DNA from: Streptomyces profundus
GTDB taxonomy: Bacteria > Actinomycetota > Actinomycetes > Streptomycetales > Streptomycetaceae
Length of the DNA: 64,000 nucleotides
Assembly (NCBI RefSeq): GCF_020740535.1
Contig: NZ_CP082362.1
Span: 6,135,501 to 6,199,500 of the forward strand
Direction: 5' to 3'
Below are positions 1 to 64,000 of this stretch, in pieces. The translations under genes and the position numbers were made by a program. Positions within the stretch are counted from its first letter, which is position 1. Each line of letters begins with the position of its first letter. Below the pieces are notes generated by a model. It made no database searches, had not been told where the DNA came from, and worked only from the letters and a program-made list of their open reading frames with translations.

Positions 1-732
1 GATCTCGTCGCGGGCCTCGGGGTCGCCGACGAACGGGTTGTCCTCCGGTACGCAGTAGGCGAGTTCGCCACAGGACTGGCTGACGTCCAGCCGCAGGATG
101 GTGCCCAACAGGGTGTCCAGGCGCTGCCCGTTGCCGTCCGGGTCGCCGGCGCCGCCGCCGTCGCCGAGGCCCCAGTAGAGATAGCCGTCGGTGCCGAAGG
201 CCAACTGGCCGCCGTTGTGGTTGGTCTCGGGGTGCTCCTGGCTGAGCAGCACCTCAAGCGAGTCGTCCGAGAGGCCGTAGCGGGCCAGCGTCACATCGCC
301 GTCGGGCAGCGCGGTGTACGCCAGATACAGCTCCTGGCTCTCGGCGAAGTCGGGCGCCACCTCGATGCCCAGCAGGCCGCGCTCGTTGCCCGAGCCGTTC
401 ACCACGTCGGTGAGATCCACCAACGGCTCCTCGGCCAGGCCGCTTTCGGGCTCATAGACCCGGATCACGCCGGGCTTCTCGGTGATGAACAGGCGGTTGG
501 TCCCGTCGTCGGGACCGGCGATCGCGGTGGGCCGCTCCAGGCCCTGCCCGATCTGCTCGGTGGCGAGCGTCAGGCTCTCCAGCGGGACGGCCAGCGGGTC
601 GGGCGCGGTCTCCTCGGCCGCGCCCGCGGTCCAGGCGAGGGTGCCGAGCGGCACGACGGCGGCCAGGGAGGCGCCGATCAGCAGCCGTCGGACGGGGTGA
701 CGGGAGGGGGTGGACGATGCGCGTCGTGGCAT
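1..732 (-). CDS. Secreted PQQ-dependent (glucose/sorbosone-type) sugar dehydrogenase, 5' part only
   Basis: The gene runs off the left edge; 244 codons are visible. It starts at ATG 732 with a GGAG ribosome binding site just upstream. The N-terminus has an Arg-rich stretch followed by a hydrophobic segment and Ala-x-Ala, so it is a signal peptide of roughly 38 residues and the mature enzyme is secreted. The body carries the glucose/sorbosone dehydrogenase signature: a NRLFITEKPGVIRV strand, GNERGLLGI, and NHNGGQLAFG followed by YLYWGLGDGG. These are beta-propeller blades of the soluble quinoprotein family, which oxidise aldose or aldehyde groups using PQQ and Ca2+. Substrate cannot be told from sequence. 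The leader contains two copies of GGGGCTTCCT in direct repeat with 11-bp period (750-759 and 761-770, plus strand). Confidence 0.88.
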   Translation of the reverse strand, partial: MPRRASSTPSRHPVRRLLIGASLAAVVPLGTLAWTAGAAEETAPDPLAVPLESLTLATEQIGQGLERPTAIAGPDDGTNRLFITEKPGVIRVYEPESGLAEEPLVDLTDVVNGSGNERGLLGIEVAPDFAESQELYLAYTALPDGDVTLARYGLSDDSLEVLLSQEHPETNHNGGQLAFGTDGYLYWGLGDGGGAGDPDGNGQRLDTLLGTILRLDVSQSCGELAYCVPEDNPFVGDPEARDEI

Positions 733-1011
733 GGTGACTCCAGGAATGTGGGGCTTCCTTGGGGCTTCCTAGGGCACGTCGGGCAACGCCGTCGCCGGGT
801 GCGCCCGAGAACGTGGGGGACGACGAGGCACCGGGCGGCCGTCTGGACGCTACCCGCACGGCAGCGGTCGCACCAGGGGGCGTCCCGAGGAACGTGTGGC
901 GAGCCGGGTTCCGGGACCATCTCCCTTGACTGCGACGGGAGTTGGGGGCCCGGCGCGCGGGAGTGGGGAAGTCGGTTGCCGCATGAGGCGTCGACCTGCT
1001 CGGATGGTGCC

Positions 1012-1827
1012 ATGAGCGCCACACCTGCCGGAGACGACGACGGACTCCTCGCCCGCTACGACCTGCGGATGCGGCGCGAGGCCGCGCCGGACGAGCCGGG
1101 CGCCCGGGTGGAGCGCGCCGGGCGGGTGGTCCGCCAGGTGAACGGGGACAGCGGCGGGGGCGTGGTGCTCTGGTCGGATCTCGCGTCGGCCGCCGACGCC
1201 GACGCGGCGATCGCCGAACAGCTCGCCTACTTCGGCGCGTTGGGCCGCTCCTTCGAGTGGAAGCTCTACGCCCACGACCGGCCGGCCGACCTCGGCGAGC
1301 GGCTGACCGCCGCCGGCTTCGAGGCCCAGGAGCCGGAGACCCTGATGGTCGCCGAGATCGCCGCGCTGGACCGGCGGCCCGTCTGGCCCGCCGGCACCAC
1401 GGTCCGCCGGGTCACCGACGCCGACGGCGTGCGGGCGGTGATCGAGGTGCACGGCGCGGTCTTCGGCGGCGACCAGGAGCCGCTGCGCCGCCGGCTGCTG
1501 GCGCAGCTGGCCCGCGATCCCGAGCGGGTCCGGGTGCTGCTGGTGCTGGCCGGCGAACGCCCGGTCTGCGCCGCCAGGTTGGAGCTGACCCCCGGCACCG
1601 GCTTCGCCAGCCTCTGGGGCGGCGGCACCCTCCCCGAGTGGCGCGGGAAGGGCGTCTACCGCGCGCTGGTCGCGCACCGCGCCGCGCTGGCCGCCGAGGC
1701 CGGCTACCACTATCTCCAGGTGGACGCCTCCGACCAGAGCCGGCCCGTCCTCGAACGCCTCGGCTTCACCGCGCTCACCGCCACCACCCCCTACATCCAT
1801 ACCCACTCGGCCGCCTCGCCCGCGTGA
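1012..1827 (+). CDS. GNAT-family N-acetyltransferase
   Basis: This is a 271-residue protein starting at ATG 1012. The same frame stays open upstream to 217, but that part lies over the opposite-strand sugar dehydrogenase and its leader and has no GNAT sequence. The C-terminal half (about residues 125-265) has the GNAT fold: a beta4 strand, then the acetyl-CoA pyrophosphate loop region GTLPEWRGKGVYRALV (R-G-K-G in place of the usual Q/R-x-x-G-x-G/A), then a helix and YLQVDASDQSRPVLERLGF. The N-terminal 120 residues look like a second, degenerate GNAT-like domain, a common two-domain arrangement in actinobacteria. The acceptor substrate is unknown. It stands alone, diverging from the sugar dehydrogenase and converging on helR. 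Confidence 0.82.
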   Translation: MSATPAGDDDGLLARYDLRMRREAAPDEPGARVERAGRVVRQVNGDSGGGVVLWSDLASAADADAAIAEQLAYFGALGRSFEWKLYAHDRPADLGERLTAAGFEAQEPETLMVAEIAALDRRPVWPAGTTVRRVTDADGVRAVIEVHGAVFGGDQEPLRRRLLAQLARDPERVRVLLVLAGERPVCAARLELTPGTGFASLWGGGTLPEWRGKGVYRALVAHRAALAAEAGYHYLQVDASDQSRPVLERLGFTALTATTPYIHTHSAASPA

Positions 1828-1843
1828 ACGCGCGGCCCGGCCG

Positions 1844-3982
1844 TCAGGAGCCCGTGAGGACGACCAGCTGCCGGGTCGCCCGGGTCATCGCGACATAGCG
1901 GTCGACCGCTCCCTCGATCCCGGTGCCGAACGACTCGGGGTCGACGAGGACCACCAGGTCGAACTCAAGGCCCTTCGCCAGCTGGGGCGTCAGCGACCGG
2001 ACGCGGGGCCTCTCCCGGAAGGTCGGATCGCCGATGACGCAGGCGATCCCGTGGGTGTGCTCGGCGAGCCACCCTTCGACGGTCGGGCGCAGCTCCGCGA
2101 CCGCGCCATAGGTCACCGGGACGCCGTTGCCCCGGATGGACGTCGGCACGTTGGCGTCCGGGAGCGCGGCCCGGATGACCGACTCGGCCTCGGCCATGAC
2201 CTCTTCCGGCGTGCGGTAGTTGACGGTCAGGGACGCCACCCGCGCCCGGTCGAGCCCGACCCTGGCGAGCCGCTCCGTCCAGGACTCGGCGAACCCGTGC
2301 CTGGCCTGGGCCCGGTCCCCGACGATGGTGAAGCTCCGCGACGGGCAGCGCGTCAGCAGCATCTGCCACTCGGCGTCGGTCAACTCCTGGGCCTCGTCCA
2401 CGACCACGTGCGCGAACGGTCCGACGAGCGGCTCGGGGGCGGCGCTGGGCAGCACGTTCTCGTCGACCAGGGTGTCCCGCAGGTCCTGGCCGCGCAGCAT
2501 GGTCACCGCGCCCTCGCCGTCGGGATCGGCGTCGAGCACGTTGTCGATCACATCGGCCATCCGGGCGCGTTCGGCGGCGAGCGCCGCGTCGTGCCGGCGT
2601 TTGCGCTGCGACGCCCCCGGGTCGCCGAGCCGCTGACGGGCCACGTCCAGCAGCGGCAGATCCGACACCGTCCACGCCTGGGCGTCCGCGCGGCGCAGCC
2701 GCCGGACGTCGTCCGGGCCGAGCCAGGGCGCGCACATCCGCAGATAGGCCGGCACCGACCACAGGTCGCCGACCAGATCGGCGGCCTCAAGCAGCGGCCA
2801 GGCCCGGTAGAGGGCCCGCAGCAGCTCCTTGTGGCGGCGCATGGCGTTCAGAAACAGCTCATGCGGAACGTCCTTGACGCACTTGCCGTGCAGCATGTCG
2901 ACCAACTCGGCCCAGATCTGCTCCCTGGCGTCGTTGTGCGGTGTGCCGGGCTCCGCCGCGTCGAACGCCTCGGCCCAGTCGTCGGCGGTCAGCCGGATGT
3001 CGCCCCAGTCGGTGGTGATCGTGGTGCCCTCGGTGGGCGGCTCCTCGTAGAACCTGACGGCCGTCTCGATGGCCCGCACCATCTCGACGGACGACTTCAG
3101 GCGGGCCACCTCGGGATCCGCCTCGACCGTCGCGCCGGCCCCCTCGGCGACCAGGTCCCGCAGGGTGCAGGTGCGCACGCCCTCCTCGCCCAGGCTGGGC
3201 AGCACATCGGCCACATACGACAGATAGGGCTGGTGCGGGCCGACGAACAACACGCCGCCCCTGCGGTGCCCGAGGCGCGGGTCGGAGTAGAGCAGATAGG
3301 CGGAACGGTGCAGGGCGACGACCGTCTTCCCCGTTCCTGGGCCGCCGTCCACGACCAGCGCGCCGCGCGATCCGGCCCGGATGATGGCGTCCTGGTCGGA
3401 CTGGATGGTGGCCAGCACATCGCGCATCCGGTCCGACCTGTCGCCGCCCAGGCTGGCGATGAACGCGGACTGGTCGTCGAGCGCGGCATGGCCGTCCAGG
3501 CCGTCGGCGGTGAACACCTCGTCCCAGTAGTCGCTGATCCGGCCCCGCGACCAGCGGTACCTGCGGCGGCTCGCCAGCCCCATCGGGGTGGCGTGGGTGG
3601 CGGCGAAGAACGGCTCGGCGGCGGGGGAGCGCCAGTCCAGCAGCAGCCGGCGCCCGTCGCTGTCGGTGAGACCGAGGCGGCCGATATACAGCGGCTCGGC
3701 GCTGTCGGCGCCGACGACGCGCCCCAGGCACAGGTCGAGACCGAAGCGCCGCAGGGCGCGCAGCCGCGCGGTCAGCCGGTGGATCTCCGCGTCCCGCTCC
3801 ATCGCCTGCCGGCCCAGCCCGCCGGGCGCCCTGCGCTCGGCGTCCAGGCTCTCGGACAGTTCGGCGATCGACTGCTCCAGGCTCTCAGCGATGGCCGCGA
3901 AGTGCCGCTCGTCATCGGCGATCAGCGCCGGATCGGCCTTGGCGGCGAGGCGCTCGGGCAGGTCGAACGCACTGGTGGTCAA
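1844..3982 (-). CDS. helR: HelR-type RNA polymerase recycling ATPase (HelD family), rifamycin tolerance
   Basis: This is a 712-residue UvrD-like SF1 ATPase of the HelD family. Visible parts are an N-terminal antiparallel coiled coil (about residues 1-75), which in HelD/HelR enters the RNA polymerase secondary channel; a Walker A motif GGPGTGKT near residue 210; a long insertion; DEAQ beginning at Asp529 (Walker B); and C-terminal SF1 motifs. HelR-type proteins displace rifamycin from RNA polymerase and recycle stalled enzyme. I chose TTG 3982 (reading TTSAFDLPERLAAK after the start), with a GAGAG ribosome binding site, over the upstream GTG 4036, because GTG 4036 abuts the rifamycin-associated element with no room for a ribosome binding site. 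The element and the protein family support each other, which makes the HelR subtype more likely than a general HelD. Monocistronic. Confidence 0.88.
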   Translation of the reverse strand: MTTSAFDLPERLAAKADPALIADDERHFAAIAESLEQSIAELSESLDAERRAPGGLGRQAMERDAEIHRLTARLRALRRFGLDLCLGRVVGADSAEPLYIGRLGLTDSDGRRLLLDWRSPAAEPFFAATHATPMGLASRRRYRWSRGRISDYWDEVFTADGLDGHAALDDQSAFIASLGGDRSDRMRDVLATIQSDQDAIIRAGSRGALVVDGGPGTGKTVVALHRSAYLLYSDPRLGHRRGGVLFVGPHQPYLSYVADVLPSLGEEGVRTCTLRDLVAEGAGATVEADPEVARLKSSVEMVRAIETAVRFYEEPPTEGTTITTDWGDIRLTADDWAEAFDAAEPGTPHNDAREQIWAELVDMLHGKCVKDVPHELFLNAMRRHKELLRALYRAWPLLEAADLVGDLWSVPAYLRMCAPWLGPDDVRRLRRADAQAWTVSDLPLLDVARQRLGDPGASQRKRRHDAALAAERARMADVIDNVLDADPDGEGAVTMLRGQDLRDTLVDENVLPSAAPEPLVGPFAHVVVDEAQELTDAEWQMLLTRCPSRSFTIVGDRAQARHGFAESWTERLARVGLDRARVASLTVNYRTPEEVMAEAESVIRAALPDANVPTSIRGNGVPVTYGAVAELRPTVEGWLAEHTHGIACVIGDPTFRERPRVRSLTPQLAKGLEFDLVVLVDPESFGTGIEGAVDRYVAMTRATRQLVVLTGS

Positions 3983-4038
3983 CAAAAATCTCTCATTTCC
4001 GCAAGATCTGGTCTCAGCCAGGGAATTCTGCGGCACGA

Positions 4039-4062
4039 GGGGGGCCTTGCGGCAAGCCCCCC
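4039..4062 (-). promoter_or_regulatory. Rifamycin-associated element (RAE)
   Basis: On the minus strand the site reads a G-run, then CTTGCCGCAAG (4046-4056, a perfect inverted repeat around one central base), then a C-run. This matches my memory of the published RAE found upstream of rifamycin-inactivating and rifamycin-tolerance genes in actinomycetes. It lies about 57 bases upstream of the TTG start of helR. A TATAGC -10-like hexamer on the minus strand (4068-4073) would place transcription initiation at or just before the element. Confidence 0.85.
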
Positions 4063-4132
4063 GGTGCGCTATAGGTTAAGAGTGGCAAGAGGTGGTTCCC
4101 CCTCTTGCCTTTGTCATGCTCGCCTTTGTCAT

Positions 4133-4148
4133 GAGCCGGGCCCGGCTC
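4133..4148 (-). terminator. Palindromic hairpin at the end of the methyltransferase gene
   Basis: GAGCCGGGCCCGGCTC is a perfect 16-base palindrome that begins inside the stop codon of the leftward methyltransferase gene. It is a likely factor-independent terminator of the Streptomyces type, without a T-run, separating that transcript from helR. Just upstream, GCCTTTGTCATG occurs twice in tandem (4107-4118 and 4122-4133). Confidence 0.5.
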
Positions 4149-5283
4149 AGCCGGCCGGCTGAGCCCAGACCGTTCGGCCCGGCTCGTCCAGCCACACCGA
4201 GGCCCGCCCGTCAGCGGCCACCGTCATCCCCAGCCGGTCCACGCCCGGCTCCCCGGCCGCGCGCCACCAGCGGTAGGCGTCCAGAAACTCGTCCCACAGG
4301 GGGCGGGGCCCCGCCTGCCGCACCCACACCCCTGGCCCGACGCCGCTCCGCCGCACGCCGGCCGTCCAGCCGCCGCCCGCCAGGTCGTACAGCCACTGGG
4401 TGTGCCCGTCGTCGTGCCGCTGCACCGCGTAGGACGCGTCCCGCAGGCGCAGACCGGCGAGAAAGGGGAACGGATGCCAGCCGTGTGGGGGCCAGGCGTC
4501 GGACCTGATGTCATGGAACGGCAGCTCCGCCGCCCGCGGTGGGGAGCCGTCCCGCTGAGCGCGCAGGCGCATGAACGAGACCAGCTGGAGGAAACGCCCC
4601 TCGGCCGTCCCGTCCGGCCGTGCCGTCAGCCGCAGCAGCGCGTCGCGATGCAGCGTGAACGGAGTGCCCCAGGGGATGAGGGCATGCCCGCCGGGAGCCA
4701 ACTGGCGGAGCCACGCCGGCGGGATCCGCCGCACCCCGCACGTCACGATCAGCCGGTCGAACGGGCCGTGCTCGGGGGCGCCCGCAGCGCCGTCCCCGAC
4801 CAGCACCCGGGGGCACGGGCCCGCCCGGGCCAGCGACCGCTCGGCCGCCTCGGCGACCGCCGGATCGATCTCCACCGTGGTGACCAGGTCGGCGCCCAAC
4901 CGGTGCGCCAGCAGCGCGGCGTTCCAGCCGGTGCCCGTGCCGATCTCCAACACGCGCATGCCCGGGGCCACATCGAGCGCGGCGAGCATCGCGGCGACCA
5001 GCGAGGGCTTGGACGCCGAGCTCGTCGCCTCACGCCCCGGCGCCTCACCGGCGTGCGCGCCGTCGTCCCACTGGGTGACCACCGGCACATCGCCCTCGGC
5101 GGCGGCCCGCCAGCCCGCCGGATCCACCCGCGCGTCGAGGCGGGCGAACGTCTCCCTCTCCTGGTCGTGCGACCAGATCACCGGCGGCAGAAAGGCGGCG
5201 CGGGGCACCTCGGCGAACGCGCCGGCCCACCCGGCCGGCACCTCGAAGCCGGCCCCCGACGCACCCGCACCGCCCTGGGGCAC
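4147..5283 (-). CDS. PCMT-like O-methyltransferase (protein-L-isoaspartate methyltransferase fold), possible RiPP-modifying enzyme
   Basis: This is a 378-residue protein. Residues about 95-200 form a PIMT/PCMT-type Rossmann methyltransferase: SSASKPSLVAAML precedes the SAM-binding motif VLEIGTGTGWNAALLA, followed by the acidic strand VTTVEID, VLVGDG and LIPWG. Classical PIMT repair enzymes are about 210-230 residues. This one has a long C-terminal extension (about 225-378, with HGWHPFPFLAGLRL), as in PIMT homologues that act on ribosomal peptides and convert Asp to aspartimide. Its GTG start overlaps by one base the TAG stop of a 50-codon Asp-Gly-rich peptide gene, so the two are translationally coupled. 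That context favours a dedicated peptide substrate over general repair. The chemistry is inferred from family; the substrate is inferred from coupling. Confidence 0.8.
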   Translation of the reverse strand: MPQGGAGASGAGFEVPAGWAGAFAEVPRAAFLPPVIWSHDQERETFARLDARVDPAGWRAAAEGDVPVVTQWDDGAHAGEAPGREATSSASKPSLVAAMLAALDVAPGMRVLEIGTGTGWNAALLAHRLGADLVTTVEIDPAVAEAAERSLARAGPCPRVLVGDGAAGAPEHGPFDRLIVTCGVRRIPPAWLRQLAPGGHALIPWGTPFTLHRDALLRLTARPDGTAEGRFLQLVSFMRLRAQRDGSPPRAAELPFHDIRSDAWPPHGWHPFPFLAGLRLRDASYAVQRHDDGHTQWLYDLAGGGWTAGVRRSGVGPGVWVRQAGPRPLWDEFLDAYRWWRAAGEPGVDRLGMTVAADGRASVWLDEPGRTVWAQPAG

Positions 5284-5435
5284 TACGCGCCGTCCTCGTG
5301 GTCGTCGCCCTCCCGATGCTGCCCTTCCCCGGCCGGGGCACTGCCGTCCGTGGAGGGCTGCGGCGGCTCGTAGGGCGTTCCCGGCAGCCCGTCCGAGCCG
5401 AGGCCGCCTTGCCCGTCGCCGTGTTGACCAGCCAT
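5283..5435 (-). CDS. Small Asp-Gly-rich peptide (50 aa), candidate precursor for the coupled methyltransferase
   Basis: The ATG at 5435 is preceded by a strong GAGGGAGAG ribosome binding site. The 50-codon frame ends in a TAG whose G is also the first base of the methyltransferase GTG. The peptide is Gly/Pro/acid-rich with no Cys, no hydrophobic segment and no signal peptide. It has four Asp-Gly dipeptides (Asp7, Asp15, Asp30, Asp48); Asp15 and Asp30 sit in S-D-G-L-P-G and S-T-D-G-S-A-P. Asp-Gly is the sequence that most easily forms aspartimide and isoaspartate. In imiditide RiPPs a stand-alone PIMT homologue encoded next to a small precursor makes a stable aspartimide. This pair has that architecture, though no characterised precursor sequence is recognised. 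A non-RiPP coupled small protein is the alternative. Confidence 0.7.
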   Translation of the reverse strand: MAGQHGDGQGGLGSDGLPGTPYEPPQPSTDGSAPAGEGQHREGDDHEDGA

Positions 5436-5534
5436 TCCGCTCTCCCTCGTCGATGCCAGGAAGGACGTTAGGGGGCGTGCGGGGGCGTGTGGAAGGCGCG
5501 CGCGGGGTGCGTCCCCCGGCCGGGGGACCATCGG

Positions 5535-6431
5535 CTAGCTGTCCGAGGTGGCGGCGAGGTGGTGGCGGAAGAAGGCGACGGCGTCGGCGGCGGCGCGGGG
5601 GCGGGCGGTGGGGTCGGCCGGGGGGTCGGCGATGAAGTCGTCGTGGCGGACGTCCGCGCCGAGGGAGCGGCCGTCGGCGGTGGGGATATGTGTCAGATAC
5701 GGCTCGACCTGCTCAGCGAAGGGGGTGATGGTGTCCGCGCCTCCCCAGCGGATGCCCACCGGGACGCGCACCGCGCGCAGGCTCTCGGCGCTGACCAGGG
5801 GACCAACGGCGGGGGCGATCTGGAAGACGGCGCGGACCCTGGGGTCGGTCAGGTCCGCCTCCGGGTCCGACGCGGCGAATCGGGCGCGCAGCTCCTCGGG
5901 TCCCGCCTTCGCGGCGAGGGCCTCCAGCAGGTCGGGGAACTCGGGGATCGGCGGCAGCGGGACCTGGCTGTCGAGCACCGCCTCCAGGACCTTCCGGTCG
6001 GCGCGCCCGCCGGCGAGGGCGGCCACCGTGTAGCCGCCGACCGAGAAGCCGGCGGCGCCGACCGGGCCGATGGGCCGCTCGGCGGCCAGCCGGTCCAGCG
6101 CGAAGCTGAGGTCCCTGGGACGCTCCCAGATGTAGAGGAAACCCTCCGGGTCGTACCCGTCGACGAAGTTGTTGCCGTGGTGGTCGACGGAGATCACCTC
6201 GAACCCGGCCGCGGCCAGCGGCTCCGCGAGCCAGCCCATGGAGCCGCCGGAGCCGCCGGTGCCGTGCGAGACGACGATCAGCGGGGCCGGTTCCGCCGGA
6301 CCGGGAGCGGGCCGCCACCGGTAGACGCGGACGGGCCGGGGCCGGTCCGGCGAGCGGTAGTCGCGGCGGGACTCGTCGTACCACAGATGTATGGCGGGCT
6401 CTGGCGGGTTGTCCGTTGTCATGGGCGGCAT
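5535..6431 (-). CDS. Alpha/beta hydrolase, dienelactone hydrolase / platelet-activating-factor acetylhydrolase-like
   Basis: This 298-residue cytoplasmic protein has an alpha/beta-hydrolase core: the oxyanion strand LIVVSHGTGGSGG, then VISVDHHGNN, and the nucleophile elbow GFSVGG with Ser as nucleophile (about residue 140). An Asp and the late R-H-D-D segment are candidates for the remaining triad. The HGTGG oxyanion loop and long insert resemble the predicted dienelactone-hydrolase/acetylhydrolase group. Two in-frame ATGs (6431 and 6422) lie close together, neither with a clear ribosome binding site. The gene follows the APH-fold kinase gene with a 39-base gap in the same direction, so it may be the distal member of the long ADP-ribosylglycohydrolase operon. 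Confidence 0.75.
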   Translation of the reverse strand: MPPMTTDNPPEPAIHLWYDESRRDYRSPDRPRPVRVYRWRPAPGPAEPAPLIVVSHGTGGSGGSMGWLAEPLAAAGFEVISVDHHGNNFVDGYDPEGFLYIWERPRDLSFALDRLAAERPIGPVGAAGFSVGGYTVAALAGGRADRKVLEAVLDSQVPLPPIPEFPDLLEALAAKAGPEELRARFAASDPEADLTDPRVRAVFQIAPAVGPLVSAESLRAVRVPVGIRWGGADTITPFAEQVEPYLTHIPTADGRSLGADVRHDDFIADPPADPTARPRAAADAVAFFRHHLAATSDS

Positions 6432-6470
6432 CGTAACCAGGGCGCCGCCGGGGCCGGCTGGTGCCCGGCT

Positions 6471-7538
6471 TTACGCGACTTCGCGCAACCAGCCCGCCCA
6501 GCGGTCGAGTTGGGCCAGCTCCAGGCGCAGCTCCGCCAGATACCCCAGGGCGTGGCGGTGCGCGTCCGCGCGCTCCGGCGGCGAGACCGGGCGGTGGCCC
6601 AGGGCCCGCCAGAGCATGAGGGCGGCGCCGCCCAGGCGTTGGTCGATCAGCCCGCCGAAGGCCGCCGGCACGGGCGCGACGGGCGCGCCGCCGGCCGCGC
6701 GGTACGCGTTCAGCACCTCGACGAAGCCGGCGCGGTCCCAGCCGTCCGCCGTGCGGCTGAACGCGAGGGCCGTGCGGGTCGCCTCCCAGGGCGCCAGATC
6801 GCGCCCCGCGCCCTCCCAGTCCAGCAGCACCGGGGTGTCGGCGGTGCGCAGGATGTTGTCCGGCTTGATATCCCGATGGGTGAACACCCAGAGCCCGTCC
6901 GGAAGTTGGTCGCCCGCCTCGGTGATGGTCCGATAGGCGAGCGCCACGTCGGGGAGATGGTCGGCGATGGCGCGGACGAACGCCGGGTCGGTATCCGGGC
7001 CCGCCTCGTCGAGCCACCGCCGCCACGCGTCGGCGGGGTGCGGCGGGTAGACGTTCCCCTCCTCCGCGTTCCCGGCCGGCGTCAGGGCGTGCAGCCGCGC
7101 CAGCGTGGCGCCGACCCAACGGCGCAGCTCAGGAGGGGCGTCGGTCTCGGCGACCTGGCTGCCGTGGCACCACTCCCAGGCCAGGAAGCTCACCGGCTCC
7201 GGCTCCTCGGCCACCGTCAGGTCGACCAGCGGGCCGGCGCCGGGGTGCGGCGGCTCGACCGGGCGGGGCATCGCGATGCCGGCGGCGAGCGCGGCCCGCT
7301 CGATCCTGACGGCCAGCAGGTGGTCCTGCCACCACCAGTCCTCCCGTGACCGGTTGAGACGCTTGACAGCCCATTCACCGTGCGCGGTGCGCAGTCGGAA
7401 CAGCGGGTGCGAACGGCCACCCCCCACCGGCTGCCAGTCGCCCGTCACCGGGCCCAGATCGAAGGCGGCGGCGACGGCGGCCGGCAGTTCGGCGGTCGTG
7501 GTGGCGACGGGGGGAGGTTGCGAAGGCACGGAGGGCAC
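6471..7538 (-). CDS. APH-fold small-molecule kinase (aminoglycoside phosphotransferase family)
   Basis: This 355-residue protein starts at GTG 7538, one base after the stop of the CoA-ester lyase gene; GTG 7529 is an alternative. The APH fold is clear: an N-lobe with WAVKRLNRS carrying the probable ATP-binding Lys, the catalytic loop VFTHRDIKPDNIL (H-x-D-x-x-x-x-N), and LLDWEGAG in the DFG position. HRDIKPDN is closer to the choline/homoserine-kinase-like side of the family than to clinical aminoglycoside kinases. As part of the catabolic operon it more likely phosphorylates a released sugar, alcohol or aglycone than an antibiotic. That role is inferred from context only. Confidence 0.78.
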   Translation of the reverse strand: MPSVPSQPPPVATTTAELPAAVAAAFDLGPVTGDWQPVGGGRSHPLFRLRTAHGEWAVKRLNRSREDWWWQDHLLAVRIERAALAAGIAMPRPVEPPHPGAGPLVDLTVAEEPEPVSFLAWEWCHGSQVAETDAPPELRRWVGATLARLHALTPAGNAEEGNVYPPHPADAWRRWLDEAGPDTDPAFVRAIADHLPDVALAYRTITEAGDQLPDGLWVFTHRDIKPDNILRTADTPVLLDWEGAGRDLAPWEATRTALAFSRTADGWDRAGFVEVLNAYRAAGGAPVAPVPAAFGGLIDQRLGGAALMLWRALGHRPVSPPERADAHRHALGYLAELRLELAQLDRWAGWLREVA

Positions 7539-7539
7539 G

Positions 7540-8397
7540 CTAGCAGCGGGCCGCCAGGGCCAGGGTGCGGCGGGCGCCGGCGACGACGGCGGGGTCCACG
7601 AACCTGCCGTCCGCCAGGGCCAGCGCGCCCGCCTCGGTCTCGGCCGCGCCCACCACCTCCCTGGCCGCCGCGATCTCGGCGGCGGTGGGCAGGAACGCCC
7701 GCTCGATGACGGGCAGTTGACGTGGATGCAGGGCGGTGCGGCCGAGGAAGCCCAGCGCGCGCCCGGCCGCGCAGGAGGCGGCGAGTCCGGTGAGATCGCG
7801 CACGTCCGGATAGACCGACTGGGCCGGCGGCGGCAGTCCCGCGGCCCGGGCCGCGACCACCGCCCGGCCCCGCGCCCAGGCCAGTCCCTCGTCGGCCGCG
7901 ACGCCGAGGTCCGCCCGCAGATCGGCCTCGCCGAGGGCGAGTCCGGCCACCGCCGGATGCCCCCCGGCCACGGCGAACGCCGCCTCCAGGCCCAACGCGC
8001 TCTCCAACAGGGGATACAGCGGCGGCACGGGGCGCCCCTCGGCCCACTCGGCGACCAGGGCGAGTTGGCGCGCCGACTCGACCTTGGGCAGCCGCAGACC
8101 GGCGAGCCCGGGCAGCCCGACCAGCCGCCGCACCTCGGCCTCCGCCCTGGGCCCGCCCGGCGCGTTCGTCCGCACCTGCACCGGGACGGGGAGCGGCGTG
8201 CCGAGCAACTCCTCGGTGGCGTCCAGCGCATAGCGTTTGCGCTCCGGGGCGACCGCGTCCTCCAGGTCCACGATCACCACATCGGCCCCGGAACGCAGTG
8301 CCTTGGCGACGACTTCCGGACGGTCACCAGGCACATAGAGCCAGGTGAGGCTCAGCTGCTCAACGGGAGGCGCCCCGCTCGGGGTGTGCGTGCTCAT
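7540..8397 (-). CDS. HpcH/HpaI-family CoA-ester lyase (CitE-like, malyl/citramalyl-CoA lyase type)
   Basis: This 285-residue protein spans the CitE/malyl-CoA lyase TIM barrel: WLYVPGDRPEVVAKAL at the N-terminus, the DVVIVDLEDAVAP strand with acidic metal ligands, KVESA, a PLLESALGL strand with the catalytic acidic residue, LGEADL, and SVYPDVRDL with GFLGRTALHPRQLPVI near the C-terminus. Family members cleave or condense beta-hydroxyacyl-CoA esters with Mg2+. Its ATG overlaps the CoA-transferase stop by ATGA, so the two enzymes are made together: the transferase activates a hydroxyacid to its CoA ester and the lyase splits it. The pair matches malate or citramalate degradation logic, but no dehydratase or hydratase is present. 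The true substrate is unknown. Confidence 0.82.
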   Translation of the reverse strand: MSTHTPSGAPPVEQLSLTWLYVPGDRPEVVAKALRSGADVVIVDLEDAVAPERKRYALDATEELLGTPLPVPVQVRTNAPGGPRAEAEVRRLVGLPGLAGLRLPKVESARQLALVAEWAEGRPVPPLYPLLESALGLEAAFAVAGGHPAVAGLALGEADLRADLGVAADEGLAWARGRAVVAARAAGLPPPAQSVYPDVRDLTGLAASCAAGRALGFLGRTALHPRQLPVIERAFLPTAAEIAAAREVVGAAETEAGALALADGRFVDPAVVAGARRTLALAARC

Positions 8398-9638
8398 AGC
8401 GTGCCCGCCGTTCGGAGGCGGGCGATCTCCTCGGCCGACAGGCCCAGTTCGCCCAGCACCGCTTCGGTGTCCGCGCCATGCGGCCGGCCGGCCCAGCGGA
8501 TGGCGCCCGGCGTCCCGGAGAGCCGGAAGAGCACGTTCTGCATCCGCAGCGGGCCCAACTCCTCGTCCTGGACCTCGGTGACGCTGTCCAGCGCCCGGTA
8601 CTGGGGGTCGTCCAGCACGTCCCGCACATCGTGGATCGGCGCGATCGCCGCCTCGGCCGCCTCGAAGGCGGCGAGCACGGCGGCCTTGTCATGGCGGGCG
8701 ATCCAGGCGCCGACCGCCTCGTCCAGCGTGTCGGCGTGCGCGGCGCGGCCGGCGCCCGAGGTGAACCACGGCTCGTCGACCAGCTCGGGGCGGCCCACGA
8801 GCCGCATCACCCGCTCGGCGATGGACTGGGCCGAGGTGGAGACGGCGACCCACTGCCCGTCCGAGGTGCGGTAGGTGTTGCGGGGCGCGTTGTTGGTGGA
8901 CCGGTTGCCGGTACGCGGCTGCACATAGCCCAGCTGGTCGTACCAGAGCGGCTGCGGGCCGAGCACCGTCAGCATCGGTTCGATGATCGCCAGATCCACC
9001 ACCTGGCCGACGCCGGTGGTGGCGCGGCCCGCGAGCGCGGTCATCACCGCGTAGGCGGTGGAGAGCGCGGCGATGGAGTCGGCCAGGCCGAACGGTGGGA
9101 GCGTGGGCGGCCCTTCCGGCTCGCCGGTGACGGCGGCGAAGCCGCTCATCGCCTCGGCCAGGGTGCCGAACCCGGGGCGCCTGGCATAGGGGCCGAACTG
9201 GCCGAAGCCCGTGACCCTGGCCAGCACCAACCTGGGGTTGGCCGCGTGGAGTTGATCCCAGCCCAGGCCCCACTTCTCCAGTGTGCCGGGGCGGAAGTTC
9301 TCGATCACCACGTCCGCGTCCGCCGCCAGCCGGAGCAGCAGCGCCCGGCCCTCCTCGGTGGACAGGTCGAGCGTCATGGTGCGCTTGTTGCGGCCCAGCA
9401 GCTTCCACCAGAGGCCGACGCCGTTCTTGCTGGGGCCGTGGCCCCGCGACGGGTCGGGGCGGCGTGGGTGCTCGACCTTGATCACCTCGGCGCCGAAGTC
9501 CCCCAGCAGGGTGGCGGCGAGGGGGCCGGCGAAGAGGGTGGCCAGATCCAGCACCCGAAGACCGGCCAGCGGCCCCCGGGGCCGGTCGGAGGTCTCGTCG
9601 GTGTTGGGTGAGTCGGCGTCGGGCGCGGTGTGGTTCAC
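8394..9638 (-). CDS. Class III CoA-transferase (CaiB/BaiF family)
   Basis: This 414-residue protein starts at GTG 9638, whose first four bases overlap the ribokinase stop (GTGA). A GGGAAG ribosome binding site precedes it. Class III CoA-transferase signatures are LAGLRVLDLATLFAGPLAATLLGDFGAEVIKVE at the N-terminus, GRNKRTMTLDLSTEEGRALL, the VVIENFRPG loop and VTGFGQFGP. The catalytic acid used as the covalent anhydride in this family corresponds to the Asp in FGLADSIA (about residue 165-175). The enzyme moves CoA from a donor such as succinyl-CoA to a carboxylic acid. Coupling to the CitE-like lyase suggests that acid is a hydroxydicarboxylate or related aglycone freed from the imported compound (inference). 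Confidence 0.87.
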   Translation of the reverse strand: MNHTAPDADSPNTDETSDRPRGPLAGLRVLDLATLFAGPLAATLLGDFGAEVIKVEHPRRPDPSRGHGPSKNGVGLWWKLLGRNKRTMTLDLSTEEGRALLLRLAADADVVIENFRPGTLEKWGLGWDQLHAANPRLVLARVTGFGQFGPYARRPGFGTLAEAMSGFAAVTGEPEGPPTLPPFGLADSIAALSTAYAVMTALAGRATTGVGQVVDLAIIEPMLTVLGPQPLWYDQLGYVQPRTGNRSTNNAPRNTYRTSDGQWVAVSTSAQSIAERVMRLVGRPELVDEPWFTSGAGRAAHADTLDEAVGAWIARHDKAAVLAAFEAAEAAIAPIHDVRDVLDDPQYRALDSVTEVQDEELGPLRMQNVLFRLSGTPGAIRWAGRPHGADTEAVLGELGLSAEEIARLRTAGTL

Positions 9639-10567
9639 GGTGCTTCCCTGGGGTGGGGGGCGGTGCGGTGCAGGGCGTCGATCTCGGCCCGGTGCGGCAT
9701 CGACGAGGCGGCGCCCCGGCGGCTGACGGAGAGGGCGGCGGCGCCGGCGGCCCACGCCATGGCGCGCGGCATCGGCCAGCCCTCGCCCACGGCGACGGCC
9801 AGCGCGCCGACAAAGGTGTCGCCCGCCGCCGTGCTGTCCACGGCCCGCACGGCGACGGCGGGTACGCTCACCGGCTCGGCGTTCCGCGCGGCATAGAGGC
9901 TGCCCGCCGCGCCCAGCGTGATCACCACCTCGGGAACGACGTCCAGAAACGCGCGCGCCGCGGCCAGCGGCTCATGGTGGCCGGTCAGCGCGGCGGCCTC
10001 GTGTTCGTTGGGCACCAACAGATCGGTGAGGGAGAGGAGTTCGTCCGGCAGCGGGCAGGCGGGCGCGGGCGTGAGCACGGTGCGCGCGCCGTGCGCGCGG
10101 GCGGCGCGCGCCCCGGCCAGCACCGCCTCCAGGGGGAGTTCGAGCTGCATCAGCAGGGTGTCGGCATCGGCGATCCGCTGCTCGTCGCCCTCGCCGAGGC
10201 CGGTCACGGTGCCATTGGCGCCCGGCACCACCACGATGGAGTTGCCGCCCTCGTCGTCCACCACGATATGGGCGATGCCACTGGGCCCCGGCTCGGTGCG
10301 CAACCCCACGGTGTCCACGCGCGCCTCGTTGAGCGTGGCCCGCAGCCGGGGCCCGAACTCGTCGTCGCCCACGGCGCCGATCATGGTGACGGAGCCGCCG
10401 GCGCGGGCGGCGGCGATCGCCTGGTTGGCGCCCTTCCCCCCGGGCACGGTGCGGAACTCGCGGCCCGACACCGTCTCCCCCCGGCGTGGCGCGGCGGCCA
10501 CATAGGCCACCAGATCCATATTGGTCGAGCCCAGCACGGCGACGGCGGTGGCACGGTCTTCGGTCAC
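9635..10567 (-). CDS. rbsK: PfkB-family sugar kinase, ribokinase
   Basis: This 310-residue protein has ribokinase landmarks throughout: GSTNMDLV at the start, the PfkB signature 1 region TVPGGKGANQAIAAARAG, signature 2 VDSTAAGDTFVGAL with the catalytic Asp, and VVITLGAAGSLY. The G-G-K-G-A-N segment and overall length match D-ribokinase better than fructokinase or adenosine kinase. It would make ribose 5-phosphate in the cytoplasm from free ribose. It sits directly downstream of four ADP-ribosylglycohydrolase-fold genes (16-base gap) and overlaps the CoA-transferase start by four bases. The simplest reading is that the hydrolases release ribose or a ribose-like sugar that this enzyme phosphorylates. 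Confidence 0.87.
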   Translation of the reverse strand: MTEDRATAVAVLGSTNMDLVAYVAAAPRRGETVSGREFRTVPGGKGANQAIAAARAGGSVTMIGAVGDDEFGPRLRATLNEARVDTVGLRTEPGPSGIAHIVVDDEGGNSIVVVPGANGTVTGLGEGDEQRIADADTLLMQLELPLEAVLAGARAARAHGARTVLTPAPACPLPDELLSLTDLLVPNEHEAAALTGHHEPLAAARAFLDVVPEVVITLGAAGSLYAARNAEPVSVPAVAVRAVDSTAAGDTFVGALAVAVGEGWPMPRAMAWAAGAAALSVSRRGAASSMPHRAEIDALHRTAPHPREAP

Positions 10568-10583
10568 GGGGTTACCTCCGGGT

Positions 10584-11960
10584 TCACGCGGAAACCTCCC
10601 GGGTCAGGGCGGCCAGGGCGTCGAAGCCGATGCCGTCGAAACCCGTGATGGAGCTGGCCAGTCGGTTGCGCAGCGGCGCCGTCCAGCGGCTGGGCAGCGC
10701 CTCGGGGGCGCCGGCCAGCGCGCCAGCGACGGAGCCGGCGGTCGCGCCGTTGGAGTCGGTGTCCAGGCCCCCGGCCACGGCCCGGCAGATGGACGCGGTG
10801 AAATCCCCGTCCGCATGGGTGAGCGCGGCGGCCAACAGCGCGGCGTTGGGCAGCACATGCACCCAGTGGTGACCTTCGAACCGCGCGTGCAGCAGATCGA
10901 CCACGGTGTCGAAGTCGCCGTGCGCGCGGGCCGTCTCGATACCCAGCGTCACGGCGGCGGCGTAACGGGAGCCCGGCGGCACGACGTTGAGCCCGGCCGC
11001 CAGACAGCGGTGCACGTCGCTCGCGCCGCCGACCGCCTCCGAGACCACGGCCGCGACAAACATCGCCCCGTAGACGCCGTTCGCGGTGTGCGTCAACACG
11101 GCGTCCCGGTGGGCGAGTTCGGCGGCGGTCGCCGGATCGCCCGGATGGGTCCAGCCGAACACATCGGCGCGGATCTGCGCGCCGATCCACTCCCGGAACG
11201 GGTTGCGGTACGTCGCCGTCGCCGGCGGCTCCACGCCCGCCAACAGGTTGCGGTAGGCGACACGTTCGGCGGTGAACGTACGTCCGGCCGGCACCTCGTC
11301 CAACCACAGCCCGGCGACATCGGCGGTGTCGAACGCGTCCCCGTGCCGGCGCAGCAACAGCAGCCCCAGCAGCGGGTAGTTGAGGTCGTCGTCCTCGGGG
11401 GCGCCGTCGATGGTCTCGGCCAGCGAGGTGGGCGCCGAGCGCCGGTTCCACGGGTAGGCGGCGGCCAGCTCGGACGGCACGCCCCTCGCGGTGAACCAGT
11501 CGTCCAGCGGCCAGTTCCCCGTGGCCCTGGCCAGCGCCCTGATGCCGGTCAGCGGCAGCTTCTCCACGGGCTTGCCCAGCACACAGCCGGCCGCCCGGCC
11601 CAGCCAGGCCGCCGTCAGCCTCCGCACCCCCGCCGGCGCCGAGAGCACCGGCCGCGCCGGCCAGTCGGGGCAGGCCGCCCGGATGGCGGCCAGCTCCGTC
11701 GGCTCCCGCCGCGCAGAGGGCAGCTCAAGCGCCGCCAACGCGTCGAGCGACTCCTCGGCCAGCCGGCGCAGCGCGGGCGACGCCGGCGTCGCCGAGGCGC
11801 CGGCCCGTTCCGGGGCCGGCGACCCGCCGGCCGCCAGCCACCGGTCGGCGATCGCGCCCGCGTCCCGGCCGTCCTGCGCGGCCTGGGCCAGCTCATGACC
11901 CACCAGATCCTCCGGCTGCACCCAGGTCAGCCGCAGCGGACGCCGCCCCTGGCCCGTCAC
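10584..11960 (-). CDS. ADP-ribosylglycohydrolase-family protein 1 (large variant, last of four)
   Basis: This 458-residue protein starts at GTG 11960, overlapping the preceding hydrolase stop by GTGA. It has an N-terminal extension of about 115 residues before the all-helical ARH/DraG fold. The fold's first motif is a variant, WLGRAAGCVLGKPVE. Both halves of the binuclear metal site are recognisable: PEDDDLNYP (about residues 188-196) and GGLDTDSNGATAGSVAGAL near the C-terminus, where D-x-D-S supplies the second pair of ligands. It is therefore likely catalytically competent. Family enzymes hydrolyse O- or N-glycosidic bonds to ribose of ADP-ribose, and sugar-operon members are largely uncharacterised. 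It is quite different in sequence from the other three, so the four are not recent duplicates. Confidence 0.87.
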   Translation of the reverse strand: MTGQGRRPLRLTWVQPEDLVGHELAQAAQDGRDAGAIADRWLAAGGSPAPERAGASATPASPALRRLAEESLDALAALELPSARREPTELAAIRAACPDWPARPVLSAPAGVRRLTAAWLGRAAGCVLGKPVEKLPLTGIRALARATGNWPLDDWFTARGVPSELAAAYPWNRRSAPTSLAETIDGAPEDDDLNYPLLGLLLLRRHGDAFDTADVAGLWLDEVPAGRTFTAERVAYRNLLAGVEPPATATYRNPFREWIGAQIRADVFGWTHPGDPATAAELAHRDAVLTHTANGVYGAMFVAAVVSEAVGGASDVHRCLAAGLNVVPPGSRYAAAVTLGIETARAHGDFDTVVDLLHARFEGHHWVHVLPNAALLAAALTHADGDFTASICRAVAGGLDTDSNGATAGSVAGALAGAPEALPSRWTAPLRNRLASSITGFDGIGFDALAALTREVSA

Positions 11961-13141
11961 GGCGCCTCCGTCAGGGCGGCGAACCCGGCCTCGTGCGCGC
12001 GGCGGCGCGCCACGTCCCGGGCGAACACCTCGCGGGTCACCTCGGTGAGCGCCACGGCCGGCGCCCGCAGATCGAGCCGGCTGGCCCGGCCGACCTCGGC
12101 GCTCCACTCCTCGGGCACCGCCCGCTCGCCGCGCAGCGCGCCGACGATGGCGCCGCTCATCGTGGCGATCGAGTCGCAGTCCCGGCCGTAGTTGACCGAA
12201 CCCAGCACCGTCTCCCGGAAGTCGCCGCCGCCGACCAGCAACATGCCCAGGGCGACGGGCAGTTCCTCGATGGCATGCAGCCGGGACGGCCGCCGGGCGC
12301 CCAGCGACGGCTTGCGGTAGTCCGGGCCGACGGTGTCGAACGGGGCGACGGCCGCCCGCAGCGGCGCCAGCGCCGCCTCGAAGTCCCGGTAGTCGGCGGC
12401 CACTTCGCAGACCGCCTCGATCGCGGCCCGGGTGCCGTCCTTGGCCAGCGCGAGGGCCGCCTCCACCACCGACTCGGGCGTCGCGTCCGGCCGCAGCGCG
12501 GCGGCGACGGAGGCGGCGAACACCCCGGCCGCCTCCCGCCCATAGCTCGACTGGTGGGCGCCGGCCACATCGAGCGCCTCCGCGTAGGCGGCCTCCGGAT
12601 GCGCCGCGTTGACCACCCCGACCGGCGCCATGTACATCGCCGCGCCGCAGTTGACGATGTTCCCGACGCCCGCCTCGCGCGGATCGACATGGCCGTAGTG
12701 CAGCCGGGCCACCATCCACTTCTCGGCCAGGAAGATCCGCTGCAACGGCAGGGCCTCCGCCTCCAGTTCGGGAATCCAGCGCGGCGTGGTGATCAGATCG
12801 GGCACCAGATGGTCGGCCACCGCGTAGGCGTCGAGATGGTCCCGCACCCGCTCGTAGACCCGGACCAGCGCATGGGTCATCAGGGTGTCGTCGGTGACAT
12901 GCCCATCGCCCTTGTGGTACGGCGCGATCGGCCGGGCGGTGCGCCAGTCGTCCTTGTGGAACGGCTCGACGATGCCCCGGACGCGGCCACCGTGCCGTTC
13001 CACGATCGCCTCGGGCGTCCAGCCCTCCACGGGGCCGCCGAGCGCGTCGCCCACGGCCGCGCCCACCAGGACGCCGGCCGTGCGCTCCGCCAACGACGGC
13101 CGGGAGGTGACGAGTTGGGTCTGGCTCATGCTCTGGCTCAC
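11957..13141 (-). CDS. ADP-ribosylglycohydrolase-family protein 2
   Basis: The first GTG (13141) overlaps the upstream stop as GTGA; ATG 13129 is the alternative, giving 390 rather than 394 residues. The ARH fold is canonical: GVLVGAAVGDALGGPVEGW, the first metal motif GHVTDDTLMTHAL (T-D-D-T), and a second motif YGRDCDSIATMSGAIVGAL (D-x-D-S) towards the C-terminus. All expected Asp ligands are present, so an active glycohydrolase is predicted. There is no signal peptide, so it acts in the cytoplasm on imported material. The neighbours on both sides are paralogues translated by stop-start overlap, which suggests a fixed stoichiometry or a stepwise pathway. Confidence 0.88.
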   Translation of the reverse strand: MSQSMSQTQLVTSRPSLAERTAGVLVGAAVGDALGGPVEGWTPEAIVERHGGRVRGIVEPFHKDDWRTARPIAPYHKGDGHVTDDTLMTHALVRVYERVRDHLDAYAVADHLVPDLITTPRWIPELEAEALPLQRIFLAEKWMVARLHYGHVDPREAGVGNIVNCGAAMYMAPVGVVNAAHPEAAYAEALDVAGAHQSSYGREAAGVFAASVAAALRPDATPESVVEAALALAKDGTRAAIEAVCEVAADYRDFEAALAPLRAAVAPFDTVGPDYRKPSLGARRPSRLHAIEELPVALGMLLVGGGDFRETVLGSVNYGRDCDSIATMSGAIVGALRGERAVPEEWSAEVGRASRLDLRAPAVALTEVTREVFARDVARRRAHEAGFAALTEAP

Positions 13142-14319
13142 GTGCGGACTCCTTCGGGTGAGGTGGAGTGGGGGGAAGCCTGCGGAAGGGACGGTGGGGC
13201 GTGGATCAGCTCAAGCTGGTCGGCGATCTCCACCAGATCGACTCCGGCGAGTTGGGGCAGGGCGCAGCCGGCCAGCGTGCGGCAGGCGTCGCGCCAGCTG
13301 GTGGGCAGCGCGTCCGCGCCGCCCACCACGCCGGTGAGCGCCCCGGCGAGCGCCGGCGCCGAATCGGCCACCCGGGACAGACACGCCGCGCTCGGCACCG
13401 CCTCGGTGACGGCGCCGGCGGCGGCCGTGGCCACCGCCAACGCCACCGGCACCGTCTCGGCCGCCGCGATGCCATAGCTGTAGACGTGGTCGACGATCTC
13501 GTGCTCCAGCACCGGGACCAGCGCGAACGCGTTCCCCGGCAGGCCGGGCCTGGCCGCTGCCGCCGCCTGTCCCAACTCCACGGCGCGCAGCGCGTTGCGC
13601 CTGATCTCGGTGTCCTCCGGCAGCTGACGCAGGGCCGCCGCCACACAGAGGTCCATCGAATCGCCGCCCAGCGCGGTGGCAACGGCCGCCGCTATGGCGC
13701 GGGCGCCGTGCACCCCGTCGTCGTCCTGTGTGTAGCGGGCGTCGAACTCGGCCAGGTCGGCGGCGGCCTCCGGGGCTCCCGGGTGCACCACGGCCAACAC
13801 GGCGGCCCGCACGCAGGCGGCGTCGTCGAAGTAGTGCGGATTGTCGTGTCCGGTCGCCGGGGGCCGCAGCCCGGCCGCCAGGTTCCCGAGACCGGCGCGC
13901 ACCGAGATCCGGGCGCGCAGCGGGATATGCGCCGACTCGATCTCGGGCGCCCGGCTGGCCGCCGCCGCCACCTCGTCCGCCAGCGTGTTCCACGCCAACG
14001 CCAGGGCGGAGCGCACCCGTTGGTCCGCCGGCAGATCACTGCCGCCCGACCCCGTCGCGGACAGCACCGACCTGGCGGTGAACGCCGCCCACTCGGCGTC
14101 GTCCGAGGGGCCGAGGCGCAGCGGGTCGGGCGGCTGGTTGAGGGCGATCGGCACGGGCAGCGTGGTCGTCGCGTTCTGCTCGGCGAAGGTGTCCAACTCC
14201 CTGGTCAGCCGGCGGGTCCAGTCCGGCAGCCGCGTCGCCCGATGCCGCCCCGAGGGCCACCCGGCGGCATCGCCGGCGGCGATGCCCAGCAGCAACCCCT
14301 CCACTCGCGCACCGCTCAT
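13138..14319 (-). CDS. ADP-ribosylglycohydrolase-family protein 3, degenerate metal site
   Basis: This 393-residue protein starts at ATG 14319 (ATGA overlap with the previous gene). It opens with the ARH motif VEGLLLGIAAGDAAGWPSG and keeps the overall fold length, but the catalytic motifs differ from its neighbours. The T-D-D-T motif reads SDDAEWAAF, losing the Thr ligand. The C-terminal D-x-D-[ST] motif reads SRVADSAPALAGAL, keeping only one Asp. It may bind fewer metals, have altered chemistry, or serve as a non-catalytic partner or ligand-binding subunit. The reading frame is intact with normal codon use, so it is under selection and is not a decaying pseudogene. Confidence 0.8.
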   Translation of the reverse strand: MSGARVEGLLLGIAAGDAAGWPSGRHRATRLPDWTRRLTRELDTFAEQNATTTLPVPIALNQPPDPLRLGPSDDAEWAAFTARSVLSATGSGGSDLPADQRVRSALALAWNTLADEVAAAASRAPEIESAHIPLRARISVRAGLGNLAAGLRPPATGHDNPHYFDDAACVRAAVLAVVHPGAPEAAADLAEFDARYTQDDDGVHGARAIAAAVATALGGDSMDLCVAAALRQLPEDTEIRRNALRAVELGQAAAAARPGLPGNAFALVPVLEHEIVDHVYSYGIAAAETVPVALAVATAAAGAVTEAVPSAACLSRVADSAPALAGALTGVVGGADALPTSWRDACRTLAGCALPQLAGVDLVEIADQLELIHAPPSLPQASPHSTSPEGVRT

Positions 14320-15965
14320 CGCACGGCTCCCGTCCGGCCGCTTCCCACGGGCGCCTCGCTCCCCGCACGCCACCGCCCTGGGGCCGCCGCCCCACCGCCC
14401 GAGGGGCCGGCGCCCGCAGCCGGGGCGTTGTCGCCCCAGCCGGCCCCGGGAGGGGCGCCGCCCGGCAGGTACCGACCTCGACTGCCTTCCCGGCCGTCGA
14501 CCGGCCCGGCGCCGCGCGTCGGCCTTGCCGGCCGGGCGCCGCCGACCGAGGCCGCGCCGCCCGCGCCGCCCTTGTCGTCGGCCGGGGCTGTGTCGGCCGT
14601 GCCGGTGCGCTCGTCGGTGGTGTCGGTGCTTTTCGCCGGGGGGTGGGTGGCTACTGGGCCCGGGTGTGGCTCGGTGCCGCCGGCCGAGGCCGCGCCCGTG
14701 CTCTCCCGGCCGGTGGTCGGTCTTGCGCCGCTCGCCGGGGCGTGCCCCGCCCCGGTGGCCGGCGGCGTCCGCGCCTCCGCCGGCGCTGGTTCGGTCGTGG
14801 TTCCGGGCCCTCGCCCCGCCGCTGGCGTCATCCTGCCGGGCATCGCCCCCGCCTCGGCGGCGGATCCGGCTCCCGCCGGCGGCGCAGCCGCACCCGCCGG
14901 GGGCGTCCTCGGGGTCAGCAGGTCGGCTACTTCGAGGACGTGGCGGCCGGCCATGGAGGGGAGGCAGCTGCCCCGGACGGGGCCGATGGCGGCCGACCAG
15001 TCGGTGGGGATCGCGGCCACGCCGCGCAACGCGCCGGCCAGCGCGCCGGCGACCGCCGCCGTGGTGTCCGCGTCGCGGCCCATGTTGACGGCGGTGCCGA
15101 CCGCCGCGCGGAACTCGCCGCGCGCGGCGGCGAACGCGCCGAACGCCAGGCCGACGGCCTCGGGCGCGAGGTCCGTCCAGGGATAGCCGCCGATCACGGT
15201 GGCCGAGCGGACCGCGCGTTCCACCGACAGCTGGGTGGCCGCCGGATCGTGCCGGGCGCGCCGCGCCGCCGACACCGCGCGGTGCAGCGATCTGGCCGTC
15301 CAGGAGTCCTCGGGGACCACCGAGAGGGCGGCCTGGACCACCACGTCCGGCTCGTGGCCGACCATCGCCGCGGCCACCCCGGCGGCCACGGCGCGCCCGC
15401 CGTAGATGCCCTCGCCGTCGTGCGAGACGGTGCCGTCGATGGCGACCAGGCGGGCCGCCTCGGCCGGTCGGCCGGCCGCGAAGACGCCGAACGGCGCGGC
15501 GCGCATGGCCAGTCCGTCGCTCCAGGCGTGCCGGTGCTGCGCCGAGATCGGCGCTGCCAGGCCACGGCGGAGGTTCTCCAGGGTGCCGCGCTCGCTGAAT
15601 CCCGCGCCCCGGAACGGGCCCTCGTCCCGGTCGGCGATCCACTCGTGCCAGGCGGACTCGACCTGGGCGACGGTCAGCGCCGAGCCGTGCCGGGCGAGCA
15701 GCAGCCCGGAGAAGATGGCGTACTCGGTGTCGTCGGTGCCGGCCGGGTCGTCCCGGACGAAGCCGTCGATGCGGCCCCAACGCTCCCTGATCTGGGAGGG
15801 GGTGAGGTTCTCGGCCGGCGCGCCCAGCGCGTCGCCGACGGCCAGGCCGAGCATCGCGCCCCTGGCGCGGTCGCGCGGCACGATCGGTTGCCCTGGCGTC
15901 GCCGGCGACGACCGACGCGGTGCGGGAACGGGATCGATGCTGACACTCATGGTGTTCGTGCTCAT
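14316..15965 (-). CDS. ADP-ribosylglycohydrolase-family protein 4 with long low-complexity C-terminal tail
   Basis: Of 549 residues, about 28-345 form a canonical ARH domain: RARGAMLGLAVGDALGAPAE, GTDDTEYAIFSGLLL (T-D-D-T metal motif), an I-x-G-x-V-x-H-D-G-E-G-I-Y-G-G loop, and MGRDADTTAAVAGALAGAL (D-x-D-T). It is the best match of the four to classical DraG/ARH enzymes. After VLEVADLL the protein continues for about 195 residues of Pro/Ala/Gly/Thr-rich low-complexity sequence with no recognisable domain, an unusual addition to this otherwise globular family. There is no clear ribosome binding site. The ATG lies 45 bases downstream of the solute-binding-protein stop, the widest gap in this part of the operon. 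Confidence 0.87.
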   Translation of the reverse strand: MSTNTMSVSIDPVPAPRRSSPATPGQPIVPRDRARGAMLGLAVGDALGAPAENLTPSQIRERWGRIDGFVRDDPAGTDDTEYAIFSGLLLARHGSALTVAQVESAWHEWIADRDEGPFRGAGFSERGTLENLRRGLAAPISAQHRHAWSDGLAMRAAPFGVFAAGRPAEAARLVAIDGTVSHDGEGIYGGRAVAAGVAAAMVGHEPDVVVQAALSVVPEDSWTARSLHRAVSAARRARHDPAATQLSVERAVRSATVIGGYPWTDLAPEAVGLAFGAFAAARGEFRAAVGTAVNMGRDADTTAAVAGALAGALRGVAAIPTDWSAAIGPVRGSCLPSMAGRHVLEVADLLTPRTPPAGAAAPPAGAGSAAEAGAMPGRMTPAAGRGPGTTTEPAPAEARTPPATGAGHAPASGARPTTGRESTGAASAGGTEPHPGPVATHPPAKSTDTTDERTGTADTAPADDKGGAGGAASVGGARPARPTRGAGPVDGREGSRGRYLPGGAPPGAGWGDNAPAAGAGPSGGGAAAPGRWRAGSEAPVGSGRTGAVR

Positions 15966-16010
15966 TTCTGGGTTGTGCGGGGGCCGCGCGACGACGGCGC
16001 GGGCGAGGCG

Positions 16011-17330
16011 CTAACGCTGGTAGCGGTCGAGGATCCGGTTGCCGTCGTCGGTGAGCTTGTCCCGAAGCGTGTCCAGACCGATGGCCCCGCTGTAGTACTC
16101 CTGTAGCGCGGGGGTGGCGATCTTGTCCTTCCATTCCGGATAGCCGCGCACCCCGAGCACCGGGGAGGGGCGCAGCTCGCTCGCTATTCGGGTCCCGGTG
16201 CGCCAGCCGTACTCCTCGGTGTCCAACGCCGGGTCGGCGAGGGCCTGTTGGCTGGTCGGGAGCATCCAGTCGCCCTGCGCGAGGGCCACCTGGTGTTCGG
16301 GCTGGGCGAGGAAGGCGATGAAGTCGGCGGCGGCCCGCTGGTGGTCGCTGTCCTCGGCGACGGAGAGGGTCTGCGGCGCGACGCCCTGGGCCAGGCCGTG
16401 TCGGGGCCCGCCGCTCGGCATCGGGAGCACCGTCCAGTCGAAGCCGTCGGGCGCCTGTTGGGCGACCTGCTGCCGGAAGGAGAAGTTGAGCGGCAGCATC
16501 GCGTAGCGGCCGGCGAAGAACCCCGGCAGGGTGTCCGAGCCGGTCATGCCCAGGCTGCCGCGCGCGGCGGTGCCGTCCTCGTGCACCTGACGGTGGATCA
16601 GCTCGGCGACGGCCGAGTCGGCCGGGTCGTAGCGGACCTCGTTCTTGCCGTCCCGCCGGGTGAAGACCTCGCCGCCGGTGGACAGCGACAGGTTGACGGT
16701 CTGGGTGACCGGTTCCCTCATCGACCAGGCCACGCCGTAGGTGTCGGTGTCGCCGTCCCCGTCGGCGTCCTCGGTGAGCGCGGCGCCCGCGGCCTCGAAC
16801 TCGGGCCAGCTCCACGGCTCTTCGGGCGTCGGCAGGCGGACCCCGGCGCGTTCCAGCAGGGTGGTGTTGGCGACCAGCACCCGGGGCTCCTGGAGGAACG
16901 GCACCCCGTAGATCCCGCCCTCGTAGGTGGTGGTGGACCAGGCCGCCTCTGGGACGTCGGCCAGCAGCGCGTCGGGCAGTAGCGGCGAAAGGTCGGCCAG
17001 GAAGCCGCCGTTGGCGAAGTCCGTCAGGTCGGACGCGTCGTTGTGGATGACGTCCGGCGCCTCGCCGCCCTCGAACGAGGTGAGCAGATGGTCGTGGATG
17101 TTGTCCCAGGAGCCCTGGACGTAGCGGACCTGGACATCGGGATTGGCCGCGTTCCACTGTTCGACGAGGGCCTCGTTGGCCGCCACCGACTCCGCCTGCC
17201 AGGCCAGGCTCAGGAACTCCAACGTGACCCGGCCGTCGTCGTCCGGTGAGCCGCCGCCGCAGCCGGCGGCCCCCAGCAGGGCCAACGTCCATGCGCCGGC
17301 GATGAGTCGGGCACGCGTCAGGCGCCTCAT
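16011..17330 (-). CDS. Sugar ABC transporter solute-binding lipoprotein (CUT1 type)
   Basis: This 439-residue extracellular solute-binding protein of family 1 starts at ATG 17330, overlapping the permease stop by ATGA, with GAAGGG as ribosome binding site. The N-terminus has a basic start, a hydrophobic core and the lipobox LLGAAGC, so Cys23 or so is the lipid-modified residue and the protein is anchored outside the membrane. The mature part has the two-lobe pattern typical of CUT1 binding proteins: VTLEFLSLAW, AANPDVQVRYVQGSWDN, GEAPDVIHND, GVPFLQEPRVLVANTTLLERAG. It delivers a saccharide or glycoside to the two permeases encoded just upstream. Confidence 0.9.
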   Translation of the reverse strand: MRRLTRARLIAGAWTLALLGAAGCGGGSPDDDGRVTLEFLSLAWQAESVAANEALVEQWNAANPDVQVRYVQGSWDNIHDHLLTSFEGGEAPDVIHNDASDLTDFANGGFLADLSPLLPDALLADVPEAAWSTTTYEGGIYGVPFLQEPRVLVANTTLLERAGVRLPTPEEPWSWPEFEAAGAALTEDADGDGDTDTYGVAWSMREPVTQTVNLSLSTGGEVFTRRDGKNEVRYDPADSAVAELIHRQVHEDGTAARGSLGMTGSDTLPGFFAGRYAMLPLNFSFRQQVAQQAPDGFDWTVLPMPSGGPRHGLAQGVAPQTLSVAEDSDHQRAAADFIAFLAQPEHQVALAQGDWMLPTSQQALADPALDTEEYGWRTGTRIASELRPSPVLGVRGYPEWKDKIATPALQEYYSGAIGLDTLRDKLTDDGNRILDRYQR

Positions 17331-18226
17331 CCCTTCACCGCCCCGGCGAGCATCCCGCTGACCAGCCGCCGTTGGAGCAGCGCGAAGAACAGCAGGCTGG
17401 GCAGCGTGGCCAGCAGCGCGGCGGCGGCCAGCGGGCCCAGGTCGGCGACGCCCTCGGCGCCGATGAAGTGGGTCAGGATCACGGACATCGTCTGCTTCTC
17501 CGGAGACTTGAGCAGGACCAGGGCGAAGAAGAACTCGTTCCAGGCGGTGACGAAGGAGAACATCAGCGTGGCGACCAGGCCAGGCGTCAGCAGCGGCAGC
17601 ACCACGCTGGTCAACGTCCGCAGCCGGCTGGCGCCGTCCACCGCGGCGGCCTCCTCCAGGGATATCGGCACCGCCCGCACATAGCCCCGCAGCATCCACA
17701 GCGCGAACGGCAGGTTCCACACCACGTAGACGATGACAAGACCCGGGAGCTGGTTGATCAGATGGAGGTTCCGCAGCACCAGGAAGAGCGGGATGATCAC
17801 CAGCACGAACGGGAACATCTGGCTGACCAGGATCCACACCGTGCCGGCCCGGCTGATCCGGGAGCGGTGGCGGACCATCACATAGGCGGCCGGCACCGCG
17901 ATGGCCACCGCGATCACCGCCGCGCTGGTCGCCACCACCAGACTGTTGAGGGCGGACCTGAGCAGCGGCTGGGCGTCGAAGGCGGCCCGGAAGTTCGCAA
18001 GGCTCGGGTCCCTCGGGATCCAGCTCGGGTCGATGGAGCCCAGCTCCTGCGGCGACTTGAGCGAGGTGGAGAGCAGCCACAGCAGCGGGAAGCCGAGGAA
18101 GACCAGATAGCACAGCAGCGCCAGATACTGCCCGGCGCGGCCGGCGCCCCTGGCGAGCCTGCGGCGCGCCGGCGGCCTCGTGGCGGGGGGCCCGGTGACG
18201 GGCGGCGCCGGGTCGGTGCGGCTCAT
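17327..18226 (-). CDS. Sugar ABC transporter permease (MalG-like, CUT1)
   Basis: This 299-residue inner-membrane permease starts at ATG 18226 (ATGA overlap). A Pro/Arg-rich cytoplasmic N-terminus leads to six predicted transmembrane segments, the first at YLALLCYLVFLGFPLLWLLS. The EAA loop that docks on the ATPase is present as SLEEAAAVDGASRLRTLTSVVLPLLTPGL (E-A-A-x-x-D-G-A form). The end SFVTAWNEFFFAL, then LLQRRLVSGMLAGAVKG, is characteristic of MalG/CUT1 partners. No ATP-binding subunit is encoded in the operon. In Streptomyces, CUT1 importers commonly share the MsiK ATPase, which is the likely partner here. Confidence 0.91.
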   Translation of the reverse strand: MSRTDPAPPVTGPPATRPPARRRLARGAGRAGQYLALLCYLVFLGFPLLWLLSTSLKSPQELGSIDPSWIPRDPSLANFRAAFDAQPLLRSALNSLVVATSAAVIAVAIAVPAAYVMVRHRSRISRAGTVWILVSQMFPFVLVIIPLFLVLRNLHLINQLPGLVIVYVVWNLPFALWMLRGYVRAVPISLEEAAAVDGASRLRTLTSVVLPLLTPGLVATLMFSFVTAWNEFFFALVLLKSPEKQTMSVILTHFIGAEGVADLGPLAAAALLATLPSLLFFALLQRRLVSGMLAGAVKG

Positions 18227-19182
18227 CGCGCGTCCTCCTTGAGCTTGCGGCGCAGGAACAGCACCAGCAGCACCGCGATCAGGGCGATCATCGCCAGCCC
18301 CATCGCCGCCGCGTAGCCGTACTGGCCGTACTTGAACGCCTCCTCGTAGGCGAAGAGCGACGGCAGCCGCGTCCGGCCGCCGGGACCGCCCTGGGTCAGC
18401 ACGTAGATCAGGCCGAACGAGTTGAAGTTCCAGATGAAGTTGAGCGCGGTGATCGCCAGCACCACGGGACGGATCGCCGGCCAGGTGACGGTGGTGAACC
18501 GGCGCCAGGCCCCGGCGCCGTCCAGCGCCGCCGCCTCCCGCAGTTCGAGGGGCACGTTCTGCAGGCCGGCCAGCAGCACCACCGTGGTCTGCGGCATGCC
18601 CGCCCAGACGCCGACCACGATCACGGCTGGCAGCGCCAGCGTCATCGAGGAGAGCCAGTCCACCTGGCCGTCGATCAGGCCGAGTTGGGCGAGCGTCTTG
18701 TTCAGGATGCCGGCGTCCTGGTGGTAGACCAGCCGCCACATGACGCCGACCACCACCTCGGGCATCGCCCAGGGGACCAGCGCCAACGTCCTGGCCAGCC
18801 AGCGGAACCTGAGGTTCTGGTCCAGCAGCAGCGCGAGACCCAGGGCGAGGAGGAACTGGAGGGTGGTGACGCAGAGCGCCCACACCAGGCCGATCCGGAA
18901 GGACTCCCAGAACAGCGAGTCGTGCCTGAGGTCCGTGAAGTTGAGCAGGCCCACGAACTGGGTGGGCGAGGTGCGGCCCGCCTGGGCGTCGGTGAAGGCG
19001 AGGGAGACCGCATAGACCAGCGGGCCAACGCTCAGCAGCAGGATGGGTATCAGGGCGGGAAGCAGCAGAAACCAGGCACCCCTGTCCAGGCCCAGCGCAC
19101 GTTTGCGCTGCCTGGGCGTTCTGGGCGGCGGGGTGCCGCGGCTGCCCGGGACGGCCTTGGCCCGGGGCTTGAGCAGACTCAT
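18223..19182 (-). CDS. Sugar ABC transporter permease (MalF-like, CUT1)
   Basis: This 319-residue permease has a basic cytoplasmic N-terminus and six predicted membrane segments beginning at WFLLLPALIPILLLSVGPLVY. The EAA loop is LELREAAALDGAGAWRRF and the MalF-type NFIWNFNSFGLIYVLTQGGP segment is present, both hallmarks of carbohydrate uptake permeases. It starts at ATG 19182, seven bases after the LacI gene stop, and its own stop overlaps the next permease. It forms the heterodimeric membrane channel with the MalG-like partner. Confidence 0.92.
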   Translation of the reverse strand: MSLLKPRAKAVPGSRGTPPPRTPRQRKRALGLDRGAWFLLLPALIPILLLSVGPLVYAVSLAFTDAQAGRTSPTQFVGLLNFTDLRHDSLFWESFRIGLVWALCVTTLQFLLALGLALLLDQNLRFRWLARTLALVPWAMPEVVVGVMWRLVYHQDAGILNKTLAQLGLIDGQVDWLSSMTLALPAVIVVGVWAGMPQTTVVLLAGLQNVPLELREAAALDGAGAWRRFTTVTWPAIRPVVLAITALNFIWNFNSFGLIYVLTQGGPGGRTRLPSLFAYEEAFKYGQYGYAAAMGLAMIALIAVLLVLFLRRKLKEDAR

Positions 19183-19189
19183 CGAATCC

Positions 19190-20272
19190 TCATGGTGTCG
19201 GGGTCGGCCGCCGCACCGTGGAGGCGCGGACGACGAGGCGGGGCAGGGCGGTCGTGGTGCGGGGCGCTTCGGGCGGGGCGGCCTCGGTGGCGGTCCCGGC
19301 CTCGCCGTCGGCGGGTGGCGCCGATCGGTCGGGGGAGCGGTCGGCGAGCCGTCGCAGTAGCAACTCGGCGGCGCGCCGGCCGCGTTCGGAGGAGCCGAGG
19401 TCCACGCTGGTCAGCGGTGGCCAGCCGGCACGCGCCAACTGGCTGTCGTCCATCCCGGCCACCGCCAGGTCCTCGGGTATGCGCAGCCCACGGGCGAGCA
19501 GCGCGTGCGCCGCGCCCAGCGCGAGCTGGTCGTTGGCGCAGAAGATCGCGTCGGGCCGGGCGGGCAGCAGCCGTCCGGCGGCCTCGGCGCCGGCGTCGAT
19601 GCCGAAGTCGGTGTGGACGACCAGCGCCTCCTCGTAGGGCAGGCCGCACTCGGCGAGGGCGCTCCGGAACCCGAGGTCGCGGTTGTGTCCTGGCACGGTG
19701 TCGGCCGGGCCGTTCACAAAGGCGATCCGGCGGCGCCCGGTGGCGTGCAGATGGCGGACCGCGAGGGCGGCGCCGGCCACCGAATCGGCCCGCACGCTGT
19801 CCACCGGCACGCCGGGCGGCAGCGAGCCGATCACCACCACGGGGCCCGCCGCCTCGCGCAGCGCGGCGATATGCGCGTCGGTGATCCGGATCGGGCAGAG
19901 GATCAGCCCGTCGCTGGTGCGGTCGGCGAGGCTGCGCAGCACGGCCAGCTCGTCCTCCGCCACCGCGTCCGTCGAGTGCAGCAGCAGCCGGTACCCGGCG
20001 GCCTTGGTCACCTCCTGGATGGCCCGGACCATCGCCACATAGACGGGGTTGCCGATGTCGGGCATGGCAAAGGTGAGTTGGCGGGTCCTGCCGTCCTTGA
20101 GGGAACGCGCGACCGCGTTGGGCACATAGCCGAGATCGGCGGCGGCGCGCCGGACCCGCTCGGTGGTGTCCCGGCGCGCGCCCTGCCCGTTGAGCACCCG
20201 GGACACGGAGGCGATGGAGACGCCGGCGCGTTCGGCGATCGACACGATGGTCGGCTTTCCGCCGTTGGACAT
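19190..20272 (-). CDS. LacI-family transcriptional repressor of the ARH/sugar operon
   Basis: This 360-residue regulator starts at ATG 20272, with GGAGAAGGAGACAAGG upstream giving a good ribosome binding site. The N-terminal helix-turn-helix is textbook LacI: TIVSIAERAGVSIASVSRVLNG, then the hinge region with NAVARSLKDGRT. Residues about 65-330 form the periplasmic-binding-protein-like effector domain. A Pro/Ala-rich linker of about 40 residues before the final strand is unusual. Its gene is the first of the operon, seven bases before the MalF-like permease, and two LacI-type operator half-palindromes lie about 75-110 bases upstream. It therefore probably represses itself together with importer and enzymes until the imported compound or its sugar binds. 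Confidence 0.91.
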   Translation of the reverse strand: MSNGGKPTIVSIAERAGVSIASVSRVLNGQGARRDTTERVRRAAADLGYVPNAVARSLKDGRTRQLTFAMPDIGNPVYVAMVRAIQEVTKAAGYRLLLHSTDAVAEDELAVLRSLADRTSDGLILCPIRITDAHIAALREAAGPVVVIGSLPPGVPVDSVRADSVAGAALAVRHLHATGRRRIAFVNGPADTVPGHNRDLGFRSALAECGLPYEEALVVHTDFGIDAGAEAAGRLLPARPDAIFCANDQLALGAAHALLARGLRIPEDLAVAGMDDSQLARAGWPPLTSVDLGSSERGRRAAELLLRRLADRSPDRSAPPADGEAGTATEAAPPEAPRTTTALPRLVVRASTVRRPTPTP

Positions 20273-20347
20273 GCCCTTGTCTCCTTCTCCCGTTGTCTCA
20301 GCTCCGCGGGCCGCCTGTTCCGGTGTGGGGTGGAATGGCGGGGTTCC

Positions 20348-20380
20348 GGTAAACGTTTCCAGCTGCTGGAATCGTTTACA
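20348..20380 (-). promoter_or_regulatory. Twin LacI-type operators upstream of the operon
   Basis: Plus-strand GGTAAACGTTTCC (20348-20360) and GGAATCGTTTACA (20368-20380) are near-palindromes around a central CG, the classic core of LacI/GalR-family operators. Their CG centres are 19 bases apart, close to two helical turns, so two dimers could bind one face of the DNA. They lie about 76-108 bases upstream of the LacI gene start and are the only such sites I see in the region. Confidence 0.8.
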
Positions 20381-20612
20381 GATGCTGCGGGTTGAGACCG
20401 CGTGCGTCAAGAGGCCGCCCGTTCCTGGCGCGCGGTCGTGCCAACTATGGGTGGTTTACCCGGATATGTGGCAAGCAGGCGTCACGCACACCAATGCGCC
20501 GGCGTGCGCTGCTTGGTATGCGCCGGCGTGCGGACGTTTGACGGCGTGGCGGCCCGCTTCGGACCGCCGCCCGGCGGCCCGTTAATCGCGGGTGATGCGC
20601 CCGCCGGTCCCC

Positions 20613-20618
20613 TAAGCT
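20613..20618 (+). promoter_or_regulatory. -10-like hexamer immediately before a leaderless gene
   Basis: TAAGCT ends 8 bases before ATG 20627. A transcript starting the usual distance from a -10 element would begin at or within two bases of the ATG, and no ribosome binding site is visible, so a leaderless mRNA is likely. No convincing -35 is seen. The region from 20381 to 20610 holds no gene. Its only notable feature is a 15-base direct repeat ATGCGCCGGCGTGCG at 20494-20508 and 20518-20532. Confidence 0.5.
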
Positions 20619-20626
20619 CTTCCCTC

Positions 20627-21433
20627 ATGTCCGACCCGACCACTCAGCGCCCGGCCGCCGCCGATGCCGAACTGCCGCGCATACAGGGCTTCTTGGCCGA
20701 CTTCGCCCGCCGGCAGGCCCAGCACGCCACCCCGCTGCCCGGTGGATTCGCCGTGCGCGACGACGCGTTGCCGCACTCGCGTGCCGACAACCAGATCTTC
20801 GTCGACCAGCCGGTCGTGGACGCCGGGGCGCTGCCCACACTGGCCGACGAGGCGCTCGCCGGGCTTCCGCACCGCCTGATCACCGTGCTGCACGACCAGG
20901 CCGGCCAGGCCGTCGCGCCGACGCTGGTCGCGGCCGGCTATGAGCACTCCGTGTATCTGCTGATGCTGCACACCGGACCGGTACCGAAGCCCGGCAGCAC
21001 CGCGCGTGAAGCCGAGGAAGTGGACCTCGACGCACTGCGCGGGCCGATCGCCCGCCGCTGGCGGGGGTTTCTGCCGGACGCCGAGGACGAGGTGATCCGT
21101 CAGCTGGTGGACCGCAGGCTCGCGCGTCGACGCGGCGCCGAAGCCGTGCACTTCATCGCGTCCCGGGACGAGGACGGCGAGGCCGCCTGCTGGGCCGATC
21201 TCTACGCCGACCCGGCCACCGGGGTCGCGCAGATCGAGGACGTGCTCACCGACGAGGCGCGGCTGCGGCGCGGCCACGGGAACGCGGTGCTGGCCGAGGC
21301 GCTGCGCCGGGCCGAGGGCGCGGGGTGCGCCACCCGCTTCCTGATCGCGGACGCCGACGACTGGCCGCGCCACTGGTACGAGCGGCTCGGCTTCACCACC
21401 ATCGCGCACGCCCACTCCTTCGAACGGGGCTGA
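20627..21433 (+). CDS. GNAT-family N-acetyltransferase
   Basis: This is a 268-residue protein. The frame stays open upstream to 20402, but ATG 20627 with a -10-like TAAGCT 8 bases before it is the natural start. The C-terminal domain (about residues 130-265) is GNAT: AACWADLYADPATGVAQIEDVLTDEARLRRGHGNAVLAEALRRA, in which R-R-G-H-G-N-A is the acetyl-CoA-binding loop, ending in HWYERLGF. The N-terminal 120 residues form a degenerate second GNAT-like half. The substrate is unknown. It converges on the MFS exporter gene, with a perfect hairpin between them. Confidence 0.84.
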   Translation: MSDPTTQRPAAADAELPRIQGFLADFARRQAQHATPLPGGFAVRDDALPHSRADNQIFVDQPVVDAGALPTLADEALAGLPHRLITVLHDQAGQAVAPTLVAAGYEHSVYLLMLHTGPVPKPGSTAREAEEVDLDALRGPIARRWRGFLPDAEDEVIRQLVDRRLARRRGAEAVHFIASRDEDGEAACWADLYADPATGVAQIEDVLTDEARLRRGHGNAVLAEALRRAEGAGCATRFLIADADDWPRHWYERLGFTTIAHAHSFERG

Positions 21434-21442
21434 GCCCACGTC

Positions 21443-21474
21443 CCGCCCCCGACGGCCGAGGCCGTCGGGGGCGG
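21443..21474. terminator. Bidirectional hairpin terminator between convergent genes
   Basis: A 15-bp perfect inverted repeat has the core GACGGCC-GA-GGCCGTC extended outwards by C/G-runs. It sits nine bases after the GNAT stop and eight bases before the MFS stop on the other strand. It serves both transcripts. Confidence 0.82.
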
Positions 21475-21481
21475 CGGGAGG

Positions 21482-23071
21482 TCAGTGCGACGTGGGGCTC
21501 AACTCGTCCTCGCGCGGCTCCGGTTGGTGGCCGGCGGCCGGCACGGCGGGGGCCTCGCCTATCGGCCGCAGACCGCGCAGCGCGCGGACGGCCACCGCCG
21601 AGAGGAAGAGGACCGTACCGGCGGCGACCAGGGTGGTGATCCCGGCTCCGTTGCTGAACGCTTCCCGCGCGGTGCTCAGGAAGTCGTCCCCGACGCCGCT
21701 CGGCAGCGTCTCGACGACCCCGACCGCCCCGGGGAGGCTGTCTTCGGCGAGCGTGGCGGCCTCCTGCGGCAGGCCGTCCGGGCTGGCACCGGACATGTCG
21801 GAGCGGTAGACGGCGGCGCCGACGCTGCCCAGCACCGCGATGCCCAGCGCCATGCCCAGTTCGGTGGAGGTCTCGGAGAGCGAGGACGCGGCCCCGGCCT
21901 TCTCCGGCGGCGCCGAGCCCAGCACCAGATCGGTGCCGAGCACCATCGCGGGCGACAGGCCGACCGACGCGATCAGCAGGCCCGTCACGCCCAGACCCAG
22001 CGAGCTGGCGTCCCAGGACATCACCAGATAGCCGCTCGCGGAGAGCGCGAGTCCGGCCGCCACCACCCGGCCCGGTGGGATCCGGCGGGCCAGCATCGGC
22101 GCCAGCACCGAGCCGACGACCATGCCGGCCGTCATGGGCAACATCCACAGCCCGGCCCGCAGCGAGGACATGCCCTGCACCATCTGGAGGCCCTGGATGA
22201 AGAAGAGCATCACGCCGCCGGAGGTGAAGGCGGCGCCCAGCAGCAGGGCCAGGGCGGCGCTGAAGGAGCCGTTGCGGAAGAGCTTGATGTCCATCAGCGG
22301 CGCCGGCAGGGAACGCTGCCGCCGCACGAAGAGCAGCCCCATCAGCGAGCCGAACATCAACGAGGCGAGCGGCAGCGGTTCGAGGCCGTCCTTGGCGAGC
22401 TCCTTGATGCCGTAGATCAGCGGGATCATCGCGGCCAGGGACTGACCGACGCTGATCGGGTCCAGCTTGCCCGGCTTGTCGTCGCGGTACTCGGGCAGCA
22501 GCAGCGGCGCGGCGATCAGCAGCACCACCATCACCGGGACACCCAGCAGGAACACCGAGCCCCACCAGAACGCCTCCAGCATCACCCCGCCCAGCACCGG
22601 CCCCACGGCCGCGCCGGCGGAGAAGCAGATGATCCACACGCCGATCGCCACCGACCGCTGCTTCACGTCCTTGAACATGTTGCTGATCAGGGCCAGCGTG
22701 CTGGGCATCAGCGTCGCTCCCGCGATGCCGAGCAGCGCGCGGGTGATGATCAGCATCAGCGGCGAGTTGGCGTAGGCGGCCACCACCGAGGCGGCACCGA
22801 ACGCGGTCGCGCCGATCATCAGCAGCTTCCGCCGCCCGATCCGGTCGCCCAGGGTGCCCATCGTCACCAGAAAGCCGGCGATCATAAAGCCGTACACATC
22901 GAGGATCCACAGCAGCTCGCTGCTGGTCGCCCCGAGGTCGGCGCTCAGATGTGGTGCCGCCAGATGCAACACGCTGATGTCCAACGCCAACAGCAGCGTC
23001 GGCAGTGCCAGCACCCCCAGCCCCACCCACTCGCGAGTCCCGGCCCGCTCCGTGGCCTCCGCGACACTCAT
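21482..23071 (-). CDS. MFS multidrug exporter, DHA2 family (14 TM, SmvA/QacA-like)
   Basis: This 529-residue membrane protein starts at ATG 23071 with ribosome binding site GGGGAAGGA. Fourteen hydrophobic segments can be traced. Motif A is GTLGDRIGRRKLLMIGA between TM2 and TM3, and the DHA2 TM1 signature LDISVLHLAAPHLSADL includes the membrane Asp typical of QacA-like drug/proton antiporters. Motif C is SAGAAVGPVLGG in TM5. The C-terminal tail is Pro/Glu-rich and cytoplasmic. It probably exports a hydrophobic cationic drug or an endogenous metabolite. No regulator is adjacent. Confidence 0.88.
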   Translation of the reverse strand: MSVAEATERAGTREWVGLGVLALPTLLLALDISVLHLAAPHLSADLGATSSELLWILDVYGFMIAGFLVTMGTLGDRIGRRKLLMIGATAFGAASVVAAYANSPLMLIITRALLGIAGATLMPSTLALISNMFKDVKQRSVAIGVWIICFSAGAAVGPVLGGVMLEAFWWGSVFLLGVPVMVVLLIAAPLLLPEYRDDKPGKLDPISVGQSLAAMIPLIYGIKELAKDGLEPLPLASLMFGSLMGLLFVRRQRSLPAPLMDIKLFRNGSFSAALALLLGAAFTSGGVMLFFIQGLQMVQGMSSLRAGLWMLPMTAGMVVGSVLAPMLARRIPPGRVVAAGLALSASGYLVMSWDASSLGLGVTGLLIASVGLSPAMVLGTDLVLGSAPPEKAGAASSLSETSTELGMALGIAVLGSVGAAVYRSDMSGASPDGLPQEAATLAEDSLPGAVGVVETLPSGVGDDFLSTAREAFSNGAGITTLVAAGTVLFLSAVAVRALRGLRPIGEAPAVPAAGHQPEPREDELSPTSH

Positions 23072-23255
23072 CGCACGGTCCTTCCCCTGAAAAAGTCGGT
23101 CACCCACCGGGCGCCAGAACCGACCTGGCGGCGCGCAGATCCGGTCTAGCATCGCTGCTGGGCCCGCCTATTCCCCAGCGGTTTTCCTCGTCGGCGGCCC
23201 CTCCGGGGACGGCGGCACGCGCGGAAAACCCGGGCGCCGCGACCGGGGGCGCGGC

Positions 23256-23261
23256 TACCGT
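23256..23261 (+). promoter_or_regulatory. -10-like hexamer immediately before a leaderless gene
   Basis: TACCGT (TAnnnT form) ends 8 bases before ATG 23270, with no ribosome binding site between. This predicts a leaderless transcript, the same arrangement as at 20613 and 52102. Confidence 0.42.
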
Positions 23262-23269
23262 GGTCGGTC

Positions 23270-24085
23270 ATGGGGACACGGGTGGTGGGGGACGGCGCTC
23301 GTTGGGTGGCATCCGGGCCCGGGGGGCCGCTGGGGGAGCTGGCCCGGGTGCGACGCCCTGACGGGCACACGTTCCTGCTGCCCAGGGGGGTGGGCGAGGA
23401 GGCGTGGGGGCCGCTGCTCGACGCCGCGATCGGCGGATTCCGGGGCACCGAGCTGTTCGTCGAGATCGACGGGGCCGACGAGGGCGCCGGGCCCCGGGCG
23501 CTCGCGGAGCGGGGGTTCGTGGTCCACCGGTGTGACCACCATTACACCGTGCCCACCGCCGAAGCGGGCCGGCCGGCGCCGGCCGGGGTCGGGGTGGTGG
23601 ACGCCGCCGCGGCGGATCCGGAGCGGCTGCGGCTGCTGGACGAGGAGCTGCGGCGCGATGTTCCGGGGGTGGGGGAGTGGCGCAACGATCCGGAGCGGTT
23701 CGCCGCCGAGCTGCGCGCCGACCCCGAGTTCGATCCGGCCACCTTCCTGCTGGCCGTCGACCTCGGCACCGGCGCCTATCTGGGCCTGGTCCGGGTGTGG
23801 ATCAGGGCAGCGGGGCCGCCCAGGCTCGGCCTGGTCGGCGTGCGGCGGGCCGCGCGCCGACGCGGCCTCGCGGGCGTGCTGCTGAGCCGGGTCCTCGCCG
23901 TGCTGCACCGGCGCGGCGTGGCGGCCGTGACCGCGGAGGTGGACGAGGGGAACGTCGGGTCCAACCGGCTGCTGCGGTCGTTCGGGGCCCGACGCACGGG
24001 CGGCGGCGTGGAGTTGGTGCGCCGGGCGGGCACCGCCGACGGGTCAGCGCACGGTGCCCCCGCCGGCCTCGATCAGGTCGAGTAA
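23270..24085 (+). CDS. GNAT-family N-acetyltransferase (mycothiol-synthase-like C-terminal domain)
   Basis: In this 271-residue protein the N-terminal half is GNAT-like but lacks a clear CoA loop. Residues about 100-265 form a normal GNAT domain with LGLVGVRRAARRRGLAGVLLSRVLAVL (V-x-x-x-x-R-R-R-G-L-A acetyl-CoA loop) and VTAEVDEGNVGSNRLLRSFGARRTGG at the C-terminus. This layout resembles MshD-like tandem GNAT proteins, but residue-level evidence for mycothiol synthesis is lacking. Its 3' end overlaps the convergent hypothetical gene by 42 bases, a real antisense overlap of two plausible genes. Confidence 0.78.
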   Translation: MGTRVVGDGARWVASGPGGPLGELARVRRPDGHTFLLPRGVGEEAWGPLLDAAIGGFRGTELFVEIDGADEGAGPRALAERGFVVHRCDHHYTVPTAEAGRPAPAGVGVVDAAAADPERLRLLDEELRRDVPGVGEWRNDPERFAAELRADPEFDPATFLLAVDLGTGAYLGLVRVWIRAAGPPRLGLVGVRRAARRRGLAGVLLSRVLAVLHRRGVAAVTAEVDEGNVGSNRLLRSFGARRTGGGVELVRRAGTADGSAHGAPAGLDQVE

Positions 24086-24409
24086 GGCCGCCGCGTCCCG
24101 CGCGACCCGCTGGGGCCGGCCCGGGCGGAGCAGCCCGCCGGCCTTGTCGCCCCAGCCGGGGGAGACGTGGTAGCGGGTGCCGTGCAGCCGCAGCCGGACC
24201 GTTCGGCCGCCGGTGAAGCGGACCCGCACGGCGCTGACCTCCGCCACGGGGGCCCGTCCGATCAGCCGACCGTTGCTGCCGAGCAGGGTCAACGTGCCGT
24301 CGGCGACGGTCACCTGGCCGTGTTGGGCGACCGGCCGCACGCCCTTGCCGATCTGCACCTCGTCGAACTTCCTGGCGTCGTCCTGGTGGTGTTCCTCTCG
24401 CGTGGCCAT
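24044..24409 (-). CDS. Conserved-looking hypothetical protein (121 aa), beta-rich
   Basis: I do not recognise the family. The ATG at 24409 has a GGGAGCG ribosome binding site. The protein has an acidic/His-rich N-terminus, no membrane segment and no signal peptide. It alternates short predicted strands (QVTVADGTLTLLGSNGRLIGRAPVAEV, VRVRFTGGRTVRLRLHGTRYHV) before a C-terminal helix RDAAALLDLIEAG, which would fit a PH-like or split-barrel domain. Third-position GC is high throughout, supporting a real gene. It overlaps the convergent GNAT gene at its 3' end and precedes the ribosomal-protection gene on the same strand by about 105 bases. Confidence 0.68.
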   Translation of the reverse strand: MATREEHHQDDARKFDEVQIGKGVRPVAQHGQVTVADGTLTLLGSNGRLIGRAPVAEVSAVRVRFTGGRTVRLRLHGTRYHVSPGWGDKAGGLLRPGRPQRVARDAAALLDLIEAGGGTVR

Positions 24410-24515
24410 GGTGGGGACGCTCCCTCGTGGATCGTCGGCGGGCCGCTCACGGCCCCGGAGGGAACGGGTACCCGGTGTGGCGCCGCGTAAGACGGCGCGC
24501 CACCGGGCGTTACGG

Positions 24516-26552
24516 CTACTCGTCGACCGCCAGGTGCCGTTGGGCGAGGAACCGGAGGTAGACGTCGTGGTCCAGTGGGTCGCCGTCCCGGCGGGCGCGG
24601 GTCGGGGGCGCGTTCCGCACCGGTCGGTCGCCGCCCGGGCGCGCCCCGTGTGCGGCCTCGCCCCTGGTCAGCCCGGGGAGGGCGGTGGTGATCCGGGGCA
24701 CGAGGCGGCTCGGCACCTCCACGGTGAGCGCCCAGACGTCGCCGGCCTCGGCCGAGTCGAGGATCCGGCCGGCGTGGCCGGTGAGCAGCCCGGTGACGGC
24801 GCTCAACGTGTCCGGGGGGATCTCGATCTCCAGGGTGAGACAGGGCTCGAAGACCGTGGTGCCCGCCGCCTGGAGGGCGCGCAGCAGCACGATCGGGGTG
24901 AGCCCCCGGAAGTCGGCCGCCGTGCTGGCCGGTGCGTGCTGGCCGGCGAGGAAGAGCGTCACCGCGCAGTCGGTGACCTCCCAGCCGGCCAGCCCCTGCC
25001 GCAGGGTGCGGAGGACGGACTCCTCGATGGCGCGGTGGAACGCGGCGGGCATCACCCCCCGTTCGGCGCGGTGGTGGAAGCGCACCCCGCTGCCGGGCGC
25101 GGTGGGCTCGACGCGCAGTCCGACGGTCGCCCAGAAGTCGTTGTGGGCACGGGAGTTCAGCTCCTGGGCGGCCTCGCCGACGCCGTTGGGGCGTTCGAAG
25201 TAGACCGGGGTGACCGGCTCGAAGACGGCCCGCAGACCGAAGTCCCTGGCCAGCCGCTCCGCGATCACCTCGCGCTGCACGGCGCCGTAGAGCAGCACCG
25301 AGGTGCTGCCGTCGGCGTCGCTCCGCGTTCTGATCAGCGGATCCTCGTCGGCCAGCGCGGTGAGCGCGGCATGGAGCGCCGTCTTCCGTTCGGGGTCGGC
25401 CGGCCGGACCACCGTCTCCAGGCTGGGCGGCGCGAAGTGCGTGCCGGTCGACTCGCGTGGCGGGCGGCCGAGCCGGTCCCCGATCCGCACCCGGGGCAGC
25501 CCGTAGAGCCGGGCGATCCCTCCGGCGCGCAGCCGCCGCCCGGCCGGGGCGCCGGCCTCGCCCTCGGCCCCGACCACCTCGACCCGGCTGATCCGGCCGG
25601 TGAACTCACCGACGCCGCCGTCCGGTTCGCGCCGGTGGAAGGTGACCAGGCGACGCGCGGCCAACTGACCGTCGAAGAGCCGCAGATAGGCCGCCTTCTC
25701 GCCGGCCCCGGTGCGTTCGATGGCGAAGACGGTGCCGCTGGGCGCGGCGTGGGGGTCGGCGGCCGGCGGTCGGAGCAGGGTGCGCAGCGCCTCGACGAGT
25801 TGGGCGCTGCCCGCGCCGGTGAGCGCCGAGCCGCAGAGCACCGGATGCACCAGACCCGCCGCGGTCTGCTCGACCAGCGCCCTGCCCAACGCCCGGGCGG
25901 ACGGCGGCCGTTCGTCGACCAACTGGCCGAGCAGCGCCTCGTCCTGCTCGGCCAGCACAGCGGCGACCTCGGCACGGACCTCCGGCGCGTCCAGCGGGCG
26001 CGGCAGCGCGCCGGCCCCGGGGGTGCCGGGGTCGGTCACGGTGGTCAGCGGGACGAGGTGCGGGGCGAGCCTGGCCCTGACCTCGCCCAGCAGCGACTCG
26101 GGGCGCGCCCCCGGGCGGTCGATCTTGTTGAGGAACAGCAGGGTGGGCAGGCCGAGCCGGCGGAGCGAGCGCATCAGCACCCGGGTCTGGGCCTGGACGC
26201 CCTCCACGGCGGAGAGCACCAGCACGGCGGCGTCCAGCACGGAGAGGGCGCGCTCGACCTCGGCGATGAAGTCGGGATGCCCCGGGGTGTCCACGAGGTT
26301 GACCTGGAGGTCGCCGGTGGTGAACGTCGCGACGGCGGAGCGGATGGTGATGCCACGCTCGCGTTCCAACGCACCGGTGTCGGTGCGGGTGCTGCCGGCA
26401 TCGACGCTGCCCAGCTCGGGGATGGCGCCGTTGTCGAAGAGCAGGCGTTCGGTGAGGCTGGTCTTACCAGCGTCGATATGGGCCAGTACGCCGATGTTCA
26501 GGGTGCTCGGGAGGGAATTTCGGGAGGAGTTGGGCTGGGGATGCGAAGGCAA
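24516..26552 (-). CDS. Ribosomal protection protein, TetM / Otr(A) type (tetracycline resistance GTPase)
   Basis: This 678-residue EF-G-like GTPase has G1 AHIDAGKTSLTERLL, a Thr-containing switch I RERGITIRSAVATF, G3 DTPGHPDF and G4 LNKIDRPGA. They are followed by domains II-V ending in the domain IV/V region with GVMPAAFHRAIEES and the Asp/Leu-rich C-terminus. N-K-I-D-R and the arrangement after G4 mark the TetM/TetO/Otr(A) group rather than EF-G or LepA. Such proteins release tetracyclines from the 30S A site. The listed start is TTG 26552 with GAGGAC five bases upstream; it places about 18 extra residues before NIGVLAHIDAGKTS. A 50-codon overlapping frame upstream (26464-26616) could be a leader peptide. 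No tetracycline biosynthetic genes are in the window. Confidence 0.87.
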   Translation of the reverse strand: MPSHPQPNSSRNSLPSTLNIGVLAHIDAGKTSLTERLLFDNGAIPELGSVDAGSTRTDTGALERERGITIRSAVATFTTGDLQVNLVDTPGHPDFIAEVERALSVLDAAVLVLSAVEGVQAQTRVLMRSLRRLGLPTLLFLNKIDRPGARPESLLGEVRARLAPHLVPLTTVTDPGTPGAGALPRPLDAPEVRAEVAAVLAEQDEALLGQLVDERPPSARALGRALVEQTAAGLVHPVLCGSALTGAGSAQLVEALRTLLRPPAADPHAAPSGTVFAIERTGAGEKAAYLRLFDGQLAARRLVTFHRREPDGGVGEFTGRISRVEVVGAEGEAGAPAGRRLRAGGIARLYGLPRVRIGDRLGRPPRESTGTHFAPPSLETVVRPADPERKTALHAALTALADEDPLIRTRSDADGSTSVLLYGAVQREVIAERLARDFGLRAVFEPVTPVYFERPNGVGEAAQELNSRAHNDFWATVGLRVEPTAPGSGVRFHHRAERGVMPAAFHRAIEESVLRTLRQGLAGWEVTDCAVTLFLAGQHAPASTAADFRGLTPIVLLRALQAAGTTVFEPCLTLEIEIPPDTLSAVTGLLTGHAGRILDSAEAGDVWALTVEVPSRLVPRITTALPGLTRGEAAHGARPGGDRPVRNAPPTRARRDGDPLDHDVYLRFLAQRHLAVDE

Positions 26553-26616
26553 AACGGTCCTCGGGCGTCAGGAGGTGAACAGGGGGTGTCTCGACCGCTC
26601 CGAGGTGACGCCGCAT
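26464..26616 (-). CDS. Candidate leader peptide overlapping the ribosomal-protection gene
   Basis: ATG 26616 has a GAAGGGAAG ribosome binding site at good spacing. The 50-codon frame runs across the TTG start of the resistance gene in another frame and stops inside it. The peptide starts MRRHLGAVETPPV. Translation of such a leader would change ribosome traffic at the resistance-gene start, as in leader-controlled tetM systems. The coding evidence rests only on the ribosome binding site and position, so this is a weak call. Confidence 0.3.
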   Translation of the reverse strand: MRRHLGAVETPPVHLLTPEDRFAFASPAQLLPKFPPEHPEHRRTGPYRRW

Positions 26617-26770
26617 CCCGTTCTTCCCTTCGTCGCACCGGTGAAGCTCGAAGCCGGTGTTCTCCGCCTGGTCGTTCCGTTTCGTCGGGCAGGGGCCCGC
26701 CGGGCAGGTTACCCGGACCCGTGGGGAACGCCAGCGAATAACGCTCCGCTGGTCCGGCGCGGTGCCCGCC

Positions 26771-26799
26771 TTGGCGGTCTGTCTAATCCTGGATAAAGT
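26771..26799 (+). promoter_or_regulatory. Promoter of the PLP-enzyme / regulator operon
   Basis: TTGGCG (26771-26776) and TAAAGT (26794-26799) are separated by 17 bases, a good housekeeping-type promoter. Transcription would start near 26806, just before a perfect palindrome (26811-26829). Confidence 0.65.
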
Positions 26800-26810
26800 G
26801 TCTTGGACGG

Positions 26811-26829
26811 CGCCGGGCCAGGCCCGGCG
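26811..26829 (+). promoter_or_regulatory. Palindromic operator or 5'-leader hairpin
   Basis: cgccgggccaggcccggcg is a perfect 9-bp inverted repeat around one central A. It sits at about +5 to +24 of the predicted transcript and 27 bases before the GTG start. It could be the binding site of the YheO/DauR-like regulator encoded by the second gene, or an RNA hairpin. Confidence 0.5.
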
Positions 26830-26855
26830 GGGGAGCCGGCGACGAGAGGAGCCCC

Positions 26856-28007
26856 GTGCCATCCAGCGAGCCTGCCGCCGCGCCCTGCCTGGTCGACCCC
26901 AGATCAGGGCGCACCTATCCGCTCGATCCGCTGCGCTGGCGCGGCGACGACGGGGCGCCGCTCACCGTCTCCCCACTCCCGGCGCCCGCCCCCGGCGCGA
27001 TCGATGCCGGCGAGCGCTCCCTGTGGCGCTACCGCGCCGCCCTCCCGTCCGCCGCCGGGGCCGCCCCGGTGAGCTTGGGCGAGGGGCGCACCCCGCTGCT
27101 CCAACGGGACTGGCGCGGCGGCCCGTTGGCGTTCAAGCTGGAGTGGTTCAACCCCACGGGAAGCTTCAAGGACCGGGGCACGAGCGTCATGATCAGCGCC
27201 CTGGCCGGCGCCGGGGTCACCGAGGTCATCGAGGACAGCTCGGGCAACGGCGGCTCCTCGGTCGCCGCCTACTGCGCCGCCGCCGGCCTCCAGGCCGAGA
27301 TCCTGGTGCCCGAGGGCACCTCGCCCGCCAAGGTCACCCAGACCCGGGCGTTCGGCGCCCGCGTCAGGGCCGTGCCAGGCGACCGGGCCGCCGCCTCGGC
27401 CGAGGCCCTTCGACGCTCAGCTCGGGTCCCCTACGCCGGGCACAACTGGCATCCGTTCTTCCTCCAGGGCACCAAGACCCTCGCCTACGAGCTGTGGGAG
27501 GACCTCGGCTTCGAGGCGCCCGACGCGGTGGTGACGGTCGCCGGCGCCGGCAGTCTGGTCCTCGGCTGCGATCTGGGGTTCGGCGAGCTGCTGGCGGCGG
27601 GTCTGATCCGCCGCCGGCCCCGGCTGTTGGTCGCCCAGCCCGCCGCCTGCGCCCCCGTGCACGCGGCGTTCCAGGGCGTCGAGCCGCCGCCGTTCGGGCC
27701 GACGATCGCGGAGGGCGCCGCGATCCGCGCGCCCGTCAGGCTGCCCGAGGTGGTGGCGGCCGTGCGCCGCTCCGGCGGCGACACGGTCGCCGTCCCGGAG
27801 CAGCGGATCGCCGACTCCGTCAGGGAGTTGGCCGCCGCCGGGCTGTACGCGGAGCCGACCAGCGCCACCGCAGCCGCGGCCGTGGACGTGTTCCGCGAGC
27901 GTGGCGCGATCCGCGCGGGTGAGCGGACGGTCGTGGTGCTGACGGGCACAGCGCTCAAGGCGTCCGGCTTCATGAACGGTCTCTTCCCCGCCCCGGAGGA
28001 CGCGTGA
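26856..28007 (+). CDS. Threonine-synthase-like PLP-dependent lyase (fold type II)
   Basis: This 383-residue protein starts at GTG 26856 with GAGAGGAG. It has fold-type II PLP enzyme features: EWFNPTGSFKDRGTSVM, where Lys forms the internal aldimine; the phosphate-binding loop DSSGNGGSSVAAYCAAAG; and a late TALKASG. The N-terminal CxxC zinc-ribbon of many threonine synthases is missing (CLVDPRSGRTYPL has one Cys). The core is nearest threonine synthase, but the coupling by GTGA overlap to a YheO/DauR-type regulator suggests a specialised amino-acid lyase or ammonia-lyase rather than the housekeeping ThrC. The substrate is open. Confidence 0.8.
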   Translation: MPSSEPAAAPCLVDPRSGRTYPLDPLRWRGDDGAPLTVSPLPAPAPGAIDAGERSLWRYRAALPSAAGAAPVSLGEGRTPLLQRDWRGGPLAFKLEWFNPTGSFKDRGTSVMISALAGAGVTEVIEDSSGNGGSSVAAYCAAAGLQAEILVPEGTSPAKVTQTRAFGARVRAVPGDRAAASAEALRRSARVPYAGHNWHPFFLQGTKTLAYELWEDLGFEAPDAVVTVAGAGSLVLGCDLGFGELLAAGLIRRRPRLLVAQPAACAPVHAAFQGVEPPPFGPTIAEGAAIRAPVRLPEVVAAVRRSGGDTVAVPEQRIADSVRELAAAGLYAEPTSATAAAAVDVFRERGAIRAGERTVVVLTGTALKASGFMNGLFPAPEDA

Positions 28008-28642
28008 GCGGCCCCGGTGACGAGGACGAGGACGCGCTGCTGCTCCGCGAGGCGGAGAAGATCGTCACCGCCATCGGCCGCATGTTCCCCGGGCTGTGCG
28101 AGGTCGTGCTGCACGACCTGCGCGACCCCGAGCACGCCGTCCGCACCATCGAGAACAACCTCTCCGGGCGCGACATCGGCGATCCGGCCACCGAGCTCGG
28201 CCTGGCCCGCATCGCGGACCCGGCGTACCCGGACGTGCTACAGAACTACCCCAACCGCTTCCCCGACGGCCGCCCGGCCAAGAGCACCTCCATCGGCATC
28301 AGGAACGGCGCGGGCCACTACGTCGCCGCCATCTGCCTGAACCTGGACGTCTCCCTCTTCGCCGTCGTGTCCAGAAGCCTCGCCCAGCTCGTCGCGACCG
28401 AGGAGCCCGACCAGCCGGTGCGGGAGTCGCTGAACAGCCGCAGCACGGGCGAACTCCGCAGCGCCGTCGAGGAGTTCGCCAGCGCCCACGGCCAGACGCC
28501 ACGCGGCCTCGGCGCCTCGGCCCGCAGGGAGCTGGTCCGCTCGCTCAGGGCCAGGGGCTTCCTTGAGGTCAGACACTCGGTGCGCACCCTCACCGACCTG
28601 CTGGGCGTCTCCCGCGCCACGGTCTACAACGACCTCCGCTGA
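28004..28642 (+). CDS. YheO/DauR-type transcriptional regulator (PAS-like domain + HTH)
   Basis: This 212-residue protein starts at GTG 28004 inside the previous stop (GTGA). Residues about 15-125 are the YheO PAS-like sensor domain: EAEKIVTAIGRMFPGLCEVVLHDLRDPEHAVRTIENNLSGR, then STSIGIRNGAGHYVAAICLNLDVS. The C-terminal 60 residues form the partner HTH, ending in TDLLGVSRATVYNDLR. DauR, the best known member, represses D-arginine catabolism, so a role in sensing an amino acid or related small molecule fits. It would control its own operon with the PLP enzyme through the palindrome near +1. Confidence 0.84.
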   Translation: MSGPGDEDEDALLLREAEKIVTAIGRMFPGLCEVVLHDLRDPEHAVRTIENNLSGRDIGDPATELGLARIADPAYPDVLQNYPNRFPDGRPAKSTSIGIRNGAGHYVAAICLNLDVSLFAVVSRSLAQLVATEEPDQPVRESLNSRSTGELRSAVEEFASAHGQTPRGLGASARRELVRSLRARGFLEVRHSVRTLTDLLGVSRATVYNDLR

Positions 28643-28769
28643 CCGGAGTGGCCGGCGGCGCGGCGAACGCGTCCTGGGAAGCGTCGCTGGTTCCACAGCG
28701 GCGGTGCACATAGAGTGAACGGCAGCTCCAAGGGGGCGTTGCCGAGCGGACGGTGGGATCGGTCCGACG

Positions 28770-30770
28770 GTGACCACTGACAGCGGACATCGGAGTCGGC
28801 CCGGCATGGTGTACCAGGTTCCACCGGCAACAGCACACTTCGTCGATCGGGAGGACGAACAGGCCCGCGCCTTTCGGGCCGTCTCCGACTGGAAGCACCC
28901 GTCCCGGCCGCTGTGCCTGGCGCTCAGCGGCCTCGGCGGGACCGGCAAGACCGAGCTGGCCTACCGCCTGGCCCGCACCCTGCGCGACCGCTACCCCGAC
29001 GGGGTCCTGCGGGTCGACCTCAACGAGCTGCGCCGCGACGGAGTCGTCGAAGTGACGGACGCCCTGGGCGAGTTGCTCGCCCCGCTGGACGTCGAAGGCC
29101 GCTGGCTCCACCAGACGCTCCGCGACCGCAGCCGCCAGTACTGGGACCGCACGGACGGCCGTCGGCTGATCGTGCTCGTCGACAACGCGCGCACCGCGGC
29201 CGAGGTGCTGCCGCTGCTGCCCGCCTCGGGGGACAGCCTGGTGATCGTCGCCAGCCACGGCCCGCTGCACGACCTCGAACACGGCTCCGCCGTCGAGCTG
29301 CCGCTCGCGCCCCTCGCCGACCAGGACGCCGCCGAACTGCTCGAAATGATCGTCGACGACCCCCGCCTCACCGACGAACCCGACGCGCTCCAGGGGTTGT
29401 TGCGCGTCTGTGCCGGTCTGCCGGCCGCCGTGCGGGTCGCCGGGCAGTGGCTGCGCCGCCACCGCAGACGCCCCCTCTCCCGGCTGCTCGCCGAGCTCGA
29501 CACCGAACTCCAGGACAGGGGGCTACCGATGGTCGAGGCGGTGTGGGACGCGGCCTACCGCGCGCTGGACGAGGACGCCGCGCTGCTCTACCGGCTCCTC
29601 CCCGCCTACCCGGGCGGCGCCCTCACCCCCGAGGGCGTCGCGGTGTTCCTCGGCCGGGGCCGCGAGGCCGCCGACGACTCGCTGGACGCGCTGGAGGCCG
29701 CCGGGCTCCTCGACGCCAGGCACGAACGCGCCCGGCTCCCCGAGCCGTTGCGCGCCCACGCCGACCGCCGCGCCCGCGAGGACGGCACCCCGGGGGAACG
29801 GGAGACGGCGCTGCGCCGCGTCATCCGCTGGTACCTGCGGCAGGCCCAGCGCGCCGATCTGCTCGCCGCCGGCCCGCGACTGACCATCGCCGACCCCGTC
29901 CCGCCGGAGCCGGACGCCCAGGACATCGCCTTCGGCGCCCCGGGGGAGGGCCGACCGGCCGACGGACAGCGCTGGTTGGAGGCCGAGCGGCATGCCGTCC
30001 ACGGCTGTGTCACCGAGGCCAACCGGCTCGGCATGGACACCGAGACCTGGGCGCTGTGCGAGCCGCTGTGGACCCACTTCCTCGACCATCCGCACCACGC
30101 CGACGCGGCCGACTCCTTCCGGCTCGGCATCGCCTCCGCCCAACGCGCGGAACACATCCCGGCGTTGGCCCGGATGCGCGCCCAACTCGCCCGTGCGCTG
30201 TGGGAGCAGGACGAGTTCGACGCCGCCGCCGAGCAACTCGCCGCCGCGCTGGCCGCCGTCGAGCTGCTCGACGACACCCCCCGGGACCGCAAACTGGCCG
30301 CCTCCGTCGTCGAGTTCCGAGGCACCCTGCACGGCAGGCGCGGCGACTGGCAGTCGGCCGCCGCCGACTTCGCCTCGGCCCGGCAGGTGCACCGAGCGAT
30401 CGGCAACGCCTACGGCGTCCTGCTCGGGACCTACCGCCTGGGCGAGGCGCTCGCCGCCCTGGGCGAGCTGGACCGCGCCGAGGAACTCCTGGCCCAGGCC
30501 CATGAGTTGGCGGGTGCGCAGGGCCGGGAGCGGATCGCGGCCCGCGTCGCCTTCGCCCTGGCCGGGGTCCTGGCCCGCCTCGGCCGCCCCGAACGGGCCC
30601 GTCCGCTCTACGAGTCGGCCCTCGCCGCCGCGCGGGCGCGCGGCGCCGAGTTCGACGAGGCCAGAGTCCTGGACCCGCTCGCCGACCTCGTCGCCGAGCT
30701 GGGCGAGCCCGACCGGGCGGCCGAACTCCGCGCGACGGCCCGGGAGATCAGGCGGCGCCACGGCGGATAG
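28770..30770 (+). CDS. STAND ATPase: NB-ARC domain with C-terminal TPR repeats
   Basis: This 666-residue protein starts at GTG 28770. Residues about 20-290 are an NB-ARC-type nucleotide switch: HFVDREDEQARAF, Walker A LSGLGGTGKTELAYRLA, Walker B RLIVLVDNAR and VCAGLPAAVRVAGQWL (GLPxA). A winged-helix-like segment follows, then about 230 residues of TPR-like helical pairs (RAQLARALWEQDEFDAAAEQLAAAL and similar). SARP/AfsR-like regulators have the same ATPase-TPR arrangement, but this protein has no N-terminal DNA-binding domain and none at the C-terminus. It may be a signalling switch, a partner of a separate effector, or a defence-type STAND protein lacking an obvious effector domain. It is monogenic and ends at a strong shared terminator. 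Confidence 0.8.
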   Translation: MTTDSGHRSRPGMVYQVPPATAHFVDREDEQARAFRAVSDWKHPSRPLCLALSGLGGTGKTELAYRLARTLRDRYPDGVLRVDLNELRRDGVVEVTDALGELLAPLDVEGRWLHQTLRDRSRQYWDRTDGRRLIVLVDNARTAAEVLPLLPASGDSLVIVASHGPLHDLEHGSAVELPLAPLADQDAAELLEMIVDDPRLTDEPDALQGLLRVCAGLPAAVRVAGQWLRRHRRRPLSRLLAELDTELQDRGLPMVEAVWDAAYRALDEDAALLYRLLPAYPGGALTPEGVAVFLGRGREAADDSLDALEAAGLLDARHERARLPEPLRAHADRRAREDGTPGERETALRRVIRWYLRQAQRADLLAAGPRLTIADPVPPEPDAQDIAFGAPGEGRPADGQRWLEAERHAVHGCVTEANRLGMDTETWALCEPLWTHFLDHPHHADAADSFRLGIASAQRAEHIPALARMRAQLARALWEQDEFDAAAEQLAAALAAVELLDDTPRDRKLAASVVEFRGTLHGRRGDWQSAAADFASARQVHRAIGNAYGVLLGTYRLGEALAALGELDRAEELLAQAHELAGAQGRERIAARVAFALAGVLARLGRPERARPLYESALAAARARGAEFDEARVLDPLADLVAELGEPDRAAELRATAREIRRRHGG

Positions 30771-30779
30771 CCGCCGACG

Positions 30780-30816
30780 CCGTGGCCCCCCACCGACCGA
30801 TCGCGGGGGGCCACGG
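30780..30816. terminator. Bidirectional hairpin terminator
   Basis: The perfect 12-bp stem CCGTGGCCCCCC / GGGGGGCCACGG has a 13-base loop. It lies between the convergent STAND ATPase and S8 protease genes, 9-10 bases from each stop codon. Confidence 0.88.
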
Positions 30817-30824
30817 CCCGGAGA

Positions 30825-33800
30825 TCAGACGGTGCGATAGGCGTCGATGATCGTCAGCTCCGTGGTGTTGCCGTCCCGGTCGGTCAGCTCCGCGTGGAAC
30901 GACACCGAACCGCCGGCCGCCGGATTGGTCACCGCTACCGCGCCGTCGGCGACCGGCGCCCCCTGCCAGGACGCGCCGCCGTCGTAGGACACCTGGACCG
31001 TCAGGGAGTCCGGGCCGCTCTCCGCCGCCGCGCCCTCCATGGTGACCGGCACGCTCGTCTCCCGCCCGGCCGGCGCCGTGCTGTCGGATGCCAGCTCGGG
31101 GGAGAAGCGCACGAGCGAGACCGGCAGCGGTCGCGTCTCGTCGGCCGGGACGGACGCCGAGGTGAACCCGAACGTCGCCGAGATCTCCGTGCTCACCCCC
31201 GCGTCGGGCCGCAGCGCCGTGGTGGTCAGCTCGTAGCGGCCCTCGGCGGACGGCACCTCGAAACTCGCCCAGCCACGGAGGAAGTCGTCCTCCGTGTGGA
31301 TCACCTCACCGTCGTAGGACAGCGTGGTGGTGCCGTGGCCGCCCGAGAGGTAGCCGTGGTGCCCCGCCCCGTCCGACACGGTGGTGACGAAGGCGTCGAG
31401 CCGGTCCCCGCTGCGCGTCAGCCCGTCGTCGCCCGGCGGCCGGGGCGCGAACACCCCCACGCCCATGCTGTCGTGGTACGTCCGGCCGGCGGTGAAGTCC
31501 CCCGAGTAGACGGAGAACGAGCCCGCCTCGCCAGGGCCGGTGAAGTACAGCGTGTACGACCAGGCGCCGCCGGTCACATACAGCGTGGTGTCGGCCGGCA
31601 GGGCGCGCTCCGGGCCGATGCCGCCCCGGCGTCCGCCCACGACCTCAAGCTCTCCCGTGGTGCCCTCGGTCGGCGCCCCGAGGGTCAGCCGCACCTCGGC
31701 CAGGTCCTCATGGGTGAACTCCCGCTGGTGCCCTGTGAAGTTGGTGCCGGCCCGCTCGATCAGCGTGTGGTACTCGGTGTCGCCGGCCGCCCAGGACGTC
31801 TGGTGGGAGACGAGCAGTTCGTCCTCCGCCAACGCGGGCCCCATGTGCTGGGTGAGCAGCACCTCCTCGCCCGAGCCCTCCGAGCCGTGGGTGATCCCCA
31901 GGGCCGGCAGCGCCACGCTGCTGGAGGTGTAGAACGGTTCGGCGCTCTCGTCGGGCACCGACAGGTCGATCTCCCTGGCCTCCCGGGCGTCCAGCGTCAC
32001 GGTGGTGTCCTCGTCCAGGGTGGGCAGCACAACGGTGTGGCGCGCCTCCCAGCCCTCGCCCCGCGTGGTGGTCAACAGCAGGTAGTCGCCGCCGTCGGGC
32101 AGCCGCAGGACGGACGAGTCGCTGTCGGGGAAGAGGAGCGTCGTCACGCCCGTCGAGCGGTCGACCAGCGTCGCCCACCAGTCACCGACGGCCGTGCCGT
32201 CCAGCCCGACGGCCCGCACGGTCAGGACGTGGAACTCGCCCAGCAGGTCGATCGCGCCGGCGGTGGTGACGGTGTGCCCTTCCCCCGCCGCCGTCACGAA
32301 CACGCTGTAGGCGCCCGCCGGGTTCTCGACGGTCCCGGTGTCGAACGCGGTGTCGGCGGTCGCCTCGACGCCGGCGGTGCCGCCGGCCGGCACGGTGACC
32401 GTCTCGGCGCCGAGCCGGAAGGCGCCCTCGGGAGCGGGGCCGCCGTCAGGGCCGACCGTGGTCAGCGACAGGTCCAGCGTGATGTCCTCGGTGCCGAGGT
32501 TGCGGTAGGTCAGCTCCCGCGTCACCGGCTCGTTGTCCGAGTGCGGCCACTCCTGCGCGCCGAAGGAGAGGGACACCGGCTCGGCCACGACGGTCTGCCC
32601 GATCGCCGCGGCCACATCCGTGCGCCCCGCGCCCTGTTGGAACGCGCTGTAGCCAGCGACGGGAGTCGAGGAGGCGACGAGCGCGGCCTTCAGGCGCTCG
32701 CCCGTCCAGTCCGGGTGCTGCTGCGCGAGCAGCGCCGCGGCCCCGGCGACATGCGGTGCGGCCATCGACGTGCCGGACAGGTGCATATAGCCCTCGCCGG
32801 CCGGTTCGCCGCCCTCCGCGAGCCAGCTGCCCTCGGCCGCCGCCGCGGCGATGCCCACCCCGGGGGCCGTCAGGTCCGGCTTCAGCGCCGCGTCGTCCAC
32901 GCGCGGGCCGATCGACGAGGACCGCGCCAGGGCGTCGTCCCTGTCGACCGAGCCCACGGTCAACGCCGCGTCCGCGCTGCCGGGCGAGCCCAAGGTGCCA
33001 GGCCCAGGACCGCCGTTCCCCGCGGAGAGGACGAACAGGACGTCGGTCTCGTCCGACAGCCGGTTCACCGCCTCCTCCAACAGGTCGACGCCCGGCGTGT
33101 CGTCGCCGCCCAGGCTCATGTTGACGATGTCGGCGCCGTGTTCGACGGCCCACTCCATGCCGGCGACGATCCCTGACTCCACGCCGCTGCCGAAGTCGTC
33201 GAGCACCTTGCCGTTCAGCAGCGAGACCCCGGGCGCCACCCCGGTGAACGCGCCACGCGAGCCCGCCGCGATGGACGCGACGTGCGTGCCGTGGCCGTAG
33301 CGGTCCTCGACGCCCTCCGCGTCGCTGAAGTTGGCCGCCGCGACGACCTTCCCCTCGTCGAGGTCGGGGTGCGTCGTGTCGATGCCCGTGTCCAGGACGG
33401 CGACGGTCACTCCGGTGCCGTCGAAGCCGGCGTCCCAGGCGGCCGGCGCCCCGATCCGCGGCACGCTGCGGTCCAGCGCCGCCGTCCTGACGCTGTCCAG
33501 GGAGAGCGACGAGACCCCGGCGGCCAGCGTCCTCGGGCCGGTCAACGACTCCCACACCCCGGCCGCACCGTCCGGGGGCACCGTCAGCGCCTCGGCGTCG
33601 ATGCTCGGCAACTCGGTGCGCACCCGCACGCCGGCGTCGGCGAACAGCGTGGCGGGCCGCTCGCCCGCATAGGAGACGATCAGCGGAACACCGTCCCCGA
33701 CCAGTCGGGCGTACTCGGGGCGGGTCAGCTCCGTGACGTCGAACAGCCGCTGGTCGACGAGCCCTTCGGCGATCAGACGGCGCGCGTCCGACGGGATCAC

Positions 33801-34106
33801 GAAGGTGCGATCGCTCCCCTCGGACACGGTCACCGGTATGGACTCGCGGCCTGGGGCGGGCCGGACGGCGAGGACGCCGCCATCGGCGTCGAGCCGCACC
33901 CGGTCCCCGGTGATCAGCGTGATCTCGTGGGCCGCCCCGGCCTCGGCGGCCGGCCCGCCGCCCGGGGGGCCGGCCGCGCCGGCGGTGGCGGGCGCGGCCA
34001 GCAGCGGACCGCCGACCACGGCCACGGCCAGGGCGACGGCCGCGACCGTCCTGCCGCGCCTCGGGCGCCCGCCCCGATCGCGCCGCGTCGGATGATGTGG
34101 GGGCAC
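30825..34106 (-). CDS. Secreted subtilisin-like (S8) serine protease, multidomain
   Basis: This is a 1093-residue protein from GTG 34106, chosen for its GGGGAG ribosome binding site and because it gives a normal signal peptide (Arg-rich n-region, VAAVALAVAVVGGPLLAAPATAGA). GTG/TTG codons up to 34166 are open but have no ribosome binding site. A propeptide (about 60-190) precedes the S8 domain. The triad is Asp239 in VAVLDTGID, His272 in GHGTHVAS and Ser447 in SGTSMAAPHVAG, with the oxyanion Asn in LSAGNGG. Residues beyond about 520 are beta-sandwich-like extracellular modules, ending with VQVSYDGGASW and LTDRDGNTTEL, so it is likely a large extracellular or wall-associated peptidase. Streptomyces use such enzymes for protein scavenging or processing. 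Confidence 0.9.
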   Translation of the reverse strand: MPPHHPTRRDRGGRPRRGRTVAAVALAVAVVGGPLLAAPATAGAAGPPGGGPAAEAGAAHEITLITGDRVRLDADGGVLAVRPAPGRESIPVTVSEGSDRTFVIPSDARRLIAEGLVDQRLFDVTELTRPEYARLVGDGVPLIVSYAGERPATLFADAGVRVRTELPSIDAEALTVPPDGAAGVWESLTGPRTLAAGVSSLSLDSVRTAALDRSVPRIGAPAAWDAGFDGTGVTVAVLDTGIDTTHPDLDEGKVVAAANFSDAEGVEDRYGHGTHVASIAAGSRGAFTGVAPGVSLLNGKVLDDFGSGVESGIVAGMEWAVEHGADIVNMSLGGDDTPGVDLLEEAVNRLSDETDVLFVLSAGNGGPGPGTLGSPGSADAALTVGSVDRDDALARSSSIGPRVDDAALKPDLTAPGVGIAAAAAEGSWLAEGGEPAGEGYMHLSGTSMAAPHVAGAAALLAQQHPDWTGERLKAALVASSTPVAGYSAFQQGAGRTDVAAAIGQTVVAEPVSLSFGAQEWPHSDNEPVTRELTYRNLGTEDITLDLSLTTVGPDGGPAPEGAFRLGAETVTVPAGGTAGVEATADTAFDTGTVENPAGAYSVFVTAAGEGHTVTTAGAIDLLGEFHVLTVRAVGLDGTAVGDWWATLVDRSTGVTTLLFPDSDSSVLRLPDGGDYLLLTTTRGEGWEARHTVVLPTLDEDTTVTLDAREAREIDLSVPDESAEPFYTSSSVALPALGITHGSEGSGEEVLLTQHMGPALAEDELLVSHQTSWAAGDTEYHTLIERAGTNFTGHQREFTHEDLAEVRLTLGAPTEGTTGELEVVGGRRGGIGPERALPADTTLYVTGGAWSYTLYFTGPGEAGSFSVYSGDFTAGRTYHDSMGVGVFAPRPPGDDGLTRSGDRLDAFVTTVSDGAGHHGYLSGGHGTTTLSYDGEVIHTEDDFLRGWASFEVPSAEGRYELTTTALRPDAGVSTEISATFGFTSASVPADETRPLPVSLVRFSPELASDSTAPAGRETSVPVTMEGAAAESGPDSLTVQVSYDGGASWQGAPVADGAVAVTNPAAGGSVSFHAELTDRDGNTTELTIIDAYRTV

Positions 34107-34388
34107 TCGGCTCCCCGCGTTCTCAGAGTTGTCTCGCACACGGGGAGCGTACGCGGCTGCGTCCAAGCCATGTGCGGGTGCGAATCGTCACCTTCTCCGG
34201 TACCCCGGAATCAGTCGATTTTCCCAGCTTCCCCGAGGCGTCACCCGTGTTCGAGGCGTTCTTGTCCGGTCGATCACAGGGGAGTTGACCCTCGATGGAG
34301 CTGGCCGGAAAAGAACGACGCATGGCGTGAGCCTCGGAACATGGACCGTCACATGGGCGAAGAGACGCGCCCAAGCCCGCCCGGCGGG

Positions 34389-36092
34389 TCACAGGGGATG
34401 GTCGGCGTCCTCGGGGGTCGCCGGGGCGAGGGTGGTGGGGAAGACATGGTGGCCGACGCGGGTGTCGAACGCGGCACGCCCTCCTGGACACCGGGTGAGC
34501 CAGGCGTGCGCGGCGCAGAGCACGGCGGCCGGGTCGGTGTGGACCAGCCGCCCCTCGACCGGCAGCGGCGCCAACTCCAGCCGCAGCAACGCCCCGGCAC
34601 GCGTCCGCAGCACCGCGCGGGTGGCGGAGAGCACCACCCCGGCCAGGGCACAGCCCGGGTAGCGGCGCAGCGTCTCGTCGATCCAGCCGGCGGCCGTCCA
34701 CGCCACCAGGTGCGGCGCGGCCGGCGCCGCGCCGCCAGCGCGCCGGTAGAGCAACCCCGCGCTCTGCGCCTGCCGTTCGCTCGCCGCGCCCTGCTCGGCG
34801 GCGAGCAGCCTGGCCGGCCGCTCCCGCCAGGGCGGGAAGCGCTCCACGGTCACCAGCGCGTCGCCCACCACGTCCGCGTTCACCGCGCAGGCCACCGGCT
34901 CGCGTGCCGCCCGTCTCGGCGTCGGCAGCGGCTCGGGCGCCGGCGGCGGGCCGACCGGGGCCAGCCCGAGCAGCGCGTACAGCTCCTCGCGCAACAGCTC
35001 CAGGGCGCGCCCGCGTTCGGCGAAGGCCAGCGCCGCCAGGGCGGGCCCGACGCCGCGCGCGGCGGACGCCGCCCGCCACGCCTCGGCCAGCCCGTCCGCC
35101 GACGTCAACCGGGGGCTGGCCGCCAGCAGCCGGGCCATCGGACTGCCGGGGATCAGCTCGTCGCCGCCGTCGTAGGCCGCGATCACCGGGCGGTCGAGCG
35201 CCGCCGCGTAGAGCGCCGTCGAACCGTGGTCGGTGATCACCGCGTCGGCCGCGACCAGCAGGCTGCCCCATTCGGCGTGCGGCCCGGGCAGCGACAGGCC
35301 CGCGTCCAGCGCGGGCGCGAGGCTCTGCGCCAGATCCAACGAGCCCAGCCGGCTGCGCTCGTTGGGATGCAGGATCAGCGCCAACTGGTAGCCGTCCAAG
35401 GGGAGTCGGGCCAGCAGCTCGGCCGCGAGCCCAGGACGCCGGCGCAGCAGCGACTCCGGGCCCCAGGTGGAGGTGAGCACCAGCAGCCGACGGGCCCCCG
35501 TGCCCAACGCGGCCCGGAACCGGCTCCGTTGACCGACCGAGGCGAGCAGCCGTTCCAACGTCGGGTCTCCCACCACCACGGCGCGGGCCGCCGCGCGCGG
35601 GCTGAACGCCGCCAGCTGGTCCACCTGTTGGGGGTGGGCCAGCGCGTGCAGGGCGGCCAGCGGCTCCCCGTCGGCGAGCAGGAACTCCGGGTCCAGACCG
35701 GATGGCGCGCCCGGGGTGCCCTCCCCCGGGAGGGTCTTGCCGAAGCCGGCGCCGTGCGGCAGCAACACCCGTTCCCCGGCGAGCAGTTCGAGCCGTCCCT
35801 TGGGGCTGGCCGCCAGGATCAGGTCAAAGCCGAGGCCCCGCGCCTGTTCCCACGGCACCGTCCGGCCGCCGGCCCGCTCCACGGCGGCCAGCGCGTCCAC
35901 GTCGAACGCGGAGCCGGGAACCAGCGTGAAGCGGCGGGCGATCCGGTCGTCCCCCGCGAAGACGGGAAGGACGTCGAGCAGACGGTGGAGCGCGGTCGCC
36001 GACCGCGCGGCGAAGAGCACCGTGCGGCAGGTCGGGCGGTTGTCCGACGTGGCCTGGGCGGGCCCCTGAACAGGCTCGTTCCCGCTGGTCAC
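34389..36092 (-). CDS. GT-B-fold protein resembling CDP-glycerol glycerophosphotransferases
   Basis: This is a 567-residue protein with no signal peptide or membrane segment. The middle region has the pattern of TagF/TagB-like transferases: RVLLPHGAGFGKTL, VLTSTWGPESLLRR, LALILHPNERSR and LLVAADAVITDHGSTALYAAALDRPVIAA, the last resembling the D-x-S-S/T nucleotide-phosphate site. The N-terminal part (FAARSATALHRLLDVLPVF) is the first Rossmann-like half. The C-terminal 170 residues match nothing I recognise. It may add a polyol-phosphate or sugar to a cell-surface polymer, but the acceptor is unknown and the family assignment rests on motif resemblance. It diverges from a small membrane protein gene (86 bases between starts). 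The 283 bases between its stop and the protease start hold no gene I can support. Confidence 0.62.
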   Translation of the reverse strand: MTSGNEPVQGPAQATSDNRPTCRTVLFAARSATALHRLLDVLPVFAGDDRIARRFTLVPGSAFDVDALAAVERAGGRTVPWEQARGLGFDLILAASPKGRLELLAGERVLLPHGAGFGKTLPGEGTPGAPSGLDPEFLLADGEPLAALHALAHPQQVDQLAAFSPRAAARAVVVGDPTLERLLASVGQRSRFRAALGTGARRLLVLTSTWGPESLLRRRPGLAAELLARLPLDGYQLALILHPNERSRLGSLDLAQSLAPALDAGLSLPGPHAEWGSLLVAADAVITDHGSTALYAAALDRPVIAAYDGGDELIPGSPMARLLAASPRLTSADGLAEAWRAASAARGVGPALAALAFAERGRALELLREELYALLGLAPVGPPPAPEPLPTPRRAAREPVACAVNADVVGDALVTVERFPPWRERPARLLAAEQGAASERQAQSAGLLYRRAGGAAPAAPHLVAWTAAGWIDETLRRYPGCALAGVVLSATRAVLRTRAGALLRLELAPLPVEGRLVHTDPAAVLCAAHAWLTRCPGGRAAFDTRVGHHVFPTTLAPATPEDADHPL

Positions 36093-36178
36093 CGACGGTT
36101 GCGTGGGTTGTCAGGACACATGGCTCGATCGTACTCGTCGGGGGTGGGAGGGGCAGCCGGGGCGGGAAGAATAACCGC

Positions 36179-36610
36179 ATGACGGAGTGGGGAGTGGCGT
36201 TGATCGCGGCCGGCTCGGCGTTGGTGGCCAGCCTGATCAGCGGGATCTTCGCCCGGTCGGCCGGCCGGCGGCAGGCGGCGGCCATGCTGGAGACGGTGCG
36301 GATCACCGTGGAACAGCAGCGGCGGGAGCGGGCGCTGGCCGCCCGCCTCGCCACCTATCTGCGTTTCCTGGACGCCGCCGAGACGGTGCTCCTCGCCCGC
36401 CGGGCCGGTGGCGGCTCGGCGGAGGACCGCGCCGCGCTCCAACGCGCCCTGGGCGCCGTCCAGTTGGACGGGGCGGCGGCCACGGAGGCGGGCGCCCTGC
36501 TGGACGCGCTGCGCCGCGAACGCGGCCTGGACGAGCTGGAACGCGCGCGCTTCGCGTTCATCCACGCGGCCCGCGAGGCGCTGCGCGCGCCGGACCCGCC
36601 ACCGAGCTGA
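36179..36610 (+). CDS. Small single-TM hypothetical protein (143 aa)
   Basis: I do not recognise a family. The first 25 residues (WGVALIAAGSALVASLISGIFA) form one transmembrane helix, followed by a charged, fully helical cytoplasmic part (AAMLETVRITVEQQRRERALAARLATYLRFLDAAETVLL and a second helix pair) likely to form a coiled coil. Such N-anchored helical proteins are common in actinobacteria. It stands alone, divergent from the GT-B-like gene, and is followed by a non-coding repeat region. Confidence 0.7.
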   Translation: MTEWGVALIAAGSALVASLISGIFARSAGRRQAAAMLETVRITVEQQRRERALAARLATYLRFLDAAETVLLARRAGGGSAEDRAALQRALGAVQLDGAAATEAGALLDALRRERGLDELERARFAFIHAAREALRAPDPPPS

Positions 36611-37143
36611 CCACCGCACGGCCACCGGCCCCACGCCCTTCCCGTCCGGCCGCGCCCCCGTGCCCGGGGCACCGGCCTTCGCCACTGGTCGGCCCGAGCC
36701 ACAGCCTCGGCGGTGTGGCGGCTCCGCCGCCGTGTTCCGGTCTGTCCGCCGCCCGGGGCCGGCCCTGCCCTGCCGCCTCGGCGGTGCGGCGACGTTCCGC
36801 CCCGGGCCCGCGGCCCCGTTCGCACGGGGTCAACGAGGCCGGCCGGCCCCTTCCCGCCCGTAGGGCCGCGGCCGGGGGCCGGCGTGGCGGCGCCCCGTCC
36901 GGGCCTGCGGCCCCGTTCCCCGCGCGTTCGCGCGGCGTCGCGGCGCGGGGCCAGTGTGGCCGGCGGCCCCGGCCGGCTCGTTCCCGCCCGAGGCGTGTGG
37001 CGGCTCCGCCGCTCCGGCCGTGTCGCGGCGGGGACCGCCATGTCCCGGCCCGCAGGGCCGCAGCCGGGGGCCGGCGTGGCGGCGGTCCCTGCTCGGGCAG
37101 TGGACCGCGGTGGCCCAGGGCCGCTGCCAAGGCCCGGGCGGCC
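36611..37143. repeat. GC-rich non-coding region with degenerate repeats
   Basis: About 530 bases between the small membrane protein and the tetramate-cluster reductase have no convincing gene on either strand. They are built from degenerate GC-rich repeats. A 31-base unit containing GCCGGGGGCCGGCGTGGCGG occurs at 36862-36892 and 37054-37084 with one mismatch. GTGTGGCGGCTCCGCCGC occurs at 36713 and 36995, and a TTCCCGCCCG block recurs. The internal inverted repeat GGCGGCTCCGCC can form hairpins. It lies at the downstream end of the leftward tetramate operon and may help terminate it. Confidence 0.65.
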
Positions 37144-38205
37144 CTAGCCCACCGCGATGAGGAGTTTGCCCCGGTTGGCCGCGCGGTTGGTGTAGAGGTT
37201 CTGGTAGGCGACGGGGAAGGCGTCGAAGCCCTGGTGCACCGTCTCGTCGAAGACGATCTCGCCGCGCCGCACCAGGCCGCCGACGTCCCGCAGCAGAATG
37301 GCCAGGTTCTCTTCGGTGAACCACTCCTCGGCGAAGATGCCTCGGATCGTGGTGCGCGGGAACATGATGTAGGGCAGCAGCCGGGGCCCGATCCAGTCGC
37401 CGTTGACGGTGGTGGACCACTGCCAGCAGACGGCCACCCGGCTGTGCGGGCGCAGCATGCGGAACGCCGCGTCGGTGACGCTGCCGCCGAGGTTGTCGAA
37501 GTAGCGGTCGATGCCGTCGGTCGCCGCGAGCAGCGCCTTGTGGGTCTCGTCCACGTCGTCGCCCTGGCGGTAGCGCACCACCTGGTCGAAGCCGAAGCGC
37601 GTCAGGTAGTCGACCTTCTCCTCGGACGAGGTGGTGCCGATCACCTTGGCCGCCCCGGCGCGCTTGGCCAGCTGCGCGGCCAGCGTGCCGATCGCCCCGC
37701 TGGCGCCGCTGATCAGCACCGTGTCGCCCGGCGTCACGTCGAGGAACTTGGTCATGGTGCCCCAGGCGGTGATGCCGGGGGTGCCCATGATGCCCAACGC
37801 CGTGGAGATCGGCAGCCGTTGGTTGTCGTAGTCGGCGGGGTCGAGGCGACGGAACGGGGGCAGTCGCAGCGGGAAGCCGCCGTTCTGCCAGACCCAGGCC
37901 CGGCCGTCGCTCACCAGATGGGTGCGCCAGCCGCCGAAGCCCTGCACCAGGTCCCCGACGCCGAAGTCGGCGCGCGGCCCGGCGTCGACGACCTCCATGA
38001 TGGAGTCGCCACCGACGTGTTGGCCCAGCGGCGTCTCCTGGGAGAGGCCCACCAGATAGGGGTCGACGGAGACATAGCGGGTGCGGAGCAGCATCTCGTC
38101 GTCCCGCAGCGTGACGTCGAGTTCCTCGGTGACCTTCTCGTAGATCCGCTCGGCCTCGGGGATACCGGCCACATGTTCGCGGACGACCCACTTCTCGATC
38201 TTCAA
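37144..38205 (-). CDS. ikaC: NADP-dependent MDR-type reductase of the tetramate macrolactam cluster (IkaC-like)
   Basis: This 353-residue zinc-independent medium-chain reductase resembles prostaglandin-reductase/CurA-like enzymes. The catalytic N-domain has YVSVDPYLVGLSQ. The Rossmann domain has the NADP motif VLISGASGAIGTLAAQLAKRAGAAKVIGTTSSEEK and the typical DRYFDNLGGSVTDAAF. The start TTG 38205 is set by a GAGGAG ribosome binding site six bases upstream and by TTGA overlap with the stop of the preceding oxidoreductase. In ikarugamycin biosynthesis the corresponding alcohol-dehydrogenase-like enzyme, IkaC, closes the inner five-membered carbocycle by a reductive step. The three-gene order here is the same as ikaA-B-C, so I assign that role by synteny. 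Confidence 0.85.
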   Translation of the reverse strand: MKIEKWVVREHVAGIPEAERIYEKVTEELDVTLRDDEMLLRTRYVSVDPYLVGLSQETPLGQHVGGDSIMEVVDAGPRADFGVGDLVQGFGGWRTHLVSDGRAWVWQNGGFPLRLPPFRRLDPADYDNQRLPISTALGIMGTPGITAWGTMTKFLDVTPGDTVLISGASGAIGTLAAQLAKRAGAAKVIGTTSSEEKVDYLTRFGFDQVVRYRQGDDVDETHKALLAATDGIDRYFDNLGGSVTDAAFRMLRPHSRVAVCWQWSTTVNGDWIGPRLLPYIMFPRTTIRGIFAEEWFTEENLAILLRDVGGLVRRGEIVFDETVHQGFDAFPVAYQNLYTNRAANRGKLLIAVG

Positions 38206-39980
38206 CAGGCGCTCCTCGGTGTGGTGTTCACGGTGGTGGCGGTGGTCGCGGTGTGTCGGGCCGCCCCCACGGGCTCGCGGGGCGCGGGTGACGCCGCCTC
38301 GTCGGGGCGCGGCCCGACGGGCACGACGCGTTGGCGCGGCGGCGGCAGGTGGTCGTCGATCTCGGCGGTGAACTCCCGCCCGTCGTCCCGGCAGATGAAC
38401 TGGACGACCTGGCGCCCGGCCGCCACCGCCCGGATCAGGCCGCCCACGGTCACCCAGACCCCGGACATGTAGAAGTTGGCCAGCCCCGGCAGCACGGGAC
38501 CGTTGCGGTTGATCTCCTTCTCCAGCGCCTCGCCGCCGTCGTCCATGAACGGCTGCCAGCCGGGGAAGGACCCGTTGTGGGAGGCGGTGTAGCGGATCTG
38601 GGTCAGCGGCGTGGACACGTCCCGGACGGCGACGGACTCGCGCAGCCCGGGGAAGCGCTCGTCGAGGAACGTCTCCACGGTGATCCGGGCACGCCGCTTG
38701 GCCGCCGCGTACGCCTTGCCGTGCCGCACCGGCAGGGTGTGCAGGATCTGCCCCCTGCGCGGTCGGCTGGCCTGTTCGGGCCCGTCCCGCAGCGCGCGCC
38801 AGGGGGCCGCCTCGGAGAAGTAAGTGGCGTACACCACGCTGGTCTCCTCGGGGGACAGTTCGGGATAGTGCTGGTTGCGGAACTGGACGTTGATGCTGGG
38901 ATGGCGCAGCCCGAGCAGCTTTTCGGCCCGTTGCTCGTCCAGCAGATAGGTGGTGCAGGGGTCGGCCTCGGGGAACGGGCGGCGCAGTCCGAGGAAGACG
39001 CTCACATAGCCGGGGGAGAGCATTCCCGGCTGGTCGATGGTCTCGGAGTACAGCCGCCGGTAGGTGTCGTTGAGGTAGCGCCCGCCGAGCATGCCCAGCA
39101 GGGTGCTGCGCCCGTCGCACGCGGAGACGACGATGTCGGCGCGGAACTCCCTTCCGTCGGTCAACCGCACCCCGACGGCCCGGTCGTCCTCCACCAGGAT
39201 CTCCTCGACCAGGGCGTTGTACGTGATCTCCCCGCCGAGCCGCCGATAGCGGTCCTCGACGGATCGCGCCAGGCCGAGCGAGCCGCCCTCGGGCACGCCC
39301 GCCGTGTGGTTGGCGTGCGAGGCGAGCTGGAAGTAGAACGGCAGCACCGGGAAGTCGGGGTGCTTCTCGTAGAGGATGAAGTTGAACGCCTCGCGCAGCA
39401 GCGGGTGTTGGAACCGCCGCGAGTAGTCGGTCATCAGCTCGGTGATCGACTTGCGGATGGCGTTGAAGTAGGGGAGGAACGAGAGCAGCATCCGCCAGCG
39501 TTCCGCGCGGCCCATCATGCCGACGGGCTTGAGGAACGGGTAGACGGCCAGCGCCTTGCGGAAGGTGCGCAGGTTCTGGCAGAAGTGCCGGATCCGGCGG
39601 GCGTCCGCCGGGGAGATCTCCGTCAGATGCCGCTGGAGCCGGTCCGGGTCCGAGTAGAAGTAGACGGCCTGACCGTCCCGGCCGCGGACGATGTTGAAGA
39701 CGTCGAACTGCCGCATCTCCTTGCCCTGGATGGCGCCCAACTCCAGCCAGATCTGGTGCATCTCGTTGCCCGGGCCGCTGCCCAGCAGCCAGGAGACGCA
39801 CCAGTCGAAGGTGAAGTCACCGCGATCCCAGGACGTGCAGGACCCACCGGGGATCTCGTGCATCTCCAGGATGTGGGTGCGGTACCCGCTCATCCGTGCG
39901 TAGGCGCCGGTGGCGAGGCCACCGAGGCCGCCACCGATGATGATCATGCTCTCTCTGGTGTTCCGCGTCCGCGGTTTCAT
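38202..39980 (-). CDS. ikaB: FAD-dependent phytoene-dehydrogenase-like oxidoreductase of the tetramate cluster (IkaB-like)
   Basis: This 592-residue flavoprotein is read from ATG 39980, preceded by AAGGAGGAG; GTG 40019 is also open but lacks a ribosome binding site. The FAD-binding Rossmann motif SMIIIGGGLGGLATGAYARMSGYRTHILEMHEIPGGSC is at the N-terminus. A central phytoene-desaturase/CrtI-like region includes LPEGG-like VPEGGSLGLARSVEDRYRRLGGEI, and the C-terminal FAD motif is FYMSGVWVTVGGLIRAVAAGRQ. In polycyclic tetramate macrolactam clusters such enzymes set the first carbocycles on the polyene. IkaB performs the outer-ring cyclisation for ikarugamycin. A single copy is present here, unlike clusters that carry two, which argues for a 5-6-5 (ikarugamycin-type) ring set. 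Confidence 0.87.
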   Translation of the reverse strand: MKPRTRNTRESMIIIGGGLGGLATGAYARMSGYRTHILEMHEIPGGSCTSWDRGDFTFDWCVSWLLGSGPGNEMHQIWLELGAIQGKEMRQFDVFNIVRGRDGQAVYFYSDPDRLQRHLTEISPADARRIRHFCQNLRTFRKALAVYPFLKPVGMMGRAERWRMLLSFLPYFNAIRKSITELMTDYSRRFQHPLLREAFNFILYEKHPDFPVLPFYFQLASHANHTAGVPEGGSLGLARSVEDRYRRLGGEITYNALVEEILVEDDRAVGVRLTDGREFRADIVVSACDGRSTLLGMLGGRYLNDTYRRLYSETIDQPGMLSPGYVSVFLGLRRPFPEADPCTTYLLDEQRAEKLLGLRHPSINVQFRNQHYPELSPEETSVVYATYFSEAAPWRALRDGPEQASRPRRGQILHTLPVRHGKAYAAAKRRARITVETFLDERFPGLRESVAVRDVSTPLTQIRYTASHNGSFPGWQPFMDDGGEALEKEINRNGPVLPGLANFYMSGVWVTVGGLIRAVAAGRQVVQFICRDDGREFTAEIDDHLPPPRQRVVPVGPRPDEAASPAPREPVGAARHTATTATTVNTTPRSAC

Positions 39981-40024
39981 GAGTCGGTCACACTCCTCCT
40001 TGTCGCATCCCCCACGCACCGAAC

Positions 40025-43000
40025 TCAGGCGGGTGCCTCGCCGGTCAGCAGCCCCCGTACCAACTCCGCGTTGTCACCGACGCGTTCGGCGTCCAGCAGC
40101 TCGGCATGGCGGCCGGCGCCGCGCAGCACCACCGTCCGCGTGGTGGAGGAACCGTGCCAACTGCCGGGCGCCTCCACCGCGTAGAGCGCGGCGTTGTCCT
40201 GCTCGCTGATCACCCCGAGCACCGCCGCCACCGTGCCCACGTTGGCCGTGCGGCTGGCGAACTCCAGGTAGTCGCGGGCCTGTCGACGGGTCTCGTCGGC
40301 GACGCCCCTGGACCCGGTGTGACGCCGCAGATGGTCGTGCAGCTCCTCCTCGAACGCGGCCACCGCCTGCTCGGAGAGCGGGTAGGGTGCCGCGACCCGC
40401 GGCGAGTCCACCAGCACCACGCGGCGCACCCGACGTCCGCGCGCCTCAAGCACCTTGGCCACCTCGAAGGCGAGGTTTCCGCCCAGTGAGTAGCCCAGCA
40501 GGTCCAGCGGTCCCTCCGGGCGCAGCTCGGTCACCAGATCGGCGTAGCGGGCGACCTTGTCGTCGCCGGTCAGGTAGTTGAACCCGACCAGCTGCCACTC
40601 CGGCAGCGCACCGGCCAGCCGCCGGTAGACCAGGCCGTGGCCGCCGGCCGGCGGGAAGCAGAACACCGCCGGTTCGCGGTCGAGGTTGAACCTGAGGTAG
40701 GGCTTGGCCCCGCCGGTCCGCCCGGTGACGATGGCCTCCAGCGCGCCGGCCATCCCGTGCAGCGTGGTCACCTTGAACAGCTGGCTCACCGGGATGGAGA
40801 TCTGGAACTCGCCTTGGAGCAGGTGGATCAGCTCGATCAGCCGCACCGAGCTGCCGCCGACCGCGAAGAAGTCATGGCGCAGACCCACGCGTTCGACGCC
40901 GAGCAACTGCCGCCAGCGCTCGGCCATCCGCTCCTCGTAGAGGGTCACGGGAGCCTCGTACTCGACCTCGTCGCCGCTGGTCCTCGGGGCCGGCAGCGCG
41001 GCCGTGTCGACCTTGCCGTTGGGGGTGAGCGGCAGCCGCTCCAGGGCCAGAAGATGGGTGGGGATCATAAAGGTGGGCAGCGCGCTGGCCAGCCAGCGCC
41101 GCAGCTCGGCGGCGTTCTCCGGGCCGCTCCCGGCTTCCGGCGCCGGCACCCAGTAGCCGCAGAGCGTCGGCTCGCCAGCGGCGTCGGGACGCACAGCGAC
41201 CACGGCCTGTGCGACGCCGGGGCCGGCCAGCAGGCGGGCCTCGACCTCGCCCGGCTCGATCCGGTGGCCGCGCACCTTCACCTGGGAGTCGGCGCGGCCC
41301 ACCAGCCACACCCGGCCCTCGGCGTCGAACGAGGCCAGGTCCCCGGTGCGGTAGAGCCGCTCGTCGCCGCCCAGCAGGCCGCTGACGAACCGCTCGGCCG
41401 TCAGCTCGGGATCGCCCACATAGCCGAGGGCGACGCCCGTGCCGCCGATCCACAACTCGCCGGTGACGCCCGGCGGTACGGGCTCGCCGCGCCCGTCCAG
41501 CACATAGAGCTCGCTGCCGGGGAACGGCCGGCCGATCGGCACCATCCGATGGGGGTCGAGCTCGTCCGCCTCGCCCTCGAACCAGCTGCTGTCCACGGCG
41601 GCCTCGGTCACCCCGTAGGAGTTGACCACCCGGGTGTCCGGGCCAGCGAGGGAACGCAGCCGCCGGTACTCGCCGACCTTCCAGGAGTCGGAGCCCACCA
41701 CCAACAGCCGCAGGAAGTCCAGCCGTTCGCCGGTGGCCTCGCAGTGCGCCAGCAGGGCGCGAGCCACCACGGGGACGAACTCCGCGCAGTCGACCCGTTC
41801 CTGACGCATCGTCCGGTAGAGGGAGGCGGCGTTGAAGAGCAGCTCGCGGCCGACCAGCACCAGCCGGCCGCCGGAGCAGAGCGCGCGCACGGTGTCCCCG
41901 GTGAACACGTCGAACGACGGCGACGCCATCTGGAGATGGACCGACACCTCGCTCTCCAGCCGGTACTCGGCCCGCCAACCCGCGTACGCCGAGGCCAGGT
42001 TGCGGTGGCTGACCGCCACCGCCTTGGGCCGCCCGGTGGATCCCGAGGTGTAGATGACATAGGCGGGGGAGTCCGGCGCGTCGCCCTCCCCGACCGGCGG
42101 CCCGGGATCGTGCGCCACCGGCTCCTCCAACGTGCTCAACGGCACCACGGCACCGGGCAGTTCGAGCGTCGAACCGTCGCCGACCAGGGTCCGGGCGGCG
42201 CCGGCGGCCCGCGCCATATAGGCGAGCCGCTCCGCCGGGTACTCCGGGTCGAGGGGCAGATAGGCGCCACCCGCCTTGAGCACCGCCAGCAGCGCCACCA
42301 GCAGCTCGGGCGACTTCGGCAGGCAGAGCGCGACCACCGTGCCCCGCACCACCCCGTGCTCCCGCAGCCGGTGCGCCACCACATTGGCCCGCCCCTCCAA
42401 CTCCCGGTAGGTCAGCCGGCGCACCGCGCCCGACTCGGCCGGCGCCACCACCGCCACCCGGTCGGGGCCCTGGGCCACGGCCCGTTCGAAGAGCCGGTGC
42501 ACCGGCTCCGCGCAGTCCACGCGCTGCCCGGCGCCGCTGAACTCGGTGAGCAGCCGCCGCCGTTCGGCCGCGCCCAGCATCGGCAGCCGCGCCGTGGACG
42601 CCTCGCCCCGCGCCCGCGTCAGGCCGTCGAGGAGCTGGGTGTAGTGGTCCGCCATCCGGCGCACCGTCTCCGCCCCGAACAGGTCCGAGTTGTACTTCAG
42701 CACGCAGTGGAACCGGCCGTCCGCCGCCTCCTCGTACGCGGAGAGCGTGAGGTCGAACTGGCCTTCCTCCTCCGGGAGTTCGATGTACTCCAGGCGGTAG
42801 CCGTACCTCTCCGTCGCCACCTTGTGGTGCAGCAGGATGAACATCGCCTGGAACACCGCGGACCGGCTCGGGTCATGGCGCAGGCCAAGACGCTCCACCA
42901 GCAGCGTGAACGGGTACTCCTGGTGGTCGAGCCCGCCCAGCACCGTCTCCCTGACCTGCGCCAGCAGTTCGGCGACCGTCGGTTGCCCGGACAGGTCGGC

Positions 43001-46000
43001 GGTCAGCGGCAGCGGGTTGACGAAGTAGCCGTAGACCGAGGCGAACTCCTCCTCGGTGCGCCCGGTCACCGGGCTGCCCACCACGATCCGTTCCTGGCCC
43101 GAGTAGCGGTGCAGCAACAGGTAGTAGGTCGCCAACAGCACCATGAACACGGTGGTGTTGTGCTCGGTGGCCAGCGCGTGGGTGCGGGCGCTCAGCTCCG
43201 CGTCCAGCACGAAGAACTCCGAGGCGCCGTTGTGGGTCTGAACCGGCGGACGGGGCCGGTCCGTCGGCAGTTCGAGCACCGGCGTCTCGGCGGGCAGCCG
43301 ATCCCGCCAGTAGGCGAACATCCGCTCGGCCTCAGGACCCGCGAGGAACGCGTTCTGCCAGTTGAGGAAGTCCAGATAGCGGGTGGTCAGCGGCTCCAGC
43401 TCGCCGGCGCCGCCCTGCCGCAGGTCCTCGTAGACCGCCAGCAGCTCCTCGATGAAGACGAAGGTGGAGATCGCGTCCGAGACGATGTGGTGCACCGCCT
43501 TGGTGATGATCCACCGGTCGTCGGCCCGGCGCAGCAGCCGCAGCCGCACCAGCGGGTCCCGCTCCAGGTCGTAGGGCCGGCGGTACTCCCGGATGATCAG
43601 CTGGTAGATCGCCTCCCACGGCTGCCCGGCGACATCGAAGATCGCGCTGTCCTCGCGCGCCTCCGGCGAGATCCGCGCCTCGGGAACGCCGTCCCGCAGC
43701 GCGAAGTTGGCACGCAGCGACGGGTGCCGGGCGAGCAGCCGGCGGTACGCCTCCAGCATCAGCGCCGGGTCGAGCTCGGCCCGCACCTCCACGGCGCCGC
43801 CGATGTTGTAGGCGAAGCCCTCCGGGTTGAGCTGCTTGAGGAACCAGAGCGCCTTCTGGTTCTGCGTCAGCGGATAGCGGCTCTCGTCGGTGTACACCTC
43901 CACCGCCGCCGAGGCCACCTCCGCGCCCCGGCCCGCGAGCCGCTCCAGCAGGGCGTCGCCCAGCCGCTCCATCAGCTCCCGCGCGCTGGCGCCGCCAAGC
44001 AGCGCCACCACGGGCAGCGCCACGCCCAGCTCGGTATGCAGCCTGGCCCGCAGCTCCATCGCCAACAACGAGTCCAGGCCCAGCAGTTGCAGGCTCAGCT
44101 CCGGATCGAACCGGTCCGCTGGGACGCGCAGCACCGCGCCCACCACGGCGGTGAACCGCTCCGTCAGCAGCCGCCCGCGCTCCGCCTCGTCCGCCGCGCC
44201 GAAGGCGTCCAGGAAGCTGCCCGACTCGCCGTGCCCCGTCGTCTCGCCGGCCGCGGCAAGCTCCTCGACCAGCCTCGGCGGCGTCGGATACCAGGCCAGG
44301 AAGGTGGGCCAGTCCACCACCGTCGCCACCAGCAGCTGGGCGACGTCCTGCCCGATGATCCGCTCCAGCACGGCCATCCCGGCCTCGGGCGACAGGGAGG
44401 ACATGCCCCGGCTGTGCCGGTAGTGGTCGACCAGCCCCAGCTCCTCGATCATGCCGGTGGCCCACGGGCCCCAGTCCACGCTCAGCGCGGGCAGCCCCAG
44501 CGCCCTGCGGTGGTGCGCCAACGCGTCCAGAAAGGCGTTGCCCGCCGCGTAGTTGGTCTGCCCCGCCGTCGGCAGCCAGGCCGCCACCGAGGCGAAGAGC
44601 ACGAAGTGCTCCAGCGGCTCGTCCGCCAGCCGCCGGTGCAGCGCCCAGGCGCCGCGCACCTTCGGGTCGTGCACCGCGTCGAACGCCGCCCGGTCCATCT
44701 CGGGGACCAGGGTGTCGCGCACCTGGCCCGCCAGATGGAAGACGCCCCGGATCGGGGGCAGCGCCTGTGCCCGGTGCTCGGCCAGCCAGCCGGCCACCGC
44801 CGCCTCGTCGGTGACATCCACGGCCGCCACCAGCACCTGGACGCCCAGCGCCTCCAACTCCCGTACGAACCGCACTCGTTCGGCGGCGTCCGGGGAGAGC
44901 CTCGGATCCCGCCAGTCGGCGCGGGCCGGCAGCGGGGTGCGGCCCAGCAGCACAAGCCGCCGCGCCCCGCGCGTCGCCAGCGTCCGGCACAGCAGCCGGC
45001 CCAGCGCGCCGAAGGCGCCCGTCACCAGATAGCAGCCGTCCGCGCGCAGCCGCAGCGGCAACGGCCGGGTGAGCCCCTCGGCCGGCCGCAGCCGGCAGGT
45101 GAACCTGCGCCCGCCGCGCAGCGCCACCTCGTCCTCGTCCGCGCTCGCGATCTCCGCGAGCAGCGCCTCGGCCTCCACCCTGGGCTCGGCCGGTGCCAGC
45201 GCCGCCAGGTCGATCAACTTGCCACGCCAGTCCGTGAGTTCCTGGTGCCCCAGGACCCGGCCCAGGCCCCAGGCGCGGGCTCCGAGCGGCGTCACCCGAT
45301 CCCCGGCGAGCACCGCCTGGGTGCCCCGGGTGACCAGATGCAGCCGGCCGCTCCCACCGTCGGCCAGCAGCTGGCGGGCCAGCACCACCAGGCGGTAGGC
45401 GCCGGCCGACGCGTCCGCCGGCAGCGGCCCCGCCGGGTCGGACGCGGGCGGTTCGGTGTCCCACAGATGCAGCACGGCGTCGAAGCCGCCGCCGGTCTCG
45501 GCGAAGAGCCGCGCCAGTTCCTCGGCCGAGCCGGGAGCCAGCACCGACTCCCCGGTCACCGGATCGCGCCGGTACGCCCCGCCAGGCCGCACCAGCTCGC
45601 AGTGGCCGCCCTGCTCCGCCACCAGCTTGGCCAGCGCGTCCCCCACCCCGCCGGGCGCGTCGGCGAAGACCAGCAGCCGGCGCGGCACCGCCGCCGACTC
45701 CACGGCGAGCGTGGGCAGTTCACTCCAGTCCGCGGTGCACAGCCAGCTGTCGACGGTCGCGGTGGTGACCGTGCCGCCGGCCCGTTCCACGTCCTCGGCG
45801 CGGAAGCCGCTGACCGCGCCGAGCGGCGCCCCGTCGTCCCCGTGGATCGTCAGCTCGCCGACCAGCCGCTCGGGCGTCCGCTCCGTGACCGTGGCCCGTA
45901 CCCAGACCGGCCGGTCGTCCACCTGGGCGAGGCGCACCTCGCCGATGGCCAGCGGCAGTCGGACGCCGGCGCCCTCGCGCCGTTCCTCCAGGATGGTGGG

Positions 46001-49000
46001 CGTGAGCAGGGTCTGGAAGCAGGAGTCCAGCAGCACGGGATGCATCTGGTGCCCGGCGCCGCCACCGCCCGCCGCGGCCGGCAGCCGCACCCGCGCGAGG
46101 GCCTCGTCCGGCCCGATCCACACCTCCTCGATGCCCTGGAACGCCGGCCCGTAGTGGTAGCCCAACTCGGCCAGCGCCGCGTAGCACTCCGGACCCGTGC
46201 GGTGCGCGGTGGCCCGTGCGCGTACCGCGTCCGCGTCCAACGGGCCGGCGAGCGGCCTGGGTTGACCCGTGCGCACGGTGCCGGTCGCATGCACGGAGGG
46301 TTCGGTCTCCGAGACGGTGGTCACGGCGAAGGCCGCCGATCCGGCGGCGAACGAGAGCCGCACGGTCGGTGGTCGGTCCTCCGGCAGGAAGAGCGCCTTG
46401 CGCAGCTCCACCTCGGCCAGCGCCGTCTGCGCGCCACCGCTCAGCGTCCGCACCGCCTGGGCCGCCATCTCCAGATAGCCGGCGGCGGGGAAGAGCGCGT
46501 TGCCCTGGATGCGGTGGTCCCGCAGATAGGGCGTCGACTCCGGGTCGAGCCTGACCTCCCAGGTCGGCTCCGCGCCGGCGAGCCGGCGGCCGAGCAGCGG
46601 ATGGTCCACCTCGCCGCGTCGCACCCGGGCGAACTGCTCGGGCTCCGCCCAGTAGCGGTCCCGCCGCCACGGGTAGCGCGGCAACGGCACCTGGCGGCCC
46701 GCCGGTTGCAGCCCGTGCCAGTCCACCTCGAACCCGAGCGTGAAGAGCGCGCCCAGGCTCCGGGTGAATCGTTCGGTCTCGTCCTCCTGCCGGCGGATGG
46801 ACGGCAGCGCGAGCCCCGGCACCTCGCGGCGCGCCAGGCATTCGCCGATCGAGTGGCTGAGGACCGGATGCGGGCCGATCTCAAGGAACAGCTCGAAGCC
46901 GTCGTCGACCAGGCGGTCGACGGCCGCCTGGAACCAGACGGTGTCCCGCACGTTGTGCCACCAGTAGTCGGCGTCCAGCTCCTCGCCGCGCGCCACCGCG
47001 CCGGGCAACGCCGTCAGATAGAGCGGCAGTTGGGCGCGGTGCGGCTTGATATCGGCCAGGGCGTCGCGCAGCTCGTCCTCGATCAGCCCCATGCCGGCGC
47101 TGTGGTACGGCACGGTCACGGCGAGCCGGCGGGCGAAGATCTGCTCGCCCGCGAGCTGTTGGGCCAGCTCGTCGAGCGCCGCCTCGTCCCCGGCCAGGGT
47201 GATCGCGCCCGGGCTGTTGACGGCGGCCAGATCGATCCGGCCGGCGTGGGAGCGGACCCGGCGCGCGGCCTCGGCCTCGGTGAGGCCGACCGCCAACATC
47301 CCGCCGGTGCCGACCAGTCGGTGCTGGAGCCGGCTGCGGTGCAGCGCCACGGTGACCGCGTCGGCCAGGGTGTAGACGCCCGCCTCGTAGAAGGCGGCGA
47401 TCTCCCCCGTGCTGTGCCCGACGACCGCGTCGGGGGTCACGCCCCGGCTGCGCCAGAGCGCGGCCAGCGCGATCTGTAGCGCGAAGTTCGCCGGCTGGGC
47501 CAGCCAGGTCTCCGCCATCCGGGAGTCCGCCTCGTCGGCCAGCAGCTCGTCCCGGAGCGACCAGTCGGCCAGCCGGGAGAACTCCTGGTCACAGCGGTCG
47601 ATCACCTCGCGGTAGACCGGTTCCTCGGCGTAGAGCCGGCGGCCCATGCCCCACCACTGCGGGCCCATTCCGGTGAACACCCAGACGAGCCGGCGGCGCA
47701 GCCCCTCCCGGCGCTGACCCGTGACGACCAGCGGGTGTGGCTCGCTGGCGGCAGCGGCGGTCAGTGCCTCGTCCAGCTCCTCGGGTGAGGAGTAGGCCAC
47801 CGCCATCCGGTGGTCCAGATGCTCCCTGCGATGCGCCAAGGTGTGGGCGACATCGGTCAGTTGACTGGCCGTCAGCTCCGCTTGGAGGGAGCCGGCCAGC
47901 TCGGGGAGCGCCTCGGCCGCGCGGGCGGTCAGCGGCAGCAGGGTGTGGCGGGGCGGTTCGGCGACCGGCTCGACCGGGGGCGCGGGCGGGGGTTCCTCCA
48001 GCAGCACATGGGCGTTGGTGCCGCCGAAGCCGAAGGCGTTGACGCCGGCTCGCGCCGGGCCCCGGTGCGGGGGCCAGGGGGTGGCCTCCAGCGGGATGCG
48101 GAAGGGCGGTCCGTCGGCGGTGATCCTGGGGTTGACCGTCCGCAGGTTGATCTGCGGGGGTATGACGCCGTGCTTGAGGGCCAGCGCCGTCTTGATCAGT
48201 CCGGCGATGCCGGCGGTCGACTCGGTGTGCCCGATGTTGGCCTTGACCGAGCCGACATAGGCGGGGTCGCCCTCGGCGCGGCCGACGGACAGGGCGCGGC
48301 CCAGCGCCTCGGCCTCGATCGGGTCGCCGACGGCCGTCGAGGTGCTGTGCGCCTCGACGTACTGGAGGTCGCCAGGGGTGATGCCGGCGCGGGCGCAGAC
48401 CTCCTGGATCAGCTGGACCTGCGCGTCGGCGCGCGGCACGGTGATACCGCTGGTGTGGCCGTCCTGGTTGACGCCGCTGCCGATGATCACGGAGTGGATC
48501 TGGTCGCCGTCGGCCAGCGCGTCCGCCAGCCGTTTGACCGCGATCAGGGCGACGCCCTCGGCCCGCACATAGCCGTCCGCCTCGGCGTCCATCGGCCGGG
48601 AGAGCCCGGCGGGGGAGAGGAACCCGCCCTTCGTCTCGGCGATGGTGTATTGCGGCGCGCTGTGCAGCAGGGTGCCGCCGGCCAGCGCCAGCCGGGTCTC
48701 GCCCCTGGCGAGGCTCTGGCAGGCCAGATGGACGGCGACCAGGGAGGAGCTGCACGCGGTGTCGAGGGAGACGCTGGGCCCCCGGAAGTCGAAGCAGTAC
48801 GAGATCCGGTTGGACACCATCGTCATCATGGTGCCGGTGGCCGTGTGCGCGGCCAGGGTCTCGAAGTCGAGACCGGCGAACTGGAGGATCTTGTAGTCCA
48901 GGGTGAACGCGCCGACGAAGACGCCCACATCGGTGCCGGCGAGGCTGCCGGGACGTTGCCCGGCGTCCTCCAGGGCCTCCCAGGCGACTTCGAGCAACTT

Positions 49001-49354
49001 CCGCTGCTGCGGGTCGAGTTGGGCGGCCTCGCGGGGGCTGATGCCGAAGAACGCCGGGTCGAACTCGTCGAAGCCGTCGATATAGCCGCCGCGCCCGCCG
49101 ACCAGCCGTCCGGGCTTGTCCTTGTCCGTGCTGCCCAGGGTCCTGACGTCGTAGCGACTCCGCGGGGTCGGGGTGAGGCAGTCCCGTCCCGCGAGCAGGT
49201 TGCGCCAGTACGAGCGGTGGTCGTTGGCGCCGCCGGGGAAGCGGCAGCCGATGCCGATGACGGCGTATCTGTCAGCGCTTCTGTCGGGGTTCTCGTCGAG
49301 GTTCTTGTCGGAGCCGCTGTCGGAGTTTCCGGGGACGGGGAAGGTGTCCTTCAT
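40025..49354 (-). CDS. ikaA: Iterative PKS-NRPS for a polycyclic tetramate macrolactam (IkaA-like)
   Basis: This 3109-residue megasynthase starts at ATG 49354 (AAGGA ribosome binding site); the longer upstream frame has none. Domains in order are KS (Cys201 in DTACSSS; His in EAHSTST and NIGHTES), AT (Ser648 in GHSTGE), DH (His947 in LRDHRIQGN; Asp in LLDSCFQ), KR (TGAFGALG; Tyr1602 in QTNYAAGN), ACP (Ser1762 in LGLDSLL), C (HH at 1955-1956 in HHIVSDA), A (about 2300-2790), T (Ser2836 in VGGSSV) and TE (Ser2956 in GYSLGG). There is no ER or MT. The specificity residues aligned by eye read D-V-G-E-L-V-S-V-D-K, close to the ornithine code. One module used iteratively builds two polyene chains onto both ornithine amines, and Dieckmann release gives the tetramate. 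This length and architecture are those of IkaA and FtdB. Confidence 0.92.
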   Translation of the reverse strand: MKDTFPVPGNSDSGSDKNLDENPDRSADRYAVIGIGCRFPGGANDHRSYWRNLLAGRDCLTPTPRSRYDVRTLGSTDKDKPGRLVGGRGGYIDGFDEFDPAFFGISPREAAQLDPQQRKLLEVAWEALEDAGQRPGSLAGTDVGVFVGAFTLDYKILQFAGLDFETLAAHTATGTMMTMVSNRISYCFDFRGPSVSLDTACSSSLVAVHLACQSLARGETRLALAGGTLLHSAPQYTIAETKGGFLSPAGLSRPMDAEADGYVRAEGVALIAVKRLADALADGDQIHSVIIGSGVNQDGHTSGITVPRADAQVQLIQEVCARAGITPGDLQYVEAHSTSTAVGDPIEAEALGRALSVGRAEGDPAYVGSVKANIGHTESTAGIAGLIKTALALKHGVIPPQINLRTVNPRITADGPPFRIPLEATPWPPHRGPARAGVNAFGFGGTNAHVLLEEPPPAPPVEPVAEPPRHTLLPLTARAAEALPELAGSLQAELTASQLTDVAHTLAHRREHLDHRMAVAYSSPEELDEALTAAAASEPHPLVVTGQRREGLRRRLVWVFTGMGPQWWGMGRRLYAEEPVYREVIDRCDQEFSRLADWSLRDELLADEADSRMAETWLAQPANFALQIALAALWRSRGVTPDAVVGHSTGEIAAFYEAGVYTLADAVTVALHRSRLQHRLVGTGGMLAVGLTEAEAARRVRSHAGRIDLAAVNSPGAITLAGDEAALDELAQQLAGEQIFARRLAVTVPYHSAGMGLIEDELRDALADIKPHRAQLPLYLTALPGAVARGEELDADYWWHNVRDTVWFQAAVDRLVDDGFELFLEIGPHPVLSHSIGECLARREVPGLALPSIRRQEDETERFTRSLGALFTLGFEVDWHGLQPAGRQVPLPRYPWRRDRYWAEPEQFARVRRGEVDHPLLGRRLAGAEPTWEVRLDPESTPYLRDHRIQGNALFPAAGYLEMAAQAVRTLSGGAQTALAEVELRKALFLPEDRPPTVRLSFAAGSAAFAVTTVSETEPSVHATGTVRTGQPRPLAGPLDADAVRARATAHRTGPECYAALAELGYHYGPAFQGIEEVWIGPDEALARVRLPAAAGGGGAGHQMHPVLLDSCFQTLLTPTILEERREGAGVRLPLAIGEVRLAQVDDRPVWVRATVTERTPERLVGELTIHGDDGAPLGAVSGFRAEDVERAGGTVTTATVDSWLCTADWSELPTLAVESAAVPRRLLVFADAPGGVGDALAKLVAEQGGHCELVRPGGAYRRDPVTGESVLAPGSAEELARLFAETGGGFDAVLHLWDTEPPASDPAGPLPADASAGAYRLVVLARQLLADGGSGRLHLVTRGTQAVLAGDRVTPLGARAWGLGRVLGHQELTDWRGKLIDLAALAPAEPRVEAEALLAEIASADEDEVALRGGRRFTCRLRPAEGLTRPLPLRLRADGCYLVTGAFGALGRLLCRTLATRGARRLVLLGRTPLPARADWRDPRLSPDAAERVRFVRELEALGVQVLVAAVDVTDEAAVAGWLAEHRAQALPPIRGVFHLAGQVRDTLVPEMDRAAFDAVHDPKVRGAWALHRRLADEPLEHFVLFASVAAWLPTAGQTNYAAGNAFLDALAHHRRALGLPALSVDWGPWATGMIEELGLVDHYRHSRGMSSLSPEAGMAVLERIIGQDVAQLLVATVVDWPTFLAWYPTPPRLVEELAAAGETTGHGESGSFLDAFGAADEAERGRLLTERFTAVVGAVLRVPADRFDPELSLQLLGLDSLLAMELRARLHTELGVALPVVALLGGASARELMERLGDALLERLAGRGAEVASAAVEVYTDESRYPLTQNQKALWFLKQLNPEGFAYNIGGAVEVRAELDPALMLEAYRRLLARHPSLRANFALRDGVPEARISPEAREDSAIFDVAGQPWEAIYQLIIREYRRPYDLERDPLVRLRLLRRADDRWIITKAVHHIVSDAISTFVFIEELLAVYEDLRQGGAGELEPLTTRYLDFLNWQNAFLAGPEAERMFAYWRDRLPAETPVLELPTDRPRPPVQTHNGASEFFVLDAELSARTHALATEHNTTVFMVLLATYYLLLHRYSGQERIVVGSPVTGRTEEEFASVYGYFVNPLPLTADLSGQPTVAELLAQVRETVLGGLDHQEYPFTLLVERLGLRHDPSRSAVFQAMFILLHHKVATERYGYRLEYIELPEEEGQFDLTLSAYEEAADGRFHCVLKYNSDLFGAETVRRMADHYTQLLDGLTRARGEASTARLPMLGAAERRRLLTEFSGAGQRVDCAEPVHRLFERAVAQGPDRVAVVAPAESGAVRRLTYRELEGRANVVAHRLREHGVVRGTVVALCLPKSPELLVALLAVLKAGGAYLPLDPEYPAERLAYMARAAGAARTLVGDGSTLELPGAVVPLSTLEEPVAHDPGPPVGEGDAPDSPAYVIYTSGSTGRPKAVAVSHRNLASAYAGWRAEYRLESEVSVHLQMASPSFDVFTGDTVRALCSGGRLVLVGRELLFNAASLYRTMRQERVDCAEFVPVVARALLAHCEATGERLDFLRLLVVGSDSWKVGEYRRLRSLAGPDTRVVNSYGVTEAAVDSSWFEGEADELDPHRMVPIGRPFPGSELYVLDGRGEPVPPGVTGELWIGGTGVALGYVGDPELTAERFVSGLLGGDERLYRTGDLASFDAEGRVWLVGRADSQVKVRGHRIEPGEVEARLLAGPGVAQAVVAVRPDAAGEPTLCGYWVPAPEAGSGPENAAELRRWLASALPTFMIPTHLLALERLPLTPNGKVDTAALPAPRTSGDEVEYEAPVTLYEERMAERWRQLLGVERVGLRHDFFAVGGSSVRLIELIHLLQGEFQISIPVSQLFKVTTLHGMAGALEAIVTGRTGGAKPYLRFNLDREPAVFCFPPAGGHGLVYRRLAGALPEWQLVGFNYLTGDDKVARYADLVTELRPEGPLDLLGYSLGGNLAFEVAKVLEARGRRVRRVVLVDSPRVAAPYPLSEQAVAAFEEELHDHLRRHTGSRGVADETRRQARDYLEFASRTANVGTVAAVLGVISEQDNAALYAVEAPGSWHGSSTTRTVVLRGAGRHAELLDAERVGDNAELVRGLLTGEAPA

Positions 49355-50019
49355 GGTGATCCTTGGGTGATGACGCTGGGACGGGGCAGCAGGGGAGAGG
49401 GGGGACCGCTTGCCGTGATCGCCGTACGCAGTGAAGGCAACGCGCCAACAGAACCGGGAAAGTCGTACAAGACATTTCTCGTGTGGTGAGTCGATTTTCG
49501 TATGTGGGCTCATGGTAAAGGCGGTGTGTTGTCGCTATGTGTTGCCCCGTCACCCCAACTCCGCTGTGGAGCAGGCGAATCTCGCGGTGTTTCAACGCTT
49601 CGCAACGGCTCTGAAGTGCTCGGTTGGCGGCGAGGTGCGCCGGCGCCCGTTTCCTGGCACCTGCTCCCGCCCTCCTCGAATTGGTGATAGAGGAAACGTA
49701 TTTGTGATTTTCACGTTCGAAGAGTTGATCGGTTTTTAGGGTTGGGTCCTGGGAAGGCCCGGGGTGCGGAATTCGGCACCGGCGTGGATGGGCGATGAGG
49801 GGCGCGGCCCTGAGTGACGGTCCACGGGAGTGGCCTCCGGCGCGCGGCGCCCGGGAGGGGCGCCCCCGGGTGAGGGGGTGGCGCGGTGACTCCGGGTCAG
49901 TATCCGGTTTTTGCGCGAACCGCTATGGATTTTGCGTCGACTCATGGACTTTCTGCGGCATCGCTTCTAGTCTCTGCGGCAACCCGCGATCCTCCCCCAC
50001 AGGCAAGGACCCGACGGCT
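49355..50019. promoter_or_regulatory. Divergent intergenic region between the tetramate cluster and a beta-helix enzyme
   Basis: This 665-base region has markedly lower GC around 49430-49740 than the flanking genes and no convincing gene, so it probably holds promoters for both directions. Visible structure includes two TGTGTTG heptamers with 13-base period (49525-49531 and 49538-49544). In the half nearest the beta-helix gene there are four degenerate copies of a GGnTTTTGCG-like unit, starting at about 49906, 49927, 49946 and 49969. I cannot assign -35/-10 elements with confidence. Confidence 0.5.
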
Positions 50020-51906
50020 GTGAACCCCACGTCCGAGACACCCGTGTCCCCGTCCCCAACCTCCAGACGCCGCCCGCGTGTTCGTGGCCTCTCCGGAGCG
50101 CTGTCCCTGCTGTTGGTCGCCGCCGGCGCGGCGGTCGCCACGGTGGGGAGCGCGCCCGGCGCCACGGCGGCGGCAGCGCCGGCGGCCTCCCCCTTCGACG
50201 TCCAGGGCCGGGGCGCCACCGTCCCGTTCGTCGAGCAGGAGGCAGAGAACGCCGACTACGACGGCGAGTTGATCGGACCCGACCGCGTCTATGGCACGCT
50301 GCCCTCGGAGGCGTCAGGGCGACAGGCCGTCACCCTGGACGCCGTCGGCGAGTATGTGGAGTTCACGCTCACCGAGCCGGCCAACGCGATGACCTTCCGC
50401 TACTCCCTGCCGGACAGCCCCGAGGGCACCGGACGGGACGCCGAGATCGATCTGCTGCTGAACGGCGGGGCGGCGCAGAGCCTCCCCGTGACCTCCAAGT
50501 ACGGGTGGTACTACGGCGGTTACCCGTTCAACAACAACCCGGACGACACCAACCCGCACCACTTCTACGACGAGACCCGCACCATGTTCGGCGAGACGCT
50601 GCCGGCCGGCAGCACGGTGCGGCTCCAGGTCTCCTCGGTGGCGGACTCGCCCAGCTTCACCATCGACCTGGCCGACTTCGAGGTGGTGGCGCCCCCGATC
50701 GCCAAGCCGTCGGGCGCCATCGACGTGGTCGCGGACTTCGGCGCCGACCCGACCGGAGCCGAGGACGCGACGGCCCTGATCCAGGCCGCCGTCGACGCGG
50801 GCACCGCCGAGGGCCGGGAGGTCTATCTGCCCGAGGGCACCTTCCAGGTGCGCGACCACGTCATCGTGGACCAGGTGACCCTGCGCGGCGCCGGTCCCTG
50901 GTACAGCGTGCTCACCGGACGGGACCCGGTGGACCGCACCAAGGCCGTGGGCGTGTACGGAAAGTACGCGCACGAGGGTGGCAGCAGCGGTGTCACCCTG
51001 CGGGACTTCGCCATCATCGGCGATATCCAGGAGCGGGTGGACGAGGATCAGGTGAACGCGATCGGCGGCGCCATGTCCGACTCCGTGGTGGACAACGTCT
51101 GGCTCCAGCACACCAAGTGCGGCGCCTGGATGACCGGGCCGATGGACAACTTCGAGATCCGGAACAGCCGCATTCTGGACCAGACGGCCGACGGAGTGAA
51201 CTTCCATATGGGGGTCACCAACTCCACCGTCACGAACACGTTCGTCCGCAACACCGGGGACGACGCGCTGGCGATGTGGGCGGAGAACATCCCCAACGAG
51301 AACAACGCGTTCACCCACAACACGGTGATCCTGCCGATTCTCGCCAATCACATCGTGACCTATGGCGGCCGGGACATCACCCTCTCGGACAATGTTCTGG
51401 CCGAATCCATCACCAACGGCGGCGGGCTGCATATCGCCAACCGCTATCCCGGGGTGACCTCCGGCAACGGCACGGCCGTCGACGGGCATATCACGGCGGA
51501 GCGCAACACCCTGATCAGGACCGGGAACAACGACTACAACTGGCAGTTCGGCGTGGGCGCCATCTGGTTCGCCGGCCTCAACGAGCCGATCGAGGGCGCC
51601 GACATCCTGATCGCCGACACGGAGGTGCTGGACAGCTCCTATGCCGCGATCCACCTGATCGAGGGCGCCAGCAGGGGCGTCACCTTCGACCGTGTCACCA
51701 TCGACGGGACCGGCACCTACGCCCTCCAGGTCCAGTCACCCGGCAGCATGACGTTCAACGACGTGGTGGCCACCGGCGTCGCGCAGGAGAACCCGATCCA
51801 CAACTGCGTCGGCGACGGCTTCGAGATCATCCAGGGCGAGGGCAACTCCGGCTGGTACGCGGACCCGCCCGCGTGTACGGGCGTCTGGCCGGACCCGGTG
51901 TGGTGA
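50020..51906 (+). CDS. Secreted right-handed beta-helix glycosidase, GH87-like (alpha-1,3-glucanase/mycodextranase type)
   Basis: This 628-residue protein starts at GTG 50020 with AAGGAC upstream. The signal peptide is RRRPRVRGLSGALSLLLVAAGAAVATVGSAPGATAAAA. Residues about 65-225 form a carbohydrate-binding-module-like beta sandwich (FVEQEAENADYDGELIGPD, YVEFTL, TIDLADFEVV). From about 235 a pectate-lyase-3/GH-type parallel beta-helix begins: AIDVVADFGADPTGAEDATALIQAAVDAG, then coils with TADGVNFHMGV and RNTGDDALAMWAEN. The closely spaced Asp and Asp-Asp resemble the catalytic cluster of GH87 enzymes, which cleave alpha-1,3-glucan of fungal walls and biofilms. GH28 or GH55 relatives are the alternatives. 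It acts outside the cell and is monogenic. Confidence 0.75.
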   Translation: MNPTSETPVSPSPTSRRRPRVRGLSGALSLLLVAAGAAVATVGSAPGATAAAAPAASPFDVQGRGATVPFVEQEAENADYDGELIGPDRVYGTLPSEASGRQAVTLDAVGEYVEFTLTEPANAMTFRYSLPDSPEGTGRDAEIDLLLNGGAAQSLPVTSKYGWYYGGYPFNNNPDDTNPHHFYDETRTMFGETLPAGSTVRLQVSSVADSPSFTIDLADFEVVAPPIAKPSGAIDVVADFGADPTGAEDATALIQAAVDAGTAEGREVYLPEGTFQVRDHVIVDQVTLRGAGPWYSVLTGRDPVDRTKAVGVYGKYAHEGGSSGVTLRDFAIIGDIQERVDEDQVNAIGGAMSDSVVDNVWLQHTKCGAWMTGPMDNFEIRNSRILDQTADGVNFHMGVTNSTVTNTFVRNTGDDALAMWAENIPNENNAFTHNTVILPILANHIVTYGGRDITLSDNVLAESITNGGGLHIANRYPGVTSGNGTAVDGHITAERNTLIRTGNNDYNWQFGVGAIWFAGLNEPIEGADILIADTEVLDSSYAAIHLIEGASRGVTFDRVTIDGTGTYALQVQSPGSMTFNDVVATGVAQENPIHNCVGDGFEIIQGEGNSGWYADPPACTGVWPDPVW

Positions 51907-51972
51907 CCGATCCGGCGAACCCCGCCCGACAGGACTCCTGAACGTTCCACGCCAGGGCTCTCGTTCAGGACC

Positions 51973-52008
51973 GGCCCCACACCCCGCGCGATACCGGGGT
52001 GTGGGGCC
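51973..52008 (+). terminator. Hairpin terminator after the beta-helix glycosidase gene
   Basis: The perfect 14-bp stem GGCCCCACACCCCG / CGGGGTGTGGGGCC has an 8-base loop, 66 bases after the stop codon and upstream of a separately promoted acetyltransferase gene. Confidence 0.85.
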
Positions 52009-52101
52009 ACCACGTTCCGGGCCGGAACTCCGCCGGGTCGGACGCCGGGCACCCGAGCCACGGGGAGCCGGGGCAGGCGGCGCCCGCTGCCGGCGTCCCC
52101 G

Positions 52102-52107
52102 TAGGCT
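52102..52107 (+). promoter_or_regulatory. -10-like hexamer immediately before a leaderless gene
   Basis: TAGGCT ends 8 bases before ATG 52116, with no ribosome binding site. This predicts a leaderless mRNA for the acetyltransferase. It is the best of the three such sites in the window. Confidence 0.55.
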
Positions 52108-52115
52108 TTCACCCC

Positions 52116-52760
52116 ATGAGTGCACCAAATTCCAACAACAACGAGCAGGATTCAATTAGGGCCCGAATGCGCGCCGGCCGCCTCTACATCGATGTCGGAG
52201 AGGGGCTCGACGAGGAGCGGGGGCGCTGCCAGGAGCTGCTGTACGACTTCAACCACACCCGGCCCAGCGCGACCGAGGAGCGGGCGCGCCTCCTCGGCGA
52301 GCTGCTCGGCGCGTTCGGCGAAGGCGGCTGGATCGAGCCACCGCTGCGGATGGCCTATGGCTCCCGTGTCCATATCGGCAAGAACTTCTACGCCAACTTC
52401 AACCTGACGCTCGTCGATGACGTCGAGGTGTACATCGGTGACCGGGTGATGATCGGCCCCAATGTGACGGTGACCACCACCGGCCACCCCGTGGACCCCG
52501 GGCTGCGCGTCGGCGGCACCCAGTTCTCGTTCCCCGTGCGGATCGGGCACGACGTGTGGATCGGCTCCAACGTGGTGCTGCTGCCCGGGGTCACGATCGG
52601 CGACGGCTCGGTGATCGGCGCCGGCAGCGTGGTCACCCGGGACGTCCCCGAGCGAGTCGTCGCGGTGGGCAACCCCTGCCGGGTGCTGCGGCCGATCACC
52701 GAGCGGGACCAGCACTACTACCACCGCGACCGCCCGGTGGACTGGCGTCCCGAGGGCTGA
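52116..52760 (+). CDS. Hexapeptide-repeat O-acetyltransferase (maltose/galactoside acetyltransferase, LacA/Maa type)
   Basis: This 214-residue cytoplasmic enzyme has an N-terminal helical cap (RARMRAGRLYIDVGEGLDEERGRCQELLYDFNHTRP), then left-handed beta-helix coils (IGKNFYANFNLTLVDDVEVYIGDRVMIGPNVTV). The catalytic His is in TTTGHPVDP, and the conserved GHDVWIGSNVVLLPGVTIGDGSVIGAGSVVTRDVP ends in VGNPCRVLRPI. The length and every motif match LacA/Maa trimeric acetyltransferases, which acetylate the 6-OH of sugars from acetyl-CoA, usually for sugar detoxification. It is probably transcribed alone from a leaderless promoter, converging on the sulfur operon with a 13-base gap. Confidence 0.92.
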   Translation: MSAPNSNNNEQDSIRARMRAGRLYIDVGEGLDEERGRCQELLYDFNHTRPSATEERARLLGELLGAFGEGGWIEPPLRMAYGSRVHIGKNFYANFNLTLVDDVEVYIGDRVMIGPNVTVTTTGHPVDPGLRVGGTQFSFPVRIGHDVWIGSNVVLLPGVTIGDGSVIGAGSVVTRDVPERVVAVGNPCRVLRPITERDQHYYHRDRPVDWRPEG

Positions 52761-52773
52761 CCGCCGGCGTCGG

Positions 52774-54195
52774 TCAGCCGAACGCCGGCGGCAACCCGGC
52801 GCCGCCCCGGTAGCGGGCCCCTGGGTGGCTGGCGGGCAGCCGGGTGCGGCCGGGGCCGAAGAGCCGCTCGCGCAGGGTGTCCTCCTCGTACTTGGTCCGG
52901 TACAGGCCACGGCTCTGGAGCTCGGGCACCACCAGTTCGACGAAGTCCTCGGCGGTGCCGGGGGTGAGGAACTGCCGCAGGTTGAAGCCGTCCAGATCCG
53001 TCTCCCGCACCCACAGCTCGATCGCGTCGGCCACCTCGGACGGCGTTCCGATGGCGAAGAACGGCGGCCGGTCGAAGCGGGTCACCTCGCGCAGCGCGTC
53101 CGCGACCGTGCCGCTCATCCCGTGGAAACGGGTGCGCGGGGCGCGGTCCCGGCCGGCCGCCCGCTCCGCCGCCAGCACATCGGACATCAGCGTCTCGGGC
53201 GGGTAGGCGGCGAGATCGACCCCGCCGCCGCCCGCGTGCGCCAGATAGCCCTCGGCCCGGGAGAGCCGCTCGTACTCCTCGGCCTTGCGCCGCGCCTCCT
53301 CACGGGTGCGGCCCACGATCACCACCGCCATGGCGAACGCCTTGACGTCCGCCGGCGCCCGCCCGTGCTCGGCCGCCCGCCGGCGGACGTCGGCGACATT
53401 GGCCCGCACCGTGGCGAAGTCACGGCCGGCGACGAAGATCGCCTCCGCGTGCTTCCCCGCGAACGCCCGGCCAGGGGCCGAGCTGCCCGCCTGGAAGAGC
53501 ACCGGGGTGCGCTGCGGCGACGGCTGCGACAGATGCGGCCCCGCCACCCGGAACCAGCGCCCCTCGTGGTTGATCGGCCGCACCCGCGCGGGGTCGGTGT
53601 AGACATGCCGCTCCCGGTCCTGGAGCACGGCGTCCTCGTCCCAGGAGCCCTCCCACAGCTTGTAGAGGACATCGAGGTACTCGTCGGCGATCTGGTAGCG
53701 GGTGGCGTGCTCCACCTCGTCCGGCAGGCCGAAGTTCCGTGCCGCGTTGGGCAGATAGGAGGTCACCACGTTCCAGCCGAAGCGTCCTCCCGTCAGATGG
53801 TCCAGGGTGCTGGCCCGCCGGGCGAAGGCGAACGGGGGCTCGTAGGTGGTGGAGAACGTCGCGGCGAACCCCAGGTGCCGGGTGGCCGCGGCCATCGCCG
53901 GGATCACCAACAGGGGGTCGTTGCTGGGTATCTGCACGGACTCACGGAGCGCGGTCTCGGGCCCGTCGCGGTAGCCGTCGTAGGCGCCGATCACATCGGC
54001 CAGGAAGACCGCGTCGAAGAGCCCCTCCTCCAGCAGCTTCGCCTCCTCCACCCAGAAGTCCAGCTCGTTGAACCGGTGCCGGTTGTTCTCCGGGTGGGTC
54101 CACAGCCCGTGGGAGATATGGCCGACGCAGTTCATCTCGAACAGGTTGAACGCGATCTGCCTGGGCTCGCCACCTCGGGGCGTCGGATCGGTCAT
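52774..54195 (-). CDS. FMN-dependent monooxygenase of the NtaA/SnaA/DszA (bacterial luciferase-like) family
   Basis: This 473-residue enzyme starts at ATG 54195, overlapping the ABC ATPase stop by ATGA. The family signature is strong: AFNLFEMNCVGHISHGLWTHPENN, VFLADVIGAYDGY, TYEPPFAFARRASTLDHLTGGRFGWNVVTSYLPNAARNFG and QAGSSAPGRAFAGKHAEAIFV. These two-component oxygenases use FMNH2 from a separate reductase to cleave C-S or C-N bonds (dibenzothiophene sulfone, nitrilotriacetate, dimethyl sulfide derivatives). The operon's SsuE-like reductase would supply FMNH2. Context points to desulfurisation of an organosulfur compound; the substrate is unknown. It is the last gene of the operon. Confidence 0.88.
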   Translation of the reverse strand: MTDPTPRGGEPRQIAFNLFEMNCVGHISHGLWTHPENNRHRFNELDFWVEEAKLLEEGLFDAVFLADVIGAYDGYRDGPETALRESVQIPSNDPLLVIPAMAAATRHLGFAATFSTTYEPPFAFARRASTLDHLTGGRFGWNVVTSYLPNAARNFGLPDEVEHATRYQIADEYLDVLYKLWEGSWDEDAVLQDRERHVYTDPARVRPINHEGRWFRVAGPHLSQPSPQRTPVLFQAGSSAPGRAFAGKHAEAIFVAGRDFATVRANVADVRRRAAEHGRAPADVKAFAMAVVIVGRTREEARRKAEEYERLSRAEGYLAHAGGGGVDLAAYPPETLMSDVLAAERAAGRDRAPRTRFHGMSGTVADALREVTRFDRPPFFAIGTPSEVADAIELWVRETDLDGFNLRQFLTPGTAEDFVELVVPELQSRGLYRTKYEEDTLRERLFGPGRTRLPASHPGARYRGGAGLPPAFG

Positions 54196-55886
54196 GCCAC
54201 GGGCTCCCATCGGGGTAGAGCGGCCAGGAGTTGTCGGGTGTAGGGCGCCCGGGGCGCGGCGAGGACCTCGTCCACCGGGCCCTCCTCGACCACCCGGCCG
54301 TCCTTCATCACCAGCACCCGGTCACTGACGTGGTGGATCACGCCCAGATCGTGCGAGATGAAGAGACAGGCGACGCCCAACTCGGACTTGAGGTCGGCGA
54401 ACAGGTCCAACACCCGTGCCTGCACGGAGACATCGAGCGCCGACACCGGCTCGTCACAGACCAGCAGCTCGGGGCGCGGGGCCAACGCCCTGGCGATCGC
54501 GACCCGTTGACGTTGGCCCCCGGAGAGCCGCAGCGGGCGGGCCGCCAGGTGGTGTTCTTCGAGCCCCACCTGCTCCAGCAACTCCACGCTCCGGGCGCGG
54601 ACATCGTCCACCGGGTTCGGGTCGGTGGCCACCGCGTCGGCCAGCACCTGGGCGACGGTCCAGCGGGGGTCGAACGAGCTGAGCGGATCCTGTGCCACCA
54701 GGCCGACGCGGTGCCGCAGCGGACGGCGGCGCGCCGCGCCGGTCTCCGTCCAGGGCGCGCCGTCCAGCAGCACCCGGCCCTCGTCGGGCGCCAGCAGCGC
54801 CAGCGCCATCCGGGCCGTGGTGGTCTTCCCCGAACCGGACTCGCCGACGATGCCGAGGGTCTCGCCGGGGCGCAGTTCGAAGGAGACCCGGTCCACCGCC
54901 GTCCGCACCCGGCCGTCCGGGCCCCGATACCGCTTCACCAGATCGGTGGCGGTCAGCAGCGGTCCGGTCAGCCGCGGCCCATCGCCCGGGGGGCGTCTCG
55001 CCGCCGCCGGGCCCCGGGCCCGCCGGGGCTCGGGGGAGAGCCGGGTGCCCCGGGTGCGGGCGGTCGGGATCGCGTCCAACAACGCCTGGGTGTAGGGGTG
55101 TCGTGGGGAACGCAGCACCTCGTGGGCGGGGCCCTGCTCGACGATCTCGCCGTCCCTGAGCACCGCGATCTCGTCGGCGAGGCGGGCCACCACCGCCAGA
55201 TCGTGGCTGATCAGCACCAGCGCCCTGCCGCGCGCCAACGTGTCCGCCAGCACGTCCAACACCTGTGCCTGCACGGTGACATCGAGCGCGGTGGTGGGCT
55301 CGTCGGCGATCACCAGATCGGGGTCCAGGGCCAACGCCGAGGCGATCAGGGCCCGTTGTCGCAAGCCCCCGGACAGCTCGTAGGGGCGTTGCGCGGCGCG
55401 CAGTTCGGGCTCCGGCACGCCCACCTCGGCCAGCACGTCGAGCACCCTGGCCCGCCGGGAGCGCCGGTCGCCGCGCCGGTGGGCGCGCAGCGGCTCGGCC
55501 ACCTCGGCGCCCACCGTGCGGAGTTGGTCCAGAGAGACGAGCGCGTCCTGGAGGACGAAGCCGATCTCCCGGCCCCGGATCGCCCGCCACCGCCGTTCCG
55601 AGAGGCCGCGCAGATCCCGGCCCCGCCACTCCAGCCGGTCCGCTTCCACCACCGCCCCCGGGCCGGCCAGCCCCACCAGGGTGCGGGCCGTCACGCTCTT
55701 GCCCGATCCGGACTCGCCGACGATCGCCAGGCAGCGGCCCGGACGTATCTCGAAGGAGACACCCCCGACCACCGGGGTCACCGTGCCGGCGTGGTCGAAG
55801 CCGATCCGCAGATTGTCGACCCTGATCAGCGGGGTCCCGGCGCTCTCCCGGGGGTGGTCGGCCGCCCGGGTCGCTGTGCTGGTCAC
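54192..55886 (-). CDS. Dual ATP-binding subunit of a peptide-type (Opp/Dpp) ABC importer
   Basis: This 564-residue protein has two complete ABC ATPase domains in one chain (DppD-DppF fusion). Domain 1 has IVGESGSGKSVTARTL, signature YELSGGLRQRALIASAL and VIADEPTTALDVTVQAQVL. Domain 2 (from about residue 310) has IVGESGSGKTTTARMAL, LRLSGGQRQRVAIARAL and LVCDEPVSALDVSVQARVL. Each ends in the Opp-type HPYTQALL or APYTRQLLAALP motif. The start at 55886 (GTG) overlaps the permease stop by GTGA. It powers uptake for the adjacent solute-binding protein and permeases in the organosulfur operon. Confidence 0.93.
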   Translation of the reverse strand: MTSTATRAADHPRESAGTPLIRVDNLRIGFDHAGTVTPVVGGVSFEIRPGRCLAIVGESGSGKSVTARTLVGLAGPGAVVEADRLEWRGRDLRGLSERRWRAIRGREIGFVLQDALVSLDQLRTVGAEVAEPLRAHRRGDRRSRRARVLDVLAEVGVPEPELRAAQRPYELSGGLRQRALIASALALDPDLVIADEPTTALDVTVQAQVLDVLADTLARGRALVLISHDLAVVARLADEIAVLRDGEIVEQGPAHEVLRSPRHPYTQALLDAIPTARTRGTRLSPEPRRARGPAAARRPPGDGPRLTGPLLTATDLVKRYRGPDGRVRTAVDRVSFELRPGETLGIVGESGSGKTTTARMALALLAPDEGRVLLDGAPWTETGAARRRPLRHRVGLVAQDPLSSFDPRWTVAQVLADAVATDPNPVDDVRARSVELLEQVGLEEHHLAARPLRLSGGQRQRVAIARALAPRPELLVCDEPVSALDVSVQARVLDLFADLKSELGVACLFISHDLGVIHHVSDRVLVMKDGRVVEEGPVDEVLAAPRAPYTRQLLAALPRWEPVA

Positions 55887-56758
55887 GCCTGTGCTCCTTC
55901 GAGTCGCCTACGAACCGCCCGGCCGAGCGTGGTCACCGCGAGCGCCACCGAAACGATGGCCAGCCCCGGCATCACCTCGATCCACCAGGAGGTGGTCACA
56001 TAGAGCCGCCCGCCCTCCAGCAGCGCGCCCCACTCGGGCGACGGCGGCGCCACGCCGAGGCCGAGGAACGCGAGGCCGGAGGCCCAGACGATGGACTGGC
56101 CGACGCCCAGGGTGAACATCGCCAACAGTGGACGGAGCGCGTTGGGCAACACGTGCCGGACGACCACCCGCGTCGGCCGGTGGCCCAGCGCGTGCGCCGC
56201 CTCCACATAGGGCTGGCCTCGCACCGCCAGGACCTGGCCGCGCACCATCCGGGCATAGCCGGGTGCCGAGCCGACGCCCACCGCGATCACCAGCGTGGTC
56301 ACCGACGGGCCGCGCACCGCGACCAGCAGCAGGGCCAGCAGCAACACGGGGAAGGCGAAGGCCACTTCGAGCAGCCGGCCGACCACCAGATCCACCAGCC
56401 TGCCGCCGAGCCCGGAGAGCAGGCCGAGCAGCACCGCCAGCGACAGGGCGAGCGTCGTGGCACCGAGACCGATCAGCAGCGAGGGACGGGCACCGTGCAC
56501 GATCCGGGTATAGAGGTCACGTCCCGACTGGTCGGTGCCCAGAACGTGGTCCCACGAGGGTGGTTGGGCGGCCCGGTGGATGTCGACGGCCAGCGGATCA
56601 CCGGGCGCCAGCAGGCTCGGCCAGAGCGCCGCCACGGCGAAGAACAGCACCACGGCCAGGCAGAGCGCGTTCACCGGGCCGATCGCCCGCAGCCGCGCCC
56701 AGGCGGCCGAAGGGCTCGCCGTGCTCGCCGCCGTCCCGGAACGGAGCGTCGTGCTCAT
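55883..56758 (-). CDS. Peptide-type ABC transporter permease (DppC-like)
   Basis: This 291-residue membrane protein has the DppC/OppC N-terminal segment WDHVLGTDQSGRDLYTRIVHGARPSLLIGLGATTLALSLAVLLGLLSG. The ATPase-docking loop is YVEAAHALGHRPTRVVVRHVLPNALRPLLAMFTLGVG. Six transmembrane segments are predicted. It starts at ATG 56758, overlapping the other permease's stop by four bases. It is the second membrane half of the importer. Confidence 0.92.
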   Translation of the reverse strand: MSTTLRSGTAASTASPSAAWARLRAIGPVNALCLAVVLFFAVAALWPSLLAPGDPLAVDIHRAAQPPSWDHVLGTDQSGRDLYTRIVHGARPSLLIGLGATTLALSLAVLLGLLSGLGGRLVDLVVGRLLEVAFAFPVLLLALLLVAVRGPSVTTLVIAVGVGSAPGYARMVRGQVLAVRGQPYVEAAHALGHRPTRVVVRHVLPNALRPLLAMFTLGVGQSIVWASGLAFLGLGVAPPSPEWGALLEGGRLYVTTSWWIEVMPGLAIVSVALAVTTLGRAVRRRLEGAQA

Positions 56759-57777
56759 CGTTCACCGATCCTCGGGTCGATCAGGGTGTAGGCGAGGTCG
56801 ACCAGCAGATTGGCCACCACATAGACCAGGGCGACCACCATCACCACCCCGGCCACCACCGGCACATCCCGGGCGTTGACCGCGTTGAGCAGCACCTGGC
56901 CGAGGCCCGGCCGGGAGAACACCCGCTCGACCAGGACCGCCCCGGAGAACAGCGCGCCCAGGGCCCAACCGGAGAGGGTGAGCGCCGGCAGCACCGAGTG
57001 CCGCAGCACATGCCGCACGCGCACCGCCAGATCACCGACGCCCCGGGCACGCGCCGAGACGACGAACGGTTGGTCCAACGTCCGTTCGAACTCGTCACGT
57101 GTCACCTGGCCGAGGAAGCCGGCCAGCGGGACCGCCAGGGTCAGCACCGGCAGCGCCAGCGCCGCCGGCCCCGAGCCGCCGACCACGGGGAACCAGCGCA
57201 GCTCCACCGCGAAGACCACCAGCAGGATCACCCCCAGCCAGTAGTGCGGCAGGCTCGCCGCCAGCGCCTCGAAGCCCGAGCCGAGCGCGGAACGCGCCCG
57301 TCCCCGGCGTGCCGTCAGCAGGATCAGGCCGAGCGCCAGCAGCCAGGCCACCAGCAGCGCGCCGCAGGTCAGCAGCAGGGTGGGCGCCAACTGGTCGGAG
57401 ATCACCTCGGTCACCGGCTTCAACTGCTGGTAGGAGGTGCCCAGATCGCCGCCGGCCAGGCCGCGCAGATACTCCAGGTACTGGGCGGGAAGCGGCTCGT
57501 CGAAGCCGAACCGCTCGTTGATCGGGGCGAGTTCCTCCGGGGTGCGCTCCACGGTCTGCCCGGTGCTGAGGTTCAGCAGCAGGGTGGCCCGGTCGCCCGG
57601 CATCAGCACCTGGGCGAGAAAGGTGACGGTCGCCGCGGCCCAGAGCACGCCCAGGGCGGACAGCGCGGTGGTGGCGATCGTGCCGAGCCGCCGCCCCGTG
57701 GGGCGGGGAGGAGCCTTCGACGCCGGTGGGGTGGCTGGGGCCGGGGCGGCCTCGGGGGGCCGCAGGATCGCGCTCAC
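56755..57777 (-). CDS. Peptide-type ABC transporter permease (DppB-like)
   Basis: This 340-residue permease is read from GTG 57777, set by GTGA overlap with the solute-binding-protein stop. The Pro/Ala-rich cytoplasmic N-terminus (about 35 residues) is longer than usual. It shows DppB features: a first membrane segment, then the large periplasmic loop with INERFGFDEPLPAQYLEYLRGLAGGDLGTSYQQLKPVTEVI, and the EAA-type loop PFVVSARARGVGDLAVRVRHVLRHSVLPALTLSGW. C-terminal segments end in LAYTLIDPRI, which closely matches the DppB C-terminus. Confidence 0.91.
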   Translation of the reverse strand: MSAILRPPEAAPAPATPPASKAPPRPTGRRLGTIATTALSALGVLWAAATVTFLAQVLMPGDRATLLLNLSTGQTVERTPEELAPINERFGFDEPLPAQYLEYLRGLAGGDLGTSYQQLKPVTEVISDQLAPTLLLTCGALLVAWLLALGLILLTARRGRARSALGSGFEALAASLPHYWLGVILLVVFAVELRWFPVVGGSGPAALALPVLTLAVPLAGFLGQVTRDEFERTLDQPFVVSARARGVGDLAVRVRHVLRHSVLPALTLSGWALGALFSGAVLVERVFSRPGLGQVLLNAVNARDVPVVAGVVMVVALVYVVANLLVDLAYTLIDPRIGER

Positions 57778-59411
57778 CGGACGAAGTAGGCGTCGTGGAA
57801 GACGGGTTCGCCCTGCGAGTCCTCGATCCACACGTCCTTGAGGTCGCGGGCCACCGCCAGCGAGGTGGTCTGGGTGTACAGGCCGAGCGTCGCCGCCTCG
57901 TCCGAGATCAACCGCTGTGCCCGGCCGTAGAGTTCGTCCGCCTCCGCGCGGGTAGCGGCCGAGTTGGCCCGGACGATCAGCTCCTCCAGCTCCGGGTTGT
58001 TGTAGAACTGCGAATTCGACTTGTTGGGCTTCTCCGGCAGGTCCTGACGGAACGTGATGTAGAGGATGCCGGCGGTGGGGCTGGTCCAGTAGGAGGGGTA
58101 GGCGTCATAGGCGTCGGGGCCCGCATAGGTGCCGGAGAGGATCTCGGCCTGGGTCGCCGGGATCAGCGTGACATGGAAGCCCACCTCCTTCACCTGCGCC
58201 TGGAGGTTCTGCAACATGGTGGCTCCTTCGGGGGTGAAGACGTAGCCGGCGCCGTAGACCAGCGTGATCCTCAGCTCCTCGCCGTCCCTCACGCGGTAGC
58301 CGTCGTCGTTGAACTCGGTCCAACCGGCCTCGTCGAGAAGGGCGTTGGCGCGTTCGGGATCGTACGGATAGTCGTCGGCCGCATCCGGGTCGTAGCCGGG
58401 CGTCGACTGGCTGACGGAGCCGTTGCCCTCGAACGGGATCACCCCGTTGAAGGCGCTGCGCACCGACCCCTCGCGGTCCCCGGCGTGGGCGAACGCCTGG
58501 CGTACCCGGAGGTCGGTGAACGGGCCCTTCACCGTGTTCAGTGCCAGCGAGACCGGACGTCCAGGGGTGATGTACTGCTCGACCTGGAACAGTTCCTGGG
58601 CACGGGACCACTCGGGGGTCGGCACGTCATAGATGACATCGGTCTCGCCGCTGGTCAGCGAGCCGTAGCGGGCCACGGGATCGTGCAGGAACTTCCAGAC
58701 CAGCCGCTCCACATGGGCCGGACCCTGGTGCCTGGCGTTGGCCGGGCCCCACTGGTAGTCCGGGTTCCTGGTGAAGGTGACGCCGTCCCCGCGCCGCCAC
58801 TCCTCGACGACGAACGGGCCGCTGCCGACCGGCTGTTCACAGTTGGCCTCCGGGCCCCTGGCCAGCGCGGTGGGCGACTGGATGCCGAAGTACGCCTGGG
58901 AGAGCGCGGAGAGCAGCGGCGTGTAGGGCCGGGACAGGGAGAGCTCGAAGGTGGTGGGGTCCACGGCCCGGCTGGTCTCGTAGTAGTCCGCCAGATAGGC
59001 GCCGACCGTGCCGTTGCCCTGCTCGTCGAGCCAGAACTCGAAGTTCCGGCTGACCGCCCGCGCGTCCAGCGGGGTGCCGTCGCTGAACCGCACCCCTTCC
59101 CGCAGGGTGAACGTCCAGGTCAGCTGGTCGTCGGAGACCTCCCAGGCGTCCGCGAGCCAGGGCACGATCTCCCCGTCGTCGTCCTGGGAGACCAGCGAGT
59201 CGAGGAACTGCCGCGAGAGATAGGCCTGTTGGATCCACCCGCCGTAGAGGCAGGGCGGCTCCTGGTCGTGCCCGTAGGTGATGGTGCCCCCGGTGAGAGG
59301 GGTGCCCTCACCGGTGGGCACCGCGTCGACGCCGCAGGCGGTGAGCGCGCCGACCAGCAGCAGCGCGCCGGCCAGCAGCCCGCCTCGGCGGGCGGTGGAA
59401 CGGTCGCTCAT
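57774..59411 (-). CDS. Peptide/nickel-type ABC solute-binding lipoprotein (SBP family 5)
   Basis: This 545-residue lipoprotein starts at ATG 59411 (ATGA overlap). The lipobox LVGALTAC places the lipid-modified Cys at about residue 26. The family 5 fold is shown by GGTITYGHDQEPPCL, the hallmark LTWTFTLREGVRFSDGTPLDARAVSRNFEFWLD, PVGSGPFVVEEWRRGDGVTFTRNPDYQWG and a late NNPELEELIVRANS. Family 5 proteins bind peptides, nickel chelates, opines and other compounds. Here, inside an organosulfur operon, the ligand is probably a larger sulfur-containing molecule rather than a simple sulfonate, which is normally taken up by Ssu/Tau systems. Confidence 0.92.
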   Translation of the reverse strand: MSDRSTARRGGLLAGALLLVGALTACGVDAVPTGEGTPLTGGTITYGHDQEPPCLYGGWIQQAYLSRQFLDSLVSQDDDGEIVPWLADAWEVSDDQLTWTFTLREGVRFSDGTPLDARAVSRNFEFWLDEQGNGTVGAYLADYYETSRAVDPTTFELSLSRPYTPLLSALSQAYFGIQSPTALARGPEANCEQPVGSGPFVVEEWRRGDGVTFTRNPDYQWGPANARHQGPAHVERLVWKFLHDPVARYGSLTSGETDVIYDVPTPEWSRAQELFQVEQYITPGRPVSLALNTVKGPFTDLRVRQAFAHAGDREGSVRSAFNGVIPFEGNGSVSQSTPGYDPDAADDYPYDPERANALLDEAGWTEFNDDGYRVRDGEELRITLVYGAGYVFTPEGATMLQNLQAQVKEVGFHVTLIPATQAEILSGTYAGPDAYDAYPSYWTSPTAGILYITFRQDLPEKPNKSNSQFYNNPELEELIVRANSAATRAEADELYGRAQRLISDEAATLGLYTQTTSLAVARDLKDVWIEDSQGEPVFHDAYFVR

Positions 59412-60565
59412 GACGCCGCTGCGGGGGAGGTGAACGGGGTGACGGTGGGCGTCGCCCGTGCGGCGGCGCGGGGGTGGCTCCACAGCCCGTCGGCGGCCAG
59501 CAGCGGCAGCACGCCCTCGCCGAACCAGTACGCCTCCTCCAGATGGGGGTAGCCGGAGAGCACGAACTCCTGGATGCCGACGGCCTGGTACTCCTTGATC
59601 AGCCCGGCGACCTCCGCGTGGCTGCCGACCAGGGCCGTCCCCGCGCCGCCGCGCACCAGCCCGATGCCGGCCCACAGCCCCGGGTGGATCTCCAGGCTGT
59701 CCCTGGTGCCGCCGTGCAGGGCCAGCATCCGCTTCTGCCCCTCCGACTCGCTCTTCCCCAGGCCCTGTTGCACGGCCTGGACGGTTGCCGTGTCGAAGCC
59801 GGCGAGCAGCCGCTGGGCCTCGGCCCAGGCGTTCGCCGAGGTGTCCCTGGTGATCACATGCAGCCGGATGCCGAAGCGCACGCTGCGGCCCTCCGCCGCC
59901 GCGAGCCGGCGGATCCAGCCGATCTTCTCGGCGACCTGGGCCGGCGGTTCGCCCCAGGTGAGATAGACATCCGAGTGCCGTGCCGCCACCGGGCCGGCGG
60001 CCTGGGACGAGCCGCCGAAGTACACCTCGGGGATCGGATCGGGGAGCCGGTGCAGCACGGCCTGCTCCACCTGGAGATGCTCGCCCTGGTGGTCGACGGT
60101 CTCGCCCGTCCACAGGGCACGGACAATGCTCAGGAACTCGTCGGTGCGCGCATAGCGGCCGTCCTTGTCCAGCCGGTCGCCGTAGGCCCGCTGCTCATGG
60201 CTCTCCCCGCCGGTGACCACGTTGAGCAGCAGCCGGCCGCCGCTCTGCCGCTGGTAGGTGGACGCCATCTGGGCGGCCAGCGTCGGCGAGACGAAACCGG
60301 GCCGGAAGGCGACCAGGAACTTCAGATGCTCGGTGTGCTGGCTGATCATCGCCGTGGTCAGCCAGGCGTCCTCGCACCAGGCGCCGGTCGGCGTCAACGC
60401 CGCCACAAAGCCCACCTGTTCGGCGGCGCGGGCGATCTGCGTCAGATAGCCGACCGTCGGAGGCCGGTCGCCACCGGCGCTGGTGGCCGGCGTGCCATGG
60501 CCGCCGCCGACCACATGGCGGCTGTCGCCGTTGGTGGGCAGGAACCAGTGAAAGGTCAGACTCAT
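59408..60565 (-). CDS. ssuD: FMNH2-dependent alkanesulfonate monooxygenase (SsuD-like)
   Basis: This 385-residue luciferase-like TIM-barrel enzyme starts at ATG 60565 with GAGGAG upstream. SsuD features are FHWFLPTNGDSRHV at the N-terminus, VALTPTGAWCEDAWLTTAMI, LKFLVAFRPGFVSPTLAAQMASTYQRQSGGRLLLNVVTGG, the loop FGGSSQAAGPVAARHSDVYLTWGE, and a terminal GIQEFVLSGYPHLEEAYWFGEGVLPLL with the conserved SGYPHLEE. It oxidises an alkanesulfonate with FMNH2 and O2 to aldehyde plus sulfite. The FMNH2 would come from the SsuE-like reductase encoded two genes upstream. Length equals E. coli SsuD (about 380). Confidence 0.91.
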   Translation of the reverse strand: MSLTFHWFLPTNGDSRHVVGGGHGTPATSAGGDRPPTVGYLTQIARAAEQVGFVAALTPTGAWCEDAWLTTAMISQHTEHLKFLVAFRPGFVSPTLAAQMASTYQRQSGGRLLLNVVTGGESHEQRAYGDRLDKDGRYARTDEFLSIVRALWTGETVDHQGEHLQVEQAVLHRLPDPIPEVYFGGSSQAAGPVAARHSDVYLTWGEPPAQVAEKIGWIRRLAAAEGRSVRFGIRLHVITRDTSANAWAEAQRLLAGFDTATVQAVQQGLGKSESEGQKRMLALHGGTRDSLEIHPGLWAGIGLVRGGAGTALVGSHAEVAGLIKEYQAVGIQEFVLSGYPHLEEAYWFGEGVLPLLAADGLWSHPRAAARATPTVTPFTSPAAAS

Positions 60566-60634
60566 GGGGGGTTACTCCTCGGAGTGCGTGCACGGTCGGT
60601 GGCCGCTGGGGCCCAGCGCGGGGCCGGTGCGGGC

Positions 60635-61822
60635 CTAGAGCAGGCCGTGGCGGGGCGGCGGGGTGCCGTTGAGCAGGTGACGGCCGAGGTGCTGCACCTT
60701 CCAGCGCGCCGGATCGTGCAGCGTGTGGGTGCGGGCGTCCCGCCAGTGCCGGTGCAGGTTGAGGCTCGCCAACGCCGAGCGCGTCCCGGCGACTTCGAAG
60801 AGCGCGCTGCCCAGCTCGACGGCCGCCCTCCCGGTGACCACCTTCGCCGCGGCCACCGCGAGCGAAGCCGCCGCGGCCGTCTCGTCGGTGAGGCCACCGC
60901 GGGCCAGGTCCACCGCGCGCGCCGCCTCCACCAGCAGCGCCTCGGCGGCGCGCACCTCGATGGCCAGCTCGCCGAAACGCTGGATCAACAGCGGATCGTC
61001 GCTCGCCGCCTCGAAGCCGCTCTCGAACCACGGCCGGCTCTTGGTGCGGACGAACTCAACCGCCTCGGCCAGCGCCCCGGCGGCGATCCCGGCGTCGATG
61101 GCGGCATGGAGCAACTGGGCCACCGCGCCGTGCAGTTGCGGCCCGGTGAAGGTCAGATGGTGCGGCACGATCCGATCCGCCGGCACCCGCACCCCGTCCA
61201 GCCGGACGCTGCCGCTGGCCGTGGTGCGCTGGCCGAGACCGTCCCAGTCGTCCACCACGGTCAGCCCCGGGGCGTCGCGCGGCACATACGCCACATGGAG
61301 CGCGTCGCCCGCGCCCCTGGCCAGCACGGGGATCCAGTCGGCGAAGAGCGCACCGGTGGCGTAGTGCTTGAGTCCGGTCAACTCCCAGGCTCCGTCCGGC
61401 TGTTCCACCAGCCGGGTGCGGATGTCCTGAACATGCCTGGTGCCCGCCTCCGACTGGGCGTTGCCGAGCCGCCGGCCGGCCAGCACCTCGCCGAAGAAGA
61501 ACGCCCGCTGAGCCTCGGTGCCCTGCGCCCGCAGCACATTGAGGTAGACGAAGTGGCTCTGCGGGATCTGCGCCAGGCTGGCGTCCGCGGCGGCCAGCAG
61601 CCGGACGACCTCGGCGAGGGTCTCCTGACGGACATCCGCCCCACCGTGCTTCGCCGGCACGGTCACGGCCAGCAGGCCCGAGGCCGAGAGACGCGCCAAC
61701 TCGGCCCGGGGCAGCTCGCGTTCGGCGTCCCGCCGGGCCGCTCCCTGGCGGAACTCGGCGGCCAGCTCGGCGGCGACGGCCAGCGCCTCGGCGTCGTCCC
61801 CGATCACCCGGGCGGCGCTCAT
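60635..61822 (-). CDS. SfnB/DszC-like flavin-dependent oxidoreductase of the acyl-CoA dehydrogenase superfamily
   Basis: This 395-residue protein starts at ATG 61822, overlapping the reductase stop (ATGA). It has the acyl-CoA-dehydrogenase fold (SASGLLAVTVPAKHGGADV, DASLAQIPQSHFVYLNVL, LTGLKHYATGALFADWI, VVDDWDGLGQRTTASGSVRLDGVRVPADRI). It lacks the catalytic Glu context of true dehydrogenases and matches SfnB-type sulfur-acquisition enzymes and DszC. Those use FMNH2 to oxygenate sulfides, sulfoxides or sulfones, for example dimethyl sulfone or dibenzothiophene. Together with two luciferase-like oxygenases, this gives the operon three separate FMNH2-dependent oxygenases fed by one reductase. 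Confidence 0.87.
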   Translation of the reverse strand: MSAARVIGDDAEALAVAAELAAEFRQGAARRDAERELPRAELARLSASGLLAVTVPAKHGGADVRQETLAEVVRLLAAADASLAQIPQSHFVYLNVLRAQGTEAQRAFFFGEVLAGRRLGNAQSEAGTRHVQDIRTRLVEQPDGAWELTGLKHYATGALFADWIPVLARGAGDALHVAYVPRDAPGLTVVDDWDGLGQRTTASGSVRLDGVRVPADRIVPHHLTFTGPQLHGAVAQLLHAAIDAGIAAGALAEAVEFVRTKSRPWFESGFEAASDDPLLIQRFGELAIEVRAAEALLVEAARAVDLARGGLTDETAAAASLAVAAAKVVTGRAAVELGSALFEVAGTRSALASLNLHRHWRDARTHTLHDPARWKVQHLGRHLLNGTPPPRHGLL

Positions 61823-62388
61823 CCGGCCGCCGCCAGCACCGTGGGGGTGGCGGCGGCCCGCAGGTCGAGCGCGGTGGAGAACGCGTCGACCACCTGGGCC
61901 AGCGCCTCGGCCGACGGCTCGGCGACGGTCAGCGTGCCGTCCTCGGCGACCGTGATGTCCTTGTCCAGGGTGAACCAGCCCGGCAGGATATGCGTCGCGC
62001 CCATCGAGCTGAGCACAGGCCGCAGGGCGTAGTCGATGGCCAGCACATGCGCCGTGGTGCCGCCGGTGGCCAGCGGCAGCACCGTCTTCTCCGTGAGCGC
62101 GTACTGCGGCAGCAGGTCCAGCAGGGTCTTGAGCAGCCCCGAGTAGGCAGCCTTGTAGACGGGGGTGCCGACCACCACGCCGTCCGCCTGCGCGAACAGC
62201 TCGGTGGCCTTGACGATCGCCGGATGCCGGAAGTCCGCGTGCAGCAGCGCCTCGGCGGGGATGGTCCGGACATCCAGGGGTATCACCCGGTGTCCCTGGG
62301 CGATGAGCCGCGCGTCCAGATGACGCAGCAGGCGTCCGGTGCGTGAGGTCGGTGAGGGGCTTCCGGAGACGGACAACACCGTTGACAT
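61819..62388 (-). CDS. ssuE: NADPH-dependent FMN reductase (SsuE/MsuE-like), first gene of the organosulfur operon
   Basis: This 189-residue flavodoxin-like reductase starts at ATG 62388 with GAAAGGA. The FMN-phosphate loop is SVSGSPSPTSRTGRLLRHLDARL, followed by GVVVGTPVYKAAYSGLLKTLLDLLPQYALTEKTVLPLATGG, the SsuE/MsuE hallmark (T-P-V-Y-K-A-x-Y-S-G-x-L-K). It supplies FMNH2 to the oxygenases encoded downstream. It is the promoter-proximal gene. About 630 bases separate it from the divergent LysR regulator. Confidence 0.92.
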   Translation of the reverse strand: MSTVLSVSGSPSPTSRTGRLLRHLDARLIAQGHRVIPLDVRTIPAEALLHADFRHPAIVKATELFAQADGVVVGTPVYKAAYSGLLKTLLDLLPQYALTEKTVLPLATGGTTAHVLAIDYALRPVLSSMGATHILPGWFTLDKDITVAEDGTLTVAEPSAEALAQVVDAFSTALDLRAAATPTVLAAAG

Positions 62389-63019
62389 GACGGTCCTTTC
62401 GGGTCCGGTGAGCGGGGTGGGGGAGAGCGGCGGACGGTACGGCGAGTAGAAAGGCCGCCGCGGGAAAACCGGGTGCCGGCGTGGTCGACCCATGGGAGAA
62501 GAGGGGAAATCGGGGAGGGAGGTTACGCGCGTGACAGAGTTCTCCGCCGGCTTTTCGGGAATGCCGAAACAGGGGGAGTGGCGCGAGATCGAATATCCCG
62601 AGGGAAACCGGGCGAAATGCCTTTACCGTTCAGTGTTTGACGGTCGCATCCGCTGGGCGCGTTCGGTTGGGGAGAGCGAGGTCACCGGGAGTGACAGGCC
62701 GGGGCGTGGTGGCCTCGACGGCGGTGGATCCGGCGGTGACTAACAGCAACAGGCGGAGCTGGAGACGCGAGCGAGGTCGACGTGGCGTCGCCGCGTGAGG
62801 TCCTGTCGCTTCATTTCACCGATCCAACCAGGAGATGTCACAGCCGGTCAAGAGAAGTCCTGATGTGTCTCACATCCCGGACCTGGCGCGGCACTTGGCA
62901 AATGTCGTGGCCGCGCTTACGAGATTACCCGCTGGGGCTTGGGAAAAGCGAGACGGCATCCACGAGGGCGTGATAGGGGAACCCTTGCACCGAACGCCTT
63001 TGCCGGGCATTCTTCCTGG
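62389..63019. promoter_or_regulatory. Divergent control region of the organosulfur operon and LysR gene
   Basis: This 631-base intergenic region has lower GC than the genes. Five GTGAC/GTCAC elements are spread through it: GTGACAG at 62531, GTCAC-N5-GTGAC at 62681-62695 (an inverted repeat followed by AG), GTGAC at 62736 and TGTCAC at 62836. The interrupted inverted repeat is the best candidate for a regulator site. A short open frame at 62492-62743 (inner GTG at 62531 with a GGGAGGGAGG ribosome binding site) has weak codon bias and matches nothing I know. I do not see a recognisable riboswitch. Confidence 0.45.
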
Positions 63020-63934
63020 GTGCGGACCGAACAGCTTGAGTACATCGCGGCAGTCACCCGCCTGGGTTCGCTCCGCCGGGCGGCTGAGGAACTGCACCTC
63101 TCCCAACCCGCGCTGAGCGAGAGCGTGCGCAACCTCGAACGGGAGCTGGGCCTCGACCTGTTGGAGCGTAAGCGCTCGGGCGCCACCATCAGTGACGAGG
63201 GCCGGGAGCTGCTCCCCCACATCATCGAGGTGATCGAGGCGGTCGACCGACTGCGCCGCGCCGCAGGGGACGAGCAACGCGCCGGGGGAATGGTCCGCCT
63301 CGGCACGGTCAACACGGCGACGGTGCCGCTGCTGATCCCCACCGTCCAGGAGTTCCGCGCCCGCCACCCCACCACCCAGGTCGAGGTGGTCGGTGCCCAA
63401 CAGGACGATATCCACCGGGGGTTGCTGGAGGGTGGCTTCGATCTCGGCCTTGTCAACCAGCTGACGGGCGACGACGCGCCGCCGTCCTTCGAGACGGTCG
63501 AGCTCCTTCGGGGCCGCCCGGTGGTCTGTGTCCGCCCGGACAGCGCGCTGGCCCGCCTCGACCGCGTCGGCGCGGCCGACCTGCTCACCGAGCCGCTGAT
63601 CGTGATGCGGGCCGGCTATGTGATGCACCGCTATGTCCACCGCCTGCTCGACGGTCGCTCGCCCTCCTTCTCCTACTCGACGGACGGCGCCGAGATGGGC
63701 AAGCTGATGGTGGCCGAGGGCCTGGGCGCCACGGTGCTCCCCGACTTCAGCGTGCGCGGCGACCCGCTGGAACGCCATGGCGCCATCACCTGGCGTCCCC
63801 TGGCCGCCGACACCCCCGAAGTCCTGCTGGTCCTCCAGCGGCGCCAGCCAGGGCTGGTGCCCCGAGCGGCTCGCGACCTGCACGCCCTCCTGGTCGGGCG
63901 GGCCGAGGAGGTCCGCGCGAAGCGGGCGTCCTGA
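63020..63934 (+). CDS. LysR-family transcriptional regulator, probable controller of the organosulfur operon
   Basis: This 304-residue protein starts at GTG 63020; the frame is open upstream, but RTEQLEYIAAV is the natural LysR N-terminus. Its winged HTH is RTEQLEYIAAVTRLGSLRRAAEELHLSQPALSESVRNLERELGLDLLERKRSGATISDEG, a textbook LysR DNA-binding domain. An effector domain from about residue 90 follows (VRLGTVNTATVPLLIPTVQEFRARHP). It is transcribed away from the SsuE-like gene across a shared region, the usual LysR arrangement for controlling the divergent operon. In bacteria, sulfur-scavenging operons are often controlled by LysR proteins (CysB, Cbl). The effector is unknown. Confidence 0.9.
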   Translation: MRTEQLEYIAAVTRLGSLRRAAEELHLSQPALSESVRNLERELGLDLLERKRSGATISDEGRELLPHIIEVIEAVDRLRRAAGDEQRAGGMVRLGTVNTATVPLLIPTVQEFRARHPTTQVEVVGAQQDDIHRGLLEGGFDLGLVNQLTGDDAPPSFETVELLRGRPVVCVRPDSALARLDRVGAADLLTEPLIVMRAGYVMHRYVHRLLDGRSPSFSYSTDGAEMGKLMVAEGLGATVLPDFSVRGDPLERHGAITWRPLAADTPEVLLVLQRRQPGLVPRAARDLHALLVGRAEEVRAKRAS

Positions 63935-63945
63935 CCTGGGCGGGG

Positions 63946-64000
63946 TCAGCCGGTCGGCCAGTTGCGGAGGGCGGCGTCGGCGATACGGCGCAGTTCCTCG
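63946..64000 (-). CDS. 3' end of a leftward gene, running off the window
   Basis: Only the last 17 complete sense codons and a TGA stop (63946-63948) are visible, reading ELRRIADAALRNWPTG at the C-terminus. Codon use is strongly GC3-biased, and the stop lies 11 bases from the convergent LysR stop, typical packing. No function can be assigned. Confidence 0.5.
   Translation of the reverse strand, partial: EELRRIADAALRNWPTG

Follow-up and report, generated by a model that had tools for sequence, protein, structure and literature searches.

A conserved Streptomyces gene block containing four ARH-fold proteins suggests an unrecognised digestive role for the ARH family

This study analyzed a window of 64,000 nucleotides from Streptomyces profundus (GCF_020740535.1, NZ_CP082362.1, positions 6,135,501 to 6,199,500; all gene coordinates are relative to this window), and Pfam searches revealed eleven minus-strand genes that constitute one conserved block. 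These genes encode a LacI-family repressor, two permeases, a binding protein, four ADP-ribosylglycohydrolase (ARH)-fold proteins, a ribokinase-type PfkB kinase, a class III CoA-transferase-like protein, and a CitE-like lyase. Conserved gene order, co-occurrence, and gene fusion tie the four ARH proteins to the sugar importer, the ribokinase, and the CoA-type genes. We consider it marginally probable that the block is an operon, repressed by LacI, for the catabolism of a small imported molecule that contains ribose, with the ARH-fold enzymes acting as ribosidases. These findings suggest an unrecognised digestive role for the ARH family.

Organization and conservation of the block

The preliminary description of this DNA had reported about twelve genes running leftward with mostly 4-base overlaps. 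All of the named families were recovered on the minus strand by Pfam, and with the chosen starts 7 of the 11 junctions were 4-base overlaps, the other four being gaps of 1, 7, 16, and 45 bases. Searches of the 64-kb window for tRNA genes and Rfam families found none. Eleven of the genes were conserved as a block, but the twelfth, encoding an APH-fold kinase that adjoins it (6471..7538, minus strand; PF01636), was matched in none of the 80 nearest loci (tblastn, E 1e-10; some loci stop at contig ends) and was rejected as a member of the conserved set.

The objection named beforehand, that the gene set might not be conserved together in other genomes, was answered by its retention, order included, in other genera and in other actinobacterial families; because the order is conserved in other genera, the arrangement is more than chance. 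Of the 80 nearest loci, 79 contained ARH3, ARH4, the CoA-transferase, and CitE together; PfkB was not found in 34. The usual Streptomyces site of the block lies between gltB and trpA. In 24 chosen genomes, both CoA-type genes tracked the ARH genes, the CoA-transferase in 12/12 versus 0/12 even where unlinked, and no common enzyme was found among the genes flanking those f17 blocks in which a CoA-transferase is not encoded locally. LacI and the transporter were absent from 67 of the 80 loci, of which 11 were cut by contig ends and 56, all from Streptomyces, were uncut. Beyond Streptomyces, the block is often joined by protein X (9 of 14 loci), which is not encoded in the window and carries an alpha-amylase/alpha-galactosidase-like barrel. 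Protein X is a candidate GH13-like glycosidase; its sequence gave significant PDB matches only for an FGE-like C-terminal part.

The broader proposal that ARH genes generally reside in sugar operons was not supported: a permease of this kind was near 4 of 38 ARH loci versus 0 of 20 spot regions (Fisher p 0.29), the 38 having been hand-picked from the class with short contigs mostly left out and including two (L117 and L118) that were also counted among 17 ARH4-like paralogue loci. A second ARH4-like Streptomyces gene clusters with a distant CitE relative (L120, L124, L145, and L195; 26-28% identity). One locus (L155), flanked by VIT1 and lgt, retains the transporter but no ARH genes. Among the orphan transporter relatives (L150-L154 and L156-L158), an APH-fold kinase was a cluster member in 6/8 loci and a UGT-like glycosyltransferase in 4/8 (Pfam was run on L152 and L156); these neighbours named no substrate.

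Gene products of the block

The LacI-family protein (360 aa; 19190..20272, minus strand, ATG start at 20272) carries the helix-turn-helix and ligand domains of this family (Pfam LacI and Peripla_BP_3/1), and with the conserved palindrome upstream it is a predicted LacI-type repressor. Its nearest NCBIfam models were RbsR, CcpA, GntR, and CytR, none of which scored above its cut-off. Two predicted operators on the minus strand, the palindromic operator 1 (20366..20381) and operator 2 (20347..20362), stand 19 bp apart with one mismatch each to TGKAAACGWTTMCA, and their place and spacing are the same in relatives. Such operators precede LacI in 13/13 Streptomyces loci having the gene, versus 0/56 of the uncut loci without it, and none was found at the unlinked CoA-transferase/CitE loci. 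The conserved predicted operators support the earlier proposal of LacI control, which is weakened by the 67 loci without LacI and transporter.

The importer comprises perm1 (18223..19182, putatively MalF-like), perm2 (17327..18226, putatively MalG-like), and an extracellular solute-binding protein (16011..17330; Pfam SBP_bac_1), all on the minus strand. Because both permeases match only BPD_transp_1, the CUT1 label is an inferred one. The PDB relatives of the binding protein were mostly named sugar-binding proteins. The block had been described as having no ATPase gene, and indeed none was found in it; the candidate partner is a MalK-type ATPase whose gene lies at another site in the genome (G000:C1:2719101).

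Four of the six PF03747 genes of the genome lie in this block, all on the minus strand: ARH1 (14316..15965; 5.6e-59; aligned to DraG), ARH2 (13138..14319; 2.2e-33), ARH3 (11957..13141; 9.2e-53), and ARH4 (10584..11960; N-terminal extension of ~100 residues). Their bit scores of 200.6, 116.6, 180.2, and 158.5, respectively, with those of ARH2 and ARH4 read in longer open frames, exceed the cut-off of 26.2. We searched for the two-metal ligand pattern T/S-D-D plus D-x-D-S/T; in human ARH3, such a site grips ribose. The site is kept in ARH1 (TDD and DADT), ARH3 (TDDT and DCDS), and ARH4 (DTDS in the second motif), the last two being the minimal core members. TDD or SDD was found in 83 of 84 rows of the ARH1 alignment (one gap; one row longer than 1,200 residues dropped) and D-x-D-T in 84/84, and the ARH3 alignment retained the first motif in 98/99 rows (one gap) and the second in 99/99. 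In the ARH4 alignment (115 rows, paralogues included), all strings shown (109 rows) had D-x-D-S/C, and the first-motif Thr was substituted in most. ARH1 also has a C-terminal tail of ~200 residues that is low-complexity as judged by eye.

ARH2 has VADS in the second motif, and in a 90-row alignment the first Asp was missing from all 89 rows without a gap there (for example RVADSAPA) in the register that we read, with three over-long rows dropped. On these alignments, ARH2 is probably a non-enzyme, a pseudoenzyme. The earlier count of four ARH-family proteins is thus correct at the level of the family, but only ARH1, ARH3, and ARH4 keep the metal site, ARH2 being degenerate in one motif. The best ARH scores against the DraG equivalog TIGR02662 and Tri1 NF041672 were 72.2 (cut-off 337.05) and 50.1 (cut-off 490), respectively.

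The PfkB kinase (9635..10567, minus strand; PF00294) scored 299.1 bits against a cut-off of 299.65 with the ribokinase model TIGR02152, and nucleoside-kinase models scored far lower. We take the ribose-site residues of E. coli RbsK to be N14, D16, G42, K43, N46, E143, and D255. In an alignment to E. coli ribokinase (1gqt), the kinase was identical at all seven positions, and the equivalent positions were at least 95% conserved across 57 rows of more than 42% identity. ARH4-ribokinase fusions exist among database proteins. With its score just short of the cut-off, the kinase is ribokinase-like; its sugar-site residues and these fusions support the earlier assignment of a ribokinase to the operon.

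The class III (CaiB/BaiF) CoA-transferase-like protein (8394..9638; PF02515) and the CitE/RipC-like CoA-ester lyase (7540..8397; PF03328, HpcH/HpaI-CitE) complete the block on the minus strand. The catalytic residue of class III CoA-transferases is usually Asp. Here, Gly occupied that position in 90/90 rows of more than 42% identity; among the aligned PDB chains, four of five had Asp and 9fn0_B had Gly, and a literature search for enzymes of this class that lack the catalytic Asp found no paper. The lyase scored above the broad PF03328 profile and had acyl-CoA lyases as its PDB relatives, and it gave 149.7 bits against a cut-off of 375 with the RipC/citramalyl-CoA lyase model NF038242. Both of the families previously named are therefore present, but the transferase has lost its usual catalytic residue.

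Favoured reading and its rivals

Under the riboside-operon reading, LacI would bind the two operators before its own gene and repress the run, and the binding protein and two permeases would import the compound with power from a MalK/MsiK-type ATPase encoded elsewhere. ARH3 and ARH4 may form a core pair, with ARH1 and the putative pseudoenzyme ARH2 as an accessory pair. The two-metal site would hydrolyse a ribofuranosidic bond, of the alpha anomer by analogy with known ARH enzymes, and the kinase would phosphorylate the freed ribose. The CoA-transferase-like and CitE-like proteins would handle the remainder; most simply, a hydroxy-acid CoA ester would be made and then split. This proposal is weakest on what the aglycone is and on the CoA step, and against it stand the Gly in the transferase, the 34 of 80 loci missing PfkB, and the 56 uncut Streptomyces loci without LacI and importer.

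Those 56 loci, where the substrate could be endogenous because there is no local importer, the shared fold, and the intact metal site are also compatible with ARH proteins that act as ADP-ribosyl hydrolases on protein, nucleic acid, or NAD-derived metabolites, with the kinase and CoA genes salvaging ribose and other products. SCO2028-SCO2031 of Streptomyces coelicolor are counted as such in the available text of PMC5087735 and PMC9411070. We nevertheless consider this explanation unlikely, since the DraG and Tri1 scores are far under their cut-offs, and it fits poorly with the importer, LacI, and protein X; moreover, according to the accessible part of PMC13036486, neither SCO2028 nor SCO2030 was active on one substrate, U-alpha-ADP-ribose. 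A nucleoside-like substrate, such as an alpha-riboside of a base, would leave no acid aglycone, and nucleosides or nucleoside phosphates would then be what the kinase or the ARH proteins act on. In its favour, a predicted nucleoside:H+ symporter accompanies an ARH protein and a putative sugar kinase in E. coli yegTUV (PMC10819704, available text), and mammalian ARH1 and ARH3 are described as cleaving alpha-NAD+ in the part available of PMC9738213. The sugar-binding relatives of the binding protein, the low nucleoside-kinase scores, and the tracking of the ARH genes by the CoA-transferase and CitE make such a substrate improbable.

Protein X and the loci without PfkB could instead indicate that the ARH proteins cut a glycoside of another cis-diol sugar, with X, in the loci that encode it, as the principal glycosidase and the kinase taking that sugar. 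The ribokinase sugar site kept in the PfkB orthologues and the ARH4-PfkB fusions argue against it, and the ARH substrates described in the available portions of the literature are ADP-ribosyl compounds, in which cleavage takes place at the ribose; this reading is quite improbable.

Beyond the riboside operon itself, we tentatively propose, at somewhat less than even confidence, that the ARH fold holds a lineage of catabolic ribosidases, two-metal glycosidases that occur as several copies alongside a conserved pseudoenzyme and serve the use of a riboside that is abundant in the environment but has so far gone unrecognised as bacterial food. If so, Streptomyces ARH proteins now listed as ADP-ribosylation erasers would be nutritional enzymes. 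A widespread annotation would be misleading, the observation that hydrolases outnumber transferases in Streptomyces would be simply explained, and a new catabolic pathway and its substrate would await discovery; the repressor and binding protein make that substrate directly findable.

Relation to known systems

Among the literature matches listed, none described such an operon, and the closest was E. coli yegTUV, whose kinase YegV we take to be of the PfkB type. In the available text of PMC10819704, this operon comprises the ARH-family protein YegU, the putative sugar kinase YegV, and a predicted nucleoside:H+ symporter, the functions of the three genes are stated to be unknown, and the repressor GgaR/YegW, of the GntR type, reportedly senses ADP-glucose. 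As far as that text describes it, yegTUV shares with the block a transporter, an ARH protein, and a putative sugar kinase in one operon under a single local repressor, but differs in having one ARH protein, an MFS nucleoside symporter, a GntR regulator, and three genes only. The earlier interpretation is weakened in that the combination of ARH, PfkB kinase, and transporter has an uncharacterised simpler precedent in yegTUV.

SCO2028-SCO2031 are probably the orthologous run of this block, as judged from gene position: they are DraG-like genes in a row, their numbers fall shortly before those of the trp genes (trpX is SCO2038 in the available text), and gltB-trpA is the usual Streptomyces site. 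According to PMC5087735 and PMC9411070, the ARH homologues of S. coelicolor are uncharacterised and their assumed role is the reversal of ADP-ribosylation, and the accessible passages of these papers and PMC13036486 discuss SCO2028-SCO2031 only as ADP-ribosyl hydrolase candidates, without ribokinase, CoA-transferase, or CitE neighbours. Compared with the ARH/DraG ADP-ribosyl hydrolases (PF03747; human ARH3 and R. rubrum DraG), the block proteins do not reach the curated cut-offs for DraG and Tri1, reside in a LacI/ABC/ribokinase operon, and include one member of four without one metal ligand.

Itaconate/citramalate-type CoA pathways use a RipC/Ccl lyase and class III CoA-transferases. The block resembles them in pairing a CitE-like lyase with a class III CoA-transferase fold, but it has no hydratase gene, its RipC score is below the cut-off, and Gly replaces the catalytic Asp. 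CUT1 sugar operons without their own ATPase are powered by MsiK or MsmX. The block shares with them LacI, the binding protein, and two permeases, with a MalK-type ATPase elsewhere, whereas the position at which a glycoside hydrolase would be expected is held here by the ARH-fold proteins.

Organization of the ARH block

All twelve genes of the block lie on the minus strand, and 4-base overlaps occur at seven of the eleven junctions (gene starts chosen by us). LacI (19190-20272) is followed by the transporter genes, which encode two ABC permeases (18223-19182 and 17327-18226) and a solute-binding protein (SBP; 16011-17330), and by four PF03747 genes encoding ARH-fold proteins, namely ARH1 (14316-15965), ARH2 (13138-14319), ARH3 (11957-13141), and ARH4 (10584-11960). 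PfkB, a kinase gene (9635-10567), comes next. Then follow the genes for a class III CoA-transferase-like protein (8394-9638) and a CitE-like lyase (7540-8397); the run ends with one for an APH-fold kinase (6471-7538). The genome (7.65 Mb, single contig) contains six PF03747 genes, four of them in the block. The G+C content of the window is 73%, and among proteins whose source is named, those most closely related to ARH4 come from Streptomyces. Because a MalK-type ATPase gene is present elsewhere in the genome, the absence of an ATPase from the block is no objection to import.

The window also encodes a 678-residue EF-G-like GTPase, perhaps of the ribosomal-protection kind (24516-26552, minus strand), and a 3162-residue hybrid polyketide synthase/NRPS (38202-49513, minus strand; domains KS, AT, DH, KR, ACP, C, A, PCP, and TE). 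The latter is followed by an FAD-dependent oxidoreductase, in an arrangement that we take to resemble a cluster of the polycyclic tetramate macrolactam type, and is adjoined by catalytic domains of the alpha-1,3-glucanase type (49795-51906, plus strand).

Conservation and genomic site

We scanned named genomes with ARH4 and analyzed the best 80 of 474 confirmed relatives, that is, the nearest ones only (79 records titled Streptomyces and one [Kitasatospora] papulosa). The gene order was kept across these loci, some of which are cut by contig ends. By tblastn (E 1e-10), ARH4 and ARH3 were found in all 80, the CoA-transferase and CitE in 79 each, ARH2 in 78, ARH1 in 70, PfkB in 46, and LacI, both permeases, and the SBP in 13 each. 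The preliminary description of a twelve-gene LacI operon was borne out more strongly than a reading of the sequence alone could tell; eleven genes stand as members, and the APH gene, which matched in none of the 80 loci at this threshold, does not.

In Streptomyces, the block is usually placed between VIT1 and lgt (gltB - VIT1 - [block] - lgt - trpA). Where LacI is absent (67 loci), we found lgt and trpA at 65 loci, and VIT1 and gltB at 56; each of the four flanking genes was present in five of the 13 loci with LacI. Eleven of the LacI-less loci end before LacI could appear; the other 56 are uncut, indicating that the usual site is free of LacI and the transporter genes in many Streptomyces. 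None of the four flanking genes was found in the window, so its block occupies another site.

The genomes examined that lack the transporter at the block carry close transporter relatives elsewhere. At eight such Streptomyces loci (L150-L154 and L156-L158), an APH-fold kinase adjoins in six and a UGT-like glycosyltransferase in four. At L155 (genome G415), the transporter is retained at the usual site in a genome without ARH3 or the CoA-transferase. Over 61 genomes, the SBP and ARH3 co-occurred weakly (both in 31, singly in 9 and 11, neither in 10; p 0.079).

Of 394 genomes sampled from the class, 73 contained ARH4 relatives (E up to 1e-15, ARH4-like paralogues included). ARH3 matches with E up to 1e-60 occurred in 10 of 396 genomes of a phylum sample, all from the window's genus, and the strict orthologue is thus patchy. 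In 14 orthologous loci hand-picked from six other families (L130-L143), ARH3 and ARH4 were always present, and LacI, the permeases, and the SBP were present in 13, the exception (L140) starting at a contig end next to ARH3. The CoA-transferase and CitE were found in 11 of these loci, ARH1 and ARH2 in 10, and PfkB in 9; L133, L142, and L143 represent a minimal form without ARH1 and ARH2. L142 also encodes (6278-8278) a member of an actinobacterial family (P0125-P0244) that takes the name SUMF1/EgtB/PvdO from its C-terminus and whose N-terminal half includes an alpha-amylase-like barrel unmatched in Pfam.

Operators and unlinked CoA genes

Two LacI-type palindromes, 19 bp apart, lie upstream of LacI (20381-20366 and 20362-20347). 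Searching with the pattern TGKAAACGWTTMCA and allowing at most one mismatch, we found sites in all 13 LacI-bearing Streptomyces loci, where they lie 45-124 bp upstream of the point at which the LacI alignment begins (two sites in 12 loci, one in L054). The 67 LacI-less loci (56 of them uncut) contained no site, nor did Markov-shuffled sequence totalling 792,430 bases. Among the 13 loci from other families that carry LacI, 11 have sites in front of the gene and two (L136 and L138) have none. Two additional loci came from family f17: L223 has two-mismatch sites only, and L222 stops at LacI.

We then compared 24 chosen genomes in two equal sets: 12 carry ARH3 or ARH4 (eight from f17, four from the window's genus), and the other 12 belong to that genus but lack ARH3. 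The CoA-transferase (identity at least 65%) was present in 12/12 of the former and 0/12 of the latter, where the best match reached 41% (Fisher 7e-7, uncorrected for relatedness). CitE (identity at least 50%) was present in 12/12 versus 1/12, the single case being a 69% fragment in a draft of 1,140 contigs. Four genomes (G121, G315, G362, and G405) retained the CoA-transferase/CitE pair although it was unlinked to the ARH genes; no operator sites were found at the unlinked loci.

Predicted functions and known systems

The most economical reading of these sequence data is that ARH-fold ribosidases would run riboside catabolism. PfkB scored 299.1 against a ribokinase-model cut-off of 299.65, and in the alignment it is identical to E. 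coli ribokinase at the residues that we take to hold ribose, which are conserved among 57 rows. Three database proteins are ARH4-PfkB fusions in which, by visual inspection, neither half is truncated: P0109, with 76% identity to the window's ARH4, and the mutually close P0328 and P0352, with 51% identity to the ARH4 of L143. These fusions may be artefacts of gene prediction or sequencing; if real, they would connect the kinase with the ARH4 product and provide the best single argument for ribose.

Two parts of the riboside reading, as first proposed, need qualification. The four ARH proteins had been taken as glycosidases, and one of them is likely inactive. The proposed acid aglycone depends on a putative CoA-transferase whose active site is unusual. 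The Asp of class III CoA-transferases is catalytic; in this column, all 90 aligned rows carry Gly, four of five aligned PDB chains carry Asp, and the fifth, a benzylsuccinate CoA-transferase subunit, carries Gly as well. The CitE-like protein matches acyl-CoA lyases, yet remains under every equivalog cut-off.

A permease of the block's type lies within about 10 kb in 9 of 17 hand-picked loci of ARH4-like paralogues, compared with 4 of 38 loci of ARH genes in general and 0 of 20 spot regions (Fisher 2e-4 for the paralogues and 0.29 for ARH genes in general). The importer association thus looks like a trait of ARH4 kin rather than of the whole ARH family. Streptomyces also has another ARH4-like gene, with 46-48% identity (L120, L124, L145, and L195), which shares a conserved cluster with a gene distantly related to CitE.

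No operon of this kind appeared among the literature matches listed. S. coelicolor SCO2028-SCO2031 have been listed as uncharacterised DraG/ARH homologues (PMC5087735, naming three of the four; PMC9411070), and PMC13036486 reports no detectable activity of SCO2028 or SCO2030 on U-alpha-ADP-ribose. Judged by gene order, rather than by sequence comparison, SCO2028-SCO2031 are probably orthologues of the block's ARH genes. The terms ARH and ribokinase both occur in two papers on staphylococcal cassettes. E. coli yegTUV, the functions of which are called unknown in PMC10819704, likewise couples a transporter, an ARH protein, and a putative sugar kinase.
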